Below, piece after piece: positions 1 to 64,000 of a stretch of DNA of 64,000 nucleotides; the stretch's first letter is position 1; each line of letters begins with the position of its first letter. The notes beneath the pieces were generated by a model that saw only the letters and a program-made list of their open reading frames with translations, was not told the origin of the DNA and did no database searches. Source of the DNA: Kutzneria kofuensis (GTDB taxonomy: Bacteria; Actinomycetota; Actinomycetes; Mycobacteriales; Pseudonocardiaceae); assembly GCF_014203355.1 (NCBI RefSeq), contig NZ_JACHIR010000002.1, positions 310,001 to 374,000 on the forward strand, read 5' to 3'. Position numbers and translations under genes: made by a program.

Positions 1-537
1 GCCGAGCACCTCACGCGTACGGATGGGCGACTCACCATGCCGCCACGGATGCAGCGCGTCCCACAGCACCGCCACCGCGTCCGGCGCTCCGATCGGTTCG
101 ACGATCCGGCGCGCGGCCGCGCCGGTGGGATGCGAATCGTGCGTCTCGACCAGCAGCCTTGTTCCGGCAGCCCGCAGGTCGTCGAGGACGGCCGCGATCC
201 GGTCGTGCGGACGGCCGTCGCCGCCGGGGAACACCCGGACGGCCGAGGCGTCGAGCTCGTGGGCGAGGTCGATCAGGGCCCTGAGCTCGGCGATCACCGG
301 CCCGTCCGGGCCCGGCGCGCACACCTTGGCGTAACCGGCGAGGCACGCGATCGCCAGCCCCGCGTCGCCGATCAGCCCTCGCGCCGCGGCGGCGGAGGTC
401 ATGCCGCAGTGGACCTCCTCGTCGGGGTGGGCCCGTATCTCCAGGCCCTCGCAGCCGTGCGCGACGGCGGTGCGCACGGACCGTGCCAGTGGCGCGCCGG
501 GCATGCCCAGCGTGCTCACCGCGAACCGCCACCCCAT
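1..537 (-). CDS. Sugar phosphate isomerase/epimerase-like TIM-barrel protein (partial, 3' end outside window)
   Basis: An open frame runs from an ATG at 537 to the window edge (179 codons, no stop reached). The protein begins MGWRFAVSTLGMPG, followed by GCEGLEIRAH and LARSVRTAVAHG-type segments. This is the pattern of xylose-isomerase-like TIM barrels (AP endonuclease 2 superfamily), with a histidine in an ETHDSH segment that would be a metal ligand. The start overlaps the GH6 stop codon by one base (TGATG), so it is translationally coupled and the last visible gene of the cellulase operon. The role is inferred: intracellular isomerisation or epimerisation of a sugar released by the upstream enzymes. 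The exact substrate cannot be read from the sequence. Confidence 0.8.
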   Translation of the reverse strand, partial: MGWRFAVSTLGMPGAPLARSVRTAVAHGCEGLEIRAHPDEEVHCGMTSAAAARGLIGDAGLAIACLAGYAKVCAPGPDGPVIAELRALIDLAHELDASAVRVFPGGDGRPHDRIAAVLDDLRAAGTRLLVETHDSHPTGAAARRIVEPIGAPDAVAVLWDALHPWRHGESPIRTREVLG

Positions 538-1457
538 CAGGTGCCGTTGATCAGCCGGACGGCCAGGTCGGGGCTGAACTGGCCGGCCGGGACCGTGGGC
601 GCGACGCCGCACTGGCCGTCCGACACGCCGGGGGTCTTGATCCACAGCAGCATGTCCGCCCCGCCGCCGGTCTGGGGCGGCGTGCCGAGCTTGCGGCCGG
701 CGGGGTTGCACCACTCGCCGTCGGAGCCGTTGCCGTTGCGGCTGGTGTCGATCACGAACTTCGCGGCGTAGCCGAGGGCGGCGTTGACGGAGTCGGCGTA
801 GCTGATCGACGAACTGGTGGTGTAGAAGTTGGACACGTTCAGCGCGAAGCCCCGGATGCTGCTGACCCCGGCGGATTTCAGCCGGCCGGCCATGGTGCCG
901 GCGGCGACCCAGCCGGCGTTGCCGGCGTCGAGATAGGCCGACGCGTTGGGGGCCTTCTCCTGGAACATTCTGGCGGCGAAGGCGAGCATGGCGAGCCGGT
1001 CGGAGATGTCCGACGACGAGGTCATGCAGCTGATGTCGGCGAGACCGTCCGGTTCGATGATCACCACCGCCGGCTTGGCGCCGATGCCGGCGGCGAAGCT
1101 GGAGATCCACGTCTCGTAGGCGCTCATGCTGCTCGCGCCGCCGCTGGACTCGCCGCCGCAGACGTCCCGTTCCGGCAGGTTGTAGGCGACGAGCACCGGC
1201 ACCAGGTTGTGGCTGGCGGCGGCCCCGACGTAACTGCCGACGGTGCCGCCGATGTTCGCGTCGTCGCCGAACCAGCGGGCGATCGGCTTGCTCGCGATGG
1301 CCGACTGGATGGCGCCGGCCCGGGAATCGCCGGGATTGTTCCGCACCCAGACCGCCGGGGCCGAGTCCGGATTGACGTAGAAGCCGGTGGTGGCGGCGCC
1401 GGCGGGGACGCCACCGGCGAGCAGCAGCAGGGTCGCGGCGAGGACGGTCCACCTCAT
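537..1457 (-). CDS. Secreted GH6 family cellulase (endoglucanase/cellobiohydrolase), 306 aa
   Basis: Secreted hydrolase of beta-1,4-glucan. Residues 1-23 form a signal peptide (MRWTVLAATLLLLAGG, cleavage near AGA-ATT). The GH6 signatures follow: VWVRNNPGDSRA near the N terminus, VAYNLPERDVCGG containing the predicted acid Asp, VIIEPDGLADI, then GNAGWV, FALNVSNF and DTSRNGNGSDGEWCNP, and LLWIKTPGVSDGQCG near the end. The ATG at 1457 is preceded by GAAAGGAGG, a strong ribosome binding site. In-frame codons further upstream overlap the GH9 gene and are rejected. There is no carbohydrate-binding module, so it is a compact catalytic-domain-only enzyme. It lies 17 bp after the GH9 gene and is probably co-transcribed with it. 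Confidence 0.93.
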   Translation of the reverse strand: MRWTVLAATLLLLAGGVPAGAATTGFYVNPDSAPAVWVRNNPGDSRAGAIQSAIASKPIARWFGDDANIGGTVGSYVGAAASHNLVPVLVAYNLPERDVCGGESSGGASSMSAYETWISSFAAGIGAKPAVVIIEPDGLADISCMTSSSDISDRLAMLAFAARMFQEKAPNASAYLDAGNAGWVAAGTMAGRLKSAGVSSIRGFALNVSNFYTTSSSISYADSVNAALGYAAKFVIDTSRNGNGSDGEWCNPAGRKLGTPPQTGGGADMLLWIKTPGVSDGQCGVAPTVPAGQFSPDLAVRLINGT

Positions 1458-1474
1458 CGTGGACCTCCTTTCGA

Positions 1475-3664
1475 TCACGGTCGCAGGGAGTCGACGAAGC
1501 CGGCGAGCCAGGCCAGCGAGGAGTTCCAGTTGATCGCCACCTCGTTGGTGGAGTACGAGTCGATCTCGTCGAGGTAGCACTTGGCCGGCCGGCAGCCGGG
1601 CAGGTTCTGTTGCGCCACCGGGTCGTCCAGCCCGGAGTTCGGGCCGCCGGCCATCGAGCCGGCGGGCGGCTCGGGCAGCTTCGGATCCAGTTCGTGGGCG
1701 AAGATCCGGTTGTGCTCGTTGTGGCTGGCGCGTTCGCCGTAGCCGGTGATGTAGGACTGGTTGACGGCGTTGCGGCCGAGCAGGTAGTCCATCGACTCCA
1801 GCACCGCGTCGCGGTAGCCGGGCCGGCCCGTCAGGTCGTACGCGGTGGCGATGATCAGGGCGTTGTTCGTGGTGGCGCTGTTGGAACCCCACACGTACTG
1901 GCCGTCCGCCGGCCGGTAGGGATTGGGATATCCCTGCGACTTCAGGTCTTTGACGTACCCGTCGGCGACCTTGAGCACCCGCGCGCGGGCCGCCGCGACA
2001 CGGGCCGGCGGGAACCGCCACGGCAGGCGGACGATGGTGAGATCCGCCAGCGCCCCGGTGTCACGCCAGGAGAATCCGGCCGAGGTGATGTCGGCGGTGA
2101 TGTGGTCGAGGTACGTGCGGTCGCCGGTGGTGGCGTACAACTCCGCCGCCGCCCACGAGAACTCGTCGCTGACATCGGTGTCGTCGTAGGCCCCGCCGCC
2201 GACGCTGTCCTCGGCCGGGGCGTAGATCGCCGGGTGTTGCAGCGCCGCCTGCCATGCGCCATGCGCCGCGGCCAGGCATCGCTGGGAGAATGCCTTGTCC
2301 CACAACGCCCACACCCGCGCACACTGCGCTCCCGCCGCCGCCAGGTTGAGCGTCGCCGCCGTCGACGGCGGGTGCAGGTACCGCGGCTGCGGATCGTTCT
2401 GCGGCATCGTCGGCAGCGACGTCCAGGCCAGGTCGTGGATCTTGTGGTGGGCCATGCCGGCCAGCGGCTGCCCGGCCGGCACCTGCATGCTCAGCAGGAA
2501 CTCCATCTCCCACCGGGATTCGTCGAGGACGTCCGGGATCCCGTTGTGGTTCTCGGGAATCGCCAGTAGCCCGTCCCCCGGCCGGCCCCACGACCGTTCG
2601 TACAGGTCCATGAGCTGCCACGCCGCCAGGCCGCCGTTCACGACGTACTTGCCCTGGTCGCCGGCGTCGTACCAGCCGCCGGCGACGTCCAGGCTGTAGT
2701 CGCAGGTGCCGGGCAGGCACGGCACGCTCGTGTCGCCCTTGTTCGGGGCCACGCCGATGTGACCGGCAGGCCGGGCATAGGCGGCGCCGACGTACTGGGC
2801 GTCGATCGGGATGCCGCTGCGGTTGTAGTAGAAGTACTCCAGCGAATCCCGGCGCAGCGAGTCGTACAGGTTGGCCTCGATGTCGAACGGGTAGCTGACC
2901 GCGGAGCCGACGGCCAGGGTGTAACCGTGGCCGCTGCGGCGGAAGCTCGAGAAGTCGGCGATGTGCACGTGGTCGCCGGACATGGCGTCGTCGCCCTGCA
3001 CGCGCGTGCGGCCGCTGGCGACGGTCCGGCCGTCGGCATCGCGCAGCTGCCAGGACAGGGGTTTGGCCGCTGCATCCACAATGGACGCCTGCTTGGGACC
3101 GGACGGCAGGTAGCCGACCTGGTTGACGCGGACCGGCGAGCCGTAGTCGTGGCCGCCGCCGGGCGGGATCACTCCGCCGGTCAGCGAGACGTCGTCGATG
3201 CAGAACGTGTACGCGCCGCCGTTGCCGCCGAGTTGGAAGCCCAGTTGGCCGCTCAGGGTCGCGATCGTGGCGGTGCCGGTGAGGGTGAACGTCTTCGGCG
3301 TGGCGCCGATCGTCGCGGTCCTGGTGAACATCGACGTGTTGGGCGGCACGGCGAGGGCGAGGCCGGCCCGGATGGTGACGTCGGCCGTCGCTGAGGCGGT
3401 GAAGCGCAGGGTGTAGGGCCGGCCGGCTTCCACGGGGATGTCGTTCTGGCCGATCATCGAGTCCCAGGGATTGACCGTGACGGCCGGCACATCGGCGCAC
3501 AGCCGGCTATTGTCCACTCGGGACGGTGTGCTGCCGCTGCTCCACCACGGCGTCTTGCCGGCGGCGAACGAGCCGTTGAGCACGCGGTCGTAGCCGTCGG
3601 CATGCGCCGGCGGCGCGAGCCCGACGACAAGGGCAGCCGCCACGACCAGCACGGTTCTCTTCAC
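1475..3664 (-). CDS. Secreted GH9 family cellulase with N-terminal CBM4/9-like and Ig-like domains, 729 aa
   Basis: Secreted endoglucanase or exoglucanase. Order of domains: signal peptide (VKRTVLVVAAALVVGLAPPAHA); a CBM4/9-like beta-sandwich to about residue 160 (LNGSFAAGKTPWW...); a CelD_N Ig-like domain (PVRVNQVGYLPSGPKQA); then a GH9 alpha/alpha barrel. Catalytic signatures are GGWYDAGDQGKYV (nucleophile/base Asp pair), the C-terminal RASHNEHNR-type segment, and STNEVAINWNS with the acid Glu. The GTG start at 3664 overlaps the stop of the DUF2264 gene as GTGA, so the two are translationally coupled. An upstream in-frame extension lacks a signal peptide and is rejected. Confidence 0.95.
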   Translation of the reverse strand: MKRTVLVVAAALVVGLAPPAHADGYDRVLNGSFAAGKTPWWSSGSTPSRVDNSRLCADVPAVTVNPWDSMIGQNDIPVEAGRPYTLRFTASATADVTIRAGLALAVPPNTSMFTRTATIGATPKTFTLTGTATIATLSGQLGFQLGGNGGAYTFCIDDVSLTGGVIPPGGGHDYGSPVRVNQVGYLPSGPKQASIVDAAAKPLSWQLRDADGRTVASGRTRVQGDDAMSGDHVHIADFSSFRRSGHGYTLAVGSAVSYPFDIEANLYDSLRRDSLEYFYYNRSGIPIDAQYVGAAYARPAGHIGVAPNKGDTSVPCLPGTCDYSLDVAGGWYDAGDQGKYVVNGGLAAWQLMDLYERSWGRPGDGLLAIPENHNGIPDVLDESRWEMEFLLSMQVPAGQPLAGMAHHKIHDLAWTSLPTMPQNDPQPRYLHPPSTAATLNLAAAGAQCARVWALWDKAFSQRCLAAAHGAWQAALQHPAIYAPAEDSVGGGAYDDTDVSDEFSWAAAELYATTGDRTYLDHITADITSAGFSWRDTGALADLTIVRLPWRFPPARVAAARARVLKVADGYVKDLKSQGYPNPYRPADGQYVWGSNSATTNNALIIATAYDLTGRPGYRDAVLESMDYLLGRNAVNQSYITGYGERASHNEHNRIFAHELDPKLPEPPAGSMAGGPNSGLDDPVAQQNLPGCRPAKCYLDEIDSYSTNEVAINWNSSLAWLAGFVDSLRP

Positions 3665-5511
3665 GTGTGCGTCACCACCAAGGGGTCGAAGCTGATCCGG
3701 GTACGGCCGCCGTCCTTCCAGTGCACAACGATCCGGCCCCCGTCGGGGACCTCGACGACCGGCGGCGACGGCGGCGCCGGATCGGCGGTGAGAATGGCGA
3801 GCGCGACGAACAGGGCGGTGCCCTCCGCGTCGGCGCTGAGTCGGGGCATCGTGGCCCACCTGGTGAAAGCGGTGCCGTGCGGAGCGCGGGCCTCGTCACG
3901 GAATTCCCAGCCGTACACGGGAAACAGCCGTGACTGCAGTTCATCAGCGGGGTCGGTCGCCCAGCCGGTCAGCGCCACCCGGGTGCCGCACGGCGCGGCG
4001 ATCACCCGGTGCGCGCGGAGCTCCCACGGTCCGCGGGCCACGGTGACGCTCTCCACGCGCAGGCCGGGTCGCAGCGGCGAGCCCGACACGAACACGGGAC
4101 GGTGCCAGGAGGCGGCCCAGTCCGCTCCGGCACCGAGCGGATGGATCCGCCGCCGGACGCTGCCGACCCCGTCGACGACGACGTTCAGATGGTTGTCGGC
4201 GGTGTTGCCGCGGGCGGTCGGCCCGGTCCGGGTGGAATACGCTTGCCGGCCGTAGTGCGGATCGTCGCCGGCGGCGGACTCGCCCTCCTCGGGACGGACG
4301 TGGTCGCTGCCGTGGTTGTGCAGGCGGACGATTCCATCGGCCACAGTGGACTGCAACAGCAGGCCGGGGGCCGGCATCGCCGCGACCCGGTCCCGTTCCT
4401 CAACCGGAGCGGGGAGTTCCACGTCCGTCCACAACGGATGATCCTCCGGCGCGAGCAGGCACACGAAAGCCTTCGACGCCCAGTACGGGGACGCCGGGCC
4501 GGAATAGTGCTGCGCTGTGGGCGGATGGGGGCCGTGCCAGCCGACGCTCAGCAACCCCGTCGAGTCCATCGCACCGTGATCAAGGAAGTGCCGCAGTGCG
4601 CCGCTCAGCAGCCGGCGGGACGCCCCTGGGGCAAGCGGGGTGTCGCCGGTGACCGCGCCCAGCCCGATCGCCGACGCGGCGGCGAAGCGGTAGGTCAGCG
4701 ACCGGCCGAAGTGCAGCGGCGCGCCGTCGCTGCCGAACATCAGCGACAGGTCCGCCAGGTGTCGGCGCAGCCGCTCGCCGTGGCCGTCCGGCTTCCCGGC
4801 CAAGTGCCCGTCGAGCACCGGATACAGGTGCAGCGCCCAGCCGTTGTAGTGGTCGTAGGCCCGCCCATCGCCGTCGGAGTACCAGCCGTCGCCCTGGTAC
4901 CAGGTGTCCAGCAGCTCAAGGGAACGGGTGCGGGCATGCGCCGTCTCGGCATCGCCCCGGCCCACGGATTCCAGGAAACCGGCGACGGTGAACGGGAACA
5001 GGTACCAGTTGTTCGGCGACGGGACGTGCCGCAGCGCGCCGCGCAGCCAGTCCTCGACACGATCCTGAGTCGGCTCGTCGAGGCGGTCCCACAGCCACGG
5101 CCGGGTCAGCCGCAGCCCGAGGGCCACCGAGGCGGACTCCACCATCGGCTGGCCGGCCACGTCGTGATCGAGGATGACCGGCCACGACTCGGCGTCGTCG
5201 CGGCCGGGCGTGCGGGTGCCGGCTTGGATGCCGTCGGCGTAGCGAGGCAGCCAGCCGTGCGGGTCGTCGCCACCCGAGCCGGCGATGCGGAACGCGGCGG
5301 CGAGGAAAGTCCTTGCGTAGCCCTCAAGTCCGTCCGAGCGGACCCCGTTCGACGACGGCCGCCCGGGGAGATCGAGCAGCGCCCCGCACGGGGTGGCCCA
5401 CCGCCACGCGGCCTCCACCAGCCCGTCCGCGACCGCCTCCCAGTGCCGGCGGGTGTAGCCGGTGTGGGGGCTGAGTCGCCGGTCCTCCGCCGGCAGCCGC
5501 GGCGCAGTCAT
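3661..5511 (-). CDS. DUF2264 domain protein, 616 aa
   Basis: Cytoplasmic protein without a signal peptide, starting MTAPRLPAEDRRLSPHTG. The N-terminal two thirds are rich in W and aromatic motifs (NNWYLFPFTVAGFLESVG, YDHYNGWALHLYPV, GRSLTYRFAAASAIG) typical of DUF2264, which is predicted to be an (alpha/alpha) toroid like glycan lyases and unsaturated glycosyl hydrolases. The C-terminal part looks like a beta-sandwich. The biochemical activity of the family is not established as far as I know. The ATG overlaps the dehydrogenase stop as ATGA and the gene sits between that dehydrogenase and two cellulases, so a role in processing imported oligosaccharides is inferred. Confidence 0.87.
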   Translation of the reverse strand: MTAPRLPAEDRRLSPHTGYTRRHWEAVADGLVEAAWRWATPCGALLDLPGRPSSNGVRSDGLEGYARTFLAAAFRIAGSGGDDPHGWLPRYADGIQAGTRTPGRDDAESWPVILDHDVAGQPMVESASVALGLRLTRPWLWDRLDEPTQDRVEDWLRGALRHVPSPNNWYLFPFTVAGFLESVGRGDAETAHARTRSLELLDTWYQGDGWYSDGDGRAYDHYNGWALHLYPVLDGHLAGKPDGHGERLRRHLADLSLMFGSDGAPLHFGRSLTYRFAAASAIGLGAVTGDTPLAPGASRRLLSGALRHFLDHGAMDSTGLLSVGWHGPHPPTAQHYSGPASPYWASKAFVCLLAPEDHPLWTDVELPAPVEERDRVAAMPAPGLLLQSTVADGIVRLHNHGSDHVRPEEGESAAGDDPHYGRQAYSTRTGPTARGNTADNHLNVVVDGVGSVRRRIHPLGAGADWAASWHRPVFVSGSPLRPGLRVESVTVARGPWELRAHRVIAAPCGTRVALTGWATDPADELQSRLFPVYGWEFRDEARAPHGTAFTRWATMPRLSADAEGTALFVALAILTADPAPPSPPVVEVPDGGRIVVHWKDGGRTRISFDPLVVTHT

Positions 5512-6515
5512 GCGATCCGGCCCAGACCCTCGCGCGGCACCGGATACGCGAACCCCTGGCCGGCCGCCCACCGGGCCACCTCGGCGACAGCCGTGTACGC
5601 GAGGCGGCGCCACTCGGTTCCCTCCGAACCGGCCAGATGCGGCGTGATCAGCACATTGTCGTGCTCCCACAACGGATGCTCGGCCGGCAGCACCTCCGGG
5701 TCGGTGACGTCCAGCACCGCGCGGATCCGCCCCGCCGCGGTGGCCTCGGCCAGTGCGTCCTGGTCCAGGATCGCGCCGCGGGCGGTGTTGATCAGCACGG
5801 CGTCCAGGCGCATGGAGGCGATCAGGTCCCGGCTCACGAGTCCCCGCGTCGACGGCAGGAGCGGGGTGTGCACGCTGACGACGTCGCTGCGTGCGAAGAG
5901 ATCGTGCAGGCCGACCGCCTCCGCGCCGAGGTCGGCCGCCTCGGACGTGGTCACGAACGGATCGTGCAGCAGGATCCGGAAGCTGTGCTGCCGCAGCAGC
6001 TCGATCACCCGCCGGCCGATCATCGACGCCGACAGGATGCCCACGGTGCGGTCGAAGTTGCCGACGCGCGGCGGCACCGCGAGCCAGTCCCCCGCCCGCC
6101 GGGACGACCGGTACTCGCGGGCCCGTTCGAGCACCTTCTTGCCGGTCAACAGGATCATCGCGACGGTGTACTCCGCGACCGGCAGCGCGTTGGCCGCGGC
6201 GGCAGAGGTGACCTCGATGCCGCGCGCCCAGCATTCGTCGGTGACGTGGCTACGCACGGAGCCGCCGGTGTGCACCACCGCACGCAGCTGCGGCGCTGCC
6301 GCCAGCACGGCGGCGTCGAGCGGCGGGCAGCCCCAGCCCGTGACGAGAACCTCGGTGTCCCGCAACACGTTCAGGGCTCGTGGCGTGGTCAGGTCGTCCA
6401 GTGCCGGCCCGGGTGCCAGCTCGCAGACCCGGCGCAGGGTGGCCAGCGCGGGCTCGTCGAGCACGGCCGCGGCGGCGGCCGGAGCCATGGCGAGGGCGGT
6501 TCGTGGTCTGCGCAC
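5508..6515 (-). CDS. D-isomer-specific 2-hydroxyacid dehydrogenase family protein, about 335 aa
   Basis: NAD(P)-dependent oxidoreductase. The C-terminal half holds the nucleotide-binding domain (VGILSASMIGRRVIELL). The catalytic set is present: Arg in INTARGAILDQDAL, Glu in the TDPEVLPAEHPLW segment, and His in ITPHLAGSEG. The start is uncertain: a GTG at 6515 gives VRRPRTALAMAP, which resembles the family N terminus; TTG at 6551 and an internal ATG (MAPAAAAA) are alternatives, and none has a good ribosome binding site. It is the first gene of the polysaccharide operon after the repressor, with an operator copy about 50 bp upstream. The substrate is unknown; a sugar-acid or keto-sugar derived from plant polysaccharide is likely from context. 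Confidence 0.88.
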   Translation of the reverse strand: MRRPRTALAMAPAAAAAVLDEPALATLRRVCELAPGPALDDLTTPRALNVLRDTEVLVTGWGCPPLDAAVLAAAPQLRAVVHTGGSVRSHVTDECWARGIEVTSAAAANALPVAEYTVAMILLTGKKVLERAREYRSSRRAGDWLAVPPRVGNFDRTVGILSASMIGRRVIELLRQHSFRILLHDPFVTTSEAADLGAEAVGLHDLFARSDVVSVHTPLLPSTRGLVSRDLIASMRLDAVLINTARGAILDQDALAEATAAGRIRAVLDVTDPEVLPAEHPLWEHDNVLITPHLAGSEGTEWRRLAYTAVAEVARWAAGQGFAYPVPREGLGRIA

Positions 6516-6566
6516 GAGCCGAGTATGTGTGTATGAACGCTTTACGGTCAATCGTGCGCGCTTATT

Positions 6567-6582
6567 CGATCAAACGATCAGA
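6567..6582. promoter_or_regulatory. Operator copy 1 for the DeoR/LacI-type repressor
   Basis: CGATCAAACGATCAGA. This is the exact reverse complement of the 16 bp at 7648-7663, and its core has the form GATC-N4-GATC. It overlaps the stop codon of the repressor gene and lies just upstream of the dehydrogenase-cellulase operon. That is where a repressor would control the operon separately from its own promoter. Confidence 0.7.
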
Positions 6583-7637
6583 GTCGAGTTCCGGATCTTC
6601 AGCTCGGGCGCGATGGCGACCCGCCGGGGCCGGTTCGTGCCGGCCAGCCGGGCCAGCAGCAGCTCGGCCGTCGCCCGGCCGACCTCGGCCTTCGGCGGCG
6701 CGATCGCGGTCAGCGGCGTGCTGCCCATCGGGGCGACGACGTCGTCGTAGGCCACCACCGAGCAGTCCCGGGGCACCCGGATCCCGGCCTCGTCGAGCCG
6801 CTGGACCAGCATCAACGCGTCCACGTCGCTGTGCATCACCGCCGCGGTCGCGCCCACCGACCGGATCAGCTCGGCCACCGGCACCGAGGTGTCCGGGACG
6901 CTCGGATCGGCGCACGCGTCCGGAGCGCTGAGCGTGACCGCCCAGTCCTCGACCTCCCGCCGCGCCATGGCGATCTCCTCGAACGCCGAACGCAGCGTCC
7001 GGGCGGTCGGACTGTCGTCGCGGGCCGCGAGCACGATGCGCCGGTGCCCCAAACCCACCAGGTGATCGATCGCCAGGTGCATGCCGTACCAGTGATCGGT
7101 GCAGGCCGAGTCGGTCTCGTGCAGCACGCTGCCCGGACGGGGACGGCGTTCCATCAGCACCACCGGCACGTCCAGCTCGGCCAGCCACTCGTAGTCGGCC
7201 TCCTCGGCCGCCGACGTCCGCCAGCGCGGTGCGATCAGCAGGCCGCACACACCGTCGGCGACGATGCGCTCCGCGATCGGCCGCTCTGCGCCGGCGACGC
7301 GCGGCGCGATGTGCAGAACGGCCCGCATGCCGGCCGCCGCCAACGTCTCGCGGGCCCCGTTGACCGCCTCGTCCAGGTAGGCGTGCCGCTCGGGGATCAC
7401 CAACGCGACCGCGGCTTGCTGCGGCCGGACCGGCGGTTGCGGCCCCGGCGAGCGCATGGAGCGGACGACTCCGTGGCCACGCGCGAGCTTGCCGGCCATC
7501 GCCAGCTGCTCCACGTCACGCCGCACCGTCACCACGGACACGTCCAGCTCGGCGGCCAGGTCAGTGACCCTGGCCTGGCCACGGCCGTCGACCGCGGCCA
7601 GGATTCGCTGCCGCCGGTCGTCACCCGGTTCCCGCAT
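6570..7637 (-). CDS. DeoR-type HTH repressor with LacI-type periplasmic-binding-protein sensor domain, 355 aa
   Basis: Transcription regulator. Residues 1-60 are a DeoR-like winged helix (RRQRILAAVDGRGQARVTDLAAELDVS, then VVTVRRDVEQLA), followed by a basic linker. From about residue 85 there is a LacI/GalR-type sugar-sensing domain: VALVIPERHAYLDE, HLVGLGHRRIVLAAR, and SVVAYDDVVAPMGSTPLTAIAPP. Start at ATG 7637 (MREPGDDRR); longer in-frame options run through the operator. The gene precedes the cellulase operon, and identical inverted 16-bp sites flank it, which suggests autoregulation plus control of the operon in response to a sugar. Confidence 0.9.
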   Translation of the reverse strand: MREPGDDRRQRILAAVDGRGQARVTDLAAELDVSVVTVRRDVEQLAMAGKLARGHGVVRSMRSPGPQPPVRPQQAAVALVIPERHAYLDEAVNGARETLAAAGMRAVLHIAPRVAGAERPIAERIVADGVCGLLIAPRWRTSAAEEADYEWLAELDVPVVLMERRPRPGSVLHETDSACTDHWYGMHLAIDHLVGLGHRRIVLAARDDSPTARTLRSAFEEIAMARREVEDWAVTLSAPDACADPSVPDTSVPVAELIRSVGATAAVMHSDVDALMLVQRLDEAGIRVPRDCSVVAYDDVVAPMGSTPLTAIAPPKAEVGRATAELLLARLAGTNRPRRVAIAPELKIRNSTLIV

Positions 7638-7647
7638 GCCCGCCGCC

Positions 7648-7663
7648 TCTGATCGTTTGATCG
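7648..7663. promoter_or_regulatory. Operator copy 2 upstream of the repressor gene
   Basis: TCTGATCGTTTGATCG, the reverse complement of 6567-6582. It begins 10 bp upstream of the repressor ATG at 7637, a position that would block its own transcription or translation initiation. Confidence 0.7.
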
Positions 7664-7706
7664 TTCGACGCAGCATAACGATCGCCGGCCGCCGGCGCAC
7701 GTGTGG

Positions 7707-7928
7707 TCAGAACTCCGGCGCGGAACACCCACAGGAAGTTCCTGACCCAGGCGAACCGGCCGGCCAGGCTGTCAGCCCGGCCAGCCAGGGGGCGACGCCG
7801 TCGAAGATCAGTTCCCCCGAGTCGAAGCGCCCGGTCAGCCGCCCCAGCAGCTCCCGCACCTCGACCGCCCAGTCGTCCGGCTGCCGCTCGCGGCTGTCCA
7901 ACGCCCGCAGCAGCAGTGTCACCAGCAT
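7707..7928 (-). CDS. Small hypothetical protein, possibly frameshifted (73 aa as read)
   Basis: Not recognised. ATG at 7928, 35 bp after the P450 stop on the same strand. The first 50 residues look protein-like (LLLRALDSRERQPDDWAVEV, RELLGRLTGRFDSGELIFDG, VAPWLAG). The last 20 residues as read (SPGSGTSCGCSAPEF) look unlike coding sequence. From about 7770 another frame on the same strand reads RADSLAGRFAWVRNFLWVF, which continues the first part sensibly. One missing base around 7770-7790 would join the two. Either a decayed or frameshifted small gene, or a chance frame; confidence is low. Confidence 0.4.
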   Translation of the reverse strand: MLVTLLLRALDSRERQPDDWAVEVRELLGRLTGRFDSGELIFDGVAPWLAGLTAWPAGSPGSGTSCGCSAPEF

Positions 7929-7963
7929 TGTTCGCCGCCCGAAGGCCCGTCGGCGCTTGATCG

Positions 7964-9073
7964 TCAGCGCAACCGTACGGGAAGGGTGTGCAGCCTGCTG
8001 CCCATGATCCCGCCCGGTCCACTGTGGCGTAACGCGTCGAGCGGCATGGCGAGCCGGGCACCGGGAAAGCCGGAACGGACGGTCTCGACCAGCGCGCGGA
8101 GTTCGAGCCGGGCGAGTTGGGCCCCGATGCAGTAGTGCGGGCCCGCACCGAAGGAGAGGTCGGTGTCGCCCCGGGCGTTGATGCCCTGGATGTCGACGAG
8201 GACCGGGGAGTTGGCCGGCAGACGGACACCGCCGAGGTCGACCTCGGTGGAAGTGAAGCGCCAGAGCGTGAACGGGGCCGGCGGGTGTCGGCGAAGGGTT
8301 TCGCGGACGAGTTCGTCCGGCGGTGTGGTCGGGTCACCGAGCAGGCGTGCGACGAGGAAGCCGATGGTCAGGTCGGTGGTGAGCTGCCCGGCGAACAACA
8401 GGGTGAAGACCTGGTAGTGGAGGTCCTCGGGGGTGCTGCCCGCCGGCATGCGCTGGGCGAGTTCGGCGGCCAGACCGTTGCCGACCGCGGCGTGGGCAAG
8501 GCGCGCGAAGGCCGCCATGGCCTCACCGACATTGGCCGGATAGTCGTCGTGCATGAGACGGCAGGCACCGATCGCCGTGTCGACGTGGGCGGCGGGGATG
8601 CCGAGCAGGTCGCACAATACGGCCAGCGGGTACCGGGTGGTGAAGTCGTCGAGCAGGTCGACCTCGCCGGGGCCGAGGTGATCAAGTAACTGCCCGGCGA
8701 TGGCCTTCATCCGCGGATAGGCCGCCTGCATCCGGGTCGCACTGAACAACGGGGTCAGCGCTCGCCGGAGGCGAGCGTGCGCCTCGCCGTCGAGCGTCGT
8801 CACGGACATCTGCTCGGCGGCGGTGGGTTCGAGGCCCGCCGTCCGGGGGTTCCACTGTGACGGGGCGAGGGCGGGGTCCTTGGCGAAGCGCGAGTCGGAC
8901 AGGACGGCCCGGGCCAACTCGGCGTCAGTGACGATCCACATCGGGCCGCCCGCCGGGGCGTCGGCACGGACGACGGCCCCGGCCTCCGCCATCGCAACCC
9001 GCTGCGGATCGGGGTCGTCGAGGTGACGGATCGGGGTGGCGAACGGACAGCTGACCGTGGGCGCATCGAGCAT
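7964..9073 (-). CDS. Cytochrome P450, short variant, 369 aa
   Basis: Heme monooxygenase-like protein. The heme loop FGAGPHYCIGAQLARLE places the Cys ligand near residue 315. The ExxR motif is in LVRETLRRHPPA, and the substrate-recognition N terminus SCPFATPIRHLDDP is present. Two oddities are visible. The I-helix reads FAGQLTTDLT, so the usual acidic residue of AGx(D/E)TT is Leu. The segment between VLVDIQGINARGDTD and the heme loop is about 15 residues shorter than in most bacterial P450s, where a PDPDRFD-like stretch occurs. The ATG at 9073 is preferred over TTG 9100. It is divergent from a MarR regulator, with a long inverted repeat between them. Confidence 0.92.
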   Translation of the reverse strand: MLDAPTVSCPFATPIRHLDDPDPQRVAMAEAGAVVRADAPAGGPMWIVTDAELARAVLSDSRFAKDPALAPSQWNPRTAGLEPTAAEQMSVTTLDGEAHARLRRALTPLFSATRMQAAYPRMKAIAGQLLDHLGPGEVDLLDDFTTRYPLAVLCDLLGIPAAHVDTAIGACRLMHDDYPANVGEAMAAFARLAHAAVGNGLAAELAQRMPAGSTPEDLHYQVFTLLFAGQLTTDLTIGFLVARLLGDPTTPPDELVRETLRRHPPAPFTLWRFTSTEVDLGGVRLPANSPVLVDIQGINARGDTDLSFGAGPHYCIGAQLARLELRALVETVRSGFPGARLAMPLDALRHSGPGGIMGSRLHTLPVRLR

Positions 9074-9102
9074 GCGAGGCACAGTATCTGCGTACCGCAA
9101 TT

Positions 9103-9133
9103 ACTGCAAGACGCAGCGACTGCGCCGTGCAGT
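9103..9133. promoter_or_regulatory. Inverted repeat, probable MarR operator
   Basis: Two 14-bp arms around a CGA centre match at 12 of 14 positions; the outer ACTGCA/TGCAGT and inner CGCAG/CTGCG blocks are perfect. It lies in the 71-bp gap between the divergent P450 and MarR genes, ending 11 bp before the MarR start, where it could repress both genes. Confidence 0.6.
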
Positions 9134-9144
9134 ATGCTGACGTG

Positions 9145-9612
9145 ATGACGCAGTCGCACAAGGCCCGGCGGGCCGAGGTGCTGCGGGCGATCGCCCGCTG
9201 GCAGATCCCGGTCATCCAGCTGAACGGGATGATCGCCGAGCACCTGGGCCTGAACTGGACCGATCTGCAGGCCATGTACGTGCTGGCCAACCACGGTCCC
9301 GCCACCCCCGGCGAACTGGCCCACCGCGTGAACCTGACCAGCGGCTCGGCCTCCCGCATGATCGAACGCCTGGTGCGGGCCGGCTACGTGCGGCGCGTGC
9401 CCGACGCACACGACCGCCGCAAGATCCTCATCGAGCCGGACGCGCAGGCGGTCAAGCGCATCGGCGGCCTCTACGGCCACCTGAACGACAGCCATCTCCG
9501 TGACCTCGGGCAACTCGACGACGCCGAGCTCACCACGTTGCTGCGCTTCGTCGACGCCGCCACCGAGCGCACCGAGGAGGAGATTCAACGCTTTCGGCAG
9601 CGGTCCGAGTGA
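9145..9612 (+). CDS. MarR family transcriptional regulator, 155 aa
   Basis: Winged-helix regulator beginning MTQSHKARRAEVLRAIAR. The HTH is GPATPGELAHRVNLTSGSAS, with a recognition helix SRMIERLVRAGYVRR and the wing PDAHDRRKILIEP characteristic of the family. A C-terminal dimerisation helix follows. ATG 9145 is chosen over the upstream GTG 9127, which falls inside the inverted repeat. It is divergent from the P450 gene, so the P450 is the most likely target, with the operator at 9103-9133 shared. The ligand is unknown. Confidence 0.9.
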   Translation: MTQSHKARRAEVLRAIARWQIPVIQLNGMIAEHLGLNWTDLQAMYVLANHGPATPGELAHRVNLTSGSASRMIERLVRAGYVRRVPDAHDRRKILIEPDAQAVKRIGGLYGHLNDSHLRDLGQLDDAELTTLLRFVDAATERTEEEIQRFRQRSE

Positions 9613-9637
9613 TCCTCCGCGTGCTAGCTTCCCCGAC

Positions 9638-10249
9638 ATGCATGGGGGCTCGAAGGCAAAGTTCCTCAGGTCGTTGGCGACGCTCGTCAGTGCGGTGGCG
9701 TTGGTCCTCGCCGGCACGGCAACCGCCGCAGGCAGTCCGCGCTGCGAGTGCAAGACGCCGTCGATCGACCGTTATCAGCAGTGGCTCGCGTCCGGTGAGG
9801 GCACGACGGTGCCGGCAACTGGCAGTCTGCTTGTGCGCCAGGGCAACGGATACGCGGCCAAGGTGGCGTTCCTCAACGCCGAGTGGCACGTGGTCGTGCT
9901 GTGGCTGGGCAACCAGTTCGAGGCGCAGGCCGACCTCTCCCGGTCGGCCGGTTTCTGGCTGACCTACAGCGCCACCGACGACCTCTACGTCCAGCTGCGG
10001 CCGGCCTCGCACTGGAGCGGCGGCGACAAGTGGCTCACCCGCATTCCGTCGACCGGCGGCAAGGTCGTGCGCAGGTTCTTCGGCTTCGCCCCGGACAAGT
10101 GGACGTGGCTGCCCGAACTGGGGCAGCCCTCGTACTCCCTCGCTTCGGCGCTGGGCGAGGCGCGCGGGCTGGTCTTCGTCGGCAAGACGCCGAACACGCT
10201 CGACTTTCGTGGGCTGCGGGTCGACGGCTACCGCCCGCCCTGCCTGTGA
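9638..10249 (+). CDS. Secreted hypothetical protein, 203 aa
   Basis: A Sec-type signal peptide (residues about 1-33: LRSLATLVSAVALVLAGTA, ending TAAG) precedes a mature domain with a CEC motif at its start and a C near the end, so a disulfide is likely. The mature part is rich in Trp and aromatic strands (EWHVVVLWLGNQ, GFWLTYSATDDLYVQL, DKWTWLPELGQPSYSLASAL, ARGLVFVGKTPNTLDF). This looks like a beta-sandwich of the carbohydrate-binding (CBM11-like) kind, but I cannot assign a family. It is followed by a strong stem-loop and faces a secreted GH18, so an extracellular glycan role is possible. Confidence 0.75.
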   Translation: MHGGSKAKFLRSLATLVSAVALVLAGTATAAGSPRCECKTPSIDRYQQWLASGEGTTVPATGSLLVRQGNGYAAKVAFLNAEWHVVVLWLGNQFEAQADLSRSAGFWLTYSATDDLYVQLRPASHWSGGDKWLTRIPSTGGKVVRRFFGFAPDKWTWLPELGQPSYSLASALGEARGLVFVGKTPNTLDFRGLRVDGYRPPCL

Positions 10250-10252
10250 GAG

Positions 10253-10279
10253 ACGGCCCGCCTCGTGGGCGGGCCGTTT
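10253..10279. terminator. Stem-loop terminator between two convergent genes
   Basis: A 9-bp perfect GC stem (10254-10262 with 10268-10276, extended by an A-T pair) with a 5-base loop, followed by TTT. It lies in the 33-bp gap between the convergent secreted-protein and GH18 genes and could stop transcription from the left-hand gene. Confidence 0.75.
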
Positions 10280-10282
10280 CCG

Positions 10283-11203
10283 CTACTTGTTATACACCGC
10301 CGCGCTGCCGTACAGCGCGTTGGTGAAGCTGGAGATGTAGGTGTGCCGGTCGGTGGCGTCGAGGTTGTACGTCAGGTACACCCCGTAGCCCTCGGAAACG
10401 GTGCGCTGGGCCAGGCTCGTCGCCGTGCTGGTGGCCGTCGCCCCGATCTCGATGGCCGCCGGGGACAGCCCGGACTTGGGCAGGGAGATGCTCGGCACGC
10501 CCCACGTGCCGTAGTACGGGTTCCAGGCGTAGTTGAACTTCGGGCCGACGTTGACGCCGCCGTAGGACAGCCGGGACGCGGCCGGGCCGATGTTGTACAG
10601 CGAGATCAGCTTGTTGGGCATGTAGTTGCGCAGCGCCGTGACCAGGTAGACGAAGGAGCTGGCGTTGGGCTGGCCCGTGCCGTTGTTGCCGTACTCCGCG
10701 TACTCGTCGTCGAAGTCGATGCCGTCCAGGCCGTACTTGCCGACGGCGTCGGACAGCTGCTTGGCGAACGCGCTGGCCGCCGCCTGGGACGGGAAGTTGG
10801 CGAAGCCCGCGCCCTGGTGGTTGCCGAGGATGGACAGCATCACCTTGATGCCCTTGGCCTGCAGCGGGCGGATCTCCGTCGCCGCGTTGTCGAGGGTGCG
10901 CTGCACGTTCGGGTTGAAGTACAGGTAGGCCGACTTCTTCGTCGTGTCGTAGTTGATGTTGGCCGCGAAGATGACGCCGATGTCGAAGACGTTGCCACCC
11001 CCCTTCGCCAGCGTGTACTTGCCCACGTTGACCATGCTGTTGTTGTTCACCTCGACGTAGGCCACCGAGATCGGCCCCGTCTTGGCCACCGCCGCCGTGT
11101 TCGTGGGAACCGCCGCCGCCGCGGTTCCCGTCGTGCCGATCGCGAGCGCCGCCGCCGCCAGCAGAGCCAGCGCGCTCGTCGTGACCCGCCCAGACATCAC
11201 CAT
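10283..11203 (-). CDS. Secreted GH18 endo-beta-N-acetylglucosaminidase (EndoH-like), 306 aa
   Basis: Extracellular enzyme expected to cut the chitobiose core of high-mannose N-glycans. A signal peptide (TSALALLAAAALAIGTTG, AAAA cleavage) is followed by a TIM barrel opening with ISVAYVEVNNN. The catalytic motif is YGLDGIDFDDEYAEYG, a canonical DxxDxDxE, with the final Glu as acid/base. SILGNHQG and NYAWNPYYGTW are typical of EndoH rather than of processive chitinases. ATG 11203 has a GGGAG ribosome binding site 10 bases upstream. The length fits EndoH enzymes (about 310 aa). Confidence 0.93.
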   Translation of the reverse strand: MVMSGRVTTSALALLAAAALAIGTTGTAAAAVPTNTAAVAKTGPISVAYVEVNNNSMVNVGKYTLAKGGGNVFDIGVIFAANINYDTTKKSAYLYFNPNVQRTLDNAATEIRPLQAKGIKVMLSILGNHQGAGFANFPSQAAASAFAKQLSDAVGKYGLDGIDFDDEYAEYGNNGTGQPNASSFVYLVTALRNYMPNKLISLYNIGPAASRLSYGGVNVGPKFNYAWNPYYGTWGVPSISLPKSGLSPAAIEIGATATSTATSLAQRTVSEGYGVYLTYNLDATDRHTYISSFTNALYGSAAVYNK

Positions 11204-11232
11204 CGTTGCCGAACTCCCATCGAGCGAGTTAA

Positions 11233-11264
11233 CCGTCAATTCCGCCGTCAATTGTCAAAGACAA
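11233..11264. promoter_or_regulatory. Repeated promoter elements upstream of the GH18 gene
   Basis: CCGTCAATT occurs exactly at 11233-11241 and 11245-11253, a 12-bp period. It is followed by the inverted repeat TTGTC-AAA-GACAA at 11252-11264. Read toward the GH18 gene, this gives TTGACA and two TTGACGG boxes that could serve as -35 elements or activator/repressor sites. Paired direct repeats of about 12 bp are known in streptomycete chitinase promoters; the sequence here is different, so the match is in layout only. Confidence 0.45.
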
Positions 11265-11460
11265 CGTGAGGGCGTCACACAAGACCGGCAACCCCGCCCT
11301 CACCAGGACATTCATCCCCGAACCCTACGTCCCGCCGCCGATCGGCGCCGTGCTCCAGCCGAGCGAACCGGAGCGGGCAGGCGATTACGGAATTGACATG
11401 TTCACGGCCGGCGTCGGCAGGCCGACCGCCGGGCCGGGTGGCAGCATCGTGAGGATGCAG

Positions 11461-12096
11461 ATGACACCGTATCCGCCGGCGCCCTGGTGGTCTTGCGGCA
11501 CGATGTGGATCGCGTCGCTGCCCACGGCGGGTCCGGTGCCGGTGCCGGCCGGCTTGGCGTCGATCGGCGGGAACCGCCTGGTGCTCACGGTGGTCCGGTA
11601 CCGCGAAGGCACCCTCAGCTACAACGAGGTGATCGTCGGCAGCGTGGTGCGGCGCGGCGGGCGGGTCGGGGTCTGGGTGCACGCGATCTGGGTGGACAGC
11701 CCGGAGTCGTTGTGGGGCGGCCGGCGGATCTGGGGACTGCCCAAGCAACTCGCGACGTTCGCCTGGCGGGACCGCGGCCTGGTGATGGAGGCGGAGGCCG
11801 GTCAGCGCATCGACATCAGGTTCGAGGGAAACCCGAGATGGTCGGCGCGAGTGCCCTTTGTCGCCCCGGCGTTCGGGATGCTGGGCGGAAAGCTGCAGTT
11901 CTTCCACGGAATCGGGCACGGGCGCCTGCGGATGGTGCGGCTCCAGCCGTCGGAGTGGCCGGCGGAACTGCCAAGGCTGCGGGAGGGGACGGGAGCCGTG
12001 CCGGCGATGTGGCTGAACGACTTCCACATGGTGGTGCGGGCGCCGAAGGAGCTGCCGTACGTGATGAGCGAGAACCAGGCGAGCGGTCGGGCGTGA
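11461..12096 (+). CDS. Acetoacetate decarboxylase family protein, 211 aa
   Basis: Begins MTPYPPAPWWSCG. It contains the family pattern YREGTLSYNEVIVGSVVRRG, WVDSPESLWGGR and the Schiff-base lysine motif RIWGLPKQLATF, where acetoacetate decarboxylases have PK(K). The length is slightly below that of true acetoacetate decarboxylase (about 245 aa). Related proteins in secondary metabolism act as cyclase-dehydratases or aldolases, so decarboxylation of acetoacetate should not be assumed. ATG 11461 has GAGG six bases upstream; ATG 11455 and more upstream codons are possible. It is transcribed divergently from the GH18 gene. Confidence 0.85.
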   Translation: MTPYPPAPWWSCGTMWIASLPTAGPVPVPAGLASIGGNRLVLTVVRYREGTLSYNEVIVGSVVRRGGRVGVWVHAIWVDSPESLWGGRRIWGLPKQLATFAWRDRGLVMEAEAGQRIDIRFEGNPRWSARVPFVAPAFGMLGGKLQFFHGIGHGRLRMVRLQPSEWPAELPRLREGTGAVPAMWLNDFHMVVRAPKELPYVMSENQASGRA

Positions 12097-12361
12097 ACGG
12101 CCGGGAATCCCTTGCCCGCCAGGGAAGTTGACCGGATTTTCGGCCACCTGCCGCCACAATTGCCGATCCCGTTCACCCGTTTGACCGATCGTGCACACAA
12201 AGGCGCCACCGCGAAGGTGACCAATGCTCACCGGGCGCGTTCCGAAGTACGCTCGCGTCGCCGTGGACGCAAGATCGTCCGCTGCGACACAGCCCGCCGG
12301 ATCACCACAGTGGATTCCGGCTGTCGGGACGCGTTCTTTTCGTGCGTGAAAGGTTTTTGTG

Positions 12362-13585
12362 ATGTCATCTCGCATTGCGAGGTTCGCGGTGGCGCCTGCC
12401 GTCCTGCTGTTGGTGGCCGCGTGCGGAACGAACAAGGTCGAATCGGCCGGCAACGGCGCCGCCGCCTGCGACACCAGCAAGGGAAACCTGGTCGTCGGCG
12501 TGGTCGCGCCGCTGAGCGGCAGCCTGTCCGCCGTCGGCCTCGGCATCCAGAACGCCACCGCGCTCGCCGTCGACGAGGCCAACGCCAAGTGCGCGGTGAA
12601 GGGCTACAAGCTGGCCGTGGTCGGCGAGGACGACCAGGCCACGCCGCAGGTCGGCGCGCAGGCCGCGAGCAAGCTCGCCGCCGACGACACGGTGCTCGGC
12701 GTGGTCGGCACGTACAACTCCTCGGTCGCCCAGGCCGTGCAGCCGATCCTGGCAAGCAAGAAGATCGCCCAGGTCTCCCCGGCCAACACCAACCCGTCGC
12801 TGACCGTGGGCGACAACCCGGCCCGGCCCAAGCGGCAGTTCGAGACGTACTTCCGGGTCTGCGCCACCGACAACTTCCAGGGCCCCTACGCGGCCGACTA
12901 CCTGGTGCGCAAGGCCGGCAAGAAGCGGATCGCGCTGATCACCGATGGCAAGACCTACGGCAAGGGCCTGGCCGACGAGTTCTCCAAGCAGGCCACCAAG
13001 GACGGCGCCACCATCGTGGACAGGGAGCAGGTCGGCGAGAAGGACACCGACTTCGCCGGCGTGCTGACCAAGGTCAGGCGGTTCTCCCCGGACGCCGTCT
13101 ACTACGGCGGCGAGTACCCGGTGGCCGGCCCGTTGTCCAAGCAGGCCCAGGGATTGGGTCTGAACGTGCCGGTGATGGGCGGTGACGGCATCTTCGACAA
13201 GAACTTCATCCAGCTCGGCGGCAAGGAGGGTGACCTGGCCACCTCCGTCGGCGCCCCGACCGACCAGCTGCAGAGCGCGCAGGACTTCGTCAAGGCCTAC
13301 AACGCCAAGGGCTACAAGGACCCGTACGCGGCCTACGGCGCCTTCGCCTACGACGCCGCCAACGCCATCATCGCCGGCGCGGCCAAGGCGATCGGCGACG
13401 CAGGCACGTGGGGCAACTCGATGCGGGAGACGCTGCTCAAGAACATCGGCTCCTACTCCGCCAACGGCGCCACCGGACCGGTCGCCTTCGACCAGTACGG
13501 CGACAGCACCAACAAGGTGCTGACCGTCTACCAGGTCGCCGACGGCGAGTGGAAGCCGGTGCAGACCGGCAACGCCTCCAGCTGA
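12362..13585 (+). CDS. Branched-chain amino acid ABC transporter substrate-binding lipoprotein, 407 aa
   Basis: A lipoprotein signal with lipobox LVAAC (Cys about 24) is followed by a type I periplasmic-binding fold: NLVVGVVAPLSGSLSAVGLG, VVGTYNSSVAQAVQPIL, SPANTNPSLT, VYYGGEYPVAGPL and AAYGAFAYDAANAI. It is a LivK/Peripla_BP_6 family member that would capture Leu/Ile/Val-like or other ligands outside the membrane. No permease or ATPase gene is adjacent, so it is an orphan and must work with a transporter encoded elsewhere or act as a sensor. AAAGG precedes ATG 12362. A strong stem-loop follows the gene, indicating a monocistronic unit. The 265 bp upstream show no gene. Confidence 0.92.
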   Translation: MSSRIARFAVAPAVLLLVAACGTNKVESAGNGAAACDTSKGNLVVGVVAPLSGSLSAVGLGIQNATALAVDEANAKCAVKGYKLAVVGEDDQATPQVGAQAASKLAADDTVLGVVGTYNSSVAQAVQPILASKKIAQVSPANTNPSLTVGDNPARPKRQFETYFRVCATDNFQGPYAADYLVRKAGKKRIALITDGKTYGKGLADEFSKQATKDGATIVDREQVGEKDTDFAGVLTKVRRFSPDAVYYGGEYPVAGPLSKQAQGLGLNVPVMGGDGIFDKNFIQLGGKEGDLATSVGAPTDQLQSAQDFVKAYNAKGYKDPYAAYGAFAYDAANAIIAGAAKAIGDAGTWGNSMRETLLKNIGSYSANGATGPVAFDQYGDSTNKVLTVYQVADGEWKPVQTGNASS

Positions 13586-13590
13586 GCCGT

Positions 13591-13624
13591 GATTCGCGTG
13601 CCCGCCCCGGTGGGCACGCGAATC
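13591..13624. terminator. Perfect 13-bp stem-loop, probable terminator
   Basis: GATTCGCGTGCCC pairs perfectly with GGGCACGCGAATC around an 8-base loop, starting 5 bp after the binding-protein stop codon. No T-run follows, which is common for actinobacterial terminators. Confidence 0.75.
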
Positions 13625-13727
13625 GTTCGGGGGGTTAGCCCCACCCACGAACGGGATTCACGACCAGTGCCCCGGCGGCCGGGTCGCACCAGGATCAGTG
13701 CGGAACCACCAGTCGAGGGGCGAGGCA

Positions 13728-14453
13728 ATGGCCACGATCACACAGTCCGAACCGTCCACCAGCCCGGTCGAGCGGCGGCCGCGGCGCCGATGGCCGCTGA
13801 TCACGCTGTCGGTGGTCACGGTCGCGACGACCGTCTACATGGTGTCGGCGTACGTGCCGCCGGTGCCGGCGGCGAGCCGGATTCCGTTGCAGGGCACCGT
13901 GCATTTCCTGTTGCTGGTGGCGCACATCTTCACGGCGACGGTGGCCACGCTGGCCGGGTTGGCCCAGTTCTGGCCGTACCTGCGCCGGCGTTTTCCGGTG
14001 GCGCACCGCTGGACCGGTCGGGCCTACTTCTTCCTCGGCGTGTTCCCGTCCTCGGTGTTGGCCGTCCCGGTCGCGGTGATGGCCCCCTTCGGCGCCGCCA
14101 ACCAGGCCGCGCTGATCACGCTCGACGTGTTGTGGATCGTCACCGGCATCGCCGGCTACCGGGCCGCCCGCCGGCGTCGGTTCGCCGACCATCGGCGGTG
14201 GATGATCCGCAACTACGCGCTGACCTTCTCCTCGCTCGCCTCCCGGTTCTTCATCCCGGTGATGACGCTGGCCGTCGTGCCCCAGGCGGCCGGCTCCGCC
14301 TACCAGGGCGACGAGATCGCCATCGGCCACGACATCGCCAGCGGCAGCGCCTGGCTCGGGCTGGTGGTGACCATGGTGGCCACGGAGTGGTACCTGCAGC
14401 GCCGTCGCGGCGTCCAGACAACAGTGGCACAGTCGCGGCGTGTTGTTGCATGA
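13728..14453 (+). CDS. DUF2306-type multipass membrane protein, 241 aa
   Basis: Integral membrane protein. A basic N terminus (VERRPRRRWP) leads into hydrophobic segments: ITLSVVTVATTVYMVSAYV, VHFLLLVAHIFTATVATLAG, then a loop with the conserved HRWTGRAYFFLGVFPSS, ALITLDVLWIVTGIAGYRAA, the HRRWMIRNYALTFSSLASRF motif, and two more hydrophobic stretches. His-Arg-Trp-rich loops at membrane edges are typical of DUF2306, whose function is unknown. ATG 13728 follows GGGGCGAGG. It stands alone, 142 bp after the binding-protein gene and its stem-loop. Confidence 0.85.
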   Translation: MATITQSEPSTSPVERRPRRRWPLITLSVVTVATTVYMVSAYVPPVPAASRIPLQGTVHFLLLVAHIFTATVATLAGLAQFWPYLRRRFPVAHRWTGRAYFFLGVFPSSVLAVPVAVMAPFGAANQAALITLDVLWIVTGIAGYRAARRRRFADHRRWMIRNYALTFSSLASRFFIPVMTLAVVPQAAGSAYQGDEIAIGHDIASGSAWLGLVVTMVATEWYLQRRRGVQTTVAQSRRVVA

Positions 14454-14581
14454 CCTGCCGGAGTGGGCGCCGGCCTGGTGCCTGAATCACCTCGCCGCCG
14501 AACGCCTCCGCCGCGCGAACGCCTGGAACTAGGCTGGGAGCGCGTTCGGGGAAACGCGGGCGGGACGCTGGGGAGGCGGGC

Positions 14582-17362
14582 ATGTCGGCCGAGTTCGGGC
14601 TGTTGGGCGAGGTGGTCGTCGCGGTGCACGGCCAGGCGGTCGACCCCGGGCCCGCGAAGCAGCGGTGCGTGCTGGCGGCGCTGGCGATGGACGTGAACCA
14701 GCTGGTCACGGCCGATCAGCTGATCGAGCGGGTGTGGGGAACGCAGTGCCCGCCGCGGGCGCGGGCCACACTGTCGAGCTACGTCTCACGGCTGCGCGGA
14801 GTGCTGGCGGCGACGGACGCGGCGGAGCTGGTCCGGCGACCGGCGGGATACGTGCTGAACGCGGACGAGTCGCTGATCGATGTGCACCGGTTCCGGCTGC
14901 TCACGACCAGGGCGCGGTCGATGGACGACGAGAACGCGGCGGCGGCGCTGACGGAGGCGATCGGGCTGTGGCGCGGGGAGCCGCTCGCGGGACTGGACGG
15001 CGACTGGGCGAGCTTCGAGCGTGACCGGCTGCGCCAGCAGCTCCTGGCCGCCGAATGCGACCTGACGGACGTGATGCTGCGGCTCGGCCACAGCGGCAGC
15101 CTCGTCTCCGAGCTGGCGACGCGGACCACGCGTCACCGGCTGAACGAACGGATCGCGGCCCAGTACCTGCTGGCGCTCTACCGCGACGGCCGGGTGGCCG
15201 ACGCGTTGGGGCACTACCAGCTGGTGCGGGCCCGGTTGATCGAGGAGCTGGGCACGGAACCCAGCGCGGCCCTGCAGAGCCTGCACCGACAGATCCTCGA
15301 CCTCGACCCCGCCCTGACCGCGTCCAGGCCCGCTGCCGGCGAGATCGCCGTCATCCCCCGGCAGCTGCCGGCTCCGCCCGCCCCGTTCGTCGGCCGAGAA
15401 GCGGACATGGCCCGGCTCGACGAGGTCTTCGACACCGGGCGAGCGGTGGTGATCTCGACGCTGGCGGGCACCGGCGGCATCGGCAAGACGTGGCTCGCGT
15501 TGCATTGGGCGCACCGCCGCCTCGACCGGTTCCCGGACGGTCAGCTGTTCGTCGACCTGCGCGGCTTCGGTCCGGACGACACGCGTATGGACCCGGCGGT
15601 AGCGCTGCGCGGTTTCCTCGGCGCGCTGGGCGTGTCCCGATCGGCGGTTCCGGCCGACGCCCACGCGCAGGAGGCGATGTTCCGCAGTCTCGTGGCCGGG
15701 AAGCGGATGCTCATCGTGATCGACAACGTGGCCGACGCCGCACAGGTCACGCCGCTGCTGCCCGGCAGCAGCTCGTGCACGGTGGTGATCACCAGCCGCA
15801 CGGCCCTGACCAGCCTGGTCAGTAGGCACGGCGCCCGCCATCTGTCGCTGGACGTGCTCGGCGACGCGGAGTCGTTGGCCCTGCTGACCGAGCGGCTCGG
15901 CCCCGCGCGGATCGACGCCGACAGGGACGCGGCGCTGGAGCTGGTCCGGTTCTGCACCGGGTTCCCGCTGGCGCTGGCCATCATCGCCGGCCGCGCCCTC
16001 GTCGCCGACACGGTCCCGCTGGGCAAGTTCGTCGCGGAGCTGCAGGCGACGGGCCTCGCGGCGTTGGACGACACGGATCCGGCCGGCAGCCTCGGCGCGG
16101 TGTTGTCGTGGTCGCTGCGGGCCCTCGATCCGGTGGACCGAACCGTGTTCGGGCTGCTCGGGCTCGCCCCCGGACCGGACATCGCCCTGCCCGCAGCGGC
16201 GAACCTGACCGGGCTGTCCCCCGCCGCGACCGAACACGCCCTGCGGCGGCTGGAAGACGCGTCGCTCGTGCGCCGCGACGACCACGACCGCTTCTGGATG
16301 CACGACCTGGTCCGCCGCTACGCCGTCACCCGTGCGCAGGCCGAACTCACCGAGGACGACCGCGAACGAGCCCTGCGTCGGGTGCTCGACTTCTACCTGC
16401 GCACCGCCCACGCCGGCGACCTGGTCCTGTTCCCCCATCGCGCCCCGAGTCCGCTCGGCCCGGCCGAACCGGGCAGCCACCCGCAACTGCTGGCCGACGG
16501 CGCGGCGGCGGCGGCGTGGTTCGAGGCGGAACACGAGTGCCTGCTCGACGCCCAACGACTCGCCCTTGCCCGTGGACAGCACCGGGCCGCCTGGCAGTTC
16601 GCCTGGACGATGAGCATCTTCCACCAGCTGCGCGGGCTGCACCATGATCACCTCGAGACCTGGCTGCACGCGCTTGACACGATCGAGCACCTAGCCGATC
16701 CCGTGAGCGCGATCCGAACCCACCGCAACATCGCCAACGCCTGCGCTGCCCTGGAGCGGTACGACCAGGCGGTCACCCACCTGCACGAGGCGGTCACCCT
16801 GGCCGAGAAGGAGGAGGCACACGCCGAGCTCGGCCACACCTACCTGGTGCTCTGCCGAGTCGACGAGGTGCGCCGGGACTTCCGGCAGGGCCGTGACCAC
16901 GGCGAGCAGGCCCTGCACTTCTTCCGGCTCGCCGGGAACCCGGCGTGGGAGGCGACCGCGCTGAACTCGACCGGCTGGTGCGCCGCTCTCCTCGGCGACT
17001 ACGACCACGCCCGGGAGTACTGCCGGACGGCCGTGGAGCTGAGCCGGCTCCACCAGTCCCCCACCGTCGAGGCCAACGCCCTCAACAGCCTGGGCTACGT
17101 CGACCACCACACCGGCCAGCACCGTTCCGCCATCGAGAACTACCGCCTGGCGCTGCGCGCCTACGGCGATTTCGGCTCCACGCACGGGCGGGCCGACACT
17201 CTCGAAGGCATCGGCCACCCGTACGCCGCCCTCGGCCAGTACGCCGAGGCTCGCGCCGCGTGGACCGAGGCCGCCGCCCTCCACGAGTCGCAGCAACGCA
17301 CCGAGGACGCCGCCCGGGTCCGCCGCCACCTGCAGACGCTCCCCCGGCGGCCGGCCTCCTGA
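14582..17362 (+). CDS. AfsR/SARP family regulator (winged HTH, BTAD, NB-ARC, TPR), 926 aa
   Basis: Large signal-responsive activator. Residues about 1-95 are an OmpR-type winged helix (PAKQRCVLAALAMDVNQLVT, LSSYVSRLRGVL). Residues 95-242 are the BTAD domain (VHRFRLL, LWRGEPLAGL, LIEELGTEPSAAL). NB-ARC starts near 265 with the P-loop AGTGGIGKTWLAL at about 295-307 and a later LIVIDNV Walker B segment. TPR repeats fill the C-terminal third (TYLVLCRVDEVRRDF, LNSTGWCAALLGDYDHA, LNSLGYVDHHTG, AYGDFGSTHGR). Such proteins often control secondary metabolism or development in actinomycetes. No biosynthetic cluster is adjacent; the small secreted protein downstream is a possible target. The 128 bp upstream contain nothing I recognise. 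Confidence 0.93.
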   Translation: MSAEFGLLGEVVVAVHGQAVDPGPAKQRCVLAALAMDVNQLVTADQLIERVWGTQCPPRARATLSSYVSRLRGVLAATDAAELVRRPAGYVLNADESLIDVHRFRLLTTRARSMDDENAAAALTEAIGLWRGEPLAGLDGDWASFERDRLRQQLLAAECDLTDVMLRLGHSGSLVSELATRTTRHRLNERIAAQYLLALYRDGRVADALGHYQLVRARLIEELGTEPSAALQSLHRQILDLDPALTASRPAAGEIAVIPRQLPAPPAPFVGREADMARLDEVFDTGRAVVISTLAGTGGIGKTWLALHWAHRRLDRFPDGQLFVDLRGFGPDDTRMDPAVALRGFLGALGVSRSAVPADAHAQEAMFRSLVAGKRMLIVIDNVADAAQVTPLLPGSSSCTVVITSRTALTSLVSRHGARHLSLDVLGDAESLALLTERLGPARIDADRDAALELVRFCTGFPLALAIIAGRALVADTVPLGKFVAELQATGLAALDDTDPAGSLGAVLSWSLRALDPVDRTVFGLLGLAPGPDIALPAAANLTGLSPAATEHALRRLEDASLVRRDDHDRFWMHDLVRRYAVTRAQAELTEDDRERALRRVLDFYLRTAHAGDLVLFPHRAPSPLGPAEPGSHPQLLADGAAAAAWFEAEHECLLDAQRLALARGQHRAAWQFAWTMSIFHQLRGLHHDHLETWLHALDTIEHLADPVSAIRTHRNIANACAALERYDQAVTHLHEAVTLAEKEEAHAELGHTYLVLCRVDEVRRDFRQGRDHGEQALHFFRLAGNPAWEATALNSTGWCAALLGDYDHAREYCRTAVELSRLHQSPTVEANALNSLGYVDHHTGQHRSAIENYRLALRAYGDFGSTHGRADTLEGIGHPYAALGQYAEARAAWTEAAALHESQQRTEDAARVRRHLQTLPRRPAS

Positions 17363-17422
17363 CCTGGGCATTGCAGAAGTCTGCAAGGGGCGCGCAAACC
17401 CGGCCCAGCAGTGTCCCCAGGA

Positions 17423-17444
17423 CGACCTCGCGGGGGTGAGGTCG
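17423..17444. promoter_or_regulatory. Hairpin in the leader of the small secreted protein
   Basis: CGACCTC and GAGGTCG form a perfect 7-bp stem between the regulator stop and the next start. Just upstream, TTGCAG-AAGT-CTGCAA is a second perfect inverted repeat. Either could be a weak terminator or a regulatory site. Confidence 0.35.
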
Positions 17445-17465
17445 CTCGGATCCAGGGGAGCCACC

Positions 17466-17693
17466 ATGCCCGAACGCAAGCTCGCCGCCGCGGCGCTGAC
17501 CTGCGCCGCACTCCTCACCGGATTCGTCGACGGCGCACCACGGGCGACCGTTCCCGCCGGCGAGTCCGGGCACCCGTGCCGGGGCAGCTCCGTCACCGTG
17601 GACTTCGGCACCACCGGCGGCAGCCCGTGGCGGGTGAACAGCGTGACCCTGGACCGCTTCGGGACCGGAACACCCTGCAAGTTCGGCTTCTAG
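17466..17693 (+). CDS. Small secreted cysteine-containing protein, 75 aa
   Basis: ATG 17466 is preceded by GGGGAG. A signal peptide (RKLAAAALTCAALLTGFVDG) is followed by a mature peptide of about 50 residues with two Cys (GHPCRGSS and GTPCKFGF), so one disulfide is likely. The mature part, SVTVDFGTTGGSPWRVNSV, looks like beta strands. The family is not recognised. It lies about 100 bp downstream of the SARP regulator in the same direction and convergent to a TetR gene. Confidence 0.65.
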   Translation: MPERKLAAAALTCAALLTGFVDGAPRATVPAGESGHPCRGSSVTVDFGTTGGSPWRVNSVTLDRFGTGTPCKFGF

Positions 17694-17717
17694 GGCACCA
17701 ACCCATGTCCTCGGCCG

Positions 17718-18263
17718 TCAAGTGCCGTCATGGCGCAGTCCGTTCATCAGGAGCGTGAGCAGACGGTCGGCCTGGGCCGAGTCATCCGGGGCGGCCCAGG
17801 CGATGGCGCCGACCATCTTCAGCACGTCGACCGCGTCCGCGGCGACGACTGCGCCCGATTCACGTGCCCGGGTCAGCAACGCGTCCCCTACCTCGAACAG
17901 CTGTGCATGCAGGTCCGACACGAGGTTGTTCTCGCGATCGAGCGCGGAGTTCATCACCGCGGCGGCGAGGCCGCGATACGTCAGGGCGTGCGTGACGGTG
18001 GCGCGCAGCCATGTCCACAGCGCGTCGAAGGCGTCGTCGGCCGCCAGCAACCCGCGTCCGAGGTCGGCCAGCTCGGTGATCTGCCCGGCCAGCACCGCCT
18101 CGATGAGATCCAGCCGCGTGGGGAAATGCCGGTACAGCGTCCCGCTGGCCACGCCCGCCCGCCGGGCGATCTCGTCCAGCGAGGCGTCCACCCCGAACTC
18201 GGCGAACGCGACGCGCGCCTCCGCCAGCAGCCGCTCGTAGTTGCGCCGGGCATCCGCCCGCAT
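17718..18263 (-). CDS. TetR family transcriptional regulator, 181 aa
   Basis: N-terminal HTH: LLAEARVAFAEFGVDASLDE, IARRAGVASGTLYRHFPTRL, then LDLIEAVLAGQ. The C-terminal ligand-binding domain is of the TetR_C type common in actinomycetes (LWTWLRATVTHALTYRGLAA). Start at ATG 18263; a GTG at 18293 would extend into the operator. It is divergent from a SnoaL-like gene with an inverted repeat between them, so it probably represses that gene and itself. Confidence 0.9.
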   Translation of the reverse strand: MRADARRNYERLLAEARVAFAEFGVDASLDEIARRAGVASGTLYRHFPTRLDLIEAVLAGQITELADLGRGLLAADDAFDALWTWLRATVTHALTYRGLAAAVMNSALDRENNLVSDLHAQLFEVGDALLTRARESGAVVAADAVDVLKMVGAIAWAAPDDSAQADRLLTLLMNGLRHDGT

Positions 18264-18290
18264 CGGCACCACACCCTTGCTAACCGGGGA

Positions 18291-18307
18291 CACGGTCCGT
18301 TACCGTG
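18291..18307. promoter_or_regulatory. Inverted repeat, probable TetR operator
   Basis: CACGGT-CCGTT-ACCGTG is a perfect 6-bp inverted repeat; with flanking bases, 8 of 9 positions pair. It sits in the 92-bp gap between the divergent TetR and SnoaL-like genes. Confidence 0.55.
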
Positions 18308-18355
18308 CCCAGCTATCCGGACCACGTCTCACCTTAGCCGTGTGGGGGGCCATTC

Positions 18356-19147
18356 ATGGCATTGACCGAGCAAGACCGGATCGACATCAACGACCTGATC
18401 AACCGGCACGGCCATCTCACCGACGCGGGCGAGCTGCACCGCGCCGGCGAGCTGTTCACCCCGGACGTCACCTACGACGTGACCGACTTCGGCCTCGGCT
18501 CGCTGCACGGGATCGAGGCGCTGCGGGAGGCCGCGGAAGCACTGGGCGACGCCAACCCGGTCGGACATCACGTCACCAACATCGTGATCACCTCGATCGA
18601 CGACCACGCCGCCCGCGTCCGCTCCAAGGGCATCGGCATCAAGGCCGACGGAACCGCCGGCAGCGTCACCTACGAGGACGTCGTCACGCGCCGGCCCGAC
18701 GGCTGGCGGATCAGCCACCGCAAGGTGGTCGCGAGGCGAAAGGCCGGCCCGCGCGAGGTGCTGGACCGCTTCCGCCGGGCCGCCATCGACCAGTCCGTCG
18801 AGGACATGAGCGCGCTGTACGCGGTCGACGCGGTCCACGAATTCCCGTTCACCCGGCCGGATCTGCCGTCCCGACTGGAAGGCCGGGACGAGATCGTGCG
18901 CTGGACGACCGCGGTGTGGCAGTCCACTGCGTTCAAGTACGACCGCTACCGCACCCTGGCCATCCACAACACCGACGACCCCAACACGATCGTCGTCGAG
19001 CAGGAGGCCATCGGCACCAGCGCGGCCGCCGGAGAGTTCACGCTGCCCAACATGGTCGTGCTGACCGCCCGCAACGGGCAGATCGCGCATCTGCGCGACT
19101 ACGTCAACGTCCTGGCGGCCGCGGCCGCCCTGGGACGGGAGCTGTGA
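18356..19147 (+). CDS. Protein with two tandem SnoaL-like (NTF2-fold) domains, 263 aa
   Basis: The first half (LTEQDRIDINDLINRHGHLT, LHRAGELFTPDVTYDVTDFG, TYEDVVTRRPDGWRISHRKV) is a SnoaL_4-type cone domain. The second (VLDRFRRAAIDQSVEDMSAL, AVDAVHEFPFTRP, VVLTARNGQIAHLRDYVN) is a SnoaL/ester-cyclase-like domain. Such folds bind small hydrophobic molecules and may catalyse cyclisation, dehydration or isomerisation; no specific reaction can be assigned. It is probably repressed by the divergent TetR. A nitroreductase follows 42 bp downstream and may be co-transcribed. Confidence 0.85.
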   Translation: MALTEQDRIDINDLINRHGHLTDAGELHRAGELFTPDVTYDVTDFGLGSLHGIEALREAAEALGDANPVGHHVTNIVITSIDDHAARVRSKGIGIKADGTAGSVTYEDVVTRRPDGWRISHRKVVARRKAGPREVLDRFRRAAIDQSVEDMSALYAVDAVHEFPFTRPDLPSRLEGRDEIVRWTTAVWQSTAFKYDRYRTLAIHNTDDPNTIVVEQEAIGTSAAAGEFTLPNMVVLTARNGQIAHLRDYVNVLAAAAALGREL

Positions 19148-19189
19148 CGGGTACGATCGCCGGCAGCAACTGATCCTCGGGGGGGAACG

Positions 19190-19774
19190 ATGGAATTCCA
19201 GGACGTCGTGCGGCGCCGGCGCATGGTGCGCAAGTTCACCGACGAGCCGGTGGCCGAGGAGAGCATCCGCCGGATCATGAGCAACGCGCTGCGCGGGCCG
19301 TCGGCCGGATTCTCGCAGGGCCAGGCGTTTCTGGTGCTGCAGGGCGACGACGTCAAGCGGTTCAGCGACGTGGTCCAGCTCTGGACGTCGGAGACGGCCA
19401 AGGCGGCGCCGGTGGTGGTGATCCCGTTCGCCGTCAAGGACGTCTATCTCGACCGGTACGCCCAGGAGGACAAGGGCTGGACGGACCGCAGTGAGGACCA
19501 CTGGCCGGTGCCGTTCTGGTACATCGACACCGGCATGGCGGTGCTGCTGATCCTGCAGACCGTGGTGGACGAGGGCCTCGGCGCCGTGTACTTCGGCATC
19601 GGCCGGGAGGACTTCGACCGGCTGCGCACGGAATTCGGGGTGCCGGCGAGCCACGAGCCGATCGGCGCGATCGCCATCGGTCACGACGCCGACGCCAAGG
19701 TCTCCGAGGGGGCCTCGCCGAACACGCGCAAGCGCAAGCCGCAGACCGAGACCGTCCACTACGGACAGTGGTGA
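19190..19774 (+). CDS. Nitroreductase family protein, 194 aa
   Basis: FMN-dependent NAD(P)H oxidoreductase. The family N terminus VVRRRRMVRKFTDEPVAEES is followed by the FMN-contact segment ALRGPSAGFSQGQAFLVLQ. The middle GMAVLLILQTVVDEGLGAVY and the C-terminal PIGAIAIGHDAD with a basic tail are typical. ATG 19190 has GGGGGG upstream. It follows the SnoaL-like gene, so it may act with it on a quinone or nitro compound. Its stop is 2 bp from the stop of the convergent oxygenase gene. Confidence 0.9.
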   Translation: MEFQDVVRRRRMVRKFTDEPVAEESIRRIMSNALRGPSAGFSQGQAFLVLQGDDVKRFSDVVQLWTSETAKAAPVVVIPFAVKDVYLDRYAQEDKGWTDRSEDHWPVPFWYIDTGMAVLLILQTVVDEGLGAVYFGIGREDFDRLRTEFGVPASHEPIGAIAIGHDADAKVSEGASPNTRKRKPQTETVHYGQW

Positions 19775-19776
19775 CG

Positions 19777-20490
19777 TCACGCGGCGTCGTGGAAGACCAG
19801 CCCCAGGGTGTGTCGGTGGCCGGAGCGGACCGCCGACACGCCGTGCCGTACCGGCGAGGCCGACCAGCCGCGTGACGACCGCACCGGGCGGTCGCGGGTG
19901 GTGAACACCAGGCCGTGTCCTTGGGGGATGAGCGTGGCGGTACCGCGCGACTGGGCCCGCGGCCGCTGCTCGACCAGCAGGAACTCGCCGCCGGTGTGGT
20001 CCTCGCCGGGCGCGTCGAGGTTGATCACGACCTGCAGCGGGAACACCTTGTCCCCGTACAGATCCCGGTGCAGCGCGTTCCAGCCGCCGGTCTCGTAGCG
20101 CAGCAGGATCGGCGTCGGCCGGGTCTGCCCGGCGTCGTGGCAGACCCGCAGCCACTCGTCCAGCGTGTCCGGCCATTCGGCGTCACGGCCCAGCCGCGCG
20201 TACCAGTCCCGCGCGATGGGCAGCAGCCGCGGGTACAGCGCCTGCCGCAACTCCTGGACGGCGTCGGGGAACGGCTCGGCGAAGTAGCGGTAGTCGCCGT
20301 TGTCGCCGAACCGGTGCCGCCGCAGGTTCACCTCCGCACGAAAGCGCTCCGGGGCCTGCCACAACGCGATGATCCTCGCGCACTCGGCCGGGGTGAGCAG
20401 CCGCGGCAGCAGCGCGCAGCCGTAGTCGTCGAGTTCGGCGGTCGCCGCCGCCCAGTCCGCCGCGGCGACGCGCTTCTCGTACTTGCCCAT
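19777..20490 (-). CDS. 2-oxoglutarate/Fe(II)-dependent oxygenase, 237 aa
   Basis: Double-stranded beta-helix oxygenase. The iron ligands are the HxD in NALHRDLYGD and a distal His in SPVRHGVSAVRSGHRHTLG, where the following Arg would bind 2-oxoglutarate. DHTGGEFLLVEQRPRAQS and QVVINLDAP are core strands. The N-terminal part (LLPRLLTPAECARIIALWQ) is the usual cap helix. ATG 20490 starts MGKYEKR. Close relatives are annotated as prolyl-hydroxylase-like or AlkB-like; the substrate is unknown. It is divergent from the DinB-like gene. Confidence 0.88.
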   Translation of the reverse strand: MGKYEKRVAAADWAAATAELDDYGCALLPRLLTPAECARIIALWQAPERFRAEVNLRRHRFGDNGDYRYFAEPFPDAVQELRQALYPRLLPIARDWYARLGRDAEWPDTLDEWLRVCHDAGQTRPTPILLRYETGGWNALHRDLYGDKVFPLQVVINLDAPGEDHTGGEFLLVEQRPRAQSRGTATLIPQGHGLVFTTRDRPVRSSRGWSASPVRHGVSAVRSGHRHTLGLVFHDAA

Positions 20491-20614
20491 GCCCCGAGTC
20501 TGCCCGCCGCCCGCGACGCGGACCGGCGGAAATCGGCCATCGCGTTCCGGGGTGTCCAGTTCGGCCGTCGCCGTTCGTCCTTGGGTCACCCAGTAGCCGA
20601 GAAAGGGATCGACG

Positions 20615-21190
20615 ATGAACGTGATGGAGCTGTACGGACGGGCCCAGGACGGGTTCGACGCGGTGCTGGCCGGCGTCGGCCCCGACCAGTGGGAAACCCC
20701 GTCGACCTGCCCGGACTGGTCGGTGCGGGACGTCGCCGGGCACGTGATCTGGGCCCAGCGCCAGCTGCGGGCGTGGGCGACCGGCGAGGAGTACGCCGAC
20801 CACGCGGGCGCGCCCGGGTCACCCCGTCCCGCGGTGCTGGCCGAGGGCGACCCGCTCAAGCTGTGGCGGGAGGCGCGGGAGGAGGCGACGGCGACGCTGA
20901 CCGGGGAGGCGCTGGCCAAGACGGTCGCGCTGCCGGGCGTCGGCGAGATTCCGCTGGTGGCGGTGGTGACGTTGCTGCTCACCGACACCGCCACGCACAC
21001 CTGGGACATCGCCCACGCGCTCGGCGAGAAGGTGGTGCTGGATCCGGCGGTGGTGTCGGCGGCGTTCGAGTGGTCGCGGGCGAACGTGATCCGCCGGCCG
21101 GGCTTCTTCGGTCCGGAGCTCGCGCCGCCCGACGACGCCGACGAGCAGACGCGACTGCTGGCCTTCCTCGGGCGGACGGTCACGGCGTAG
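20615..21190 (+). CDS. TIGR03086/maleylpyruvate isomerase-type (DinB-fold) metal-binding protein, 191 aa
   Basis: Four-helix DinB-like protein of the mycothiol-dependent family. TCPDWSVRDVAGHVIWAQRQ carries the first metal-binding His and TATHTWDIAHALG the other pair. The family is restricted largely to mycothiol-producing actinobacteria, which supports the taxonomic guess. The precise reaction is not known. AGAAAGG precedes ATG 20615. The stop codon abuts directly the stop of the convergent sigma factor gene, with no intergenic bases. Confidence 0.88.
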   Translation: MNVMELYGRAQDGFDAVLAGVGPDQWETPSTCPDWSVRDVAGHVIWAQRQLRAWATGEEYADHAGAPGSPRPAVLAEGDPLKLWREAREEATATLTGEALAKTVALPGVGEIPLVAVVTLLLTDTATHTWDIAHALGEKVVLDPAVVSAAFEWSRANVIRRPGFFGPELAPPDDADEQTRLLAFLGRTVTA

Positions 21191-22393
21191 TCAGTCGAGG
21201 TCGCGCAGCCGGCCGGCGAGGAATCGCCGGTCGGCCGGGCTCGTGGCGAGCTCGTGGGCTCGCCGGTACGCCGCCACCGCTTCCTCCCGACGCCCGAGCC
21301 GCCGCAGCAGATCGGCCCGGGCGGCGTGCCATAGGTGGTAGCGGTCGAGACCGGCGATCTGGTCGATCAACGCCAAGCCCTCGTCAAAGGTCGTAGCCAT
21401 GGCCACGGCGACCGCGTGATTCAACGCCACCACCGGCGACGGGGAGATCGCCAGCAGCTGGGCGTAGACGCCGGCGATGCCCGACCAGTCCGTCCGGTCG
21501 GGCGACGCGGCCTGGGCGTGCAGCGCCGCGATCGCGGCCTGCAGTTGGTACGGTCCCGGCCGGCCCAGGCGGAGCGCCCGATCGAGGACCCCGACGGCTT
21601 CGGCGATCTCGGCGCCGTCCCAACGGGACCGGTCCTGATCCTCCAACAGGACGACGTCACCATCGGCGTCGAAGCGGGCGGCGCTGCGCGAGTCGTGCAG
21701 CAGCAGCAACGCGACCAGGCCGAGGGCCTCGGGCTCGTCCGGCATCAGCGTGGCGACGAGCTTGCCGAGCCGAACGGCTTCGGCGCGGAGCTGGTCGTGG
21801 GCGGTGGTGTAGCCCTGGGTGAAGATCAGGTACACCACCGCCAGCACGCCGGAGAGCCGCTCCGGCAGCAGGTGGTCGGCGGGGACCCGCAGACTGATGC
21901 CGGCGTCGCGGATCTTCCGCTTGGCCCGCACCAGCCGCTGCGCCAGGGTCGCCTCGCTGACCAGGAACATCCGCGCGATCTGGCCGGCGGTCAGCCCGGC
22001 GACGGCCTGCAGGGTCAGCGCCACCCGCGCGTCCTCGGCCAGCGCCGGGTGGCAGCAGGTGAAGACCAGGCTCAGCCGCTCGTCACCCACCGCGAGAAGA
22101 CTGTCCGTGCCCATGCCCGTCACCGCCTCGGGACGTTCACCCAGCTGGGCGAGCTTCTCCCGGCCGAGCCGGGCCCGCCGCAGCCGGTCGATCGCGCTGT
22201 TGCGGGCCGTGGTCAGCAGCCAGGCCACGGGGTCGTCCGGCGCCGCGTCGCCCCACTTGCCCAGCGCCGCGGCGCAGGCGTCCTGCAGTGCGTCCTCGGC
22301 GAGTTCGAAGTCGCCCAGCACGCGGATCAGGGCAGCCAGCATCCGGGCCCGGTGCTCCCGGTAGACCTGCTGCAGGACGGTCCCGGCGGTCAT
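21191..22393 (-). CDS. ECF42-type RNA polymerase sigma factor with C-terminal extension, 400 aa
   Basis: Sigma region 2 is [20 protein letters not shown], with [20 protein letters not shown] and [20 protein letters not shown]. Region 4 follows ([40 protein letters not shown]). The remaining 200 residues are the TPR-like extension characteristic of ECF42 ([37 protein letters not shown]). The ATG at 22393 overlaps the YCII stop as ATGA. ECF42 factors are typically encoded next to DGPF/YCII proteins and lack an obvious anti-sigma factor, as here. Confidence 0.93.
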
Positions 22394-22755
22394 TCCGGCC
22401 GGTGGTCCAGGCCCGGCACGGCGACGATCGGCCGCACCTCGATCGAGCCCTGTTCGGCCATCGGGCACAGCGCGGCCAGCTCCAACGCCTCGTCCAGGTC
22501 ACGGCAGTCGAGCACGTAGGCGCCGCCGAGGTGCTCGTGGGTCTCGGCGAACGGACCGTCGGTGATCAGCGTCTTGCCGTCGCGGACGCTCACCGTGGTG
22601 GCCGTGTGCTCGCGCTGCAGCGGATGCCCGGAGACGAACACGCCGCGCCGCCGGCACTCCTCGGCGAAGGCGTTCACCCGGGCCAGGGCCTCGGGGAACT
22701 CGGGGTCGCCCGGCTCGGGCCGCACGCAGTTGTAGATCAGCAGCATGTACTGCAC
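22390..22755 (-). CDS. YCII/DGPF domain protein, ECF42 partner, 121 aa
   Basis: Starts (GTG 22755) [19 protein letters not shown] and contains the eponymous [15 protein letters not shown], with a dimeric ferredoxin-like fold expected. GGAGG lies four bases before the GTG. DGPF proteins are the conserved neighbours of ECF42 sigma factors and are thought to act in the same response; their activity is unknown. Coupling by ATGA overlap with the sigma gene supports a two-gene operon. Confidence 0.92.
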
Positions 22756-22843
22756 AGGTCCTCCACTCCCGGTCGGTCTCCCAGGATGACGAACGAGCCG
22801 ACCGTATCTCGACAGCGCCGCGGAAATTCGGTGGTGACCGTCC

Positions 22844-22867
22844 GTTAGTACGCACTAGCGTACTAAC
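22844..22867. promoter_or_regulatory. Perfect 24-bp palindromic operator before the carboxylesterase
   Basis: GTTAGTACGC-ACTA-GCGTACTAAC has 10-bp perfect arms around a 4-bp centre. It ends one base before the ATG of the carboxylesterase gene, so a protein bound here would block leader transcription or initiation. The form suits a TetR-type dimer, but no TetR gene is adjacent. Confidence 0.7.
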
Positions 22868-22868
22868 C

Positions 22869-24371
22869 ATGCCGAAGCTACTCGCCCTCTCCGTGCTGAC
22901 GGCCCTGCTCACCGGAGCAACGCCGTGCCCGGCCGATCCGGCGCTGGTCACCACCACCGACGGCCCCGTCCACGGCACGGTCGGCGCGGATTACCGCTCG
23001 TTCCAAGGAATCCCCTACGCGGCGCCGCCGGTCGGCGCGTTACGGTGGCGGCCACCGGCCCCGGTCCAGCCGTGGACGCAGCCGAGAGACGCCACGAAAC
23101 CCGGCAACGCCTGCCCGCAAGCGCCCGGCGAGCCCCGGACCGACGAGGACTGCCTCTATCTCGACGTCACCACGCCCCGGCACGACACCGGCCGCCTGCC
23201 CGTGATGGTGTGGATCCACGGCGGCAGCTTCATCGCCGGCGCGGGTACCGACATCGACGCCCGCAGCTTCGCCGACAAGGCGCACGCGATCGTCGTGACG
23301 ATCAACTACCGGCTCGGGGTCCTCGGCTTCCTCGCCCATCCCGCGCTGGACGCCGAATCCGGCGACCAGTCCGGCGACTACGGCATCCAGGACCAGCAGG
23401 CGGCGCTGCGCTGGGTCAAGGCGAACGCGGCCGCCTTCGGCGGCGACCCGGGCAACGTCACACTGTTCGGCCAGTCGGCCGGCGGCGCCAGCGTCTGCAT
23501 GAACCTGGCCTCCCCCGGCGCGGCCGGCCTGTTCGAGCGGGCCATCACCGAAAGCGGCGGTTGCGTGGCGCCGCAACCCGACAAGACCATCGCCGAGCGC
23601 AACGGTGCCGCGCTGGCGACCCAACTCGGCTGCACCGATCTGGATTGCTTGCGCGGCAAGACCCCCGAGCAGCTGTTGGCCGCCGCGAACGCGATTCCGT
23701 ACAGCCCGACCTACAGCTGGCATCCGGTGTGGGGCGGCTCCGTCATCCCGGTCAAGCCGGCGGTCGCGTTCTACAATGGACAGTTCAACCGGGTTCCGTT
23801 GCTGGTCAGCAGCAATCGCGACGAGTCGACGATCCTGATCGCCCAGCAGTACCCGAACGGCATCACCGAGCAGCAGTACGAGCAGCTGCAGGCCACTGTC
23901 TTCAAGGCCGACGCCGCCCAGGTTCTCGCCCACTACCCCGGCGGCGACAACCCCACGCTCGCGTTCGCCCGCTCGACCACCGACTGGTTCTTCAGCTGCA
24001 CGTCGCTGGCCACCGACCAGTTCGCCTCGGGATTCGTGCCCACCTACGCCGACGAGTTCGCCGACGAAACCGCCCCGGGGGACCCGTATCCGCTCTACCC
24101 GCTCGGCGCTTACCACGGCTCCGAACTGCAATACCTGTTCGGCGGCACGCTTTCCCCGGCGCAGCAGGCCCTGGCCGACCGCATGATCGGCTACTGGTCA
24201 CGGTTCGCGTGGACCGGCGACCCGAACGGGCCGGGCCTGCCGACCTGGCCCCGATTCCACCCGGGCGACCGGATCGTGCCGGCCTTCGCACCGGGCCGGT
24301 CCATGACCGTCGACCTCGGCACCGAGCACCAGTGCGACTTCTGGAACGGCCTGGCCCGCCAGGGCGGCTGA
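22869..24371 (+). CDS. Secreted type B carboxylesterase, 500 aa
   Basis: Signal peptide (KLLALSVLTALLTGATPCPA) and an alpha/beta-hydrolase of the COesterase family. The oxyanion segment MVWIHGGSFIAGAG and nucleophile elbow TLFGQSAGGASV supply Ser; the acid is Glu in SSNRDESTI and the base His in LGAYHGSELQYLF. FQGIPYAAPPVGALRWRPP and TDEDCLYLDV are further family signatures. It hydrolyses carboxylic esters outside the cell; the substrate is not predictable. There is no Shine-Dalgarno in front of ATG 22869, because the palindrome at 22844-22867 occupies that place. It is divergent from the ECF42/YCII operon. Confidence 0.92.
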   Translation: MPKLLALSVLTALLTGATPCPADPALVTTTDGPVHGTVGADYRSFQGIPYAAPPVGALRWRPPAPVQPWTQPRDATKPGNACPQAPGEPRTDEDCLYLDVTTPRHDTGRLPVMVWIHGGSFIAGAGTDIDARSFADKAHAIVVTINYRLGVLGFLAHPALDAESGDQSGDYGIQDQQAALRWVKANAAAFGGDPGNVTLFGQSAGGASVCMNLASPGAAGLFERAITESGGCVAPQPDKTIAERNGAALATQLGCTDLDCLRGKTPEQLLAAANAIPYSPTYSWHPVWGGSVIPVKPAVAFYNGQFNRVPLLVSSNRDESTILIAQQYPNGITEQQYEQLQATVFKADAAQVLAHYPGGDNPTLAFARSTTDWFFSCTSLATDQFASGFVPTYADEFADETAPGDPYPLYPLGAYHGSELQYLFGGTLSPAQQALADRMIGYWSRFAWTGDPNGPGLPTWPRFHPGDRIVPAFAPGRSMTVDLGTEHQCDFWNGLARQGG

Positions 24372-24373
24372 CC

Positions 24374-24730
24374 TCAGCGCTTCGCCAGCCGGTCGACGCC
24401 CCCGGACCACGGCAGCTCGTCCTCGAAGTCGCACGCCGCGACCGCCGGCACCCCGGCGTCCCACGACCGCCGCAGCAGCTCGGCCGTCACCCGCACGATG
24501 GCCCGCTGGGCCGGCTCCTCGTCGGCGTAGAGCTCGACGATGGTCGGCCAGAGCAGGAAGTCGTCGTCGGGATCCACGTACTCGACGGCCGAGCGCTCGC
24601 GGCGCCACTGCTGCGCCCACGGACCGGTCGCGTTCTGATTGGACCGCTTCTCCACGTCCACGCCCGGCGCCGACGGCAGCTTCGCCGGCGCCGGGCCCTT
24701 CAGGAAGACCTTGCAGTACGTGTAGTCCAC
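24374..24730 (-). CDS. Hypothetical protein, 118 aa
   Basis: Not recognised. A GTG at 24730 gives VDYTYCKVFLKGPAPAKLPS; the rest is acidic and Trp-rich (NATGPWAQQWRRERSAVEYV, DPDDDFLLWPTIVELYADEE) and ends ACDFEDELPWSGGVDRLAKR. There is no signal peptide or membrane segment. The coding character is convincing because charged and hydrophobic residues alternate as in a folded alpha/beta protein. It lies 35 bp after the second sugar permease on the same strand, separated by a small stem-loop, and ends 2 bp from the convergent carboxylesterase stop. Confidence 0.7.
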   Translation of the reverse strand: MDYTYCKVFLKGPAPAKLPSAPGVDVEKRSNQNATGPWAQQWRRERSAVEYVDPDDDFLLWPTIVELYADEEPAQRAIVRVTAELLRRSWDAGVPAVAACDFEDELPWSGGVDRLAKR

Positions 24731-24748
24731 ACCGGTCAGTTTCGCACC

Positions 24749-24766
24749 ACGGGGGCAACGCCCCGT
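24749..24766. terminator. Small stem-loop after the second sugar importer
   Basis: ACGGGG and CCCCGT form a 6-bp stem with a 6-base loop, touching the stop codon of the permease gene. It may partly end transcription of the arabinose operon. Confidence 0.4.
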
Positions 24767-25983
24767 CAGCGCTGTCGCTTCGTCCAGATGTCGTAGGCCA
24801 CCGCCGCGAGCAGCACCAGCCCCTTCACCAGCATCACCTGCTCGCTGGGCGCGCCGATGAGCGACATGCCGTTGTTGATCACGGCCATGATCAGGCCGCC
24901 GGTGATCGCGCCGACCACCTTGCCCACACCGCCCTGCACCGCCGCGCCACCGATGAAGGCCGCCGCGATGGCGTCCAGCTCGAACGAGGTGCCCGCGGTC
25001 GGCCCGGCCTGGTTGAGCCGGCCGGCGAAGATCACCCCGGCCAGCGCCGACAGCACGCCCATGTTGACGAAGATCCAGAACACCACCGACTTCACCTTGA
25101 CGCCGGACAGCGTGGCGGCCTGCAGGTTGCCGCCGATGGCGTAGATGCGCCGGCCGAACACCGCCCGCGTGGTCAGCAGCGAGTAGAACAGCACCAGCGC
25201 GGCCAGCAGCACCAGCACCCACGGGATGTTCTTGAACCGCGCCAGCTGCACCACCACCGCCAGCACCACGACCCCGGCGCCGCCGATCTTGAGCAGGAAC
25301 ACCGGCAGCGGGTCGACCTCCTGTCGGTACTGCAGCCGTCCCCGCCGGGCCCGCCACTGCGAGAGGGCGATCCCGGCGACCACGAGCACACCCACCAGCA
25401 GGCTCACCAGGTCCGCGCCGCCGAGCGGGCCGAGGCCGATGTTGCCCAGGTAGCCGTCGGTGAAGCCGTTGGACAGGGTGCGGATCGGGTCCGGGAACGG
25501 GCCGATGCCCTGGTTTCCCAGCACGGTCAGGGTGAGGGCGCGGAACACCAGCATGCCGGCCAGCGTCACGATGAACGCCGGGATGCCGAAGTACGCGATC
25601 CAGTAGCCCTGCCAGGCCCCGATCACCGCCCCGACCACCAGCGTGATCAGCAGCGCCAGCAGCCACGGCACGTGCAGGTTGACCATCAGCACCGCGGACA
25701 CCGCGCCGGTCACCGCGACCACCGAGCCGGCCGACAGGTCGATGTGCCCGGCGATGATGATCAGGATCATGCCGATCGCCAGGATCAGCACGTACGAGTT
25801 CTGCACGATGATGTTGGAGATGTTCTCCGGCTGCAGCATCGTGCCGCCGGTGAGCACCGTGAACAGCACGACGATCAGCACGAACGCCACGTAGATGCCG
25901 CTCTGCCGCGGGTTGAACGAGAACCTGCGCGGCGCTCGGTCGATCTTGCCGGAGATCCGCTCCGCCTCGACGGTGCTGCTCAT
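24766..25983 (-). CDS. Sugar ABC transporter permease (MmsB/XylH/GguB-like), 405 aa
   Basis: Multipass inner-membrane subunit of a CUT2 importer. Hydrophobic segments recur through the protein, starting with [19 protein letters not shown], and the family motif [17 protein letters not shown] is clear. [20 protein letters not shown] and [19 protein letters not shown] are also typical. At 405 aa it is longer than the RbsC type and matches GguB/XylH, with an insertion around [16 protein letters not shown]. It overlaps the ATPase gene as ATGA and is the last gene of the arabinose transporter operon. Confidence 0.93.
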
Positions 25984-27518
25984 GGGTGCTGCTCCTGGTT
26001 CCTGGTCATGTGCTGCATCAGGCGTTCCTGGGTGGCCTGCGCGCGGCTCACCTCGCCGGTGATCCGGCCGGCCGCCAGCGTGTAGACCCGGTCGCACAGG
26101 CCGATCAGCTCGGGCAGCTCCGAGGAGATGACCAGCACGGCCTTGCCCTCGTCGGCCAGCCGGTTGATGATCGAGTAGATCTCGTACTTGGCGCCGACGT
26201 CGATGCCGCGGGTCGGCTCGTCGAGGATCAGCACGTCCGGATCCGTGAAGATCCACTTGGACAGCACGACCTTCTGCTGGTTGCCGCCGGACAGCGTGCC
26301 CACCGCCGTGCTCACGGTGGGCACCTTGATGTTCATGCTGCGCCGGAACCGGCCGGCGACGCGGTACTCCTCGTTCTCGTTGACCCAGCCGCGGCGGGCC
26401 AGCCGGGACAGGCCCGCCGCGGAGATGTTGCGCTTGACGTCCTCGATCAGGTTGAGGCCGTAGCGCTTGCGGTCCTCGGTGACGTAGGCGATGCCGTTGG
26501 CGATGGCCTCCCGCACCGACCGGACCTCGATGGGTTTCCCGTCCTTGACCAGGCGGCCGGAGATGTTGCGGCCGTAGGACCGGCCGAACACGCTCATCGC
26601 GAGCTCCGTCCGACCGGCCCCCATCAGGCCGGCCAGACCCACGATCTCGCCGCGCCGCAGCACCAGGTTGGCCCGGTCCACCACCACGTGGTCGTGCCGG
26701 GTCGGGCTGTGCACCGTCCAGTCCTCGATGCGCAGCGCCTCCGTGCCGATCTTCGGTTCGTGCGGCGGGAAGCGGTGTTCCAGGTCGCGGCCGACCATGC
26801 CGGCGATGATCCGGTCCTCGGTGACGTTGTCGGTGCGCACGTCCATGGTCTCGATCGTCCGGCCGTCCCGCAGGATGGTGATCGAGTCCGCGATGGCCAT
26901 GATCTCGTTGAGCTTGTGCGAGACGATCACCGAGGTCACCCCGTCCGCGCGCAGCCCCCGCAGCAGGTCGAGCAGGTGCGCGGAGTCGTCCGCGCCCAGC
27001 GCCGCGGTCGGCTCGTCCAGGATCAGCAGCTTGACCTCCTTGGACAGCGCCTTGGCGATCTCCACCAGCTGCTGCTTGCCCACGCCGAGCTCGCCGACCG
27101 GCGTGACCGCCGGCTCCCGCAGCCCCACCCGGTCCAGCAGCTCGGCCGCCCGGGCGTTGGTGCGGTTCCAGTCGATCAGCCCGCCGGCGGCCTGCTCGTT
27201 GCCGAGGAAGATGTTCTCGGCGATCGACAGCTGCGGGCACAGCGCCAGTTCCTGGTGGATGATCACGATGCCGCGGTGCTCGCTGTCCCGGATGCCGCCG
27301 AACTCGCAGCGCTGCCCGTCGAAGGTGATCTCACCGTCGTAGGACCCGTGCGGGTACACGCCGGAGAGCACCTTCATCAGCGTGGACTTGCCGGCGCCGT
27401 TCTCGCCGCAGATCGCGTGGATCTCGCCGCGGCGCACGGCCAGGCTCACGTCGGCCAGCGCCCGCACGCCCGGGAACGACTTGCCGATCCCGTCCATGGT
27501 CAGGATGAACTCGGTCAT
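25980..27518 (-). CDS. Sugar ABC transporter ATP-binding protein (MmsA/XylG/GguA-like), 512 aa
   Basis: Two fused nucleotide-binding domains of a CUT2 importer. The first has Walker [17 protein letters not shown], a signature region [15 protein letters not shown] and Walker [12 protein letters not shown]. The second has a degenerate Walker A ([15 protein letters not shown]), as is normal in this family, the signature [14 protein letters not shown] and [15 protein letters not shown]. It powers uptake together with the preceding binding protein and following permease. ATG 27518 begins [17 protein letters not shown], 5 bp after the binding-protein stop. Confidence 0.94.
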
Positions 27519-27523
27519 GGCGA

Positions 27524-28654
27524 TTACTTCAGCTGGGAGGCGGTGTAGTAGCCGGAGTCCACGAGCGCCTTCTGGTAGTTGTCCTTGGTGACGATCACCG
27601 GCTGGAGCAGGTAGGACGGCACGACCTTGTTGTGATTGTTGTAGTCCTTGGTGTTGTTCACCGGCGGCTTGCCACCGGTCAGCACCGCCTGCGCCATGTC
27701 GACGGCGGTCTTGGCCAGCTGGCGGGTGTCCTTGAAGATCGTGGAGTACTGCTCGCCCGCGATGATCGACTTCACCGACGCCACCTCGGCGTCCTGGCCC
27801 GTGACCACCGGGTAGGGCTGGCCGGCGGTGCCGTAGCCGTTGCTCTTGAGCGCGGACAGGATGCCGATGGACAGCCCGTCGTACGGCGAGAGCACGCCGG
27901 CGACCTTGGTGGTGGCGTTGTAGGTCTTGGTGAGCAGGTCCTCCATCCGCCGCTGCGCCGTCGCCGGGTCCCAGCGCAGGATGGCACACGGGCCGAAGTC
28001 GGTCTGGCCGCTCTTGACCACCAGCGTGCCCTTGTCCAGGTACGGCTTGAGCACGGACATCGCGCCGTTGAAGAAGTACGAGGAGTTGTTGTCGTCGGGG
28101 GACCCGGCGAACAGCTCGATGTTGAACGGCCCCGTCACGCTCGGGTCGTCGCTGCCGTCGGCCTTCTTCAGCTTCAGCCCGGTCAGCAGCGAGGTGGCCT
28201 GCTCCACGCCGACCTGGAAGTTGTCGAAGGTGGCGTAGTAGTCCACGTTCGGCGTGTTGAGCAGCAGCCGGTCGTAGGAGATCACCGGGATGTGCCGGTC
28301 GGCGGCGTCCTGCAGCTGGGTGGTCAGCGCGGTGCCGTCGATGGAGGCGACGATCAGCGCCTTGGCGCCCTTGGTGATCTGGTTCTCGATCTGGTTGGCC
28401 TGCGTCGGGATGTCGTTCTCGGCGTACTGCAGGTCGACCTTGTAGCCGAGCTTCTCCAGCGCGCTCTTGATGTTGTCGCCGTCGTGGATCCAGCGCTCGG
28501 ACGACTTGGTCGGCATGGTCACGCCGACCAGCGCGCCGGCGTTGGAGCCGGGCGTCGGGGCCTGGTCGACGGTCTTGACGGCGGAACCGCACGCGGTCAG
28601 CGCCGCGCCCAGCGTGAGGGCGACGCCGACCGCCGCCCAACGGGGAAATCCCAT
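27524..28654 (-). CDS. ChvE-like sugar-binding lipoprotein, 376 aa
   Basis: Lipobox LTAC (Cys about 23) after a hydrophobic signal, then a type I periplasmic-binding protein fold: [69 protein letters not shown] and [20 protein letters not shown]. These match the ChvE/XylF branch that binds aldoses such as arabinose, xylose, glucose or galactose. GGAG five bases before ATG 28654 favours this start over GTG 28660. It lies 9 bp after araA, so it is part of the arabinose operon and L-arabinose is the likely ligand. Confidence 0.92.
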
Positions 28655-28663
28655 GTTCACTCC

Positions 28664-30160
28664 TCAGAATCCCTGTGCGAGCCGGTAGTAGGCCTGGTTC
28701 CAGCGGACGCGGTCGCCGAAGTCGGGGCCGGTGGTGTTCTGGTCGATGACCAGCAGTTCGGTGTTGAGCATGTGGCCGAAGTCCCGCAACGTGTCCGCGC
28801 CCACGGCCTGGGTCAGCACGGTGTGGTGCGGGCCGCCGGCCATGAGCCACGCCTCGGCCGACTCGGCCAGTGACGGCGCGGGCCGCCAGACCGCGCGGGC
28901 GACCGGCAGGTTCGGCAGCGGCTCGTCGGGCGCCACCACCTCGACCTCGTTGGCCACGAAGCGGAAGCGGTCGCCGATGTCGACGAGGCCGATCACCACC
29001 GCCGGTCCGGCCGCGGCGTCGAACACCAGCCGCACCGGGTCCTCGCGGCCGCCGATCCCCAGCGGGTGGATCTCGCACGACGGGCGGTCGGCGGCGATGG
29101 TCGGGCAGACCTCCAGCATGTGCGCACCGAGGATCTTCGGCTCCCCCGGCCCGAAGTGGTAGGTGTAGTCCTCCATGAACGACGAGCCGAGCCCGGTGCC
29201 GCGGCCCATCGCCTTGATCGCCGCCAGCAGCGTCGCGGTCTTCCAGTCGCCCTCGCCGCCGAAGCCGTAGCCGTCGGCCATCAGCCGCTGCACCGCGATG
29301 CCCGGCAGCTGCCGCAGCCCGCCGAGGTCCTCGAAGTTGGTGGTGAACGCGCCGAAGCCGCCCTCGGACAGGAACTGCCGCAAGCCGACCTCGATGCGGG
29401 CGGCGTAGCGCAGGGACTCGCGCCGGTCGCCGGTCAGGTCGGGGCTCACCTTGTAGGACGCCACGTAGTCGGCCACCACCTCGTCGACGGCGCTGTCCGA
29501 GGCCGAATCCACGTACTCGACGAGGTCGTTGACGCCGTAGGTGTTGACCGAGACGCCGAACCGCAGCTCGGCCTCGACCTTGTCGCCCTCGGTCACGGCG
29601 ACGTCCCGCATGTTGTCGCCGAACCGGGCCAGCCGCAGGGAGCGCAGGTGCGCCAGGCCGATCGCGGCCCGCGTCCAGTCCTCGACCCGGCCGAGCAGCC
29701 GGGCGTCGGTGGCGTGCCCGGCGACGGTCTTGCGGGCCACGCCCAGGCGCGTCTGCACGAACCCGAACTCCCGGTCGCCGTGCGCGGCCTGGTTGAGGTT
29801 CATGAAGTCCATGTCGATGGTCGCCCACGGCAGCTCCCGGTTGAGCTGGGTGTGCAGGTGCAGCAGCGGCTTGCGCAGCGCGTCCAGGCCGGTGATCCAC
29901 ATCTTGGCCGGCGAGAACGTGTGCATCCACGCGATCACGCCGACGCAGTCGGGATCCCCGTTGGCCTCCACCATCATCCGGCGGATCGCGGCGGCGTCGG
30001 TGAGCACCGGCTTGCCGACGATCTCCGCCGGGATCCGGCCGGACGCGGTGAGCAGCTGCTGCACCTGCTCGGACTGGCCGGCGACCTGGCGCAGCGTCTG
30101 TTCGCCGTAGAGGTGCTGGCTGCCGGTGAGGAACCACAGCTTGGGTTTGCTGGCACTCAT
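28664..30160 (-). CDS. araA: L-arabinose isomerase, 498 aa
   Basis: Converts L-arabinose to L-ribulose. The N terminus [20 protein letters not shown] is diagnostic. Further conserved blocks are [60 protein letters not shown] (first metal Glu) and [20 protein letters not shown] (second metal Glu and catalytic region). The length is as in E. coli AraA (500 aa). ATG 30160 has a perfect AGGAGAT ribosome binding site; ATG 30190 is possible but lacks one. Order here is araB-araD-araA, with araA 34 bp after araD and 9 bp before the sugar-binding protein. Confidence 0.97.
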
Positions 30161-30194
30161 GGCCGCGATCTCCTGGGATGTCTTCGTCATGGGG

Positions 30195-30872
30195 TCAGCG
30201 CTGCCCGTAGACGTTCTGGTAGCGGTCGTGGAGCCGGTCGATGTCCTCGCGGCGCAGCGCGGGCAGCTGGCCGAGCTGGTGTGCGATGTGGACGGTCCGG
30301 GCGACGTCCTCGACCATCACGGCCGCCTTGACCGCGGCGCGGGCGTCCTTGCCGACGGTGAACGGGCCGTGGTTGCGCATCAACACGGCCGGCGAGCGGC
30401 TGGCCCGCAGGGTGTCCACGATGCCCTTGCCGATCGAGTCGTCGCCGATCAGCGCGAACGGTCCGACCGGGATCTCGCCGCCGAACTCGTCGGCGATCAT
30501 CGTCAGCACGCAGGGAATCGGCTCGCCCCGGGCGGCCCAGGCCGTCGCGTACGTGGAGTGGGTGTGCACGACCCCGCCGACCTCGGGCATGTGCCGGTAG
30601 ACGTAGGCGTGCGCCGCGGTGTCCGATGACGGCGCGAGCTCCCCCTCGACCAGCTCGCCGTGCAGGTCCGTGACGACCATGCTGTGCTCGGTGAGCTCGT
30701 CGTAGGACACCCCGGACGGCTTGATCACCATCAGGTCCCGGTCCGGCACCCGCGCGGACACGTTGCCGGCCGTCCAGATCACCAGGCCGTTGCGGGTGAG
30801 CTCGCCGTGCAGGTCGGCGACCGTGCGGCGCAGTCGCTGGACGGTGTCGCGCACCTCGGCGCTGACGGTCAT
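30195..30872 (-). CDS. araD: L-ribulose-5-phosphate 4-epimerase, 225 aa
   Basis: Zinc-dependent class II aldolase-like enzyme that converts L-ribulose 5-phosphate to D-xylulose 5-phosphate. Signatures are [21 protein letters not shown], the acid [15 protein letters not shown], the zinc pair [16 protein letters not shown] and [20 protein letters not shown]. The length fits AraD (about 231 aa). Its ATG overlaps the araB stop as ATGA. Confidence 0.95.
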
Positions 30873-32548
30873 TGCTGCTCCTTCGCCTTGCGCCTGCGCC
30901 GCTTCAGCCGGCGCATGACCTCGTTGGCACCCCGGCCGAAGTGGTCGTGCAGGGTGAGGTAGTCGGTGAACAGTTCCTCGTAGCCCGAGACGTTGGTCGG
31001 GATCGGCAGGTACACGTCGCGCTCCACCGAGCCCATGGCGGCGGCCGCGGCGCGGATGTCGGGGTAGGCCCCGGCGGCGACCGCGGCGTGGATGGCCGAG
31101 CCCAGCGCCGGCCCGTTGGCCGAGCCGATGACGGACAGCGGCATGTCGAGCACGTCGGCGTAGATCTGCATCAGCAGCGGGTTGCGGATCAGGCCGCCGG
31201 CCACGACGAACTCGGTCACCGGCACGCCGGCGTCGATGAACGTGTCGATGATCATCCGGGTGCCGAAGGCGGTGGCCTCCAGCAGCGCGCGGTAGGTGTC
31301 CTCGGCGCGGGTGGCGAGCGTCTGCCCGACGATCAGGCCGGACAGCTCGTGGTCGACGAGCACCGAGCGGTTGCCGCTGTGCCAGTCCAGGGCCAGCAGG
31401 CCGTGCTCGCCGACCCGCTGCCGCGCGGCCAGTTCCGTCAGCAGCTCGTGGACGGAGATACCGCGTTCCCTGGCCGTCTCGTGGTACTCGGGCGGGACGC
31501 CGTGGTGGGTGAACCAGCCGAAGATGTCGCCGACGCCGCTCTGCCCGGCCTCGTAGCCCCACAGGCCCGGCACGATGCCGCCCTCGACGACGCCGCACAT
31601 GCCCGGCACCTCGCGCAGCTCGGCGCCGTTCATCACGTGACAGGTCGAGGTGCCCATGATCGCGACCATCTGCCCGGGTTCGACCGCCTGCGCGGCGGGC
31701 GCGGTCACGTGCGCGTCGACGTTGCCGACGGCGACCGCGATGCCCTGCGGGAGGCCGGTCCACTCGGCCGCCTGCGCCGAGAGCGTGCCGGCGGCGTCGC
31801 CCAGCTGTCCCAACGGGTGCGCCAGCTTGTCCACCACGAAGCTCTCGAAGGCGGGGTTGAGCTCGCGCAGGTAGTCGGGGCTCGGGTAGGCGCCGTCCTG
31901 GTGGATTCCCTTGTAGCCGGCGGTGCAGGCGTTGCGGACGTAGTTTCCGGTGAGCTGCCAGACGATCCAGTCGGCCGCCTCGACGAAGCGCCACATCGCG
32001 GCGTACACCGCGGGGGCTTCCTCCAGGATCTGCAGCCCCTTGGCGAACTCCCACTCCGACGAGATCAGGCCGCCGTAGCGGGGCAGCCACTTCTCGCCCC
32101 GGTTGCGGGCCAGGTCGGTGATCCGGTCGGCCTGCCCCTGGGCGGAATGGTGCTTCCACAGCTTGACGTAGGCGTGCGGCTCGGCTCGGAACTCGTCGAG
32201 CTCGCACAGGGGCGTGCCGTCGGCGGTGACCGGGATCATCGTGCACGCGGTGAAGTCCGTGCCGATGCCGATCACGTCTTCCGGCTTGGCGTTGGCGGCC
32301 TTGAGGGCGTTCGGGACCGCGTGCCGCAGCACGTCGACGTAGTCCGACGGGACCTGCAGCGCCCAGTCCGGCGGCAGCGTCCGCCCGGTCGACGGCAGCG
32401 TTTCCTCGACGACCGCGTGCGGATACTCGAAGACCGCGCTGCCCAGTTCGGCGCCGTCACGGACCCGCACGACCACGGCCCGGCCGGACAGCGTGCCGAA
32501 GTCGACGCCGACCACGAGGCTGTCTGTTAGCGCTAACACATCAGTCAC
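30869..32548 (-). CDS. araB: Ribulokinase, 559 aa
   Basis: FGGY kinase phosphorylating L-ribulose. The N-terminal motif VVGVDFGTLSGRAVVVRVRD is characteristic of AraB, as are GIGTDFTACTMIPV, VGNVDAHVTAPAA, AIMGTSTCHVMNGAE and EFVVAGGLIRNPLLMQIYAD. A GTG start at 32548 follows AAGGAAAGAG. Unusually, a 14-bp LacI-type operator lies inside codons 4-8, which forces a rare TTA leucine codon at position 5. The gene starts 25 bp after the stop of the first importer's permease, so it can be read from the upstream promoter as well as from any internal one. Confidence 0.96.
   Translation of the reverse strand: MTDVLALTDSLVVGVDFGTLSGRAVVVRVRDGAELGSAVFEYPHAVVEETLPSTGRTLPPDWALQVPSDYVDVLRHAVPNALKAANAKPEDVIGIGTDFTACTMIPVTADGTPLCELDEFRAEPHAYVKLWKHHSAQGQADRITDLARNRGEKWLPRYGGLISSEWEFAKGLQILEEAPAVYAAMWRFVEAADWIVWQLTGNYVRNACTAGYKGIHQDGAYPSPDYLRELNPAFESFVVDKLAHPLGQLGDAAGTLSAQAAEWTGLPQGIAVAVGNVDAHVTAPAAQAVEPGQMVAIMGTSTCHVMNGAELREVPGMCGVVEGGIVPGLWGYEAGQSGVGDIFGWFTHHGVPPEYHETARERGISVHELLTELAARQRVGEHGLLALDWHSGNRSVLVDHELSGLIVGQTLATRAEDTYRALLEATAFGTRMIIDTFIDAGVPVTEFVVAGGLIRNPLLMQIYADVLDMPLSVIGSANGPALGSAIHAAVAAGAYPDIRAAAAAMGSVERDVYLPIPTNVSGYEELFTDYLTLHDHFGRGANEVMRRLKRRRRKAKEQQ
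32525..32538. promoter_or_regulatory. Arabinose-regulon operator a, inside araB
   Basis: TGTTAGCGCTAACA is a perfect 14-bp palindrome, identical to the copy before the arabinofuranosidase gene. It starts 10 bases into the araB coding sequence. Confidence 0.8.
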
Positions 32549-32573
32549 GGCTCTTTCCTTCTCGGGGGCTTGA

Positions 32574-33548
32574 TCAGCGCGAACGGGCGATCAGCCGCTG
32601 CAGGGCGATGAACACGAACAACAGGGCGCCGATCACGATCCGGGTCCACCAGGAGCTGAGCGTGCCGTCGAAGGTGATCAGGGTCTGGATGATGCCGAGC
32701 ACCAGCACGCCGAGCACCGTGCCCAGCACGTAGCCGGAGCCGCCGGTGAGGATCGTGCCGCCGATCACCACCGCCGCGATCGCGTCCAACTCCATGCCCA
32801 CCGCGCCCAGCGGGTCGGCGGACAGCGTGTAGAACGCGATCAGGATGCCGCCCAGCGCCGAGCACAGGCCGCTGATCGTGTAGACGGCGACCTTGGTCCT
32901 GGCCACGGTCAGGCCCATCAGCAGGGCCGACCGCTCGCTGCCGCCGACGGCGTACACCGTGCGGCCGAAGCGGGTGAAGTGCAGGACGTACCCGGCGATC
33001 GCCACCACGACCAGCGCGATCACCACGCTCGGCGACACGTGCAGGCCACCGCCCAGCGAGATCGGCGTCTGCGCCATGGCGGTGTACGTGCCGTCGGTGA
33101 TGGAGATCGACTCGGTGCTGATCGTGTAACACAGGCCCCGGGCCAGGAACATGCCCGCCAGCGTGACGATGAACGGCTGGATCTCGAAGTAGTGGATCAC
33201 CAGCCCCATCGCCAGGCCCAGCACCGCGCCGATGGCCAGCACGAACGGGATCACCGCGAACGCCGGCCAGCCCTTGTGCTGCAACAGGTCGGCGGAGACC
33301 ATTGTGGACAGTGCGGCGACCGAGCCGACCGAGAGGTCGATGCCGCCGGTGAGGATGACGAATGTCGCCCCGACCGCGACCACCAGCAGGAAGGCGTGGT
33401 CGATGAAGATGTCCAGCACCACCTGGCCGTTGCCGAACGCCGGGTACCGCACGGCGCCGAAGCCGTACGCGCCGATCAACAGCGCCAACGCCGCCAGCAC
33501 CGGCAGGTAGCGCCGCTGCGGCACGAACCGTGTGGACAGGGCGGTCAT
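32574..33548 (-). CDS. Sugar ABC transporter permease (YjfF-like), 324 aa
   Basis: CUT2 permease. The motif TGGIDLSVGSVAALSTMVSA is conserved, with [20 protein letters not shown] and AIAAVVIGGTILTGGSGYVL further on. About nine hydrophobic segments are seen, the first being YLPVLAALALLIGAYGFG. ATGA overlap with the preceding permease shows heterodimeric pairing as in YtfT/YjfF, the galactofuranose importer of E. coli. Here the likely ligand is arabinose (possibly the furanose form) or arabino-oligomers. It is followed after 25 bp by araB. Confidence 0.92.
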   Translation of the reverse strand: MTALSTRFVPQRRYLPVLAALALLIGAYGFGAVRYPAFGNGQVVLDIFIDHAFLLVVAVGATFVILTGGIDLSVGSVAALSTMVSADLLQHKGWPAFAVIPFVLAIGAVLGLAMGLVIHYFEIQPFIVTLAGMFLARGLCYTISTESISITDGTYTAMAQTPISLGGGLHVSPSVVIALVVVAIAGYVLHFTRFGRTVYAVGGSERSALLMGLTVARTKVAVYTISGLCSALGGILIAFYTLSADPLGAVGMELDAIAAVVIGGTILTGGSGYVLGTVLGVLVLGIIQTLITFDGTLSSWWTRIVIGALLFVFIALQRLIARSR

Positions 33549-34564
33549 GACGCCACCTCGACCTTCTCCGTCTCCACGGTCACGGCCGGCGGCTGCGGCC
33601 GCCGTCGGCGCCGGACCAGTTTCGCCCGGAACGCCGGCGACTGCACCAGGCACACGATCGTCACCACAACCGCCTTGAACAACAGGGTTTCCTGGGACGG
33701 GATGCCGAGCGCGTAGACCGTGGTGGTCAGCGTCTGGATGAGCAGCGCGCCGATCACCGTGCCGCCCAGGGAGAACCGGCCGCCGGTCAGCTGCGTGCCG
33801 CCGATCACCACCGCCAGGATCGCGTCCAGCTCGATCCACAGGCCGGCGTTGTTGCCGTCGGCTCCGGTCACGTTGGAGCTGATGATCAGGCCGGCGATGC
33901 CGGCGCACAACCCGCTGAACACGTAGCAGAGCCAGATCAGCCGGCCCGAGCGCAGGCCGGACAGCCGGCTCGCCTCCGGGTTGCCGCCGACCGACTCCAG
34001 CAGCATGCCGAGCGCGGAGCGCCGGACCACCAGCGAGGTCAGCGCGTACACCGCCATCGCGATCAGGAACGACAGCGGCAGCGTGAGCAGGTAGCTGCCG
34101 GCGATCGCCAGGTACGGGCCGGACGACACGGTGACGATCTGGCCGCCGGTGATCAGCTGCGCCAGCCCGCGGCCGGCCACCATCAGGATCAGCGTGGCCA
34201 CGATCGGCTGGATCTTCAGGCCGGCCACCAGCCAGCCGTTCCACGCGCCCAGCACCAGGCACAGGCCGAGCGCCAGCGCCACCGCGACCACCACGCTGGT
34301 GCTGCCCAGTTGCACGCACGCCATCCCGCCGCTGACCGCCACCACCGCGCCGACCGACAGGTCGATGCCCCGGGTGGCGACCACCAGCGTCATGCCGACC
34401 GCGATCAGGATCAGCGGCGAGCCGTTGCGCAGGATGTCGATCAGGTTGCCGTACAGGTGGCCGTCACGGATCTCGATGGCGAAGAACCGCGGCGACACCA
34501 CCAGATTGCCCAGCAGCAGCGCGATCAGCGCGGCCGCCGGCCAGAACAGCCGGTGCCTGGTCAT
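33545..34564 (-). CDS. Sugar ABC transporter permease (YtfT-like), 339 aa
   Basis: CUT2 permease with the motif ATRGIDLSVGAVVAVSGGMA, then IQPIVATLILMVAGRGLAQL and ELDAILAVVIGGTQLTGGRF. An N-terminal hydrophobic segment (FWPAAALIALLLGNLVVS) is followed by more membrane helices and a basic C-terminal tail (RRRRRPQPPAV). Start and stop overlap the neighbouring ATPase and second permease genes as ATGA on both sides. It is probably the first half of a heterodimeric pore. Confidence 0.92.
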   Translation of the reverse strand: MTRHRLFWPAAALIALLLGNLVVSPRFFAIEIRDGHLYGNLIDILRNGSPLILIAVGMTLVVATRGIDLSVGAVVAVSGGMACVQLGSTSVVVAVALALGLCLVLGAWNGWLVAGLKIQPIVATLILMVAGRGLAQLITGGQIVTVSSGPYLAIAGSYLLTLPLSFLIAMAVYALTSLVVRRSALGMLLESVGGNPEASRLSGLRSGRLIWLCYVFSGLCAGIAGLIISSNVTGADGNNAGLWIELDAILAVVIGGTQLTGGRFSLGGTVIGALLIQTLTTTVYALGIPSQETLLFKAVVVTIVCLVQSPAFRAKLVRRRRRPQPPAVTVETEKVEVAS

Positions 34565-36078
34565 GCCGCACCCCCGTCCGCGATGGTCGACATGATCTCC
34601 TCCGGGGTGAGCCCGTCGTTGGTCAGCTGGGCGACGACCTGCCGGTCCCGCAGCACCGCGACATGATGGCTCAGCCGCAGCACCTCCTCCAGCTCGGCGG
34701 AGATGAACAGCACCGCCATGCCGTCCTCCGACAGCGTCGCGACCAGCTTCTGGATCTCCGCCTTGGCGCCGATGTCGATGCCGCGGGTGGGCTCGTCCAG
34801 GATCAGCAGCCGCGGCTCGGTGGCCAGCCACCGGGCCAGCAGCACCTTCTGCTGGTTCCCGCCGGACAACGTGCCGACCACCGCCTCGGGATCGGCCGGC
34901 CGGATGTCCAGCGCCTCGATGTAGCGGGCGGCCAGCTCCAGCTGCCGCCGCCGGGAGATCGGCCGCAGCCAGCCGCGGCCGGCCTGCATCGCCAGCGCGA
35001 TGTTCTCCCGGATGGTCAGCTCCGCGATCAGGCCCTCGGTCTTGCGGTTCTCCGAGCAGAACCCGATACGGTGGCTCATCGCCGCGCGCGGGGACCGCAG
35101 GTGCGCCCGCTGCCCGTCGATGTCGACCGTGCCGCCGTCGGCGTGGTCCGCGCCGAACAGCAGTCGGGCCAGCTCGGTCCGGCCGGAGCCGAGCAGTCCG
35201 GCCAGCCCGACCACCTCGCCCTGGCGGATGGCCATCGAGAACGGCTCGATGCCTCCGGTGCGAGCCAGTCCCTCGGCCGCGACCAGCACCGGCCGCTGCT
35301 CGACGGACGTCGACCGCTCGGACACCTCCAACTCGTCCAGCGCGGCCAGTTCCTTGCCGATCATCTTCGTCACCAGCTCGACCGGGGTGATCTCCGCGGT
35401 GACGTACTCGCCGACGAGCTTTCCGTTGCGCAGCACGGTCATCCGGTCGGCGATCGCGAACACCTGGTCGATGAAGTGGGACACGAACAGGATGGCCATG
35501 CCGTCCGCGCGCAACGCTCGCAGCACGGTCATCAGCTGCTCGACCTCCTTGGCGTCGAGACTGGAGGTCGGCTCGTCGAGCACCAGCACGCGAGCCGACA
35601 CGTCCAGTGCCCGGGCGATCGCGACCATCTGCTGCACCGCGATCGACTGGGTCGACAACTCGGCCGACACGTCGATGTCCAGATCGAGCCGGGCCAGCAG
35701 CTCCTCGGCGCGCCTGCGCATCCGGGACCACTGGATCCGGCCGAACCGCCGCGGCTCCCGGCCGATGAAGATGTTCTCCGCCACCGACAGGTTCGGGCAG
35801 AGGTTCACCTCCTGGTAGACCGTGCTGACGCCGGCCTGCTGGGCCTGGTCCGGACCGCCGAAGGCGACCGCCGCGCCGGACAGCTCGATCGAGCCGTCGT
35901 CGACGCCCTCGACCCCGGTCAGCACCTTGATCAGGGTCGACTTGCCGGCGCCGTTCTCCCCCATCAAGGCGTGCACCTCGCCGGGGAACAGCCGGAAATC
36001 CACGCCGTCGAGCGCGGTGACGCCGGGGAACCGCTTGCGGATTCCGGTCATCCGAAGGATCTCGCGGGGCTGGGTCAT
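34561..36078 (-). CDS. Sugar ABC transporter ATP-binding protein (YtfR-like), 505 aa
   Basis: Tandem nucleotide-binding domains. N-terminal domain: Walker [18 protein letters not shown]-loop TVYQEVNLCPNLSVAENIFI, signature-like STQSIAVQQMVAIARAL, Walker B VLVLDEPTSSLD. C-terminal domain: degenerate Walker A LLGSGRTELARLLFG, signature [15 protein letters not shown] and [14 protein letters not shown]. The signature of the first domain is degenerate, as in other family members. It energises the two permeases that follow. ATG 36078 lies 17 bp after the binding-protein stop. Confidence 0.94.
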   Translation of the reverse strand: MTQPREILRMTGIRKRFPGVTALDGVDFRLFPGEVHALMGENGAGKSTLIKVLTGVEGVDDGSIELSGAAVAFGGPDQAQQAGVSTVYQEVNLCPNLSVAENIFIGREPRRFGRIQWSRMRRRAEELLARLDLDIDVSAELSTQSIAVQQMVAIARALDVSARVLVLDEPTSSLDAKEVEQLMTVLRALRADGMAILFVSHFIDQVFAIADRMTVLRNGKLVGEYVTAEITPVELVTKMIGKELAALDELEVSERSTSVEQRPVLVAAEGLARTGGIEPFSMAIRQGEVVGLAGLLGSGRTELARLLFGADHADGGTVDIDGQRAHLRSPRAAMSHRIGFCSENRKTEGLIAELTIRENIALAMQAGRGWLRPISRRRQLELAARYIEALDIRPADPEAVVGTLSGGNQQKVLLARWLATEPRLLILDEPTRGIDIGAKAEIQKLVATLSEDGMAVLFISAELEEVLRLSHHVAVLRDRQVVAQLTNDGLTPEEIMSTIADGGAA

Positions 36079-36095
36079 GACGTGCCGTTCTCCGG

Positions 36096-37076
36096 TCAGT
36101 ACTGGCGGCTTGGCAGCGCGGCCTTGGCGGCAGCCTGGTCGAACGCGGTCTCCTTGGTCAGGATCCGGTTCGGCACGCTCTCACCGGCGGCGACCTTCTT
36201 GACCAGGTCCATCAGCTGCGGGCCGAGCAGCGGGTTGCACTCGACCACGTAGTTGAACTTGCCGTCGGCCAGCGCCTGCAGCCCGTCGTGGGTGCCGTCG
36301 ACCGTGACGATCTTGATGTCCTTGCCGGGGGTCAGGCCGGCGGCCTTGATCGCGTCCAGCGCGCCGAGGCCCATGTCGTCGTTCTGCGCGAACAGCACGT
36401 CGATCTTGCTCTGCGACTTGAGGAAGGACTCCATCACCTGCTTGCCCTGGGCGCGGGTGAAGTCACCGTCCTGGGACGCGACGACCTTGAACTTCGGGTC
36501 GGCCTTGATCACGTCGTTGAAGCCCTTGGACCGGTCGTTGGCCGGGGCCGAGCCCGTGGTGCCCTCCAGCACGGCGATGTTCACCGGGCCGGTGGCCGAC
36601 GCGTACTCCTTGGCCACCCAGTCGCCGGCTTCCTTGCCCTCGTTGACGAAGTCGGAGCCGAGGAAGCTCTTGTACAGCGAGGAATCCTGCGAGTCGATGG
36701 CCCGGTCGGTCAGGATCACCGGGATGTTCGCCGTCTTCGCCTCCTTCAGCACGGTGTCCCAGCCCGTCTCCACCACCGGCGAGAAGGCGATCACGTTCAC
36801 GTGCTGCTGGATGTACGAGCGGATGGCCTGGATCTGGTTGGCCTGCTTCTGCTGCGCGTCCGAGAACTTCAGCGTGATGCCGGCCGACTTGGCCGAGTCC
36901 TGAATGGACTTGGTGTTGGCCGTCCGCCAGCCGCTCTCGGCGCCCACCTGGGCGAAGCCCAGCGTCACGGTCCCGTTGCCGGAGGCCGCCGACCCACCGC
37001 CGCCGCCGCAGCCGGTCAGCATGGTCAGGCCGAGTCCGCCGGCCACCAGTATCAGGGCAACTCTGCTACGCACCAC
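36096..37076 (-). CDS. Sugar-binding lipoprotein of the first importer (YtfQ-like), 326 aa
   Basis: Signal with lipobox LTGC (LGLTMLTGCGGGGGS), then a type I periplasmic-binding fold: VTLGFAQVGAESGWRTANTK, SIQDSAKSAGITLKFSDAQQ, IQAIRSYIQQHVNVIAFSPV and VDGTHDGLQALADGKFNYVV. It closely resembles the galactofuranose-binding protein YtfQ, notably GAESGWRTANT and VVETGWD. GAGGAG five bases before the first GTG (37076) sets the start. An operator of the arabinose regulon lies 31 bp upstream, so this is the first gene of the transporter-araBDA-transporter operon. Confidence 0.93.
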   Translation of the reverse strand: MVRSRVALILVAGGLGLTMLTGCGGGGGSAASGNGTVTLGFAQVGAESGWRTANTKSIQDSAKSAGITLKFSDAQQKQANQIQAIRSYIQQHVNVIAFSPVVETGWDTVLKEAKTANIPVILTDRAIDSQDSSLYKSFLGSDFVNEGKEAGDWVAKEYASATGPVNIAVLEGTTGSAPANDRSKGFNDVIKADPKFKVVASQDGDFTRAQGKQVMESFLKSQSKIDVLFAQNDDMGLGALDAIKAAGLTPGKDIKIVTVDGTHDGLQALADGKFNYVVECNPLLGPQLMDLVKKVAAGESVPNRILTKETAFDQAAAKAALPSRQY

Positions 37077-37106
37077 GGTCACTCCTCGATCAGCGTTGAT
37101 CTGTGC

Positions 37107-37120
37107 TGTTAGCGTTAACA
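37107..37120. promoter_or_regulatory. Arabinose-regulon operator b, before the first importer
   Basis: TGTTAGCGTTAACA matches the consensus TGTTANCGNTAACA. It lies in the 167-bp gap between LacI-1 and the sugar-binding protein, 31 bp before the start codon, at a typical repressor position. Confidence 0.82.
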
Positions 37121-37243
37121 CAACAGGAATGCAGAGCCGGGGGTCGAGGCTCGGGAGGCCTGAACCCTCGGCCTCGGAGTCAAGGGCCGACGGCCGAAGC
37201 TCCGAAGAGTGGATTGGTCTGGTCCAGCGACGGGCTGAACGCC

Positions 37244-38281
37244 TTACCGGGGGCCGGTGCTCTCGCGGACGATCAGCTCCGGGGTGATCAGATGCCGGGC
37301 GCCGCGGTCCTCGTCGCGTAGTCGTGCCAGCAGCAACTCGAACGCCTGCCTTCCTACCTCGATGAAGTCCTGGCGGACGGTGGTCAGGGGCGGGCTGAAG
37401 TAGGCGGACTCGGGGACATCGTCGAAGCCGACCACGTGCACGTCCCGAGGAACCGAGACGCCGGCTTCGGCGAAGGCCCGGAGCATGCCCAGGGCCATCT
37501 GGTCGTTGGCGACGAAAACGGCGGTGACGCCGCGCTCGGTCACCAGGGCGCGACCGGCCTCGTAGCCGGAGCGGGGGCTCCAGTCGCCACGGAGCATGCG
37601 CGGCGGCTCGATGTCCCGCGCCTCCAACGTTTCCCGCCAGCCCAGTTCCCGGTCCCTGGCCTCCAGCCAGTCGGACGGACCGGCGATGTGCCACACGGTG
37701 CGGTGGCCCAACGCCAACAGGTGCTCGGTGGCCCGCCGCGCGCCGTCGTACTGGTCGACGGTGACGACCGGAACCGGGGCGGACTCGGCGGCGCCGACGG
37801 CGACCAGGGGCACGTCGCGCGGCACGACCTCCAGAGCGTGACCGGCCGACACGTGCGGCGCGATCACCAGGATGCCCTCGACGGCCTGCCGGCGCAGGAT
37901 CTCGACGGCGTCCGAAATGGACTGCAGTTGCGGGCGGCTGACGCTGGAGATGGTGATCGCGTAGCCGGCCTCACGCGCGGCGTGCTCGATGCCGTACAGC
38001 ATGCTCGCCGGACCGAACAGCGTGGAGTCGAGCGCCACCACGCCGAGCGTCTCGGACTTGCCGGTGGCCAGCGTCCGCGCCGCGGAGTTGGGCCGGTAGT
38101 CCAGTTCCTCGATCGCGGCCTGCACCCGGGCGCGGGTCTCGGGTCGGACCGGCCCGGTGCCGTTGATGACCCGGGACACCGTCATGTGCGACACGCCCGC
38201 GAGCTCGGCGACGTCCGTCAGGCTGGCCTGGCGCACAGCCTGCGCGCCGCCCCTGCGACCGTCCTCGGAGATCCGTGCCAC
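37244..38281 (-). CDS. LacI family repressor 1, probable arabinose-regulon regulator, 345 aa
   Basis: LacI/GalR regulator. The HTH is SLTDVAELAGVSHMTVSRVI, with hinge YRPNSAARTLATGKSETLG. The sensor domain follows: GVVALDSTLFGPASMLYGIE, HLLALGHRTVWHIAGPSDWL, TAVFVANDQMALGMLRAFAE, HVVGFDDVPESAYFSPPLTT and ITPELIVRESTGPR at the end. A GTG start at 38281 has GGGAG upstream. An operator lies 37 bp before its start and another just before the operon it precedes, so autoregulation plus control of arabinose uptake and use is the simplest reading; the effector is probably L-arabinose or a derivative. Confidence 0.92.
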   Translation of the reverse strand: MARISEDGRRGGAQAVRQASLTDVAELAGVSHMTVSRVINGTGPVRPETRARVQAAIEELDYRPNSAARTLATGKSETLGVVALDSTLFGPASMLYGIEHAAREAGYAITISSVSRPQLQSISDAVEILRRQAVEGILVIAPHVSAGHALEVVPRDVPLVAVGAAESAPVPVVTVDQYDGARRATEHLLALGHRTVWHIAGPSDWLEARDRELGWRETLEARDIEPPRMLRGDWSPRSGYEAGRALVTERGVTAVFVANDQMALGMLRAFAEAGVSVPRDVHVVGFDDVPESAYFSPPLTTVRQDFIEVGRQAFELLLARLRDEDRGARHLITPELIVRESTGPR

Positions 38282-38317
38282 TTAGGTCAGCTCCCGTCGT
38301 GCCGTTGAGGTGGACAG

Positions 38318-38331
38318 TGTTAGCGATAACA
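38318..38331. promoter_or_regulatory. Arabinose-regulon operator c, before LacI-1
   Basis: TGTTAGCGATAACA matches the consensus with one asymmetric base. It lies 37 bp upstream of the LacI-1 start. Confidence 0.78.
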
Positions 38332-38369
38332 GCGGCGTGGTCAATGGCGTGAACGTAACGGTTCGGCAT

Positions 38370-39605
38370 TCAGCCGATATTGCGGGCCACATAAGGATTT
38401 TCGAACACACCGTCGGGGTCCAGCCGTGCCCTCAGGTCACGGAAGTCCGCCAGCATCGGCCAGGCCTCGTCGGTCGGGCGGTGGTGGAACACCTTGCCCC
38501 AGTGCGCCCGGACGCCGAACGGCGCCAGCCGCTCCTCGATCAGCGGCAGCAGCGCCTCGACCTCGGATCGCCGTTGGTACCACGTGAAATGCAGCGCGAT
38601 CCGGTCGCCGCCCTGCGCCGGGCTCAGCCACAGGTCGTCGGCGGCGATCGCGCGGATCTCCGAGCACATCACCAGCGGCGCGATCCGGTCGCCGAGCCCG
38701 CGCAGCGCCTCGAACGCCGCCGCGGCATGCCGATACGGCACGAAGTACTCGGACTGGAGCTCGTCCCCGACGCTCGGCGTGAAGCCGAGCTTGAAGTGCG
38801 GCAACCGTTCGTGCCACGGCCCGGGAACACCGAGCTGCTCGGTGCAGTTGTCGGCGGGCAGGCCGGCCGCGTGCGCGGGATGCCTCGGCCCGTCGGCGGG
38901 CGTCGCGCCGAACAGCTCGGTTCGCGACTCGCCGACGGTCTTCAGCCAGGCCAGGTCGACGGCGTCGTTGGCCCAGTTGGTGAAGAGGCTGACGCTGTAT
39001 GCGGCATCCTCGATCTCGTCCACATGCTCGAACAACGCGTCCCACGGCAACGCGTCGAAGACGTTCTGCCGCACCTCGAACGCCGGCACGAGGTCGAGCG
39101 TCATGCGCGTGACGACGCCGAGCGCGCCGACGTTCACCACCACGCCGGGGAAGTCCTTGTCCCCCTTGGCAAAGCTGTGCAGCTCGCCGTCGGCCGTCAC
39201 GAGGTCCAGCGCCGACACCGCCGACGCGAGTCCCTGGTTGCGCCGGCCGGAGCCGTGGGTGCCGGTCGCGACGCTGCCGGCGATGGTGCAGTGCGGCAGC
39301 GACGCCAGGTTCGGCAGCGCGAATCCGCGGGCATGGAGGACGGGGGCGAGTTCGCCGTAGCGCGTCGCCCCGCTCACCGTGACCGTCGCGGCCGCGGTGT
39401 CGAACTCGATCGGCGCCTCGACGCCGCCGATGTCGATCTGCACGCCGCCGTCGAAGTCAGCGATGTCGTTGAAGCAGTGCCGGGTGCCGAGCGTCTTGAT
39501 CCTCGGCGCGGCCGCGACCATCTCGCGCACCTCGTCCACCGTGCGCGGGCGGAGGATCCGATCCGCCTTGTAGACGAGGTTGCCGGCCCAGTTCACTGCT
39601 TCCAT
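38370..39605 (-). CDS. Alditol oxidase-like FAD-dependent oxidase (AldO/xylitol oxidase type), 411 aa
   Basis: Vanillyl-alcohol-oxidase-type flavoprotein. The N terminus MEAVNWAGNLVYKADRILRP and RIKTLGTRHCFNDIADFDGG match streptomycete alditol oxidase, where this His carries covalent FAD. IAGSVATGTHGSGRRNQGLA is the FAD-binding loop. The C-terminal domain has the active-site Glu/Arg in MCSEIRAIAADDLWLSPAQG and the Lys in RAHWGKVFHH. It is expected to oxidise a polyol (xylitol, arabitol, sorbitol) or an aldonolactone with O2, forming H2O2. There is no Shine-Dalgarno: the 15 bases before ATG 39605 are an operator. Regulation with the arabinose genes suggests arabitol or a related pentitol as substrate. 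Confidence 0.92.
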   Translation of the reverse strand: MEAVNWAGNLVYKADRILRPRTVDEVREMVAAAPRIKTLGTRHCFNDIADFDGGVQIDIGGVEAPIEFDTAAATVTVSGATRYGELAPVLHARGFALPNLASLPHCTIAGSVATGTHGSGRRNQGLASAVSALDLVTADGELHSFAKGDKDFPGVVVNVGALGVVTRMTLDLVPAFEVRQNVFDALPWDALFEHVDEIEDAAYSVSLFTNWANDAVDLAWLKTVGESRTELFGATPADGPRHPAHAAGLPADNCTEQLGVPGPWHERLPHFKLGFTPSVGDELQSEYFVPYRHAAAAFEALRGLGDRIAPLVMCSEIRAIAADDLWLSPAQGGDRIALHFTWYQRRSEVEALLPLIEERLAPFGVRAHWGKVFHHRPTDEAWPMLADFRDLRARLDPDGVFENPYVARNIG

Positions 39606-39606
39606 T

Positions 39607-39620
39607 TGTTAACGCTAACA
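39607..39620. promoter_or_regulatory. Arabinose-regulon operator d, filling the LacI-2/alditol oxidase gap
   Basis: TGTTAACGCTAACA occupies the intergenic space between the LacI-2 stop codon (39621) and the oxidase ATG (39605), with one extra base. Confidence 0.8.
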
Positions 39621-40643
39621 TCATGGGCACGACGCTGTCACGGGTGCGGGTCCGGTGCTCTCCCGGACGGTGAGGCCGGGCGTGAGCAGCCGAACCTCCG
39701 GCACGGCGCCCTCGTCGAACTGCCGCAGCGCCAGCTCGACGGCGAGTTCCCCGAGCTGGGCGGTCGGCACGGCCACCGAGGTGAAGCGGACCGGCGGCCG
39801 CTCGGCCACGTCCTCGTGGCACACGGCCACAACCGAGACGTCCTCGGGCACGCGCAGGCCGCGCCGGCCCAGGTGCTCGAGCACGCCGGGCAGCGTCGCC
39901 TCGTTCTCGACCACCAGGCCGGTGATGCCGGGGTCCTGGGTGAACATCGCGTCCAGGCAGCTGCGCACCGCCTCGCCCGACTCGCCGCACGGACGCCGGC
40001 TGGCGCGCAGGCCCCACTTCCCCGCCACCGCCTCGAAGGCCTGCGTGAACCGCCGCGGATAGTCGGCCCCGCGCGTGTGCGCCGGCAGCGGCGACCCCAC
40101 CACGCCCACGGCCCGGTGCCCCAGGTTCACCAGGTGCCCGACCGCGCGTTCGGCGGCCACCCCGACGTTGGCGTCCACGCACGCCAGGCCGGTCGGCCGG
40201 TCCGGCGTCCCGACCAGCACCACCGGGCGGTCCAGCGTCATCAGCGCCGGGATCGTCGAATCCGAGGCATGCACGTCCAGCACGATCAGCGCGTCGGCGA
40301 CCGCCGTCGACATCGCCCGCCGCAACCCCGCCATGCCGGAGTCGTGCGTGAGCAGCAACAGGTCGTGCCCCCGGGCGCGCGCCGCGAGCATCGCCGCCCC
40401 GACGAATCTTGTCAGCGACGGCATGTTCACGCCGGCTCGTAGCGGCGCCAGCAGGCCCAGCACATTGGTCCGGTCCCTCGGGGCCGCCGTCCGCCGGTTG
40501 AGAGGCCGGTAGCCGAGTTGGCGGATGCACTGTTCCACCTGTCGCCGCGTTTCGGCGGAAATGGACCGCTTTCCGTTGAGAACGTACGACACCGTGCTCG
40601 GCGCCACCCCCGCCGCCCTCGCGACATCGATGATCGTCACCAC
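39621..40643 (-). CDS. LacI family repressor 2, 340 aa
   Basis: HTH at the extreme N terminus (TIIDVARAAGVAPSTVSYVL, NGKRSISAETRRQVEQCIRQ). The sensor domain runs from VLGLLAPLRAGVNMPSLTRF through HLVNLGHRAVGVVGSPLPAH to SVVAVCHEDVAERPPVRFTS and LLTPGLTVRESTGPAP. A GTG start at 40643 follows AAGGGGG. It differs from LacI-1 in the recognition helix (APSTVSYVL against SHMTVSRVI), so it may read different sites such as the palindromes at 40746-40797 in its own upstream region. It is transcribed just ahead of the alditol oxidase and divergently from the GH54 gene. Confidence 0.92.
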   Translation of the reverse strand: MVTIIDVARAAGVAPSTVSYVLNGKRSISAETRRQVEQCIRQLGYRPLNRRTAAPRDRTNVLGLLAPLRAGVNMPSLTRFVGAAMLAARARGHDLLLLTHDSGMAGLRRAMSTAVADALIVLDVHASDSTIPALMTLDRPVVLVGTPDRPTGLACVDANVGVAAERAVGHLVNLGHRAVGVVGSPLPAHTRGADYPRRFTQAFEAVAGKWGLRASRRPCGESGEAVRSCLDAMFTQDPGITGLVVENEATLPGVLEHLGRRGLRVPEDVSVVAVCHEDVAERPPVRFTSVAVPTAQLGELAVELALRQFDEGAVPEVRLLTPGLTVRESTGPAPVTASCP

Positions 40644-40745
40644 GTGCCGGCCCCCTTGCCGTCGAATCCGCCGATGAGGAGCGAAAGTAGAGGAGAACGA
40701 GGAGTGCACACAAGCGTGGTGGCAATCGTAAACAGTCCTGCCCGT

Positions 40746-40766
40746 CGAATGTGTCGAACACATTCG
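40746..40766. promoter_or_regulatory. Perfect 21-bp palindrome upstream of LacI-2
   Basis: CGAATGTGT-CGA-ACACATTCG has 9-bp perfect arms. It lies about 100 bp upstream of the LacI-2 start in the 384-bp gap between LacI-2 and GH54. It does not match the arabinose operator. Confidence 0.6.
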
Positions 40767-40778
40767 CCCCGCACACCC

Positions 40779-40797
40779 GGTCCGGACGTTCCGGACC
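40779..40797. promoter_or_regulatory. Second perfect palindrome in the LacI-2/GH54 gap
   Basis: GGTCCGGA-CGT-TCCGGACC has 8-bp perfect arms and starts 12 bp after the preceding palindrome. It could be a second regulator site or a transcript hairpin. The rest of the gap (40798-40936) shows no gene. Confidence 0.5.
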
Positions 40798-40936
40798 GCC
40801 CACATTCGACCGCTGAGCTGGGCATCCGCCGGAAACCTTGACGTAACCTCGGCGAAGGTCGATAGTGATCTGCGTCGCAGCGCTCCGTTCCACTCCCTGC
40901 CGGAGGTCGGCACTCGGTTCTGTCTTCAGGGTTACC

Positions 40937-40950
40937 TGTTAGCGCTAACA
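40937..40950. promoter_or_regulatory. Arabinose-regulon operator e, before the GH54 gene
   Basis: TGTTAGCGCTAACA is a perfect palindrome, identical to the copy inside araB. It lies 77 bp before the GH54 start codon, where it would control secretion of the arabinofuranosidase. Confidence 0.83.
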
Positions 40951-41027
40951 CCGCTTGTCTGGGGAATGCCGACCTTCTTTTCGGAGCGCCGATTCATATT
41001 CCTTCTGCCTCTGAAGGGAGCACATTC

Positions 41028-42080
41028 GTGCGAAAGCTGGGAAGTGCCGGCCGGCGGTTGGCGGTGACCACCGCGGCCGTGGGCCTTGCCCTCACGGGTG
41101 TCGGCGTGGTGGGCACGCAGACGGCCTCCGCGGCCGGCAGCGGTCCGTGCGACATCTACGCGGCCGGCGGCACGCCGTGCGTGGCCGCGCACAGCACGAC
41201 CAGGGCGCTCTACGCGTCGTACAACGGGTCGCTGTACCAGGTCCGCCGTAGCTCGGACGGCCGCACGGCCAACATCGGTCCGGTGTCGGCCGGCGGCTAC
41301 GCCAACGCGGGGGCCCAGGACTCGTTCTGCGCCAACACGACCTGCCTGATCACCGTGATCTACGACCAGTCCGGCCGGGGCAACAACCTCACCCAGGCGC
41401 CCGGCGGCGGCGCGGCCGGCGGGCCCGACAACCTCGCCAATGCCACCGCGGCGCCCACCACCGTCAACGGGCACAAGGTGTACGGCGTGTTCGTCGCCCC
41501 CGGCACCGGCTACCGCAACGACCACACCTCGGGCATCGCGACCGGCGACCGGGCCGAGGGGATGTACGCGATCTTCGACGGCACGCACTACAACGGCGGC
41601 TGCTGCTTCGACTACGGCAACGCCGAGACGAGCAACAACGACACCGGCAACGGCCACATGGAGGCCATCTACTTCGGCAACATCAAGGTCTGGGGCTACG
41701 GGTCCGGCAACGGACCGTGGATCATGGCCGACCTGGAGAACGGCCTGTTCTCCGGCGTGAACCAGCACTACAACGCCAACGACCCGACCGTGAACCACCG
41801 CTACCTCACCGCCATCGTCAAGGGCGGCCCCAACAAGTGGGCGATCCGCGGCGGCAATGCGCAATCCGGTGGACTGTCGACATTCTACAGTGGACAGAGG
41901 CCCAACGTCTCGGGCTACAACCCGATGCACAAGGAGGGCGCGATCATCCTCGGCATCGGCGGCGACAACAGCAAGGGATCGGCCGGCACCTTCTACGAAG
42001 GCGTGATGACCTCCGGCTACCCGTCCGACGCCACCGAGAACTCCGTGCAGGCCAACATCGTCTCGGCGGGATACCGCTGA
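41028..42080 (+). CDS. Secreted GH54 alpha-L-arabinofuranosidase, 350 aa
   Basis: Releases arabinose from arabinoxylan and arabinan outside the cell. The signal peptide (RRLAVTTAAVGLALTGVGVV, ending ASA-AG) is followed by the GH54 catalytic beta-sandwich: GPCDIYAAGGTPCVAAHSTT, RALYASYNGSLYQVRRSSDG, CLITVIYDQSGRGNNLTQAP. The Cys-Cys motif NGGCCFDYGNAETSNND, the likely nucleophile Glu in GHMEAIYFGN and the likely acid Asp in LGIGGDNSKG are present. The C-terminal CBM42 domain of fungal AbfB is absent. A GTG start at 41028 has GGGAG upstream. It is part of the operator-defined arabinose regulon. Confidence 0.94.
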   Translation: MRKLGSAGRRLAVTTAAVGLALTGVGVVGTQTASAAGSGPCDIYAAGGTPCVAAHSTTRALYASYNGSLYQVRRSSDGRTANIGPVSAGGYANAGAQDSFCANTTCLITVIYDQSGRGNNLTQAPGGGAAGGPDNLANATAAPTTVNGHKVYGVFVAPGTGYRNDHTSGIATGDRAEGMYAIFDGTHYNGGCCFDYGNAETSNNDTGNGHMEAIYFGNIKVWGYGSGNGPWIMADLENGLFSGVNQHYNANDPTVNHRYLTAIVKGGPNKWAIRGGNAQSGGLSTFYSGQRPNVSGYNPMHKEGAIILGIGGDNSKGSAGTFYEGVMTSGYPSDATENSVQANIVSAGYR

Positions 42081-42093
42081 CCGGGGTGTAGGC

Positions 42094-42149
42094 CGACGAC
42101 GACCCTGGCACGCGCACGACCAGCTCAGCCTGTGCCGAGGTCGTCGTCG
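42094..42149. terminator. Long stem-loop terminator between convergent transcripts
   Basis: CGACGACGACC (42094-42104) pairs perfectly with GGTCGTCGTCG (42139-42149); inner bases GGCAC and GTGCC extend the stem. It lies between the convergent GH54 gene and the MinD-like gene and can serve both directions. Confidence 0.75.
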
Positions 42150-42184
42150 CCTCCGGCCTTGATCCGTGACGACTGGACGTCGGG

Positions 42185-42940
42185 CTAGGTCACGAGATCG
42201 GTCACCACGTCGGCCAACTGGAGGTAGGCACGGGTCAGCGGATCCCGCGGATGGCTGGACGCGACGAGGCCGCCGGGTCCCCGTTCGGCCAAGGCCGGCG
42301 AATGGGGCAGGGACAGCGAGCGGTCGCCCGGCGGCAGCACGACCCCGCCGGGCGAGTCGAGATGGGAGACGACGGGCACGAACTCGGGCGCTCCTTCGAA
42401 CTCGACCCGCAGGAAGCTGAACACGCTGTCGCACTCGGCCTCGGAACGGCAGCCGACGGCGCTCAACTCCACGTGCACGTCGGCCATCAGCAGGCCGACC
42501 ATGGCCATGGCGTTGAGCCCGCTCTGAGTGTCCAGCACCACCACGTCGAGCGCATACTGGCCGATCATCCGGTCGATGACGTCGGTCACCAGGCCCAAGT
42601 CGAGCTCCTGGGCGAGAGCGAACTCGACCTCCTTGTCCCGGACGAGGTAGCCGGGCAGCAGGGTGAGCAGGTCCCCGTGCCCGCGCCCGGGCAGGCGGGA
42701 CGTCAGGTCGACCACGGCCTCGGCCAGCTCGCGGTCGCCGAGCAGCACGGTGGCCAGCCCGACCACCCCGGCGCCGCACTCCAGCGAGTACGGCAGGTGC
42801 AGCGCGGCGGAACCGAACGCGAGGTCGACCATGCCGACCCGCAGCCCACGCTGGGCCAGCAACCATCCGAGGTTGGCGGTGAGCTGGGTGCAGCCCCGCC
42901 CGCCGGCCCACGAATGCACGAGCACGACACTTGCGTCCAT
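42185..42940 (-). CDS. MinD/ParA-like protein with degenerate Walker A (pseudo-ATPase), 251 aa
   Basis: SIMIBI-class fold: VVLVHSWAGGRGCTQLTANL, GWLLAQRGLRVGMVDLAFG, then a DVVVLDTQSGLNAMAMVGLL Walker B-like segment and VHVELSAVGCRSEAECDSVF. The deviant Walker A of this class is KGGxGKT; here residues 12-18 read AGGRGCT, so both the signature and the catalytic lysines are missing. ATP hydrolysis is therefore unlikely; CpaE-like pseudo-ATPases are a precedent for signalling or localisation roles. GGAGGGGG precedes ATG 42940, 5 bp after the phosphatase stop. Last gene of the 11-gene operon. The C terminus lacks an obvious amphipathic membrane-targeting helix. Confidence 0.85.
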   Translation of the reverse strand: MDASVVLVHSWAGGRGCTQLTANLGWLLAQRGLRVGMVDLAFGSAALHLPYSLECGAGVVGLATVLLGDRELAEAVVDLTSRLPGRGHGDLLTLLPGYLVRDKEVEFALAQELDLGLVTDVIDRMIGQYALDVVVLDTQSGLNAMAMVGLLMADVHVELSAVGCRSEAECDSVFSFLRVEFEGAPEFVPVVSHLDSPGGVVLPPGDRSLSLPHSPALAERGPGGLVASSHPRDPLTRAYLQLADVVTDLVT

Positions 42941-42945
42941 CGTCG

Positions 42946-44181
42946 TCACCCCCTCCGAGTCCGCTGCAGGACCATGGCCGTGACGTCGTCGCGGAAGCGG
43001 CCGTCGGTCTGGTCCAGCACCAGCGAGCGGATCTGCGGCCACAGCCGTTCCGGATCGCCGTGGCTGTCCTGCAGCACCCGGATCAGCGCGGGCTCACCGA
43101 CCAGATTCCCGTAGATCGAGCGGGCCTCGGTGATGCCGTCGGTGTAGAGCAACAGCGTCTCCCCGGGCTCGATGGTCAAGGTCTTGGTCTCGAAGTCCGC
43201 GCCCGACACGAGACCGACAACGGGTCCGGTGGCGTCCAGCCGCCGGACCGAGCCGTCGGCGCCCAGCAGCAGGCCGGGCGGGTGCCCGGCGTTGACGTAG
43301 CTGACGGCGCCGGTCTCCGGGTTGAGCGCGCCGGCGAACAGGGTGGCGAAGTACGACCCCGACCGGGACTCTGCGAGGTAGGCGTTGACGGTGCGCACGG
43401 CCTCCAGCAGTTGCGGCTCTCCGGCCGCGAATCGGCGGGGCACCGTCTCGTCGGCGACAGGCTGCTCCCCGTGGAAGTGCTCGAGCATCTCGTGCACAGC
43501 GGTCCGGTTGGCGCCGTCCTGGACCAACCGCCGAAGCAGCCCGCGGATGAGTGCCACGTACAGTCCGGCGCTCACTCCCTTTCCGCTCACGTCGGCGACG
43601 ACGAAGCCGAACCGACGGCCGCCCAGCAGCGGGAAGGTGTCGTGGAAGTCGCCGGACACGGTGCGCGCGGGCTCCGAGCGCACGGAGACTCGCCAGCCGT
43701 TCGGGGCGGGTTCGGTCGGCAGCAGGTTCTGCTGCACGTGCGCCCCGGCCTGCAGCTCGCGCTGGTAGTTGCCCAGCGCGCGGGCCAGCTCCGCCTCCTT
43801 CCCGCTGCGGCCGCGGTCGAGCAGATGGGCCAGGTACGACGCGGAGAACGGGCTGGCCAGGACGTCGAGGCCGCGCGCCTGGTAGTCGGCGACCACGGCC
43901 GGATCGCCGGTGTAGAGGATCACCGGTGGGCGGCCCGACGCTTCGCGCGCCCGCTCGCGGATCCGGCCGGCGTCCTCGGCGGTCAGGTCGTCGGGCAGCA
44001 GCACGGCGGCCACCGAGTCGAGCATCGAGCAGATCATCTCCACGTCGATGCGCACCGGGACCTCCTCTCCCAGCCGGATCACCAGATACGGCCGTGCGGA
44101 CAGCAGCGTGGCGACGCGGTCGGCCAGCGGGCCGCGGTCCCCCACCAGCAGAACGGCCTCGGCGTCGAGGGAGTCAGTCAT
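42946..44181 (-). CDS. RsbU-like PP2C/SpoIIE phosphatase with degenerate receiver domain, 411 aa
   Basis: Residues 1-123 resemble a response-regulator receiver (AEAVLLVGDRGPLADRVATL, PPVILYTGDPA, VLASPFSASYLAHLL), but the expected phosphoacceptor Asp position (AAVLLPDDL) and the Lys (here VLASPF) are not conserved. A helix with basic and Glu/Gln residues links to the SpoIIE domain (about 160-410): metal ligands in ARTVSGDFHDTF and VVADVSGKG, then AGHPPGLLLG, LLLYTDGITEA and RDDVTAMVL. It should dephosphorylate the STAS protein encoded two genes upstream. The start overlaps the kinase gene by 8 bp. Confidence 0.9.
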   Translation of the reverse strand: MTDSLDAEAVLLVGDRGPLADRVATLLSARPYLVIRLGEEVPVRIDVEMICSMLDSVAAVLLPDDLTAEDAGRIRERAREASGRPPVILYTGDPAVVADYQARGLDVLASPFSASYLAHLLDRGRSGKEAELARALGNYQRELQAGAHVQQNLLPTEPAPNGWRVSVRSEPARTVSGDFHDTFPLLGGRRFGFVVADVSGKGVSAGLYVALIRGLLRRLVQDGANRTAVHEMLEHFHGEQPVADETVPRRFAAGEPQLLEAVRTVNAYLAESRSGSYFATLFAGALNPETGAVSYVNAGHPPGLLLGADGSVRRLDATGPVVGLVSGADFETKTLTIEPGETLLLYTDGITEARSIYGNLVGEPALIRVLQDSHGDPERLWPQIRSLVLDQTDGRFRDDVTAMVLQRTRRG

Positions 44182-44581
44182 CGTCCCGCTCCGTTCGCAT
44201 GATCACCACCGTGGTCTCGTTCGTGTCGTCGACCCGCCGGTAGTCGAGCCGGTCGGAGATCGACCGCAGCACGCACAGCCCCACTCCTCCGGGCTCGACC
44301 GGGCTCGTCCTCGGACACGTGTCGCAGCGCGTCGGGTCGAACGGGGCTGCGGTGTCGGTGACGACCAGGCGCACGAGGCCGGACAGGTCGCAGGCCTGTA
44401 CGGTGATGCGGTCGCCGGCCGAGAGGTCGGCGTGCTCGACGAGGTTCGCGAACAACTCCTCGGCGGCCAGCCGCATGCGGTAGTGCTGCCGCTCCGGCAG
44501 TGACTGCTGTCGCGCGAACGCCGCGAGCGCGTCGGCCAGTCGTTGGAAGTCGCCGAGCATCGGTGACAGCGTGATACGCAT
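44174..44581 (-). CDS. RsbW/SpoIIAB-like anti-sigma factor kinase (HATPase), 135 aa
   Basis: GHKL ATPase. The N box is RLAAEELFANLVEHA (Glu41, Asn46), the G1 box VTDTAAPFDP, and the G2 region GGVGLCVLRSISDRLDYRRV. Proteins of this type bind a sigma factor and phosphorylate a STAS antagonist. No sigma factor gene lies in the operon, so its partner sigma factor is encoded elsewhere or the kinase acts only within the switch. It lies 4 bp after the STAS gene. The ribosome binding site is weak, which fits translational coupling. Confidence 0.9.
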   Translation of the reverse strand: MRITLSPMLGDFQRLADALAAFARQQSLPERQHYRMRLAAEELFANLVEHADLSAGDRITVQACDLSGLVRLVVTDTAAPFDPTRCDTCPRTSPVEPGGVGLCVLRSISDRLDYRRVDDTNETTVVIMRTERDDD

Positions 44582-44585
44582 GGGA

Positions 44586-44903
44586 TCACGTCAGTCGTCC
44601 GATGAGGGTGATGGCGTGGTCGAGGCCGGCGAGGCGGATGATGTCGATGATCTCCCGGCGGGCGCCGGTGACCACGAGCTGGATGTCCTCGCCCATCTGC
44701 TGGTGGGCACTGGCCAGGCAGCGCAGGCCGGCCGAGGACATGTAGTCCAGTTCGGACATGTCCAGCACCAGCCGGTTCGGCCGGTCGGCCACGGTGTGGT
44801 CGAGCGTGGCCCGCAGCACGTCGGCCGATGAGATGTCCAGCTGACCGGACAGGTGCAGCACCACGCCGTCCGCGCGATGCTGGGTGTCGATCGAGAAGCT
44901 CAT
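44586..44903 (-). CDS. STAS domain anti-anti-sigma factor (RsbV/SpoIIAA-like), 105 aa
   Basis: GVVLHLSGQLDISSADVLRA and LVLDMSELDYMSSAGLRCLA are the two hallmark blocks; Ser56 or Ser57 in YMSSAGL is the expected phosphorylation site. GGAGGGAATC precedes ATG 44903, which overlaps the epimerase stop as ATGA. Unphosphorylated, it would bind the adjacent kinase and free the sigma factor; the SpoIIE phosphatase would reactivate it. Confidence 0.92.
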   Translation of the reverse strand: MSFSIDTQHRADGVVLHLSGQLDISSADVLRATLDHTVADRPNRLVLDMSELDYMSSAGLRCLASAHQQMGEDIQLVVTGARREIIDIIRLAGLDHAITLIGRLT

Positions 44904-46720
44904 GATTCCCTCCTGGTGCTGTCGGCCAGCGTGACCCGGACCTCTCGGTCCGAGCCGGATCGCGGCAGGCGTACGGTCATCCGATCCGGGTCGAAGTCGC
45001 GGTGCGGCTGTCCATCCACAGTGGTCTTGACCAGCCGCACCCGGCCCGGCGGGAGCACGTCCGGCGCCACCCGCAGCTCGTCATCGGAAAACGCCGCGTC
45101 CGCCCGCGGCCGGAACCACAGGTCCAGCGGCTCGCCGTGGATCAGCAGCCTGTTGTAGACGGTCGCGAGGTAGCACAGCTCCGCGCTGTGGTACATGCTC
45201 ATGGAGTGGCTGCCCTTCAGGCGTTCAGTGCCGAGCATGTACGGAACCCCGTTGGCCAGCACGCTGAAGTACACCGCGCCGTCGTCGTGGTCGAGGAAGT
45301 AGGCGTTGTAGAACGCCTCCGCCTCTCGGCCGTGCCTGAGATCGCTCGCGTCGCCACCCACGCCGGCCAGCAGGGTGTAGGCCAGTATTGCCTGCTCCTG
45401 CTGCCACCACGCCTTGCGGTCGTGCCAGACGAAGGTGTGCCGGCCGTCCTCGGCGATCCGCTCGAGCATGTCGTACCAGCCGCCGCGCTGCGGATCCCGC
45501 GCCAGGTCCGGCATGGCGTCGGCGAGCTGACGGGCCAGCTTGAGGTATTCGTGCTTGCCCCGCGCCGAGTTCATCCGCATCAGGTTCCACACGATCTTCA
45601 GGTTGTGCCCCACCACGGCCCGGTTCTGCTGCCAGCCCCACGACGTGTCGGGCGACCAGTCGGCGTGGAACCGCTCCTGCACGAACGGCGACGACCGGTC
45701 GGGCCAGAAGTGGGACACGATCATGTCGAAGGTGTGTTCCAGCATGTCGCGGTACCGTTGCTCGCCGGTGGCCAGCCACAGGTTGAACAGGTAGGCCGGG
45801 GCGTGGTCGCCGACGGAGTTCCAGTTCTTGCGGCTCCGGTTCGGCCCCAGGCTCTCGGCGTGCGGGGACAGCTGGTACGGGTCGACGTGCGAGAAGTAGC
45901 CACCCCGCGACTTGTCGGCGAAGTGCTCCTGAAACAGCCGCACGGTGCCCTCGATGTCCGCCAGCAGCCTGGGGTCGCCGGTGACCCGGAAGGTCTGCAC
46001 GAGACCGCAGAGGGCGTATATCTGCTCGTAGGCGGGCACGGCCTCGTAGTCGTCGCCGAACTCGGAGGTGAACAGCTTGCGGCTGGGCACGCCGTCGCGC
46101 ACCTCGGTGCCGTGGTACCAGTACACGACGTCGTTGTCCTCGTCCACGAACCGCAGGCGCTCGCGCAAATAATGGCTTCCGGCCTCGGCGACGTCCAAAT
46201 AGGACTGGTCCCCGGACAGCATGTACGCGGAGGCCATGCCGTAGACCAACCGCGAGATGGTGTCGGTCTCCTGCACGTGGTTGCCGGCCGAGCTGCCGGT
46301 GCGGGACAGTTCCGTGCGGTAGCGGGTGAAGTCCACCGGGCCGTCGCCGAACTGGGCGTGCCGGTAGAAGCCGGCGATGCCCCGGATCTGGTCCACCCAC
46401 CACTGTGGATGCTCGAACCGCGGCACGCCGTCCTCGCCGTCGATCACGATGACCCGACTGGCGTGCACCAGCCGCGTGCCCGCGGTCGGGTAGAACAGCC
46501 CGTAGCACGACACCATCCGCCCGGGCACGAGGTGCTCGGCCAGCCGGCCGCTCACGTCCTGGTAGGGCTCGCCCAGGTTGCGCAGGGCTTCGACGGCGGT
46601 GGTGGCCGCCAGCCGGGCCACCACCGCGGATCCGTCCAGTGTGGACAGGTAGAGCCGGTTGTCGCGGAAGGCCCGCACGTAGCCGGTGACCGCGTCGGAG
46701 TAGGTGTGTTCACACGTCAT
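44900..46720 (-). CDS. AGE (N-acylglucosamine 2-epimerase) family protein with N- and C-terminal extensions, 606 aa
   Basis: The central 400 residues are an (alpha/alpha)6 barrel of the AGE/cellobiose epimerase family: YVRAFRDNRLYL precedes it, then RLVYGMASAYMLSGDQSYLD, GGYFSHVDPYQLSPHAESLG, TSWGWQQNRAVVGHNLKIVW with the conserved His, GGWYDMLERIAEDGRHTFVW and YHSAELCYLATVYN. The usual length is 390-420 aa. Here there are about 100 extra N-terminal residues with a beta-rich, OB-like look (GSAVVARLAATTAVEAL, LVPGRMVSCYGLFYPTAG) and about 80 extra C-terminal residues. Sugar epimerisation is not assured; related proteins act on other carbonyl compounds. ATG 46720 is chosen because GAGG precedes it. 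Confidence 0.88.
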   Translation of the reverse strand: MTCEHTYSDAVTGYVRAFRDNRLYLSTLDGSAVVARLAATTAVEALRNLGEPYQDVSGRLAEHLVPGRMVSCYGLFYPTAGTRLVHASRVIVIDGEDGVPRFEHPQWWVDQIRGIAGFYRHAQFGDGPVDFTRYRTELSRTGSSAGNHVQETDTISRLVYGMASAYMLSGDQSYLDVAEAGSHYLRERLRFVDEDNDVVYWYHGTEVRDGVPSRKLFTSEFGDDYEAVPAYEQIYALCGLVQTFRVTGDPRLLADIEGTVRLFQEHFADKSRGGYFSHVDPYQLSPHAESLGPNRSRKNWNSVGDHAPAYLFNLWLATGEQRYRDMLEHTFDMIVSHFWPDRSSPFVQERFHADWSPDTSWGWQQNRAVVGHNLKIVWNLMRMNSARGKHEYLKLARQLADAMPDLARDPQRGGWYDMLERIAEDGRHTFVWHDRKAWWQQEQAILAYTLLAGVGGDASDLRHGREAEAFYNAYFLDHDDGAVYFSVLANGVPYMLGTERLKGSHSMSMYHSAELCYLATVYNRLLIHGEPLDLWFRPRADAAFSDDELRVAPDVLPPGRVRLVKTTVDGQPHRDFDPDRMTVRLPRSGSDREVRVTLADSTRRES

Positions 46721-47318
46721 CACGGACCTCGCCGGCCAGCCGGGCGATCACTGCCCTGGCGAGTTGGGGCGCCTGCGCCACCGTGCGGCCGGTGAGCAGG
46801 TCGCCGTCGTCGACCACATCCCGGTCGACGTACTCGGCGCCCATGTTCCGGCAGTCCCCGATCAGGTTGTTGTGGCAAGTCACCCGACGCCCGCGGATCA
46901 GCTCGGCCACCGGCGACATCAGCCACAACCCGTGGCAGGAGAACACCTTCAGCAGCCGAGGCAGCCGGAAGGCCCGTCGCAGCAGCGACACCGCCGGAGC
47001 GAGGGTGTCCGGGTCGGGCGAGTAGCGCAGCCGGTCGGACACCATGCCGGACGGCACGATCAGCGCGGCATAGCGGTGCAGGTCGCTGTAGCCCACCTGC
47101 TCCAGGTCGCCGCTCACGGTCAGCGGCGCCTGGTACTCGTGCCCGGTGAAGGTGAGCGACTCCGCGCCCCACAGCCGGGTCAGCAGGTCGACCTGCGCCC
47201 CCTCCTCGGCGAAACGCATCCGGTAGTAGGCAATCTCCTCCTCGACGTAGTCGCTCTCCACCAGCAGGCCGATCTTCCGGTCGCGCAGCAGGGGCGGGAG
47301 GGCGTTCAAGGTCGTCAT
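46710..47318 (-). CDS. DJ-1/PfpI family protein (second copy), 202 aa
   Basis: Begins NALPPLLRDRKIGLLVESDY and contains the family core YAALIVPSGMVSDRLRYSPD and the nucleophile elbow LLKVFSCHGLWLMSPVAELI, with Cys as the likely nucleophile followed by His. RRVTCHNNLIGDCRNMGAEY and VVDDGDLLTGRTVAQAPQLA complete the flavodoxin-like fold. Such enzymes can be glyoxalases, isonitrile hydratases, amidases or proteases. GGAGGGGAC precedes ATG 47318, which overlaps the ThDP enzyme stop as ATGA. Confidence 0.9.
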   Translation of the reverse strand: MTTLNALPPLLRDRKIGLLVESDYVEEEIAYYRMRFAEEGAQVDLLTRLWGAESLTFTGHEYQAPLTVSGDLEQVGYSDLHRYAALIVPSGMVSDRLRYSPDPDTLAPAVSLLRRAFRLPRLLKVFSCHGLWLMSPVAELIRGRRVTCHNNLIGDCRNMGAEYVDRDVVDDGDLLTGRTVAQAPQLARAVIARLAGEVRDDV

Positions 47319-48943
47319 GTCCCCTCCGGTGTGGTGTCGACGTCGACCAGGAACGGCCCGTCGGCGCCGAGCATCCGGGCCACGGCCTCGTCCACGTCCG
47401 CCACGGACGACACCTGGCAGCCGGGCACGCCGAGGGAGGCGGCCAGGTCCACGAAGCCGATCGGTGGCTTGGACAGGTCGAACGCCCGCGGATGGGCGCG
47501 GGCCGGACGGCCCTGCTCGCGCCAGTACTGTTCGAGGTTGTCGTCCAGCAGCTGGTAGCGGCCGTTGTTGCAGACCACGAACTTCGCGTCGACGTCGTGC
47601 CGTGCCGCGGTCCACAGCGCCTGGACCGTGTACATGGTCGCGCCGTCGCCGCTGAACGCGATCACAGGCGCGCCGGGCCGCGCGAGCTTGGCGCCGATGG
47701 CCCCGGGGAAGCCGACGCCCAGCGAGCCGCCCCTGGTCTGGAAGAACCGGCCGGGTGTCTGCGCCGGCAGGTGGCGGGCCAGCGAGCCGGCCGCGGTCAG
47801 GGCCTCGTCCACCACGATCAGCTCGCGGGGCGCGCGCCGGGCCAGCCGGGCCACGAAGTGGTCCAGCAGCGTCGACGGCTCAGGCGGTCGGGTCCCGCGC
47901 GAGCGCCGCCGGGCCGGCAGCGGCCGCGGGGCGGTCCGCTCCAGCTCCACGGCCAGCGCCTCCAGGGTGAGCTTCGGGTCCGCGACGACGCCGAGGCTCA
48001 CCGGGTGGTTCTTGGCGATCTGGTCGGGATCGAGGTCGATGTGCACCACCGACGCATCCGTCCTAAATGGACCCGACAGGCTGGGATACACCTCGGGGAA
48101 CAGGTACGTGGCCACCACGAGCACGGCGTCGGCCTCGGCGACCACCCGCGCGCTGTCCGCGCCGAACATGTGCCCGAGCTGACCGCCGTAGAGCGGGTGG
48201 GTGGTGTCCATGTTCAGCTCCGAGCTGTTCACTCCCCACACCGGGGCTCGCAGCGCGCCGGCGACAGCGGCCAGCTCGGCCTGGGCGCCGCTGGCCGCCA
48301 CCCCGTCGCCCATGAGGATCAGCGGGTGCTGACCGCCGCGCAGCAGCCGGGCGGCCTCGGCCACCACGTTCGGCGCCGGCAGCACCCGGGTGCTGGGCAC
48401 GGAGGCCGCCATGGCGGGCTCGGTGGTCACCTCGTCCATCACGTCGGCCGGCAGCACGACCACCACCGGGCCACGCGGCGGTGTCATCGCGACCTGCACC
48501 GCGCGCCGCAGCACCCGCAGCAGCGAGGAGGAGTCCAGTACCCGAAGGGCCTGCTTGGTCACGGGCCGGGCCATGCCGATCAGGTCGGCGGCCATCTGCG
48601 CCTGCATGGCCTCGTATCGGATCCCGGCCTCGCCGACCAGGATGACCAGCGGCGACTGGCCCCGCATGGCCTGGTACAGCATGCCGATGCCGTTGCCCAG
48701 GCCGACGCCGCTGTGCAGCTGGACGACGGCGGGCCGCTCGCCGGCACGGGCGTAGCCGTCGGCCATCGCCACCGCGACGGTTTCCTGCAACGCCAGCACG
48801 TACTCGATGCCCGAGTCGGCGGCCGCGTCGAGGAATCCCTGCTCCACGGTGCCGGGATTGCCGAACATGTGACGCACGCCGTCCGCGGCCAACTGCTCGT
48901 ACAGGGCGGTGGTTCCGGGCCTTGCGTACACCACGGGGCTCAC
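47315..48943 (-). CDS. ThDP-dependent enzyme, benzoylformate-decarboxylase-like, 542 aa
   Basis: Three-domain ThDP enzyme. The PYR domain has MFGNPGTVEQGFLDAAADSG, the activating Glu in VLALQETVAVAMADGYARAG and VVQLHSGVGLGNGIGMLYQA with a His at the benzoylformate decarboxylase active-site position. The PP domain has the cofactor motif IAFSGDGATMYTVQALWTAA ending in VVCNNGRYQLL (GDG-N-NN). NPGT replaces the NPGS of benzoylformate decarboxylase. A 2-oxo acid or an acyloin is the expected substrate. GTG 48943 overlaps the upstream DJ-1 stop as GTGA; GTG 48946 is also possible. It is flanked by two DJ-1 genes, which suggests reactive aldehyde or oxoacid chemistry. Confidence 0.91.
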   Translation of the reverse strand: MSPVVYARPGTTALYEQLAADGVRHMFGNPGTVEQGFLDAAADSGIEYVLALQETVAVAMADGYARAGERPAVVQLHSGVGLGNGIGMLYQAMRGQSPLVILVGEAGIRYEAMQAQMAADLIGMARPVTKQALRVLDSSSLLRVLRRAVQVAMTPPRGPVVVVLPADVMDEVTTEPAMAASVPSTRVLPAPNVVAEAARLLRGGQHPLILMGDGVAASGAQAELAAVAGALRAPVWGVNSSELNMDTTHPLYGGQLGHMFGADSARVVAEADAVLVVATYLFPEVYPSLSGPFRTDASVVHIDLDPDQIAKNHPVSLGVVADPKLTLEALAVELERTAPRPLPARRRSRGTRPPEPSTLLDHFVARLARRAPRELIVVDEALTAAGSLARHLPAQTPGRFFQTRGGSLGVGFPGAIGAKLARPGAPVIAFSGDGATMYTVQALWTAARHDVDAKFVVCNNGRYQLLDDNLEQYWREQGRPARAHPRAFDLSKPPIGFVDLAASLGVPGCQVSSVADVDEAVARMLGADGPFLVDVDTTPEGT

Positions 48944-49767
48944 CACCCGTACCGGCGCAGGCCCTCGTCGAGCACCCGCACGAGCAGTTGACCGGCCGGC
49001 AGGGAGTCCGGGGTGGACCGGGCCGTGACGAACGGGTAGTCCACGATCACCGAGGTCTCGCGGCCGACGTTGCCGTGGAAGCGGCCGTCCGGGCCGGTGG
49101 CGTCGCGCAGGATGTACTCCAGCGGGTACGGCGGCGGGCCCATGTTGAACTCCACGCCGACGAAGCCGGTGCCGTCCTTGTAGTCGTACTCCTTGGGGTG
49201 CCCGGTGACGTGCTTGCCGCGGATGATGCTCTCGCGGGTCTCCAGGTCACGGGCGAAAGCCAGCACGGTGACGCCGTAGCACTCGGCCAGGATCGGCTTG
49301 TCCGCGCGGTAGAAGCCCATCACGACCTCGTGCAGCCGCTCGTTGTTGGCCAGGTCCACGATCGGGCCGCTGCCGCCGACGATGGTCAGCGCGTCGTAGT
49401 CGGCGACCAGGTCGTCGACCGCGCGATCCCGCTCGCGATAGTAGGTCTCCAGCAGCGCGAGGTGGTTGACCGCGCTGAAGTACGGCCGCTCGGGCACCAG
49501 GTCGGCCAGGCTCATCGGGTTGTCCAGCAGCGGCCCGGAGTCCAGGGCCTGGGCCCGCTGCGCCATCGAGGTGCTGGTCACCGAGCGGCCCAGCGGCGGG
49601 TCCAGGTAGTTGGGGTCCAGGCTGGGCGGCAGGGCGACCGGACGCTTGCCGGTGGGGGTGACGAAGTCGACCCGGTAGCCGGCCTCGTCGAACGCCTCCA
49701 CCGGTCCGACCAGTTCCTCGCCCCAGTACCCGTACTCGGACAGCGCCACCAGAATCTGTCGGGTCAT
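48940..49767 (-). CDS. DJ-1/PfpI family protein (first copy), 275 aa
   Basis: QILVALSEYGYWGEELVGPV and EAFDEAGYRVDFVTPTGKRP open the fold; YDALTIVGGSGPIVDLANNE and the elbow KPILAECYGVTVLAFARDLE carry the Glu and nucleophilic Cys of DJ-1 proteins. FVGVEFNMGPPPYPLEYILR and ETSVIVDYPFVTARSTPDSL lie at the end. It is longer than the second copy and not closely similar, so it is a separate member rather than a recent duplicate. ATG 49767 follows GGAGAAAGG, 24 bp after the EthD-like gene. Confidence 0.9.
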   Translation of the reverse strand: MTRQILVALSEYGYWGEELVGPVEAFDEAGYRVDFVTPTGKRPVALPPSLDPNYLDPPLGRSVTSTSMAQRAQALDSGPLLDNPMSLADLVPERPYFSAVNHLALLETYYRERDRAVDDLVADYDALTIVGGSGPIVDLANNERLHEVVMGFYRADKPILAECYGVTVLAFARDLETRESIIRGKHVTGHPKEYDYKDGTGFVGVEFNMGPPPYPLEYILRDATGPDGRFHGNVGRETSVIVDYPFVTARSTPDSLPAGQLLVRVLDEGLRRYGW

Positions 49768-49791
49768 CGGATTGCCTTTCTCCGCGGTGGT

Positions 49792-50490
49792 TCAGGCCCG
49801 GTAGGCGGGCCCGATGATCCAGTTCTGCCGGGTGGCCAGCTGGTGCACGTAGCGCGGCTCGGCGTAGTCGAACAGCCCGTCCAGGAAGGTGCGGAAGGCC
49901 GCCGAGGACCGAGCGGCGACCAGCGCGTCGACGTCGTCGAACCACAGCTGGTGCGCGCCGTCGAGCACGGCCTCACCGACGCCGTAGGCGCCGTCGACCA
50001 CCTGGCCCAGCCAGTAGCGGCGCAGGCCCGGGATCGGTCCCGCGGTCGGCGCGTGCTTGACCAGCGCGTGCCGGCGGGCGTCGTCCAGCGACCAGCCCTC
50101 GCGCCGCTTGTACAGCAGGAAGAGCTTCACGCCGGGCTCGTCGCGTTGGAACGGCGGCCCGTCGACGAGCACGTGCGTGTCGGTGTCGAGCACGATGGTC
50201 TGCCAGAACGCGGCCCAGCGGGGTTCGTCCATACGCGCGCCGTCGAGGAACTCCCGCGTCTGCAGGGACGCCAGCTGCTCCTCGGGGCCGGGCAGCCAGA
50301 TCTCGGCCACTCCGCTCCACTGTGGATCGCCGTCCTCTCCCGGCAGCGCCGTCCTGGTGTCCACGGCGTAGCGCTTGATCTGCGGGATCCGGCTGGCGTA
50401 GCGCACGGCGTGCACCCGCGTCCAGTAGTCGTGGAACTCGGGTTCGCTCATGCCCGGGCGCGGGCTGGCGAAGATGAGCTGATGGATCAC
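49792..50490 (-). CDS. Protein with two EthD-like ferredoxin-fold domains, 232 aa
   Basis: The first domain is IHQLIFASPRPGMSEPEFHD, YWTRVHAVRYASRIPQIKRY, AEIWLPGPEEQ. The second is VKLFLLYKRREGWSLDDARR, HALVKHAPTAGPIPGLRRYW, QLWFDDVDALVAARSSAAFR. Both match the dimeric alpha-beta barrel pattern of EthD and related monooxygenases/isomerases, here as an internal tandem that could form a pseudo-dimer. GTG 50490 follows GGAGGAAGCC. The enzymatic role is unknown; the conserved HAxxY and HA pairs suggest a binding pocket for a small carbonyl compound. Confidence 0.85.
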   Translation of the reverse strand: MIHQLIFASPRPGMSEPEFHDYWTRVHAVRYASRIPQIKRYAVDTRTALPGEDGDPQWSGVAEIWLPGPEEQLASLQTREFLDGARMDEPRWAAFWQTIVLDTDTHVLVDGPPFQRDEPGVKLFLLYKRREGWSLDDARRHALVKHAPTAGPIPGLRRYWLGQVVDGAYGVGEAVLDGAHQLWFDDVDALVAARSSAAFRTFLDGLFDYAEPRYVHQLATRQNWIIGPAYRA

Positions 50491-50505
50491 GGCTTCCTCC
50501 GGTGG

Positions 50506-50814
50506 TCAGACGTCGCGGTAACGCCGCTCGACATCGGCGGCGAAGCTGAGGTAGTCCCGCAGCGGCCAGATCTCCTCGAAGTCGAGGTACTCCCGCATGG
50601 GCAGCCGGAACACCGAGCGGTCCAACTCGTCGGCCGAGGGCGAGTCGACGATCGCGATCACCCGTTTCTGGCCGGCCACCTTCCAGATGCCCACGCAGAA
50701 ACCGGACTTGACGGTCTCCTCGGCGTGCTTGGTCTCCTCGTACTCGATGTCGAGCAGTTCGTCGAGGGTGATGCGTCCCTCGTGGTTCCAGCGCATCTGG
50801 CAGTAGAACAACAT
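50506..50814 (-). CDS. Muconolactone-isomerase-like protein, 102 aa
   Basis: MLFYCQMRWNHEGRITLDEL, EETVKSGFCVGIWKVAGQKR, VIAIVDSPSADELDRSVFRL and PMREYLDFEEIWPL follow the muconolactone delta-isomerase pattern (ferredoxin-like fold, length about 95 aa). A true role in the beta-ketoadipate pathway is unlikely because no other pathway gene is near. The reaction may be isomerisation of a lactone or enol. It starts 7 bp after the stop of the ankyrin protein gene and is followed by the EthD-like gene. Confidence 0.85.
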   Translation of the reverse strand: MLFYCQMRWNHEGRITLDELLDIEYEETKHAEETVKSGFCVGIWKVAGQKRVIAIVDSPSADELDRSVFRLPMREYLDFEEIWPLRDYLSFAADVERRYRDV

Positions 50815-50821
50815 CGCCTCG

Positions 50822-52168
50822 TCACCTCTTTCCGGCCAGCAGCCGGGTCAGTTCGTGCTCGGGCCCGAACACGTCCGCGGCGATGTCGACGGGCAGCGCG
50901 CCCTCGTGGCCGCGCAGGTCCTGTCGAGCGCCGGCGTCGATCAGGACTCGGGCGCACTCCTCGTGGCCGTGCCAGAGCGCGTCGTGCAGCGGGGTGTACC
51001 CGTTGGTGGCGCCGCGGAAGTCGATATCGGCGCCGGGCGCGCGGACCAGCACGGCCGTGATGTCGGCGTGTCCGTTGTAGACGGCCTTGTGCAGCGGGAC
51101 CGCGCCGAACGTCGGCTCGACTGCGTTGACGTCGGCGCCGGCGGCGATGAGCTCCTCGACGATCTCACGGTGCCCGTCGCGGGCAGCGACCAGCAGCGGG
51201 GTGTGCCAGTCGTTGAAGCCGTTGAGCACCGGCGACCGTTCCTCGGTGTCCGCGCCGGCGGCCAGCAGGGCCCGTACCTCGGCCACGTCGCCGGCCACGG
51301 TGGCGGCCATCAGCTTCTGCTCGGCGACCTTCCGCTCGTCCTCGGCCAGCCGGCGGTTGAGCGCCTCCTCGGCCCGGCGCAGCTTCTCGTCGCCGAGCGC
51401 GTTGGCCTTCAGCGCGTAGTCGATGTGGTCGCGCATGGAGAAGCCGTAGTGCGTGGTCAGGTTGATGCCCGCACCGCGCTCCAGGAGCAGCTCGGCAACG
51501 TCCGCGTGCTTGTACCAGAAGGCGTCCAGCAGCGGGGTGTGCCCGGTGGTCGGGGTGGTCGCGTCGAGGAAGGCGCCGCGGTCCAGCAGCAGGCGCACCA
51601 CGTCGATATGCCCGCCCTGCACCGCCTTGTGCAGCGCGGTCCCGCCGCCGCGAGTGTCCATGGTGTGGATGTCCGCGCCGGAGTCGAGCAGCTCACGCAC
51701 GGCCTCCAGGTCGCCACGGCCGGCCGCCGACATGAGCGGGGTCAGCCCGCTCTCCTCGTCGCGGTCTCCGGGAGGTCGCGTCGCTCCCGACCGCTGCACC
51801 CGCAGGGTCCAGCCAGTGACCTGGCGAAAGCGGCTGTCGACCGTCAGTTCGTGAACCTCGTGCAGATGGGTCGGGCCGTCCCGGCCCGCGCGCACCGTGA
51901 TGTCGAGCTCCGCCCGGGCCCGAGCACCACTCACATCCAGCACCCGTATCACGGCGGCGCTCGAGCCGACCCTGGCCCGGCGCAGCGCGAGCGCGACGCC
52001 GAGCGCGTCCCGGCCCGAGTAGACGCCGTCGGCGGGAAGGCCGGCGGCGGGCACCGTCGCCTCGCGGTGCAGCGCCGGGTGCATCCGCTCGTACAACGGC
52101 CGCGCGGATGGTCCGTTCAGCGCGGTGAGCATCTCGCTCACGACCACGCGCACTATGTCATCGGTCAT
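50822..52168 (-). CDS. NTF2/SnoaL-like domain plus ankyrin repeat protein, 448 aa
   Basis: First gene of the 11-gene operon. Residues 1-115 form an NTF2-like domain (MLTALNGPSARPLYERMHPA, LHREATVPAAGLPADGVYSG, ARAELDITVRAGRDGPTHLH, RQVTGWTLRVQ). From about 130 there are ankyrin repeats: SGLTPLMSAAGRGDLEAVRE, GGTALHKAVQGGHIDVVRLL, GHTPLLDAFWYKHADVAELL, then a charged helix (LRRAEEALNRRLAEDERKVA), WHTPLLVAARDGHREIVEEL, VPLHKAVYNGHADITAVLVR and YTPLHDALWHGHEECARVLI. An acidic-basic helix divides the repeats into two blocks. It probably acts as a scaffold or ligand sensor. AGGTGG precedes ATG 52168. Confidence 0.9.
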   Translation of the reverse strand: MTDDIVRVVVSEMLTALNGPSARPLYERMHPALHREATVPAAGLPADGVYSGRDALGVALALRRARVGSSAAVIRVLDVSGARARAELDITVRAGRDGPTHLHEVHELTVDSRFRQVTGWTLRVQRSGATRPPGDRDEESGLTPLMSAAGRGDLEAVRELLDSGADIHTMDTRGGGTALHKAVQGGHIDVVRLLLDRGAFLDATTPTTGHTPLLDAFWYKHADVAELLLERGAGINLTTHYGFSMRDHIDYALKANALGDEKLRRAEEALNRRLAEDERKVAEQKLMAATVAGDVAEVRALLAAGADTEERSPVLNGFNDWHTPLLVAARDGHREIVEELIAAGADVNAVEPTFGAVPLHKAVYNGHADITAVLVRAPGADIDFRGATNGYTPLHDALWHGHEECARVLIDAGARQDLRGHEGALPVDIAADVFGPEHELTRLLAGKR

Positions 52169-52234
52169 CGGTCCACCTATTCGTGTCACCCCGAAGAGGA
52201 GAATTTGCGTGCCGAGCCAGCGGGATATAAGCGA

Positions 52235-52249
52235 CATTCTTCTGGAATG
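52235..52249. promoter_or_regulatory. Inverted repeat in the leader of the 11-gene operon
   Basis: CATTC-TTCTG-GAATG has 5-bp perfect arms; read toward the operon, TATATC (possible -10) lies just downstream of it. A candidate operator or core promoter about 60 bp before the ankyrin gene start. Confidence 0.35.
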
Positions 52250-52352
52250 TTTCTCGAGTGCCCCCTACCGGCCCACCCCATCGATTACACGGGCCGCCCC
52301 ACAGTGACGCAACCCAGCCTGACCAGCCATGGAACACTAGTCCAAGTCCCTC

Positions 52353-52375
52353 ATACCCGCCGGACCGCGCATAAC
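52353..52375 (-). promoter_or_regulatory. Candidate sigma-B-type promoter for the 11-gene operon
   Basis: On the minus strand the sequence reads GTT, 14 bases, then GGGTAT. This resembles the GNNTN-spacer-GGGTA(C/T) promoters used by sigma-B-family factors in streptomycetes, with a poor fourth -35 base (A). The distance to the ankyrin gene start is about 185 bp. The surrounding gap (52169-52498) contains no gene I can support. Confidence 0.4.
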
Positions 52376-52498
52376 AGGATGACCGCCGCAGCGTCTGTAT
52401 TGAGAGTTCGGTAAGTCGCCAGAACGTCCGATGATCCCTCGCGAACCATAGCTGGCGGCCGCACGATAGGCCGGATGATCTCGAAAGGGGGAAACACG

Positions 52499-54466
<1,968 letters not shown>

Positions 54467-54485
54467 CCACACGGAGGGAGGACCA

Positions 54486-56199
<1,714 letters not shown>

Positions 56200-56203
<4 letters not shown>

Positions 56204-57561
56204 GCGTGACAGCGGACCACCGGCTCACCGAGGCGCTGCGGGCCTGGCTGCCCCAGCAGCGCTGGTTCGGCGGCGGACAGCCCGACGAGGTCATCGTGGA
56301 CGCCGCGCTCGCGCTCGGCGGCGGCCCGGACTGGCCGTCGTGTGCGTCGGTGTACGTCCTCACCGCCGCGATGCCCGGCGGAGAGCGGCGGCGGTTGCAG
56401 GCGCCACTCGGCTTTCGGCCGGTCGGCAGGACGCCGGCGGGCACGGAGACGATCACCGTGCTGGACGGCATCGCCTGCTACGACGCGACGACCGACCCGG
56501 CGGTGATGACCGAGTTGGTCCGCCGGACGGGCGCCGGCGGCGCGGTCGGAGACCTGCGGTTCGTGCCCGAGCCGGGCAACTCCGTCGCCGCCGACGCAGG
56601 GTGCCCGGTGCGGCCGATCGGCGTGGAGCAGTCCAACACCAGCGTGGTGTACGACGACCGCCTGATCTTCAAGCTGTTCCGGCGCCTGCACCCCGGGCTC
56701 AACCCGGACGCCGAGGTGCACCGGAGGCTGACCCGGGCCGGCTGTCGCCAGGTGGCGCCGCTGGTCGGCACGGTCGACACCGTGCTCGACGGCGAGCCCG
56801 TGACCCTCGCGGTGCTGCAGGAGTTCGCCGCCGACGCCGTGGACGGCTGGGCCATGGCGCAGGCCAGCGTGCGCGAGTCACTGGCCGATCCGGCCGAGGA
56901 GGTGGAAATGGCCGGTGGCGACCTGAGCGCGGAGATGTTCCGGCTCGGCGCCGCGGTCGCGTCGGCGCACCGCGCCCTGGCCACGGCGTTCGAGATCGGT
57001 CCCCCGGATCCGACCGGCATCGCCGGCCGCATGATCGAACGATTCGACCGCACCGCGGTCCTGGTCCCGGAGCTGGGCCGCCGGCGGGCGGAGTTCCGCG
57101 AGGTCGTCGAGGAGGCGGCCTACGCGGCGGTCGACTCGAGCACTCAACGGGTGCACGGCGATCTGCACCTGGGGCAGGTGCTGCGCACCAGCACCGGTTG
57201 GCTGCTGATCGACTTCGAGGGCGAGCCCGGCCGGCCGATCGTGGAGCGGATCGCGCTCGATCTGCCGGTACGGGACCTGGCCGGGATGGTTCGCTCGCTG
57301 GACTACGCGGCCGAGCGCCATCTGGCCGACCTCCCCTGCGGATCCGCGGATCCCGGCGCCGCCGACCGCGTCCGCGCCTGGGCGGCGGCCAACCGGCGGG
57401 CTTTCCTGGCCGGTTACGGGGATCCGGGACCGGAGCCGTTGCTGCGGGCCTACGAGCTGGACAAGGCCGTCTACGAGCTCGGTTACGAGCTGCGGCACCG
57501 GCCGTCGTGGGCGGAGGTTCCGCTGCGCGCCGTGGCCCAGATCCTGGACGGCGACACGTGA
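56200..57561 (+). CDS. pep2: Maltokinase, 453 aa
   Basis: Phosphorylates maltose to maltose 1-phosphate for GlgE. The N-terminal cap domain has LPQQRWFGGGQPDEV and GVEQSNTSVVYDDRLIFKLF with the ATP-binding Lys. The kinase C-lobe has TQRVHGDLHLGQVLRTSTGW, the catalytic HGDxHxxQ, and WLLIDFEGEPGRPIVERIAL, the Mg-binding DFEG. ATG 56200 overlaps the restored treS stop as ATGA, and its own stop overlaps the glgB GTG as GTGA. The length fits Pep2 proteins (about 455 aa). Confidence 0.95.
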
Positions 57562-59372
57562 GCGGCCCGACCACCCACGCGCTCGGGGCCCACGTCAGCG
57601 CCGACGGCGTCCGTTTCGGCCTCTGGGCCCCGAACGCCCACGCGGTGCGGGTCGGCCTGGACGACGGCAGCCGGCACGAGCTGACCGCCGCGGACGGCCG
57701 GTGGACGGCCGAGGTTCCCGGCGTCGGACCGGGCGCGCGGTATCAGTTCGCCGTCACCGGGGCGGACGGGGTGACCAGGATCAAGGCCGATCCGCTGGCC
57801 TTCGCGGTGGCCGCCGACCGGCACGACGTGAGCGTGGTCGAGGCGTCGAACCACGTCTGGACCGACGAGAAATGGCTGGCTCGCCGCCGCGGGGCGGGGC
57901 ATCGCCCGATGAGCGTGTACGAGGTGCACGTCGGCTCGTGGCGGCCGGGACTGGGCTACCGCGAGCTGGCCCGGCCGCTGGCCGAGCACGTGCGGGACTC
58001 GGGCTTCACCCACGTCGAGTTCCTCCCGCTCACCGCCCATCCGTTCGCCGGCTCCTGGGGCTACCAGGTCACGTCCTACTTCGCGCCGGAACCCCGCTGG
58101 GGGTCGCCGGACGACCTGCGGTTCCTCGTCGACACCCTGCACGCGCACGACATCGGCGTGGTGCTGGACTGGGTGCCCGGCCACTTCGCCCGCGACGAGT
58201 GGGCGCTCGGAGCGTTCGACGGCACGCCACTCTACGAGCACCCGGATCCGCGTCTGGGCTACCAGCCCGAGTGGGACACGTTCGTCTTCGACTACGGTCG
58301 CGCGGAGGTCCAGGACTTTCTCCTGGCCAGTGTGGCGCACTGGATCGAGCAGTACCATGTCGACGCGATCCGGGTGGACGCCGTCTCCTCGATGCTGTGC
58401 CTGGATTTCGGCCGTGCGCCGGGACAATGGCGGGCCAACGACGAGGGCGGGTGCACCAACCCGGACGCGGTCGACTTCCTGCACCGGCTCAACGACACCA
58501 CGCACGAGGCTCATCCGGGCGTGCTCACCGTGGCCGAAGCGGCCCGCCCCTGGCCCGGCATCACCGCGCAGGAAGGTCCGACCGCACTGCGTTTCGACCG
58601 CACCTGGAACCTGGGATGGACACACGACACACTGGGCTACGTCGGGCATCCACCCACCGAGCGTCCGACCCAGCACGAACTGCTCCTGCGGCCGTTCGAC
58701 TACGCCGATGACGAGCGGTTCGTGCTGCCGTTCTCACACGACGAGGTCGGCCCGCGCGCCGGTTCGCTCTGGTCGCGGCTTCCCGGCGACTCAGCGGACA
58801 AGGCCGCGGCACTGCGGGTCCTGCTGGCGCTGCAATGGGCGCTGCCCGGCGACAAGTTGCTGTTCATGGGCACCGAGTTCGGAGCTCGCGCCGAGTGGTC
58901 GCACGAGCGGGGCCTGGACTGGGGACTGCTGTCCGATCCGCGGCACGGCGGGCTGCGGAGCCTGGTTCGGGAGCTCAACCGCCTGGCCCGAACGATGCCC
59001 ACACTCCGTGACCGGCAATTGTTCACCCGTCCGACGCAGAGCGACGCTCACCTGGGGTTACTGACCTTTGCCCGCCCTGGACCAAAGGGGCGAACTTTCG
59101 TTTTCGTTGCCAATCTCTCCAATAGGGACATCAAGAATTACCGTCCGTCAGCGATTGCTCCGAACGGTTGGTCCGTCGGACTCGACACGGATGACCCCCG
59201 TTTCAACGGCCGAGGCGCTGATCAGCCCGAACAAAGACCGCTCGGCATTGTGCGGCTGCGCCCCAGTCAGGCACTCTGGTTGTTCGGTGACGCTGCGCAT
59301 CAGCACTGGACGCCATCGAGTCACGGTCCACCGAACGGCCGACCATTGCCCAACCCGACAACTTGCAAGTGA
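57558..59372 (+). CDS. glgB: 1,4-alpha-glucan branching enzyme-like GH13 protein, short form, 604 aa
   Basis: Introduces alpha-1,6 branches. The CBM48 domain (FGLWAPNAHAVRVGLDDGSR) is followed directly by the barrel: SVYEVHVGSWRPGLGYRELA, HVEFLPLTAHPFAGSWGYQV, VLDWVPGHFARDEWALGAFD, DAIRVDAVSSMLCLDFGRAP (nucleophile Asp), VLTVAEAARPWPGITAQEGP (acid Glu) and VLPFSHDEVGPR. It lacks the extra N-terminal domain of many actinobacterial GlgBs (about 730 aa). The usual AEES of region III reads AEAA, so it is a divergent member. The last 110 codons are lower in GC than the rest and include a TTA leucine codon (501). The GTG start is coupled to pep2. Confidence 0.9.
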   Translation: MSGPTTHALGAHVSADGVRFGLWAPNAHAVRVGLDDGSRHELTAADGRWTAEVPGVGPGARYQFAVTGADGVTRIKADPLAFAVAADRHDVSVVEASNHVWTDEKWLARRRGAGHRPMSVYEVHVGSWRPGLGYRELARPLAEHVRDSGFTHVEFLPLTAHPFAGSWGYQVTSYFAPEPRWGSPDDLRFLVDTLHAHDIGVVLDWVPGHFARDEWALGAFDGTPLYEHPDPRLGYQPEWDTFVFDYGRAEVQDFLLASVAHWIEQYHVDAIRVDAVSSMLCLDFGRAPGQWRANDEGGCTNPDAVDFLHRLNDTTHEAHPGVLTVAEAARPWPGITAQEGPTALRFDRTWNLGWTHDTLGYVGHPPTERPTQHELLLRPFDYADDERFVLPFSHDEVGPRAGSLWSRLPGDSADKAAALRVLLALQWALPGDKLLFMGTEFGARAEWSHERGLDWGLLSDPRHGGLRSLVRELNRLARTMPTLRDRQLFTRPTQSDAHLGLLTFARPGPKGRTFVFVANLSNRDIKNYRPSAIAPNGWSVGLDTDDPRFNGRGADQPEQRPLGIVRLRPSQALWLFGDAAHQHWTPSSHGPPNGRPLPNPTTCK

Positions 59373-59473
59373 CGGTTTGCAGACGGAAAACCGCAGTGGT
59401 TCAGTTCTGTCATCACCACCCCTGGTGGCCCAGCCAGGGCCACGGGGATGCTGTAGTCAATGGGGGAACAAAC

Positions 59474-60661
59474 GTGTCTGAAAAGGATGTACGTCTGCCG
59501 CTGTCCAGCGCAGACGCGCTCGGCCATTTCGCCGAGTACCTGTTCGGTTCACTCACTCGCTCGGACCAGCGCCGGTGGGCCGACTACTACATTCGCGGGC
59601 TCCTGCTCTGCGACGGGCGCAAGACCGCGAGCAACATGGCCAGGGCCCTGCTCGAGGAGAAGTCGGCCGAATCCTTACGGCAGTTCGTCAACCGCAGCCC
59701 GTGGGACTGGGCGGAGACCCGCAGGCGGCTCATCGGACTGGTCAGCGACCGACTCGCGCCGCAGGTGGCCGCGGTGCAGAAGGTCATCATTCCGAAGAAC
59801 GGCGCGTCCTCGGTCGGGGTGGAGCGCTGCTACGTGCCGGCGGTGGGGCGAGTCATCAACTGCCAGACCGCGTTCGGCCTGTTCCTGGCCACCCCGACCA
59901 CCGCGGTGTCCGTCGACTGGCACCTGCTGCTGAGCGGCCGCTGGGACACCGACGAGGTGCTGCGCTCGCGGGCGCTCATTCCCCGCCAGGAGATCCACCG
60001 GCCGGAGTGGCAGCACGTGCTGGAGCTGACCGCCGACCTGAACGCCGACACCGACGGCACCGAGCCCATCGTGGCGTTCGACGCGACCGACGTCGCCGAG
60101 GTCGGCCAGCTCGCCGTCGCCCTCAACGCGCACGGAAAGCGCTTCGTGCTGGACGTGAGCGGCGAGTTCGCCCGCACCGAACTGCGGGCCCACCGGGAGG
60201 CGGAACCGGTGGACGGCCAGGTGCGGCGGGCCGGACCCGTTCACCACTGGGCCAACCGGGCCGCCGGCTCCCTGCTGCGGCGGGCCACCCGCGGTCCGTC
60301 CCGGCTGCGGGCCTGGGCGGTGCGCATCCCACGTCCGGCCACCGCGGGCCGCACCACCCTGAGCCGCGAGACCTACCAGCTGATCACCGCCGTCGGCGAG
60401 AACCGGCACCGGCTGACCAATCTCGACGGGCACGAGCTGGACTCCGTCGAGCACGTGCTGTCCGGCTGGCACCAGGCGGCCAAAGAACTCCGCTACCTGC
60501 AGACCCACCTGGGGCTGCTGGACTTCGAGGGCAGGTCTTTCCGCGGCTGGCACCACCACGCGACGCTGGTCTCCGCCGCACACGCGTTCGAGCGGTGCGG
60601 CGGGGACCGGCTCATGCCAACCATTCCGCAGCAGCAGACCGATGACCTATCCACCGGTTGA
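59474..60661 (+). CDS. IS701-transposase-like protein, probably catalytically inactive, 395 aa
   Basis: Matches the IS701/DDE_5 transposase pattern along its length: FGSLTRSDQRRWADYYIRGL, LLCDGRKTASNMARALLEEK, ASSVGVERCYVPAVGRVINC, VLELTADLNAD and LGLLDFEGRSFRGWHHHATL. The first catalytic Asp block, normally (L)DDTGxPKxG, reads VQKVIIPKNG (residues 101-110), so that Asp is absent. A second Asp lies in PIVAFDATDVAEV. I saw no terminal inverted repeats nearby. It may be a domesticated transposase working as a DNA-binding protein. A GTG start at 59474 has GGGGGA upstream, and codon 68 is TTA. Confidence 0.8.
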   Translation: MSEKDVRLPLSSADALGHFAEYLFGSLTRSDQRRWADYYIRGLLLCDGRKTASNMARALLEEKSAESLRQFVNRSPWDWAETRRRLIGLVSDRLAPQVAAVQKVIIPKNGASSVGVERCYVPAVGRVINCQTAFGLFLATPTTAVSVDWHLLLSGRWDTDEVLRSRALIPRQEIHRPEWQHVLELTADLNADTDGTEPIVAFDATDVAEVGQLAVALNAHGKRFVLDVSGEFARTELRAHREAEPVDGQVRRAGPVHHWANRAAGSLLRRATRGPSRLRAWAVRIPRPATAGRTTLSRETYQLITAVGENRHRLTNLDGHELDSVEHVLSGWHQAAKELRYLQTHLGLLDFEGRSFRGWHHHATLVSAAHAFERCGGDRLMPTIPQQQTDDLSTG

Positions 60662-60682
60662 CCGGCACGGCCGCGGACCGGC

Positions 60683-61159
60683 TCAGGACCGGGCCGCGGC
60701 CAGCTCCTGCTGCACGGCACGGCGGGCGGGCCGCTCGGGCAGGTCCGGCGCCTCGCCGAGCATGCGCTGCCGGACGATGTTCCAGTCGGTGACGAACATC
60801 CGCCAGTGGAACCGGCCGTCGTCGCCGGCCCGGCACATGTCCATGTAGTCCCAGCTGATCCGGTCGCCGGTGGCGGGCACGCCGAGGAAGTCGCCCCGGT
60901 GCGTGGCGGTGACCCGGCCCCGCACGGCGATCATGTCGGCGCTCTCCACCACGTCGTCGACCGTCACCTCGAAATCGGTGAACGCGGCGCCGTAGCCGGC
61001 GTTGAAGTTGGCCATCGCGGTGTCGACACCGACCGTCCAGCCGGTCAGGCCGAGGCAGTTCTCGACGAGGTTCTCGTCGAGAACCTCGGACAGCCGGTCG
61101 TACTCGCCGCCGTCGAGGATCGCGCGGTAGCGCCGATAGGTGTCAAGCATCTTTCCCAT
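60683..61159 (-). CDS. SnoaL-like polyketide cyclase/ester cyclase family protein, 158 aa
   Basis: NTF2-like fold: MLDTYRRYRAILDGGEYDRL, SEVLDENLVENCLGLTGWTV, ANFNAGYGAAFTDFEVTVDD, VVESADMIAVRGRVTATHRG and FLGVPATGDRISWDYMDMCR are in the order typical of SnoaL ester cyclases. DGRFHWRMFVTDWNIVRQRM and a C-terminal tail follow. AGGAG precedes ATG 61159. The divergent LysR gene starts 57 bp away and probably controls it. The substrate is unknown. Confidence 0.87.
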   Translation of the reverse strand: MGKMLDTYRRYRAILDGGEYDRLSEVLDENLVENCLGLTGWTVGVDTAMANFNAGYGAAFTDFEVTVDDVVESADMIAVRGRVTATHRGDFLGVPATGDRISWDYMDMCRAGDDGRFHWRMFVTDWNIVRQRMLGEAPDLPERPARRAVQQELAAARS

Positions 61160-61216
61160 GAGGAACTCCTGTTCCGACGTCCGGTGGACCACCGGGACCG
61201 CCGATACGATGGGGTG

Positions 61217-62152
61217 GTGGCGGATCTGAACCTGCGGTTGCTGCGGTACTTCGCCGCCGTCGGCGCGGAGCGGCACATCGGCCGCGCGGCGCAGCGCCTG
61301 TTCATCACCCAGCCCGCACTGAGCAAGCAGATCCACCGGCTCGAGGACGAACTGGGCGTCCGCCTGGTCAAACGGGTCGGCCGCGGCATCGACCTGACCG
61401 AGGCCGGCCAGGCGCTGCTGGACGTGGTTCCGGCGCTGCTCGATCACGCCGACGAGGTACTGGAAACCGTGGTGCGCACGGGAAACGGGCGCCACGGCCG
61501 GGTCCGGCTGGGTTTCGTGCCCGGCGCCACCGCGTTGGCCTCCGACCTGCTGCGCGACGTCGGTCACCACCTGCCCGACCTGGACATGGAATCGTGCCGG
61601 GTCGGCTGGGTCGAGCCCGGGCTCTCCCTCCTGCGGGACGAGGTCGATCTGTGCCTGCTGCGGCCCCCGATCGACGAGGCCGGACTGAGCACGCACCGCG
61701 TGCTGAGCGAGCCGAGGGTCGCCGGCTTCCACGCGGATCACCCGCTGGCCGGAGCCACGGAGCTGAGGATCGCTCAGTTACGCGACGAACCGGTGATCGA
61801 CACCTCCTTCCAGCGCGACTACTGGGCGGTGGACCCGCGCCCCGACGGCACGGTCCCGCGGCGCGGCCCGCGGGCCGACTCGGTGGAGGACATGCTCGCG
61901 ATCGTCGCGGCGGGGCAGGCCATGTGCATCACCTCCGCGTCGATCGCGAGCATGTTCCCCGGTCCGGCCGTGTCGTTCGTGCCGATCTCCGACATCGCCC
62001 CCACCGAGGTGCACCTGGCCTGGCGGACCGGGGATCTCTCCCCCGCCGCGGCCAGAGTCGTGCACCTCGTCGTGGGCGGCGGTCACAGTCGCGCCGACAG
62101 GTGCTCGGCCGCCGCTGTGACCGCGTCGTCGACCGTCGCGTCGTCGTCGTAG
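61217..62152 (+). CDS. LysR family transcriptional regulator, about 311 aa
   Basis: N-terminal HTH: LNLRLLRYFAAVGAERHIGR, AAQRLFITQPALSKQIHRLE and DELGVRLVKRVGRGIDLTEA. The effector-binding domain has VRLGFVPGATALASDLLRDV, GLSLLRDEVDLCLLRPPIDE and EDMLAIVAAGQAMCITSASI. GTG 61214 or 61217 is the start, with no clear ribosome binding site, so a leaderless transcript is possible. Codon 188 is TTA. The C-terminal 23 residues (GGGHSRADRCSAAAVTASST) look unstructured and overlap the convergent hydrolase gene by 70 bp. Likely targets are the divergent SnoaL gene and perhaps the three-gene operon beyond. Confidence 0.9.
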   Translation: MADLNLRLLRYFAAVGAERHIGRAAQRLFITQPALSKQIHRLEDELGVRLVKRVGRGIDLTEAGQALLDVVPALLDHADEVLETVVRTGNGRHGRVRLGFVPGATALASDLLRDVGHHLPDLDMESCRVGWVEPGLSLLRDEVDLCLLRPPIDEAGLSTHRVLSEPRVAGFHADHPLAGATELRIAQLRDEPVIDTSFQRDYWAVDPRPDGTVPRRGPRADSVEDMLAIVAAGQAMCITSASIASMFPGPAVSFVPISDIAPTEVHLAWRTGDLSPAAARVVHLVVGGGHSRADRCSAAAVTASSTVASSS

Positions 62153-62985
62153 AAGTCGAACTGGGTGCCCGAGCGCCAGCGCAGCTCGCACGGGCCGGAC
62201 ACCTTGTCGGCGAACCGGCGGATGCCGTCCGGGATGGCGGCGTCCTCGCTGTGCACGGCCAGCAGCGGCACATCGACCTGGGGCGCCACCGAGATCGGGT
62301 CGAAGGTCAGCCAGGTCGGCCAGCTCATGGTGGCCAGCCGGTTGGGCCACTGCTCGATCGCGCCCCGGGCCGCGTTCAGGTAGTAGTCGATCGGGCCGTA
62401 CATGGCCGCGGTCGGGTCGGTGTCACTGACCGCCGGCACGTACTCCACCTGCCCGGTCTCCTCCCAACGCACGCGGGCCCGTTGCCCCGCCTCGATCTTC
62501 TCGCGCACGCCGTCCTCGCCGCCGTAGACGGCCCGCACCAGCTCGGCGTCGTGCAGCCACGGCGCGACCAGGGCCAGCGCCCGGATCCGCTCGTCGCGGG
62601 CCGCCGCCACGCAGACGTAGCCGGCTCCGGCGCACACGCCCAGCGCGCCGATCCGGTCGGCGTCGACCGCCGGGTGGTTCGACAGGAAGTCGACCGCCGC
62701 CACGATGTCGGCGACCTTGCTCTCGGGCGACTCGAACTCCCGCGGCTGCCCGTCGGACTCGCCGTAGTGGCGGAAGTCGAAGGCCAGCGCGGTCAGGCCG
62801 CGGGCGGCCAGCTCGGCCGCGTACCGGCCGGCCATCTGCTCCTTGACGGTGGTCCAGGAACCGGCGACGACCGCCGCCGGTCCCCGCTCGCCCTCGTCTC
62901 GGCCGGCGATGTAGAGGGTGCCGCGGAGCACGCAGTCGCCGCTGGCGAACTCCACGGACTCGGTCCGGTATAGCTTGTCCACCAC
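62083..62985 (-). CDS. Alpha/beta hydrolase with Cys at the nucleophile elbow, 300 aa
   Basis: VDKLYRTESVEFASGDCVLR and GTLYIAGRDEGERGPAAVVA start the fold; GLTALAFDFRHYGESDGQPR is the strand with the conserved Asp. The nucleophile elbow RIGALGVCAGAGYVCVAAAR reads G-x-C-x-G, as in dienelactone-hydrolase-type enzymes, instead of Ser. An acid Asp in VDVPLLAVHSEDAAIPDG and a C-terminal FYDDDATVDD segment follow; I do not see a clear catalytic His. AGGAGAGG precedes the first GTG at 62985. It is the third gene of the operon after two SnoaL-like genes. Confidence 0.85.
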   Translation of the reverse strand: MVDKLYRTESVEFASGDCVLRGTLYIAGRDEGERGPAAVVAGSWTTVKEQMAGRYAAELAARGLTALAFDFRHYGESDGQPREFESPESKVADIVAAVDFLSNHPAVDADRIGALGVCAGAGYVCVAAARDERIRALALVAPWLHDAELVRAVYGGEDGVREKIEAGQRARVRWEETGQVEYVPAVSDTDPTAAMYGPIDYYLNAARGAIEQWPNRLATMSWPTWLTFDPISVAPQVDVPLLAVHSEDAAIPDGIRRFADKVSGPCELRWRSGTQFDFYDDDATVDDAVTAAAEHLSARL

Positions 62986-63013
62986 TGTTCCTCTCCTCGT
63001 GTGCGGGAAGCCC

Positions 63014-63436
63014 TCAGCCCAGCAGGGCACGGTTGCCCTCGGCCCAGGCCAGGTCGAAGGTGATCGCGCGGATGCGCCAGTCGCCGTCCTCGGCGGTCAG
63101 CTCGAACCGGAAGTCGCCGCCTATCCGCCAGACCGGGGCGCCCCGGTCGTTCGGCGCCTCGTGGGTGGACTGCACGGCCGCCACGACCGTGGCCGCCGTC
63201 GCGGTCCGCTCCTGGACGAGGTAGTTGGCGGTGAGATGCTGGGTCAGCCGGAACCGGCTGAGCCCGTCGCGCCAGCCGGCCACGAGCTCGGCGGCGGTCA
63301 TCTCCTGCGGGCTGCCGCCGTAGAGGCTCGTGTAGTCCATGCGCACGGTCGGCGCGAAGACGGTCTCCAGGGCCGCCCACTCACGATGATCGGCGTGCCA
63401 GGCCATCCGGACGCAGGTCTCCAGGACGCAGGACAC
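63014..63436 (-). CDS. SnoaL-like (NTF2-fold) protein, 140 aa
   Basis: ETCVRMAWHADHREWAALET, VFAPTVRMDYTSLYGGSPQE, LTQHLTANYLVQERTATAAT and VAAVQSTHEAPNDRGAPVWR match the SnoaL_4 family, ending with a DGDWRIRAITFDLAWAEGN strand. The GTG start at 63436 lies 4 bp after the stop of the preceding SnoaL-like gene, so translation is coupled. It is followed after 28 bp by the hydrolase. A small-molecule dehydratase or cyclase role is typical of the fold, but no substrate is evident. Confidence 0.85.
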   Translation of the reverse strand: MSCVLETCVRMAWHADHREWAALETVFAPTVRMDYTSLYGGSPQEMTAAELVAGWRDGLSRFRLTQHLTANYLVQERTATAATVVAAVQSTHEAPNDRGAPVWRIGGDFRFELTAEDGDWRIRAITFDLAWAEGNRALLG

Positions 63437-63440
63437 CGGA

Positions 63441-63878
63441 CTACCCGGCCTCGCCGCGGATGGCCCGCAGGATCTCGGACGGATCGGTGTAGGACATCCA
63501 GCGCACGATCCGGCCGTCCCGGACGGTCAGCCACTGCACGAACTCGATCTCGAAGTCCTGGCCGGTCGCCTTCACGGTGGAGATCTCGTGGATCACGCCG
63601 GCGGCGTGCTCACCCTGGGCGATGACCCGCAGCACTTCCTCCCGCTTGACGTCGACCGTGTCGAGGAAGAGCCGGAACGACTCGCGCACCTGGTCGACGC
63701 CACGCCACGTGCCGATCCAGTTCATGTCGGTGTTGTAGCCGGGCACCGGGATGTAGTTGACGAACTCGACGTCGTCGGCCATCAGCGCCAGCGCGCCCTC
63801 GCCGTCGCCGGAGGTCAGCCGCTCGAACCACTGTCGGGCCACGATCTCGGTCGTGGCAGTCTGCTCTGCCGTGGACAT
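63441..63878 (-). CDS. SnoaL-like (NTF2-fold) protein, 145 aa
   Basis: EIVARQWFERLTSGDGEGAL, ALMADDVEFVNYIPVPGYNT, VDQVRESFRLFLDTVDVKRE and GRIVRWMSYTDPSEILRAIR follow the SnoaL family pattern. GGAGGGGCG precedes ATG 63878. It is the first gene of the three-gene operon with the second SnoaL-like protein and the hydrolase. The remaining 122 bp to the window edge hold an AACCGGTT palindrome and probably the promoter; no further gene is supported there. Confidence 0.87.
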   Translation of the reverse strand: MSTAEQTATTEIVARQWFERLTSGDGEGALALMADDVEFVNYIPVPGYNTDMNWIGTWRGVDQVRESFRLFLDTVDVKREEVLRVIAQGEHAAGVIHEISTVKATGQDFEIEFVQWLTVRDGRIVRWMSYTDPSEILRAIRGEAG

Positions 63879-64000
63879 CGCCCCTCCGCAGGATATTTCC
63901 GCCAAAAAAGGAATGGGACCCGATCCGGAATCGATAACCGGTTCACTTACATCGGGTACCAGTAGAGCCCAGGTCCGCCGAACCGACAACGCGGGCGACT

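Follow-up and report, generated by a model that had tools for sequence, protein, structure and literature searches.

The eleven minus-strand genes that fill positions 42185 to 52168 of a 64,000-nt stretch of Kutzneria kofuensis DNA (hereafter the window) probably form an actinobacterial icfG-type operon, a variant of a known cluster. With a probability of roughly 0.6, we propose that a STAS/HATPase/PP2C partner switch has here been built onto a DJ1b-AGE sugar-epimerase-like module of an alpha-glucan/trehalose locus. This reading draws support from conserved gene order, from the kinship of its kinase and phosphatase with their icfG-type counterparts, from the GlgX and GlgE genes of its surroundings and from gene fusions in relatives. 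In cyanobacteria the icfG cluster connects a protein-phosphorylation switch with the metabolism of sugars and glycogen, and since the 1990s it has been invoked as joining the supply of carbon to the use of glucose.

The operon and its alpha-glucan neighbours

From the first to the last gene the junctions measure 7, 15, 24, -7, -4, -14, -4, 4, -8 and 5 bp, which bears out the preliminary description of eleven same-strand genes with gaps of at most 24 bp. Its statement that most junctions overlap as ATGA or GTGA was too strong: five of ten overlap, two of them by 4 bp as called, and a third such overlap is possible with an alternative GTG start. Codon-model gene calling recovered each of the eleven genes, with scores between 45 (HATPase) and 341 (AGE). 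Pfam agreed with the MIase, double EthD, DJ-1, ThDP, AGE, STAS, HATPase and SpoIIE identities; for the first gene, previously named NTF2-ankyrin, it supported the ankyrin part and reported no NTF2 domain at E up to 0.01. By Pfam the ThDP enzyme has three domains, and its top PDB matches are benzoylformate decarboxylases. An Rfam scan of the whole window gave zero matches at gathering thresholds.

Table 1. Genes of the operon and of the divergent alpha-glucan block.
Feature	Position in window	Strand	Basis
Ankyrin-repeat protein, 448 aa, first gene	50822..52168	-	Pfam
Muconolactone isomerase-like protein (MIase), 102 aa	50506..50814	-	Pfam MIase 2.2e-14
Double EthD-domain protein, 232 aa	49792..50490	-	Pfam EthD, 2 stretches
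DJ1a, ThiJ/PfpI-family protein, 275 aa	48940..49767	-	Pfam
ThDP enzyme, benzoylformate decarboxylase family, 543 aa	47315..48946	-	Pfam; PDB 6a50 E 1.5e-59
DJ1b, DJ-1/PfpI protein, 202 aa	46710..47318	-	Pfam
Enlarged AGE-family protein, 607 aa, probable sugar epimerase/isomerase	44900..46723	-	Pfam, AlphaFold, Foldseek
STAS protein, 105 aa, STAS2-like	44586..44903	-	Pfam, alignment
RsbW/SpoIIAB-like HATPase, 135 aa, presumed STAS kinase	44174..44581	-	Pfam HATPase_c_2, alignment
SpoIIE/PP2C-type phosphatase, 411 aa	42946..44181	-	Pfam, alignment
MinD/ParA-like protein, 251 aa, broken P-loop	42185..42940	-	Sub-threshold Pfam, alignment
GlgE maltosyltransferase, divergent neighbour	52475..54466	+	Pfam GlgE_dom_N_S 4.8e-47
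TreS-like GH13 enzyme (TreS name inferred from place and relatives)	54486..56144	+	Pfam Alpha-amylase 3.1e-92
Maltokinase-like protein	56200..57561	+	Pfam Mak_N_cap + APH
GlgB-like protein	57558..59372	+	Pfam CBM48, GH13; GlgB_N under cut-off

The AGE protein is probably a sugar epimerase or isomerase, judging from its Pfam AGE/GlcNAc 2-epimerase match (2.2e-18) and from an AlphaFold model (pTM 0.87) in which a helical barrel lies between two beta domains. Foldseek placed the model nearest to glucose-2-epimerase (top match 8h1l, prob 1.00), cellobiose epimerase and mannose isomerase; its GHN and WQQ motifs align with 8h1k, and H373 and H512 are invariant across 16 aligned rows. The barrel fold is common to this protein and the AGE superfamily (glucose-2-epimerase 8h1k-n, cellobiose 2-epimerase, mannose isomerase), but the window protein has extra N- and C-terminal beta domains, falls far short of the cut-offs curated for the AGE and CE models of NCBIfam, and has some relatives that are fused to DJ-1 or STAS.

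The operon shares a STAS antagonist, a HATPase_c_2 kinase and a PP2C phosphatase with the SpoIIA and RsbVW-SigB partner switches, and alignments located the STAS serine, the HATPase boxes and the PP2C metal-binding motifs. The SSAG motif is intact at the expected phosphoserine position of the STAS protein, which is 37% identical to STAS2 and 31% identical to STAS1 of the cyanobacterial locus L079. The phosphatase retains the PP2C GDF and DD motifs and reads VSGKG against VCDKG in 58 of 59 aligned rows; the kinase has a divergent N-box, and whereas the usual HATPase G1 box is DxG, the aligned variants carry DxA. Pfam matched the phosphatase to SpoIIE only (residues 188-407) and named no domain before residue 188; the phosphatases of cyanobacterial loci L079 and L151 were read by eye as GAF-bearing. 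For the last gene, earlier called a MinD-like pseudo-ATPase, the broken P-loop stands, since the protein lacks the lysine that 33 of 35 aligned rows retain, while the family assignment drew only sub-threshold ParA/MinD-like matches (CbiA 23.3 bits against a cut-off of 25.4). Unlike SpoIIA and RsbVW-SigB, the switch is coupled to sugar enzymes, with which it is fused in relatives, and, as previously noted, the operon lacks a sigma factor gene; none was found among the eleven genes, in the GlgE block or in the gene at 41064-42080.

GlgE, TreS-like, maltokinase-like and GlgB-like genes, known from the GlgE pathway of Streptomyces, adjoin the operon divergently; a partner switch, present at the window locus, is unmentioned in the available text on that pathway (PMC5042117). 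The first three are divergent neighbours in several relatives as well. Because GlgX is found in 69 of 70 other actinobacterial loci (and in 21 of 23 cyanobacterial ones) and the GlgE block lies beside the window operon, the operon's context, as read from its gene neighbourhoods, is alpha-glucan metabolism. GlgX is absent from loci L071 and L161, as it is from the window. The operon also supplies a candidate for regulating the GlgE route from trehalose to glucan.

Previously the metabolic genes had been proposed to produce or eliminate a reactive carbonyl or 2-oxo acid, on which the switch would report or by which it would be controlled. Two DJ-1 proteins, a benzoylformate decarboxylase-family ThDP enzyme, EthD and MIase fit such a pathway, as do the VOC/glyoxalase, GMC oxidoreductase and SnoaL-like genes held by relatives, and carbonyl chemistry is conceivable for the DJ-1 and ThDP proteins. 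We nevertheless regard this pathway as very unlikely to be the explanation: the neighbours of the operon and the commonest partners of AGE across loci are alpha-glucan genes, and DJ1a and ThDP each occur on the same strand beside AGE in one of 23 cyanobacterial loci, while DJ1b, AGE, GlgX and STAS are common to both phyla.

Relatives in actinobacteria and cyanobacteria

AGE relatives were drawn from the best 80 of at least 580 matches, 73 of these 80 being actinobacterial, and gene counts refer to 23 cyanobacterial loci and to 70 actinobacterial AGE loci, the window not included, whose flanks were long enough. DJ1a, ThDP, DJ1b, HATPase and SpoIIE together accompany AGE in 50 of the 70, and the set of DJ1b, GlgX, STAS, HATPase and SpoIIE in 53 of the 70 and in 13 of the 23. 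Singly, DJ1a (64/70) and ThDP (63/70) are frequent partners in actinobacteria; the same-strand counts near AGE are 20/70 for the double EthD gene, 5/70 for the MIase-like gene and 5/70 for the ankyrin gene (9/70 on any strand). The recurrence of the core rules out a single-genome curiosity for that part and sustains the preliminary view of one operon-like block with a partner-switch trio and a conserved enzyme-switch link. Its gene order is upheld in part, the core being found in many genomes and the exact eleven-gene order in the window alone (none of 91 other gene-called loci). Most of the order reappears in distantly related genera and some of it is shared by cyanobacteria, so that we consider it to be beyond chance.

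The icfG cluster of Synechocystis PCC 6803 was reportedly defined by Shi et al. in 1999 as slr1852-slr1862; slr1854, labelled unknown in a published table, is presumably DJ-1-like. In the cyanobacterial loci compared here DJ-1, AGE, STAS, GlgX, STAS, kinase and phosphatase genes lie together, with the DJ-1 gene just before AGE, as DJ1b is in the window. The Synechocystis operon, a carbon/glucose regulator, is described in the available parts of PMC8670252 and PMC12329169 as containing an AGE protein (Slr1855), STAS proteins, a PP2C phosphatase, an RsbW-like kinase and an isoamylase; our likeness to strain 6803 concerns this published content, the sequences compared being those of other cyanobacterial loci. 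These papers, together with GlgX between AGE and STAS in relatives, overturn the earlier statement that no system of such composition had been described. For the actinobacterial cluster itself, no published description appeared among the listed matches in the open-licence PMC literature linking STAS/GlgX, GlgE or AGE to an anti-sigma factor or partner switch. The window operon shares AGE, STAS, phosphatase and kinase with the icfG cluster, but has a single STAS gene and no GlgX where two STAS genes flank GlgX, adds DJ1a, ThDP, EthD, MIase, ankyrin and MinD-like genes, places HATPase before SpoIIE and has a phosphatase without a Pfam-named input domain.

A complete second copy, including all core genes, GlgX and both STAS genes, lies elsewhere in the same genome. 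Searched against that genome at E up to 10, a cyanobacterial cluster HATPase matched only the two AGE-linked HATPases (1.9e-16, and a weak 3.5e-4 for the window kinase). Because these two alone respond among 61 HATPase_c_2 matches (29 over the cut-off), we regard the kinases as probably orthologous to that of the icfG-type cluster. Self-matches aside, the second cluster's copies ranked first for both the window HATPase (2.1e-14, next 9.1e-4) and the window SpoIIE (4.7e-50, next 1.5e-14), and the best match of cyanobacterial GlgX was the GlgX of that cluster (61%, next 47%).

Proposed coupling of enzyme and switch

In-frame DJ1b-AGE fusions account for 10 of 112 distinct AGE ORFs and AGE-STAS fusions for another 10 of the 112, with Pfam backing in the examples tested (four DJ1b-AGE ORFs were run). 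It counts against the proposed reading that most fused STAS domains have no kinase linked to them and that, in alignments, the Ser/Thr motif of some has been lost. These fusions are a new element of the present analysis, and they suggest that enzyme and switch may act in physical contact; in the available parts of PMC8670252 and PMC12329169 an enzyme-to-switch connection in the icfG cluster is undescribed. Shared alpha-glucan context and the DJ-1 and STAS fusions lead to a testable proposal, in which the switch and the enzyme complex would form a single machine.

In the mechanism that we favour, the HATPase would phosphorylate the STAS protein and the SpoIIE protein would reverse this. Because STAS is proposed to sit on the DJ1b-AGE enzyme, sugar status (glucose, or an oligosaccharide from the glucan) could set the amount of free STAS. 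Dephosphorylated STAS would then capture the HATPase and free the other partner of this kinase, most likely a sigma factor encoded elsewhere, by analogy with Slr1861 and SigC. More tentatively, STAS might be a subunit of a DJ-1/AGE sugar-epimerase complex in which phosphorylation toggles the enzyme, or an enzyme ligand gates the switch; this would be an old module that cyanobacteria share with actinobacteria and a planctomycete, and control of a sigma factor would be a secondary branch of it.

It is also conceivable, but doubtful, that the operon encodes an ordinary sigma-factor partner switch whose enzymes are merely co-transcribed outputs with no physical link to it, the sigma factor lying elsewhere. 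The icfG kinase Slr1861 is an anti-SigC factor that controls SigC in Synechocystis (PMC12329169), SigC not being described as an operon member in the available parts of that paper and PMC8670252, and, according to the accessible text of PMC8346170, the S. coelicolor RsbV homologue SCO7325 acts on SigB; the intact SSAG motif of the window STAS is in keeping with this. The SCO7325 locus was examined as well, but its neighbourhood offered no tie to the window cluster. Physical association is argued for by the two kinds of fusion, and 14 of 70 actinobacterial loci have no same-strand HATPase/SpoIIE beside AGE, although a STAS-cluster gene is present at every one of them, in 12 cases on the same strand; in locus L086 the kinase/phosphatase pair lies on the opposite strand. 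The lack of a conserved SigB-type promoter is weak evidence in the same direction. The pattern GTT-N12-17-GGGTAY, present at window positions 52375-52353, was discarded as the operon's general promoter because few upstream regions have it. Of 77 such regions 5 matched, against a shuffled mean of 0.6 and a maximum of 3; three of these matches fall within first codons, one belongs to a cyanobacterial locus whose genes are poorly called, and the related form with GKTT matched none of 45 deduplicated upstream regions.

The window copy and the second copy

The window copy is aberrant in lacking GlgX, the first STAS gene and the MinD P-loop lysine. The two missing genes, the weak match of its kinase to the cyanobacterial one and the divergent SpoIIE, MinD P-loop and kinase N-box motifs count against the icfG-type reading. 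Its AGE protein forms a long branch inside an 18-row clade, and since all 12 other rows of this clade with full flanks are without kinase and phosphatase beside AGE, the switch genes of the window may have been re-acquired or may be drifting. That the operon is a decaying duplicate with a dead switch, the second copy being the working system, would account for the long branch, the missing genes, the broken P-loop, the altered SpoIIE and HATPase motifs and the completeness of the second copy. We think this unlikely, as none of the 11 frames is interrupted, each has a positive coding score, the tight spacing persists, and the STAS SSAG and PP2C GDF and DD motifs have been retained. On the icfG-type reading, the window copy has lost GlgX and the first STAS gene and may depend on the GlgE pathway next to it and on the second copy, which is complete.

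Organization and conservation of the operon

The eleven tightly packed minus-strand reading frames claimed in the preliminary description were borne out, with junctions of 7, 15, 24, -7, -4, -14, -4, 4, -8 and 5 bp (gaps of at most 24 bp), and all eleven were picked by a codon-model gene caller (scores 45 to 341). Genes overlap at five of the ten junctions, not at most of them as had been stated. Pfam and similarity supported the family assignments except for the NTF2 domain of the ankyrin protein, where Pfam reported none at E values up to 0.01, and the MinD assignment of the last protein, which is weakly MinD/ParA-like.

Scanning of genome contigs with the operon's enlarged AGE-family protein yielded at least 580 confirmed relatives, the best 80 of which were retained; 11 and then 20 further loci (19 of the latter cyanobacterial) were added, and five duplicates were dropped. 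The comparison set, which excludes the window, comprised 80 distinct actinobacterial loci, 70 with at least 7 kb of flank on each side. Neighbours were counted in these 70 as tblastn matches that lie no more than 9 kb from AGE and share its strand and, because the loci were sampled by AGE similarity, the counts are fractions of AGE-bearing loci. The two DJ-1 genes, DJ1a and DJ1b, were found at 64 and 68 loci, the ThDP enzyme at 63, any STAS gene at 68, and the RsbW-like kinase (HATPase) and the PP2C-type phosphatase (SpoIIE) at 56 each; GlgX was present at 69, unchanged at a stricter threshold of at least 300 bits. Lower counts were obtained for the MinD-like (34), EthD (20), MIase (5) and ankyrin (5) genes. 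Since DJ1a, ThDP, DJ1b, HATPase and SpoIIE also occur jointly beside AGE at 50 of the 70 loci, the core is conserved and the ankyrin-MIase-EthD block variable. With regard to the proposed check for confinement to one genome, the core thus recurs widely, whereas the exact eleven-gene order was seen in the window alone and at none of the other loci with called genes (0 of 91). Genomes with an AGE gene are sparse: at a threshold of E 1e-60 there were 6 among 397 sampled from the order, and at E 1e-100 there were 2 among 396 from the phylum and 26 among 292 cyanobacteria, seed genomes being included in each sample. Of the three AGE clusters in Saccharothrix sp. ALI-22-I, L024 has the ankyrin-MIase-EthD block and lacks kinase and phosphatase, L052 lacks both sets, and L074 has kinase and phosphatase.

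A second cluster lies on another of the five contigs of the 10.4 Mb Kutzneria kofuensis genome, its ThDP and AGE proteins being 61% and 63% identical to those of the window. The window operon is without GlgX and without STAS1, the first of the two STAS genes that flank GlgX in full clusters; GlgX is also absent from L071 and L161, which keep kinase and phosphatase, and from the broken locus L166. The window AGE forms a long branch (0.57) inside an 18-row clade (support 100), in which the other full-flank rows (12 of 12) have no kinase and phosphatase beside AGE. The window SpoIIE reads VSGKG, against VCDKG in the remaining 58 of 59 rows; the SSAG motif of STAS is kept, as are the GDF and DD motifs of the PP2C phosphatase. 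The MinD-like protein of the window has lost the P-loop lysine, which 33 of the 35 rows in the alignment retain (duplicates and a cyanobacterial protein are counted, and one called row is cut short), so that the term pseudo-ATPase suits the window copy and not the family.

Relation to the cyanobacterial icfG cluster

Sufficient flank was available at 23 cyanobacterial loci, of which 20 have DJ1b beside AGE, 21 GlgX, 22 any STAS, 15 HATPase and 14 SpoIIE; all five occur jointly at 13. This content is that of the Synechocystis icfG operon as given in excerpts of PMC8670252 and PMC12329169. Slr1853 is listed as a carboxymuconolactone decarboxylase (CMD) and Slr1854 as unknown in a table of PMC3564720; at locus L091, too, a CMD-family gene precedes the DJ-1 gene.

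Of 61 HATPase_c_2 matches in the K. kofuensis genome, 29 lie above the cut-off. The HATPase of the cyanobacterial cluster L079 (24 first-look candidates scored, E up to 10) matched two places only, with E values of 1.9e-16 in the second cluster and 3.5e-4 in the window. Self aside, the window HATPase and SpoIIE each ranked their second-cluster counterparts first (2.1e-14, next 9.1e-4; and 4.7e-50, next 1.5e-14), and cyanobacterial GlgX found that of the second cluster first (61%; next place 47%). By these search rankings, the window and icfG-type switches are specific relatives, the window kinase being the more distant.

Divergent to the operon are genes for GlgE, a TreS-like GH13 enzyme, a maltokinase-like protein and a GlgB-like protein, an arrangement also present on the GlgE side in relatives (e.g. 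L021, L025, L042, L067, L074); GlgE matches on any strand occur near AGE at 28 of the 70 actinobacterial loci. The GlgE pathway leads from trehalose to alpha-glucan (excerpt of PMC5042117). This block, together with GlgX in nearly all sister operons, places the system in alpha-glucan/sugar metabolism. The window operon is a variant of the icfG-type cluster; the proposed unit is real and interesting, but its composition is not as novel as first thought, because the unit shares its regulatory core, AGE and glucan context with icfG. Locus L165 of the cyanobacterial set, with GlgX and an AGE-STAS fusion, also holds relatives of DJ1a (54%) and ThDP (46%) in its vicinity, which suggests that such additions extend beyond actinobacteria.

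Gene fusions, AGE structure and a proposed mechanism

Among 112 distinct AGE reading frames, told apart by their last 200 residues (partial frame L147 unclassed), DJ1b and AGE share one frame in 10, all actinobacterial and several with Ala/Pro- or Gly/Asn-rich linkers, and AGE is followed by a STAS-like domain in another 10 (nine cyanobacterial, one Pirellulales record). The extra tail of the L138 frame gave no match at 1e-3. Pfam support for both domains was obtained with four DJ1b-AGE fusions and with the Pirellulales protein; for L091 Pfam names the STAS part only, the AGE part being assigned by similarity. On a quickly built tree of 106 AGE sequences (SH-aLRT support only), where the actinobacterial proteins form one side of a 100% branch, DJ1b fusion requires at least three changes and STAS fusion one (8 fused rows included). 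The fused STAS domains are STAS2-like, the type of the window STAS, and in the alignment several have lost the Ser/Thr motif. We take the fusions as evidence that DJ1b, AGE and STAS act in contact. Neither fusion, nor the actinobacterial spread, is described among the literature matches listed.

The AlphaFold model of the window AGE (13 sequences; mean pLDDT 79.4, pTM 0.87) comprises an N-terminal beta domain, a helical barrel and a C-terminal beta domain, with pLDDT falling under 50 at residues 478-508 and in some loops. Foldseek against the PDB ranked Runella glucose-2-epimerase best, followed by cellobiose 2-epimerases and mannose isomerase (15-19% identity), and a profile search agrees weakly (8bry, 1.7e-5; 8h1k, 4.2e-5). 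H373 and H512, invariant in 16 aligned sequences, are the predicted catalytic pair. Both parts of the L091 AGE-STAS fusion fold in its model (pLDDT 77.3, pTM 0.80).

In Synechocystis, according to excerpts of PMC12329169 and PMC8670252, the kinase phosphorylates STAS proteins, IcfG dephosphorylates one of them, and the kinase binds the antagonist of SigC and controls SigC. Alongside the architecture, relatedness and fusions observed here, a model may be envisaged in which the window switch would use the same kinase/phosphatase chemistry on a STAS protein docked to the DJ1b-AGE enzyme, the signal would be sugar status, and one output would be a sigma factor encoded elsewhere.

Surroundings of the operon

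Of 45 deduplicated regions upstream of the operon in relatives, 31 contain a palindrome that resembles ACTTCnnGAAGT at 8 or more of its 10 positions, against a mean of 4.4 and a maximum of 9 in shuffled regions; it is probably a shared operator. Conservation in relatives of the SigB-like box in the GlgE/operon intergenic region was looked for and not found.

Coordinates and gene orders of features in the window and in compared loci
Feature	Location	Strand	Remark
ACTTCnnGAAGT-like site	window 52405-52416		one 8/10 match; motif search
SigB-like box GTTA-N13-GGGTAT	window 52375-52353	minus	GlgE/operon intergenic region
DDE_5-type transposase gene	window 59474-60661	+	directly beyond GlgE block
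Alpha-L-arabinofuranosidase B catalytic domain (3.9e-164)	window 41064-42080	+	downstream of operon, convergent
Second K. kofuensis cluster (L101)	contig C1		DJ1a-ThDP-DJ1b-AGE-STAS-GlgX-STAS-HATPase-SpoIIE
Pegethrix cluster (L079)			DJ-1, AGE, STAS, GlgX, STAS, HATPase, SpoIIE; names by similarity
L151 cluster			DJ-1, AGE, STAS, GlgX, STAS, SpoIIE, HATPase; names by similarity
Response regulator-flavoprotein fusion	L091:12577-14235; L101:14045-15655; others		near AGE cluster
KS-AT-ACP polyketide synthase gene (cluster c22)	L103:15493-18687		near AGE cluster
SnoaL-like/GMC/VOC block	L101:15828-19626; L080-L100		recurrent

Matches to the fusion of a response regulator with a pyridine-nucleotide-disulphide-oxidoreductase domain, a possible redox input, lie near AGE, on any strand, at 36 of the 70 actinobacterial loci and at 4 of the 23 cyanobacterial ones. 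The polyketide synthase gene, identified by Pfam on one member, is near the cluster at 16 of the 91 loci with called genes, a figure that counts duplicates. The block that combines SnoaL-like proteins with a GMC oxidoreductase and a VOC/glyoxalase protein is located next to DJ1a or between ThDP and AGE. Cluster c9, of the same Pfam family as the window transposase (one member tested), recurs near relatives.
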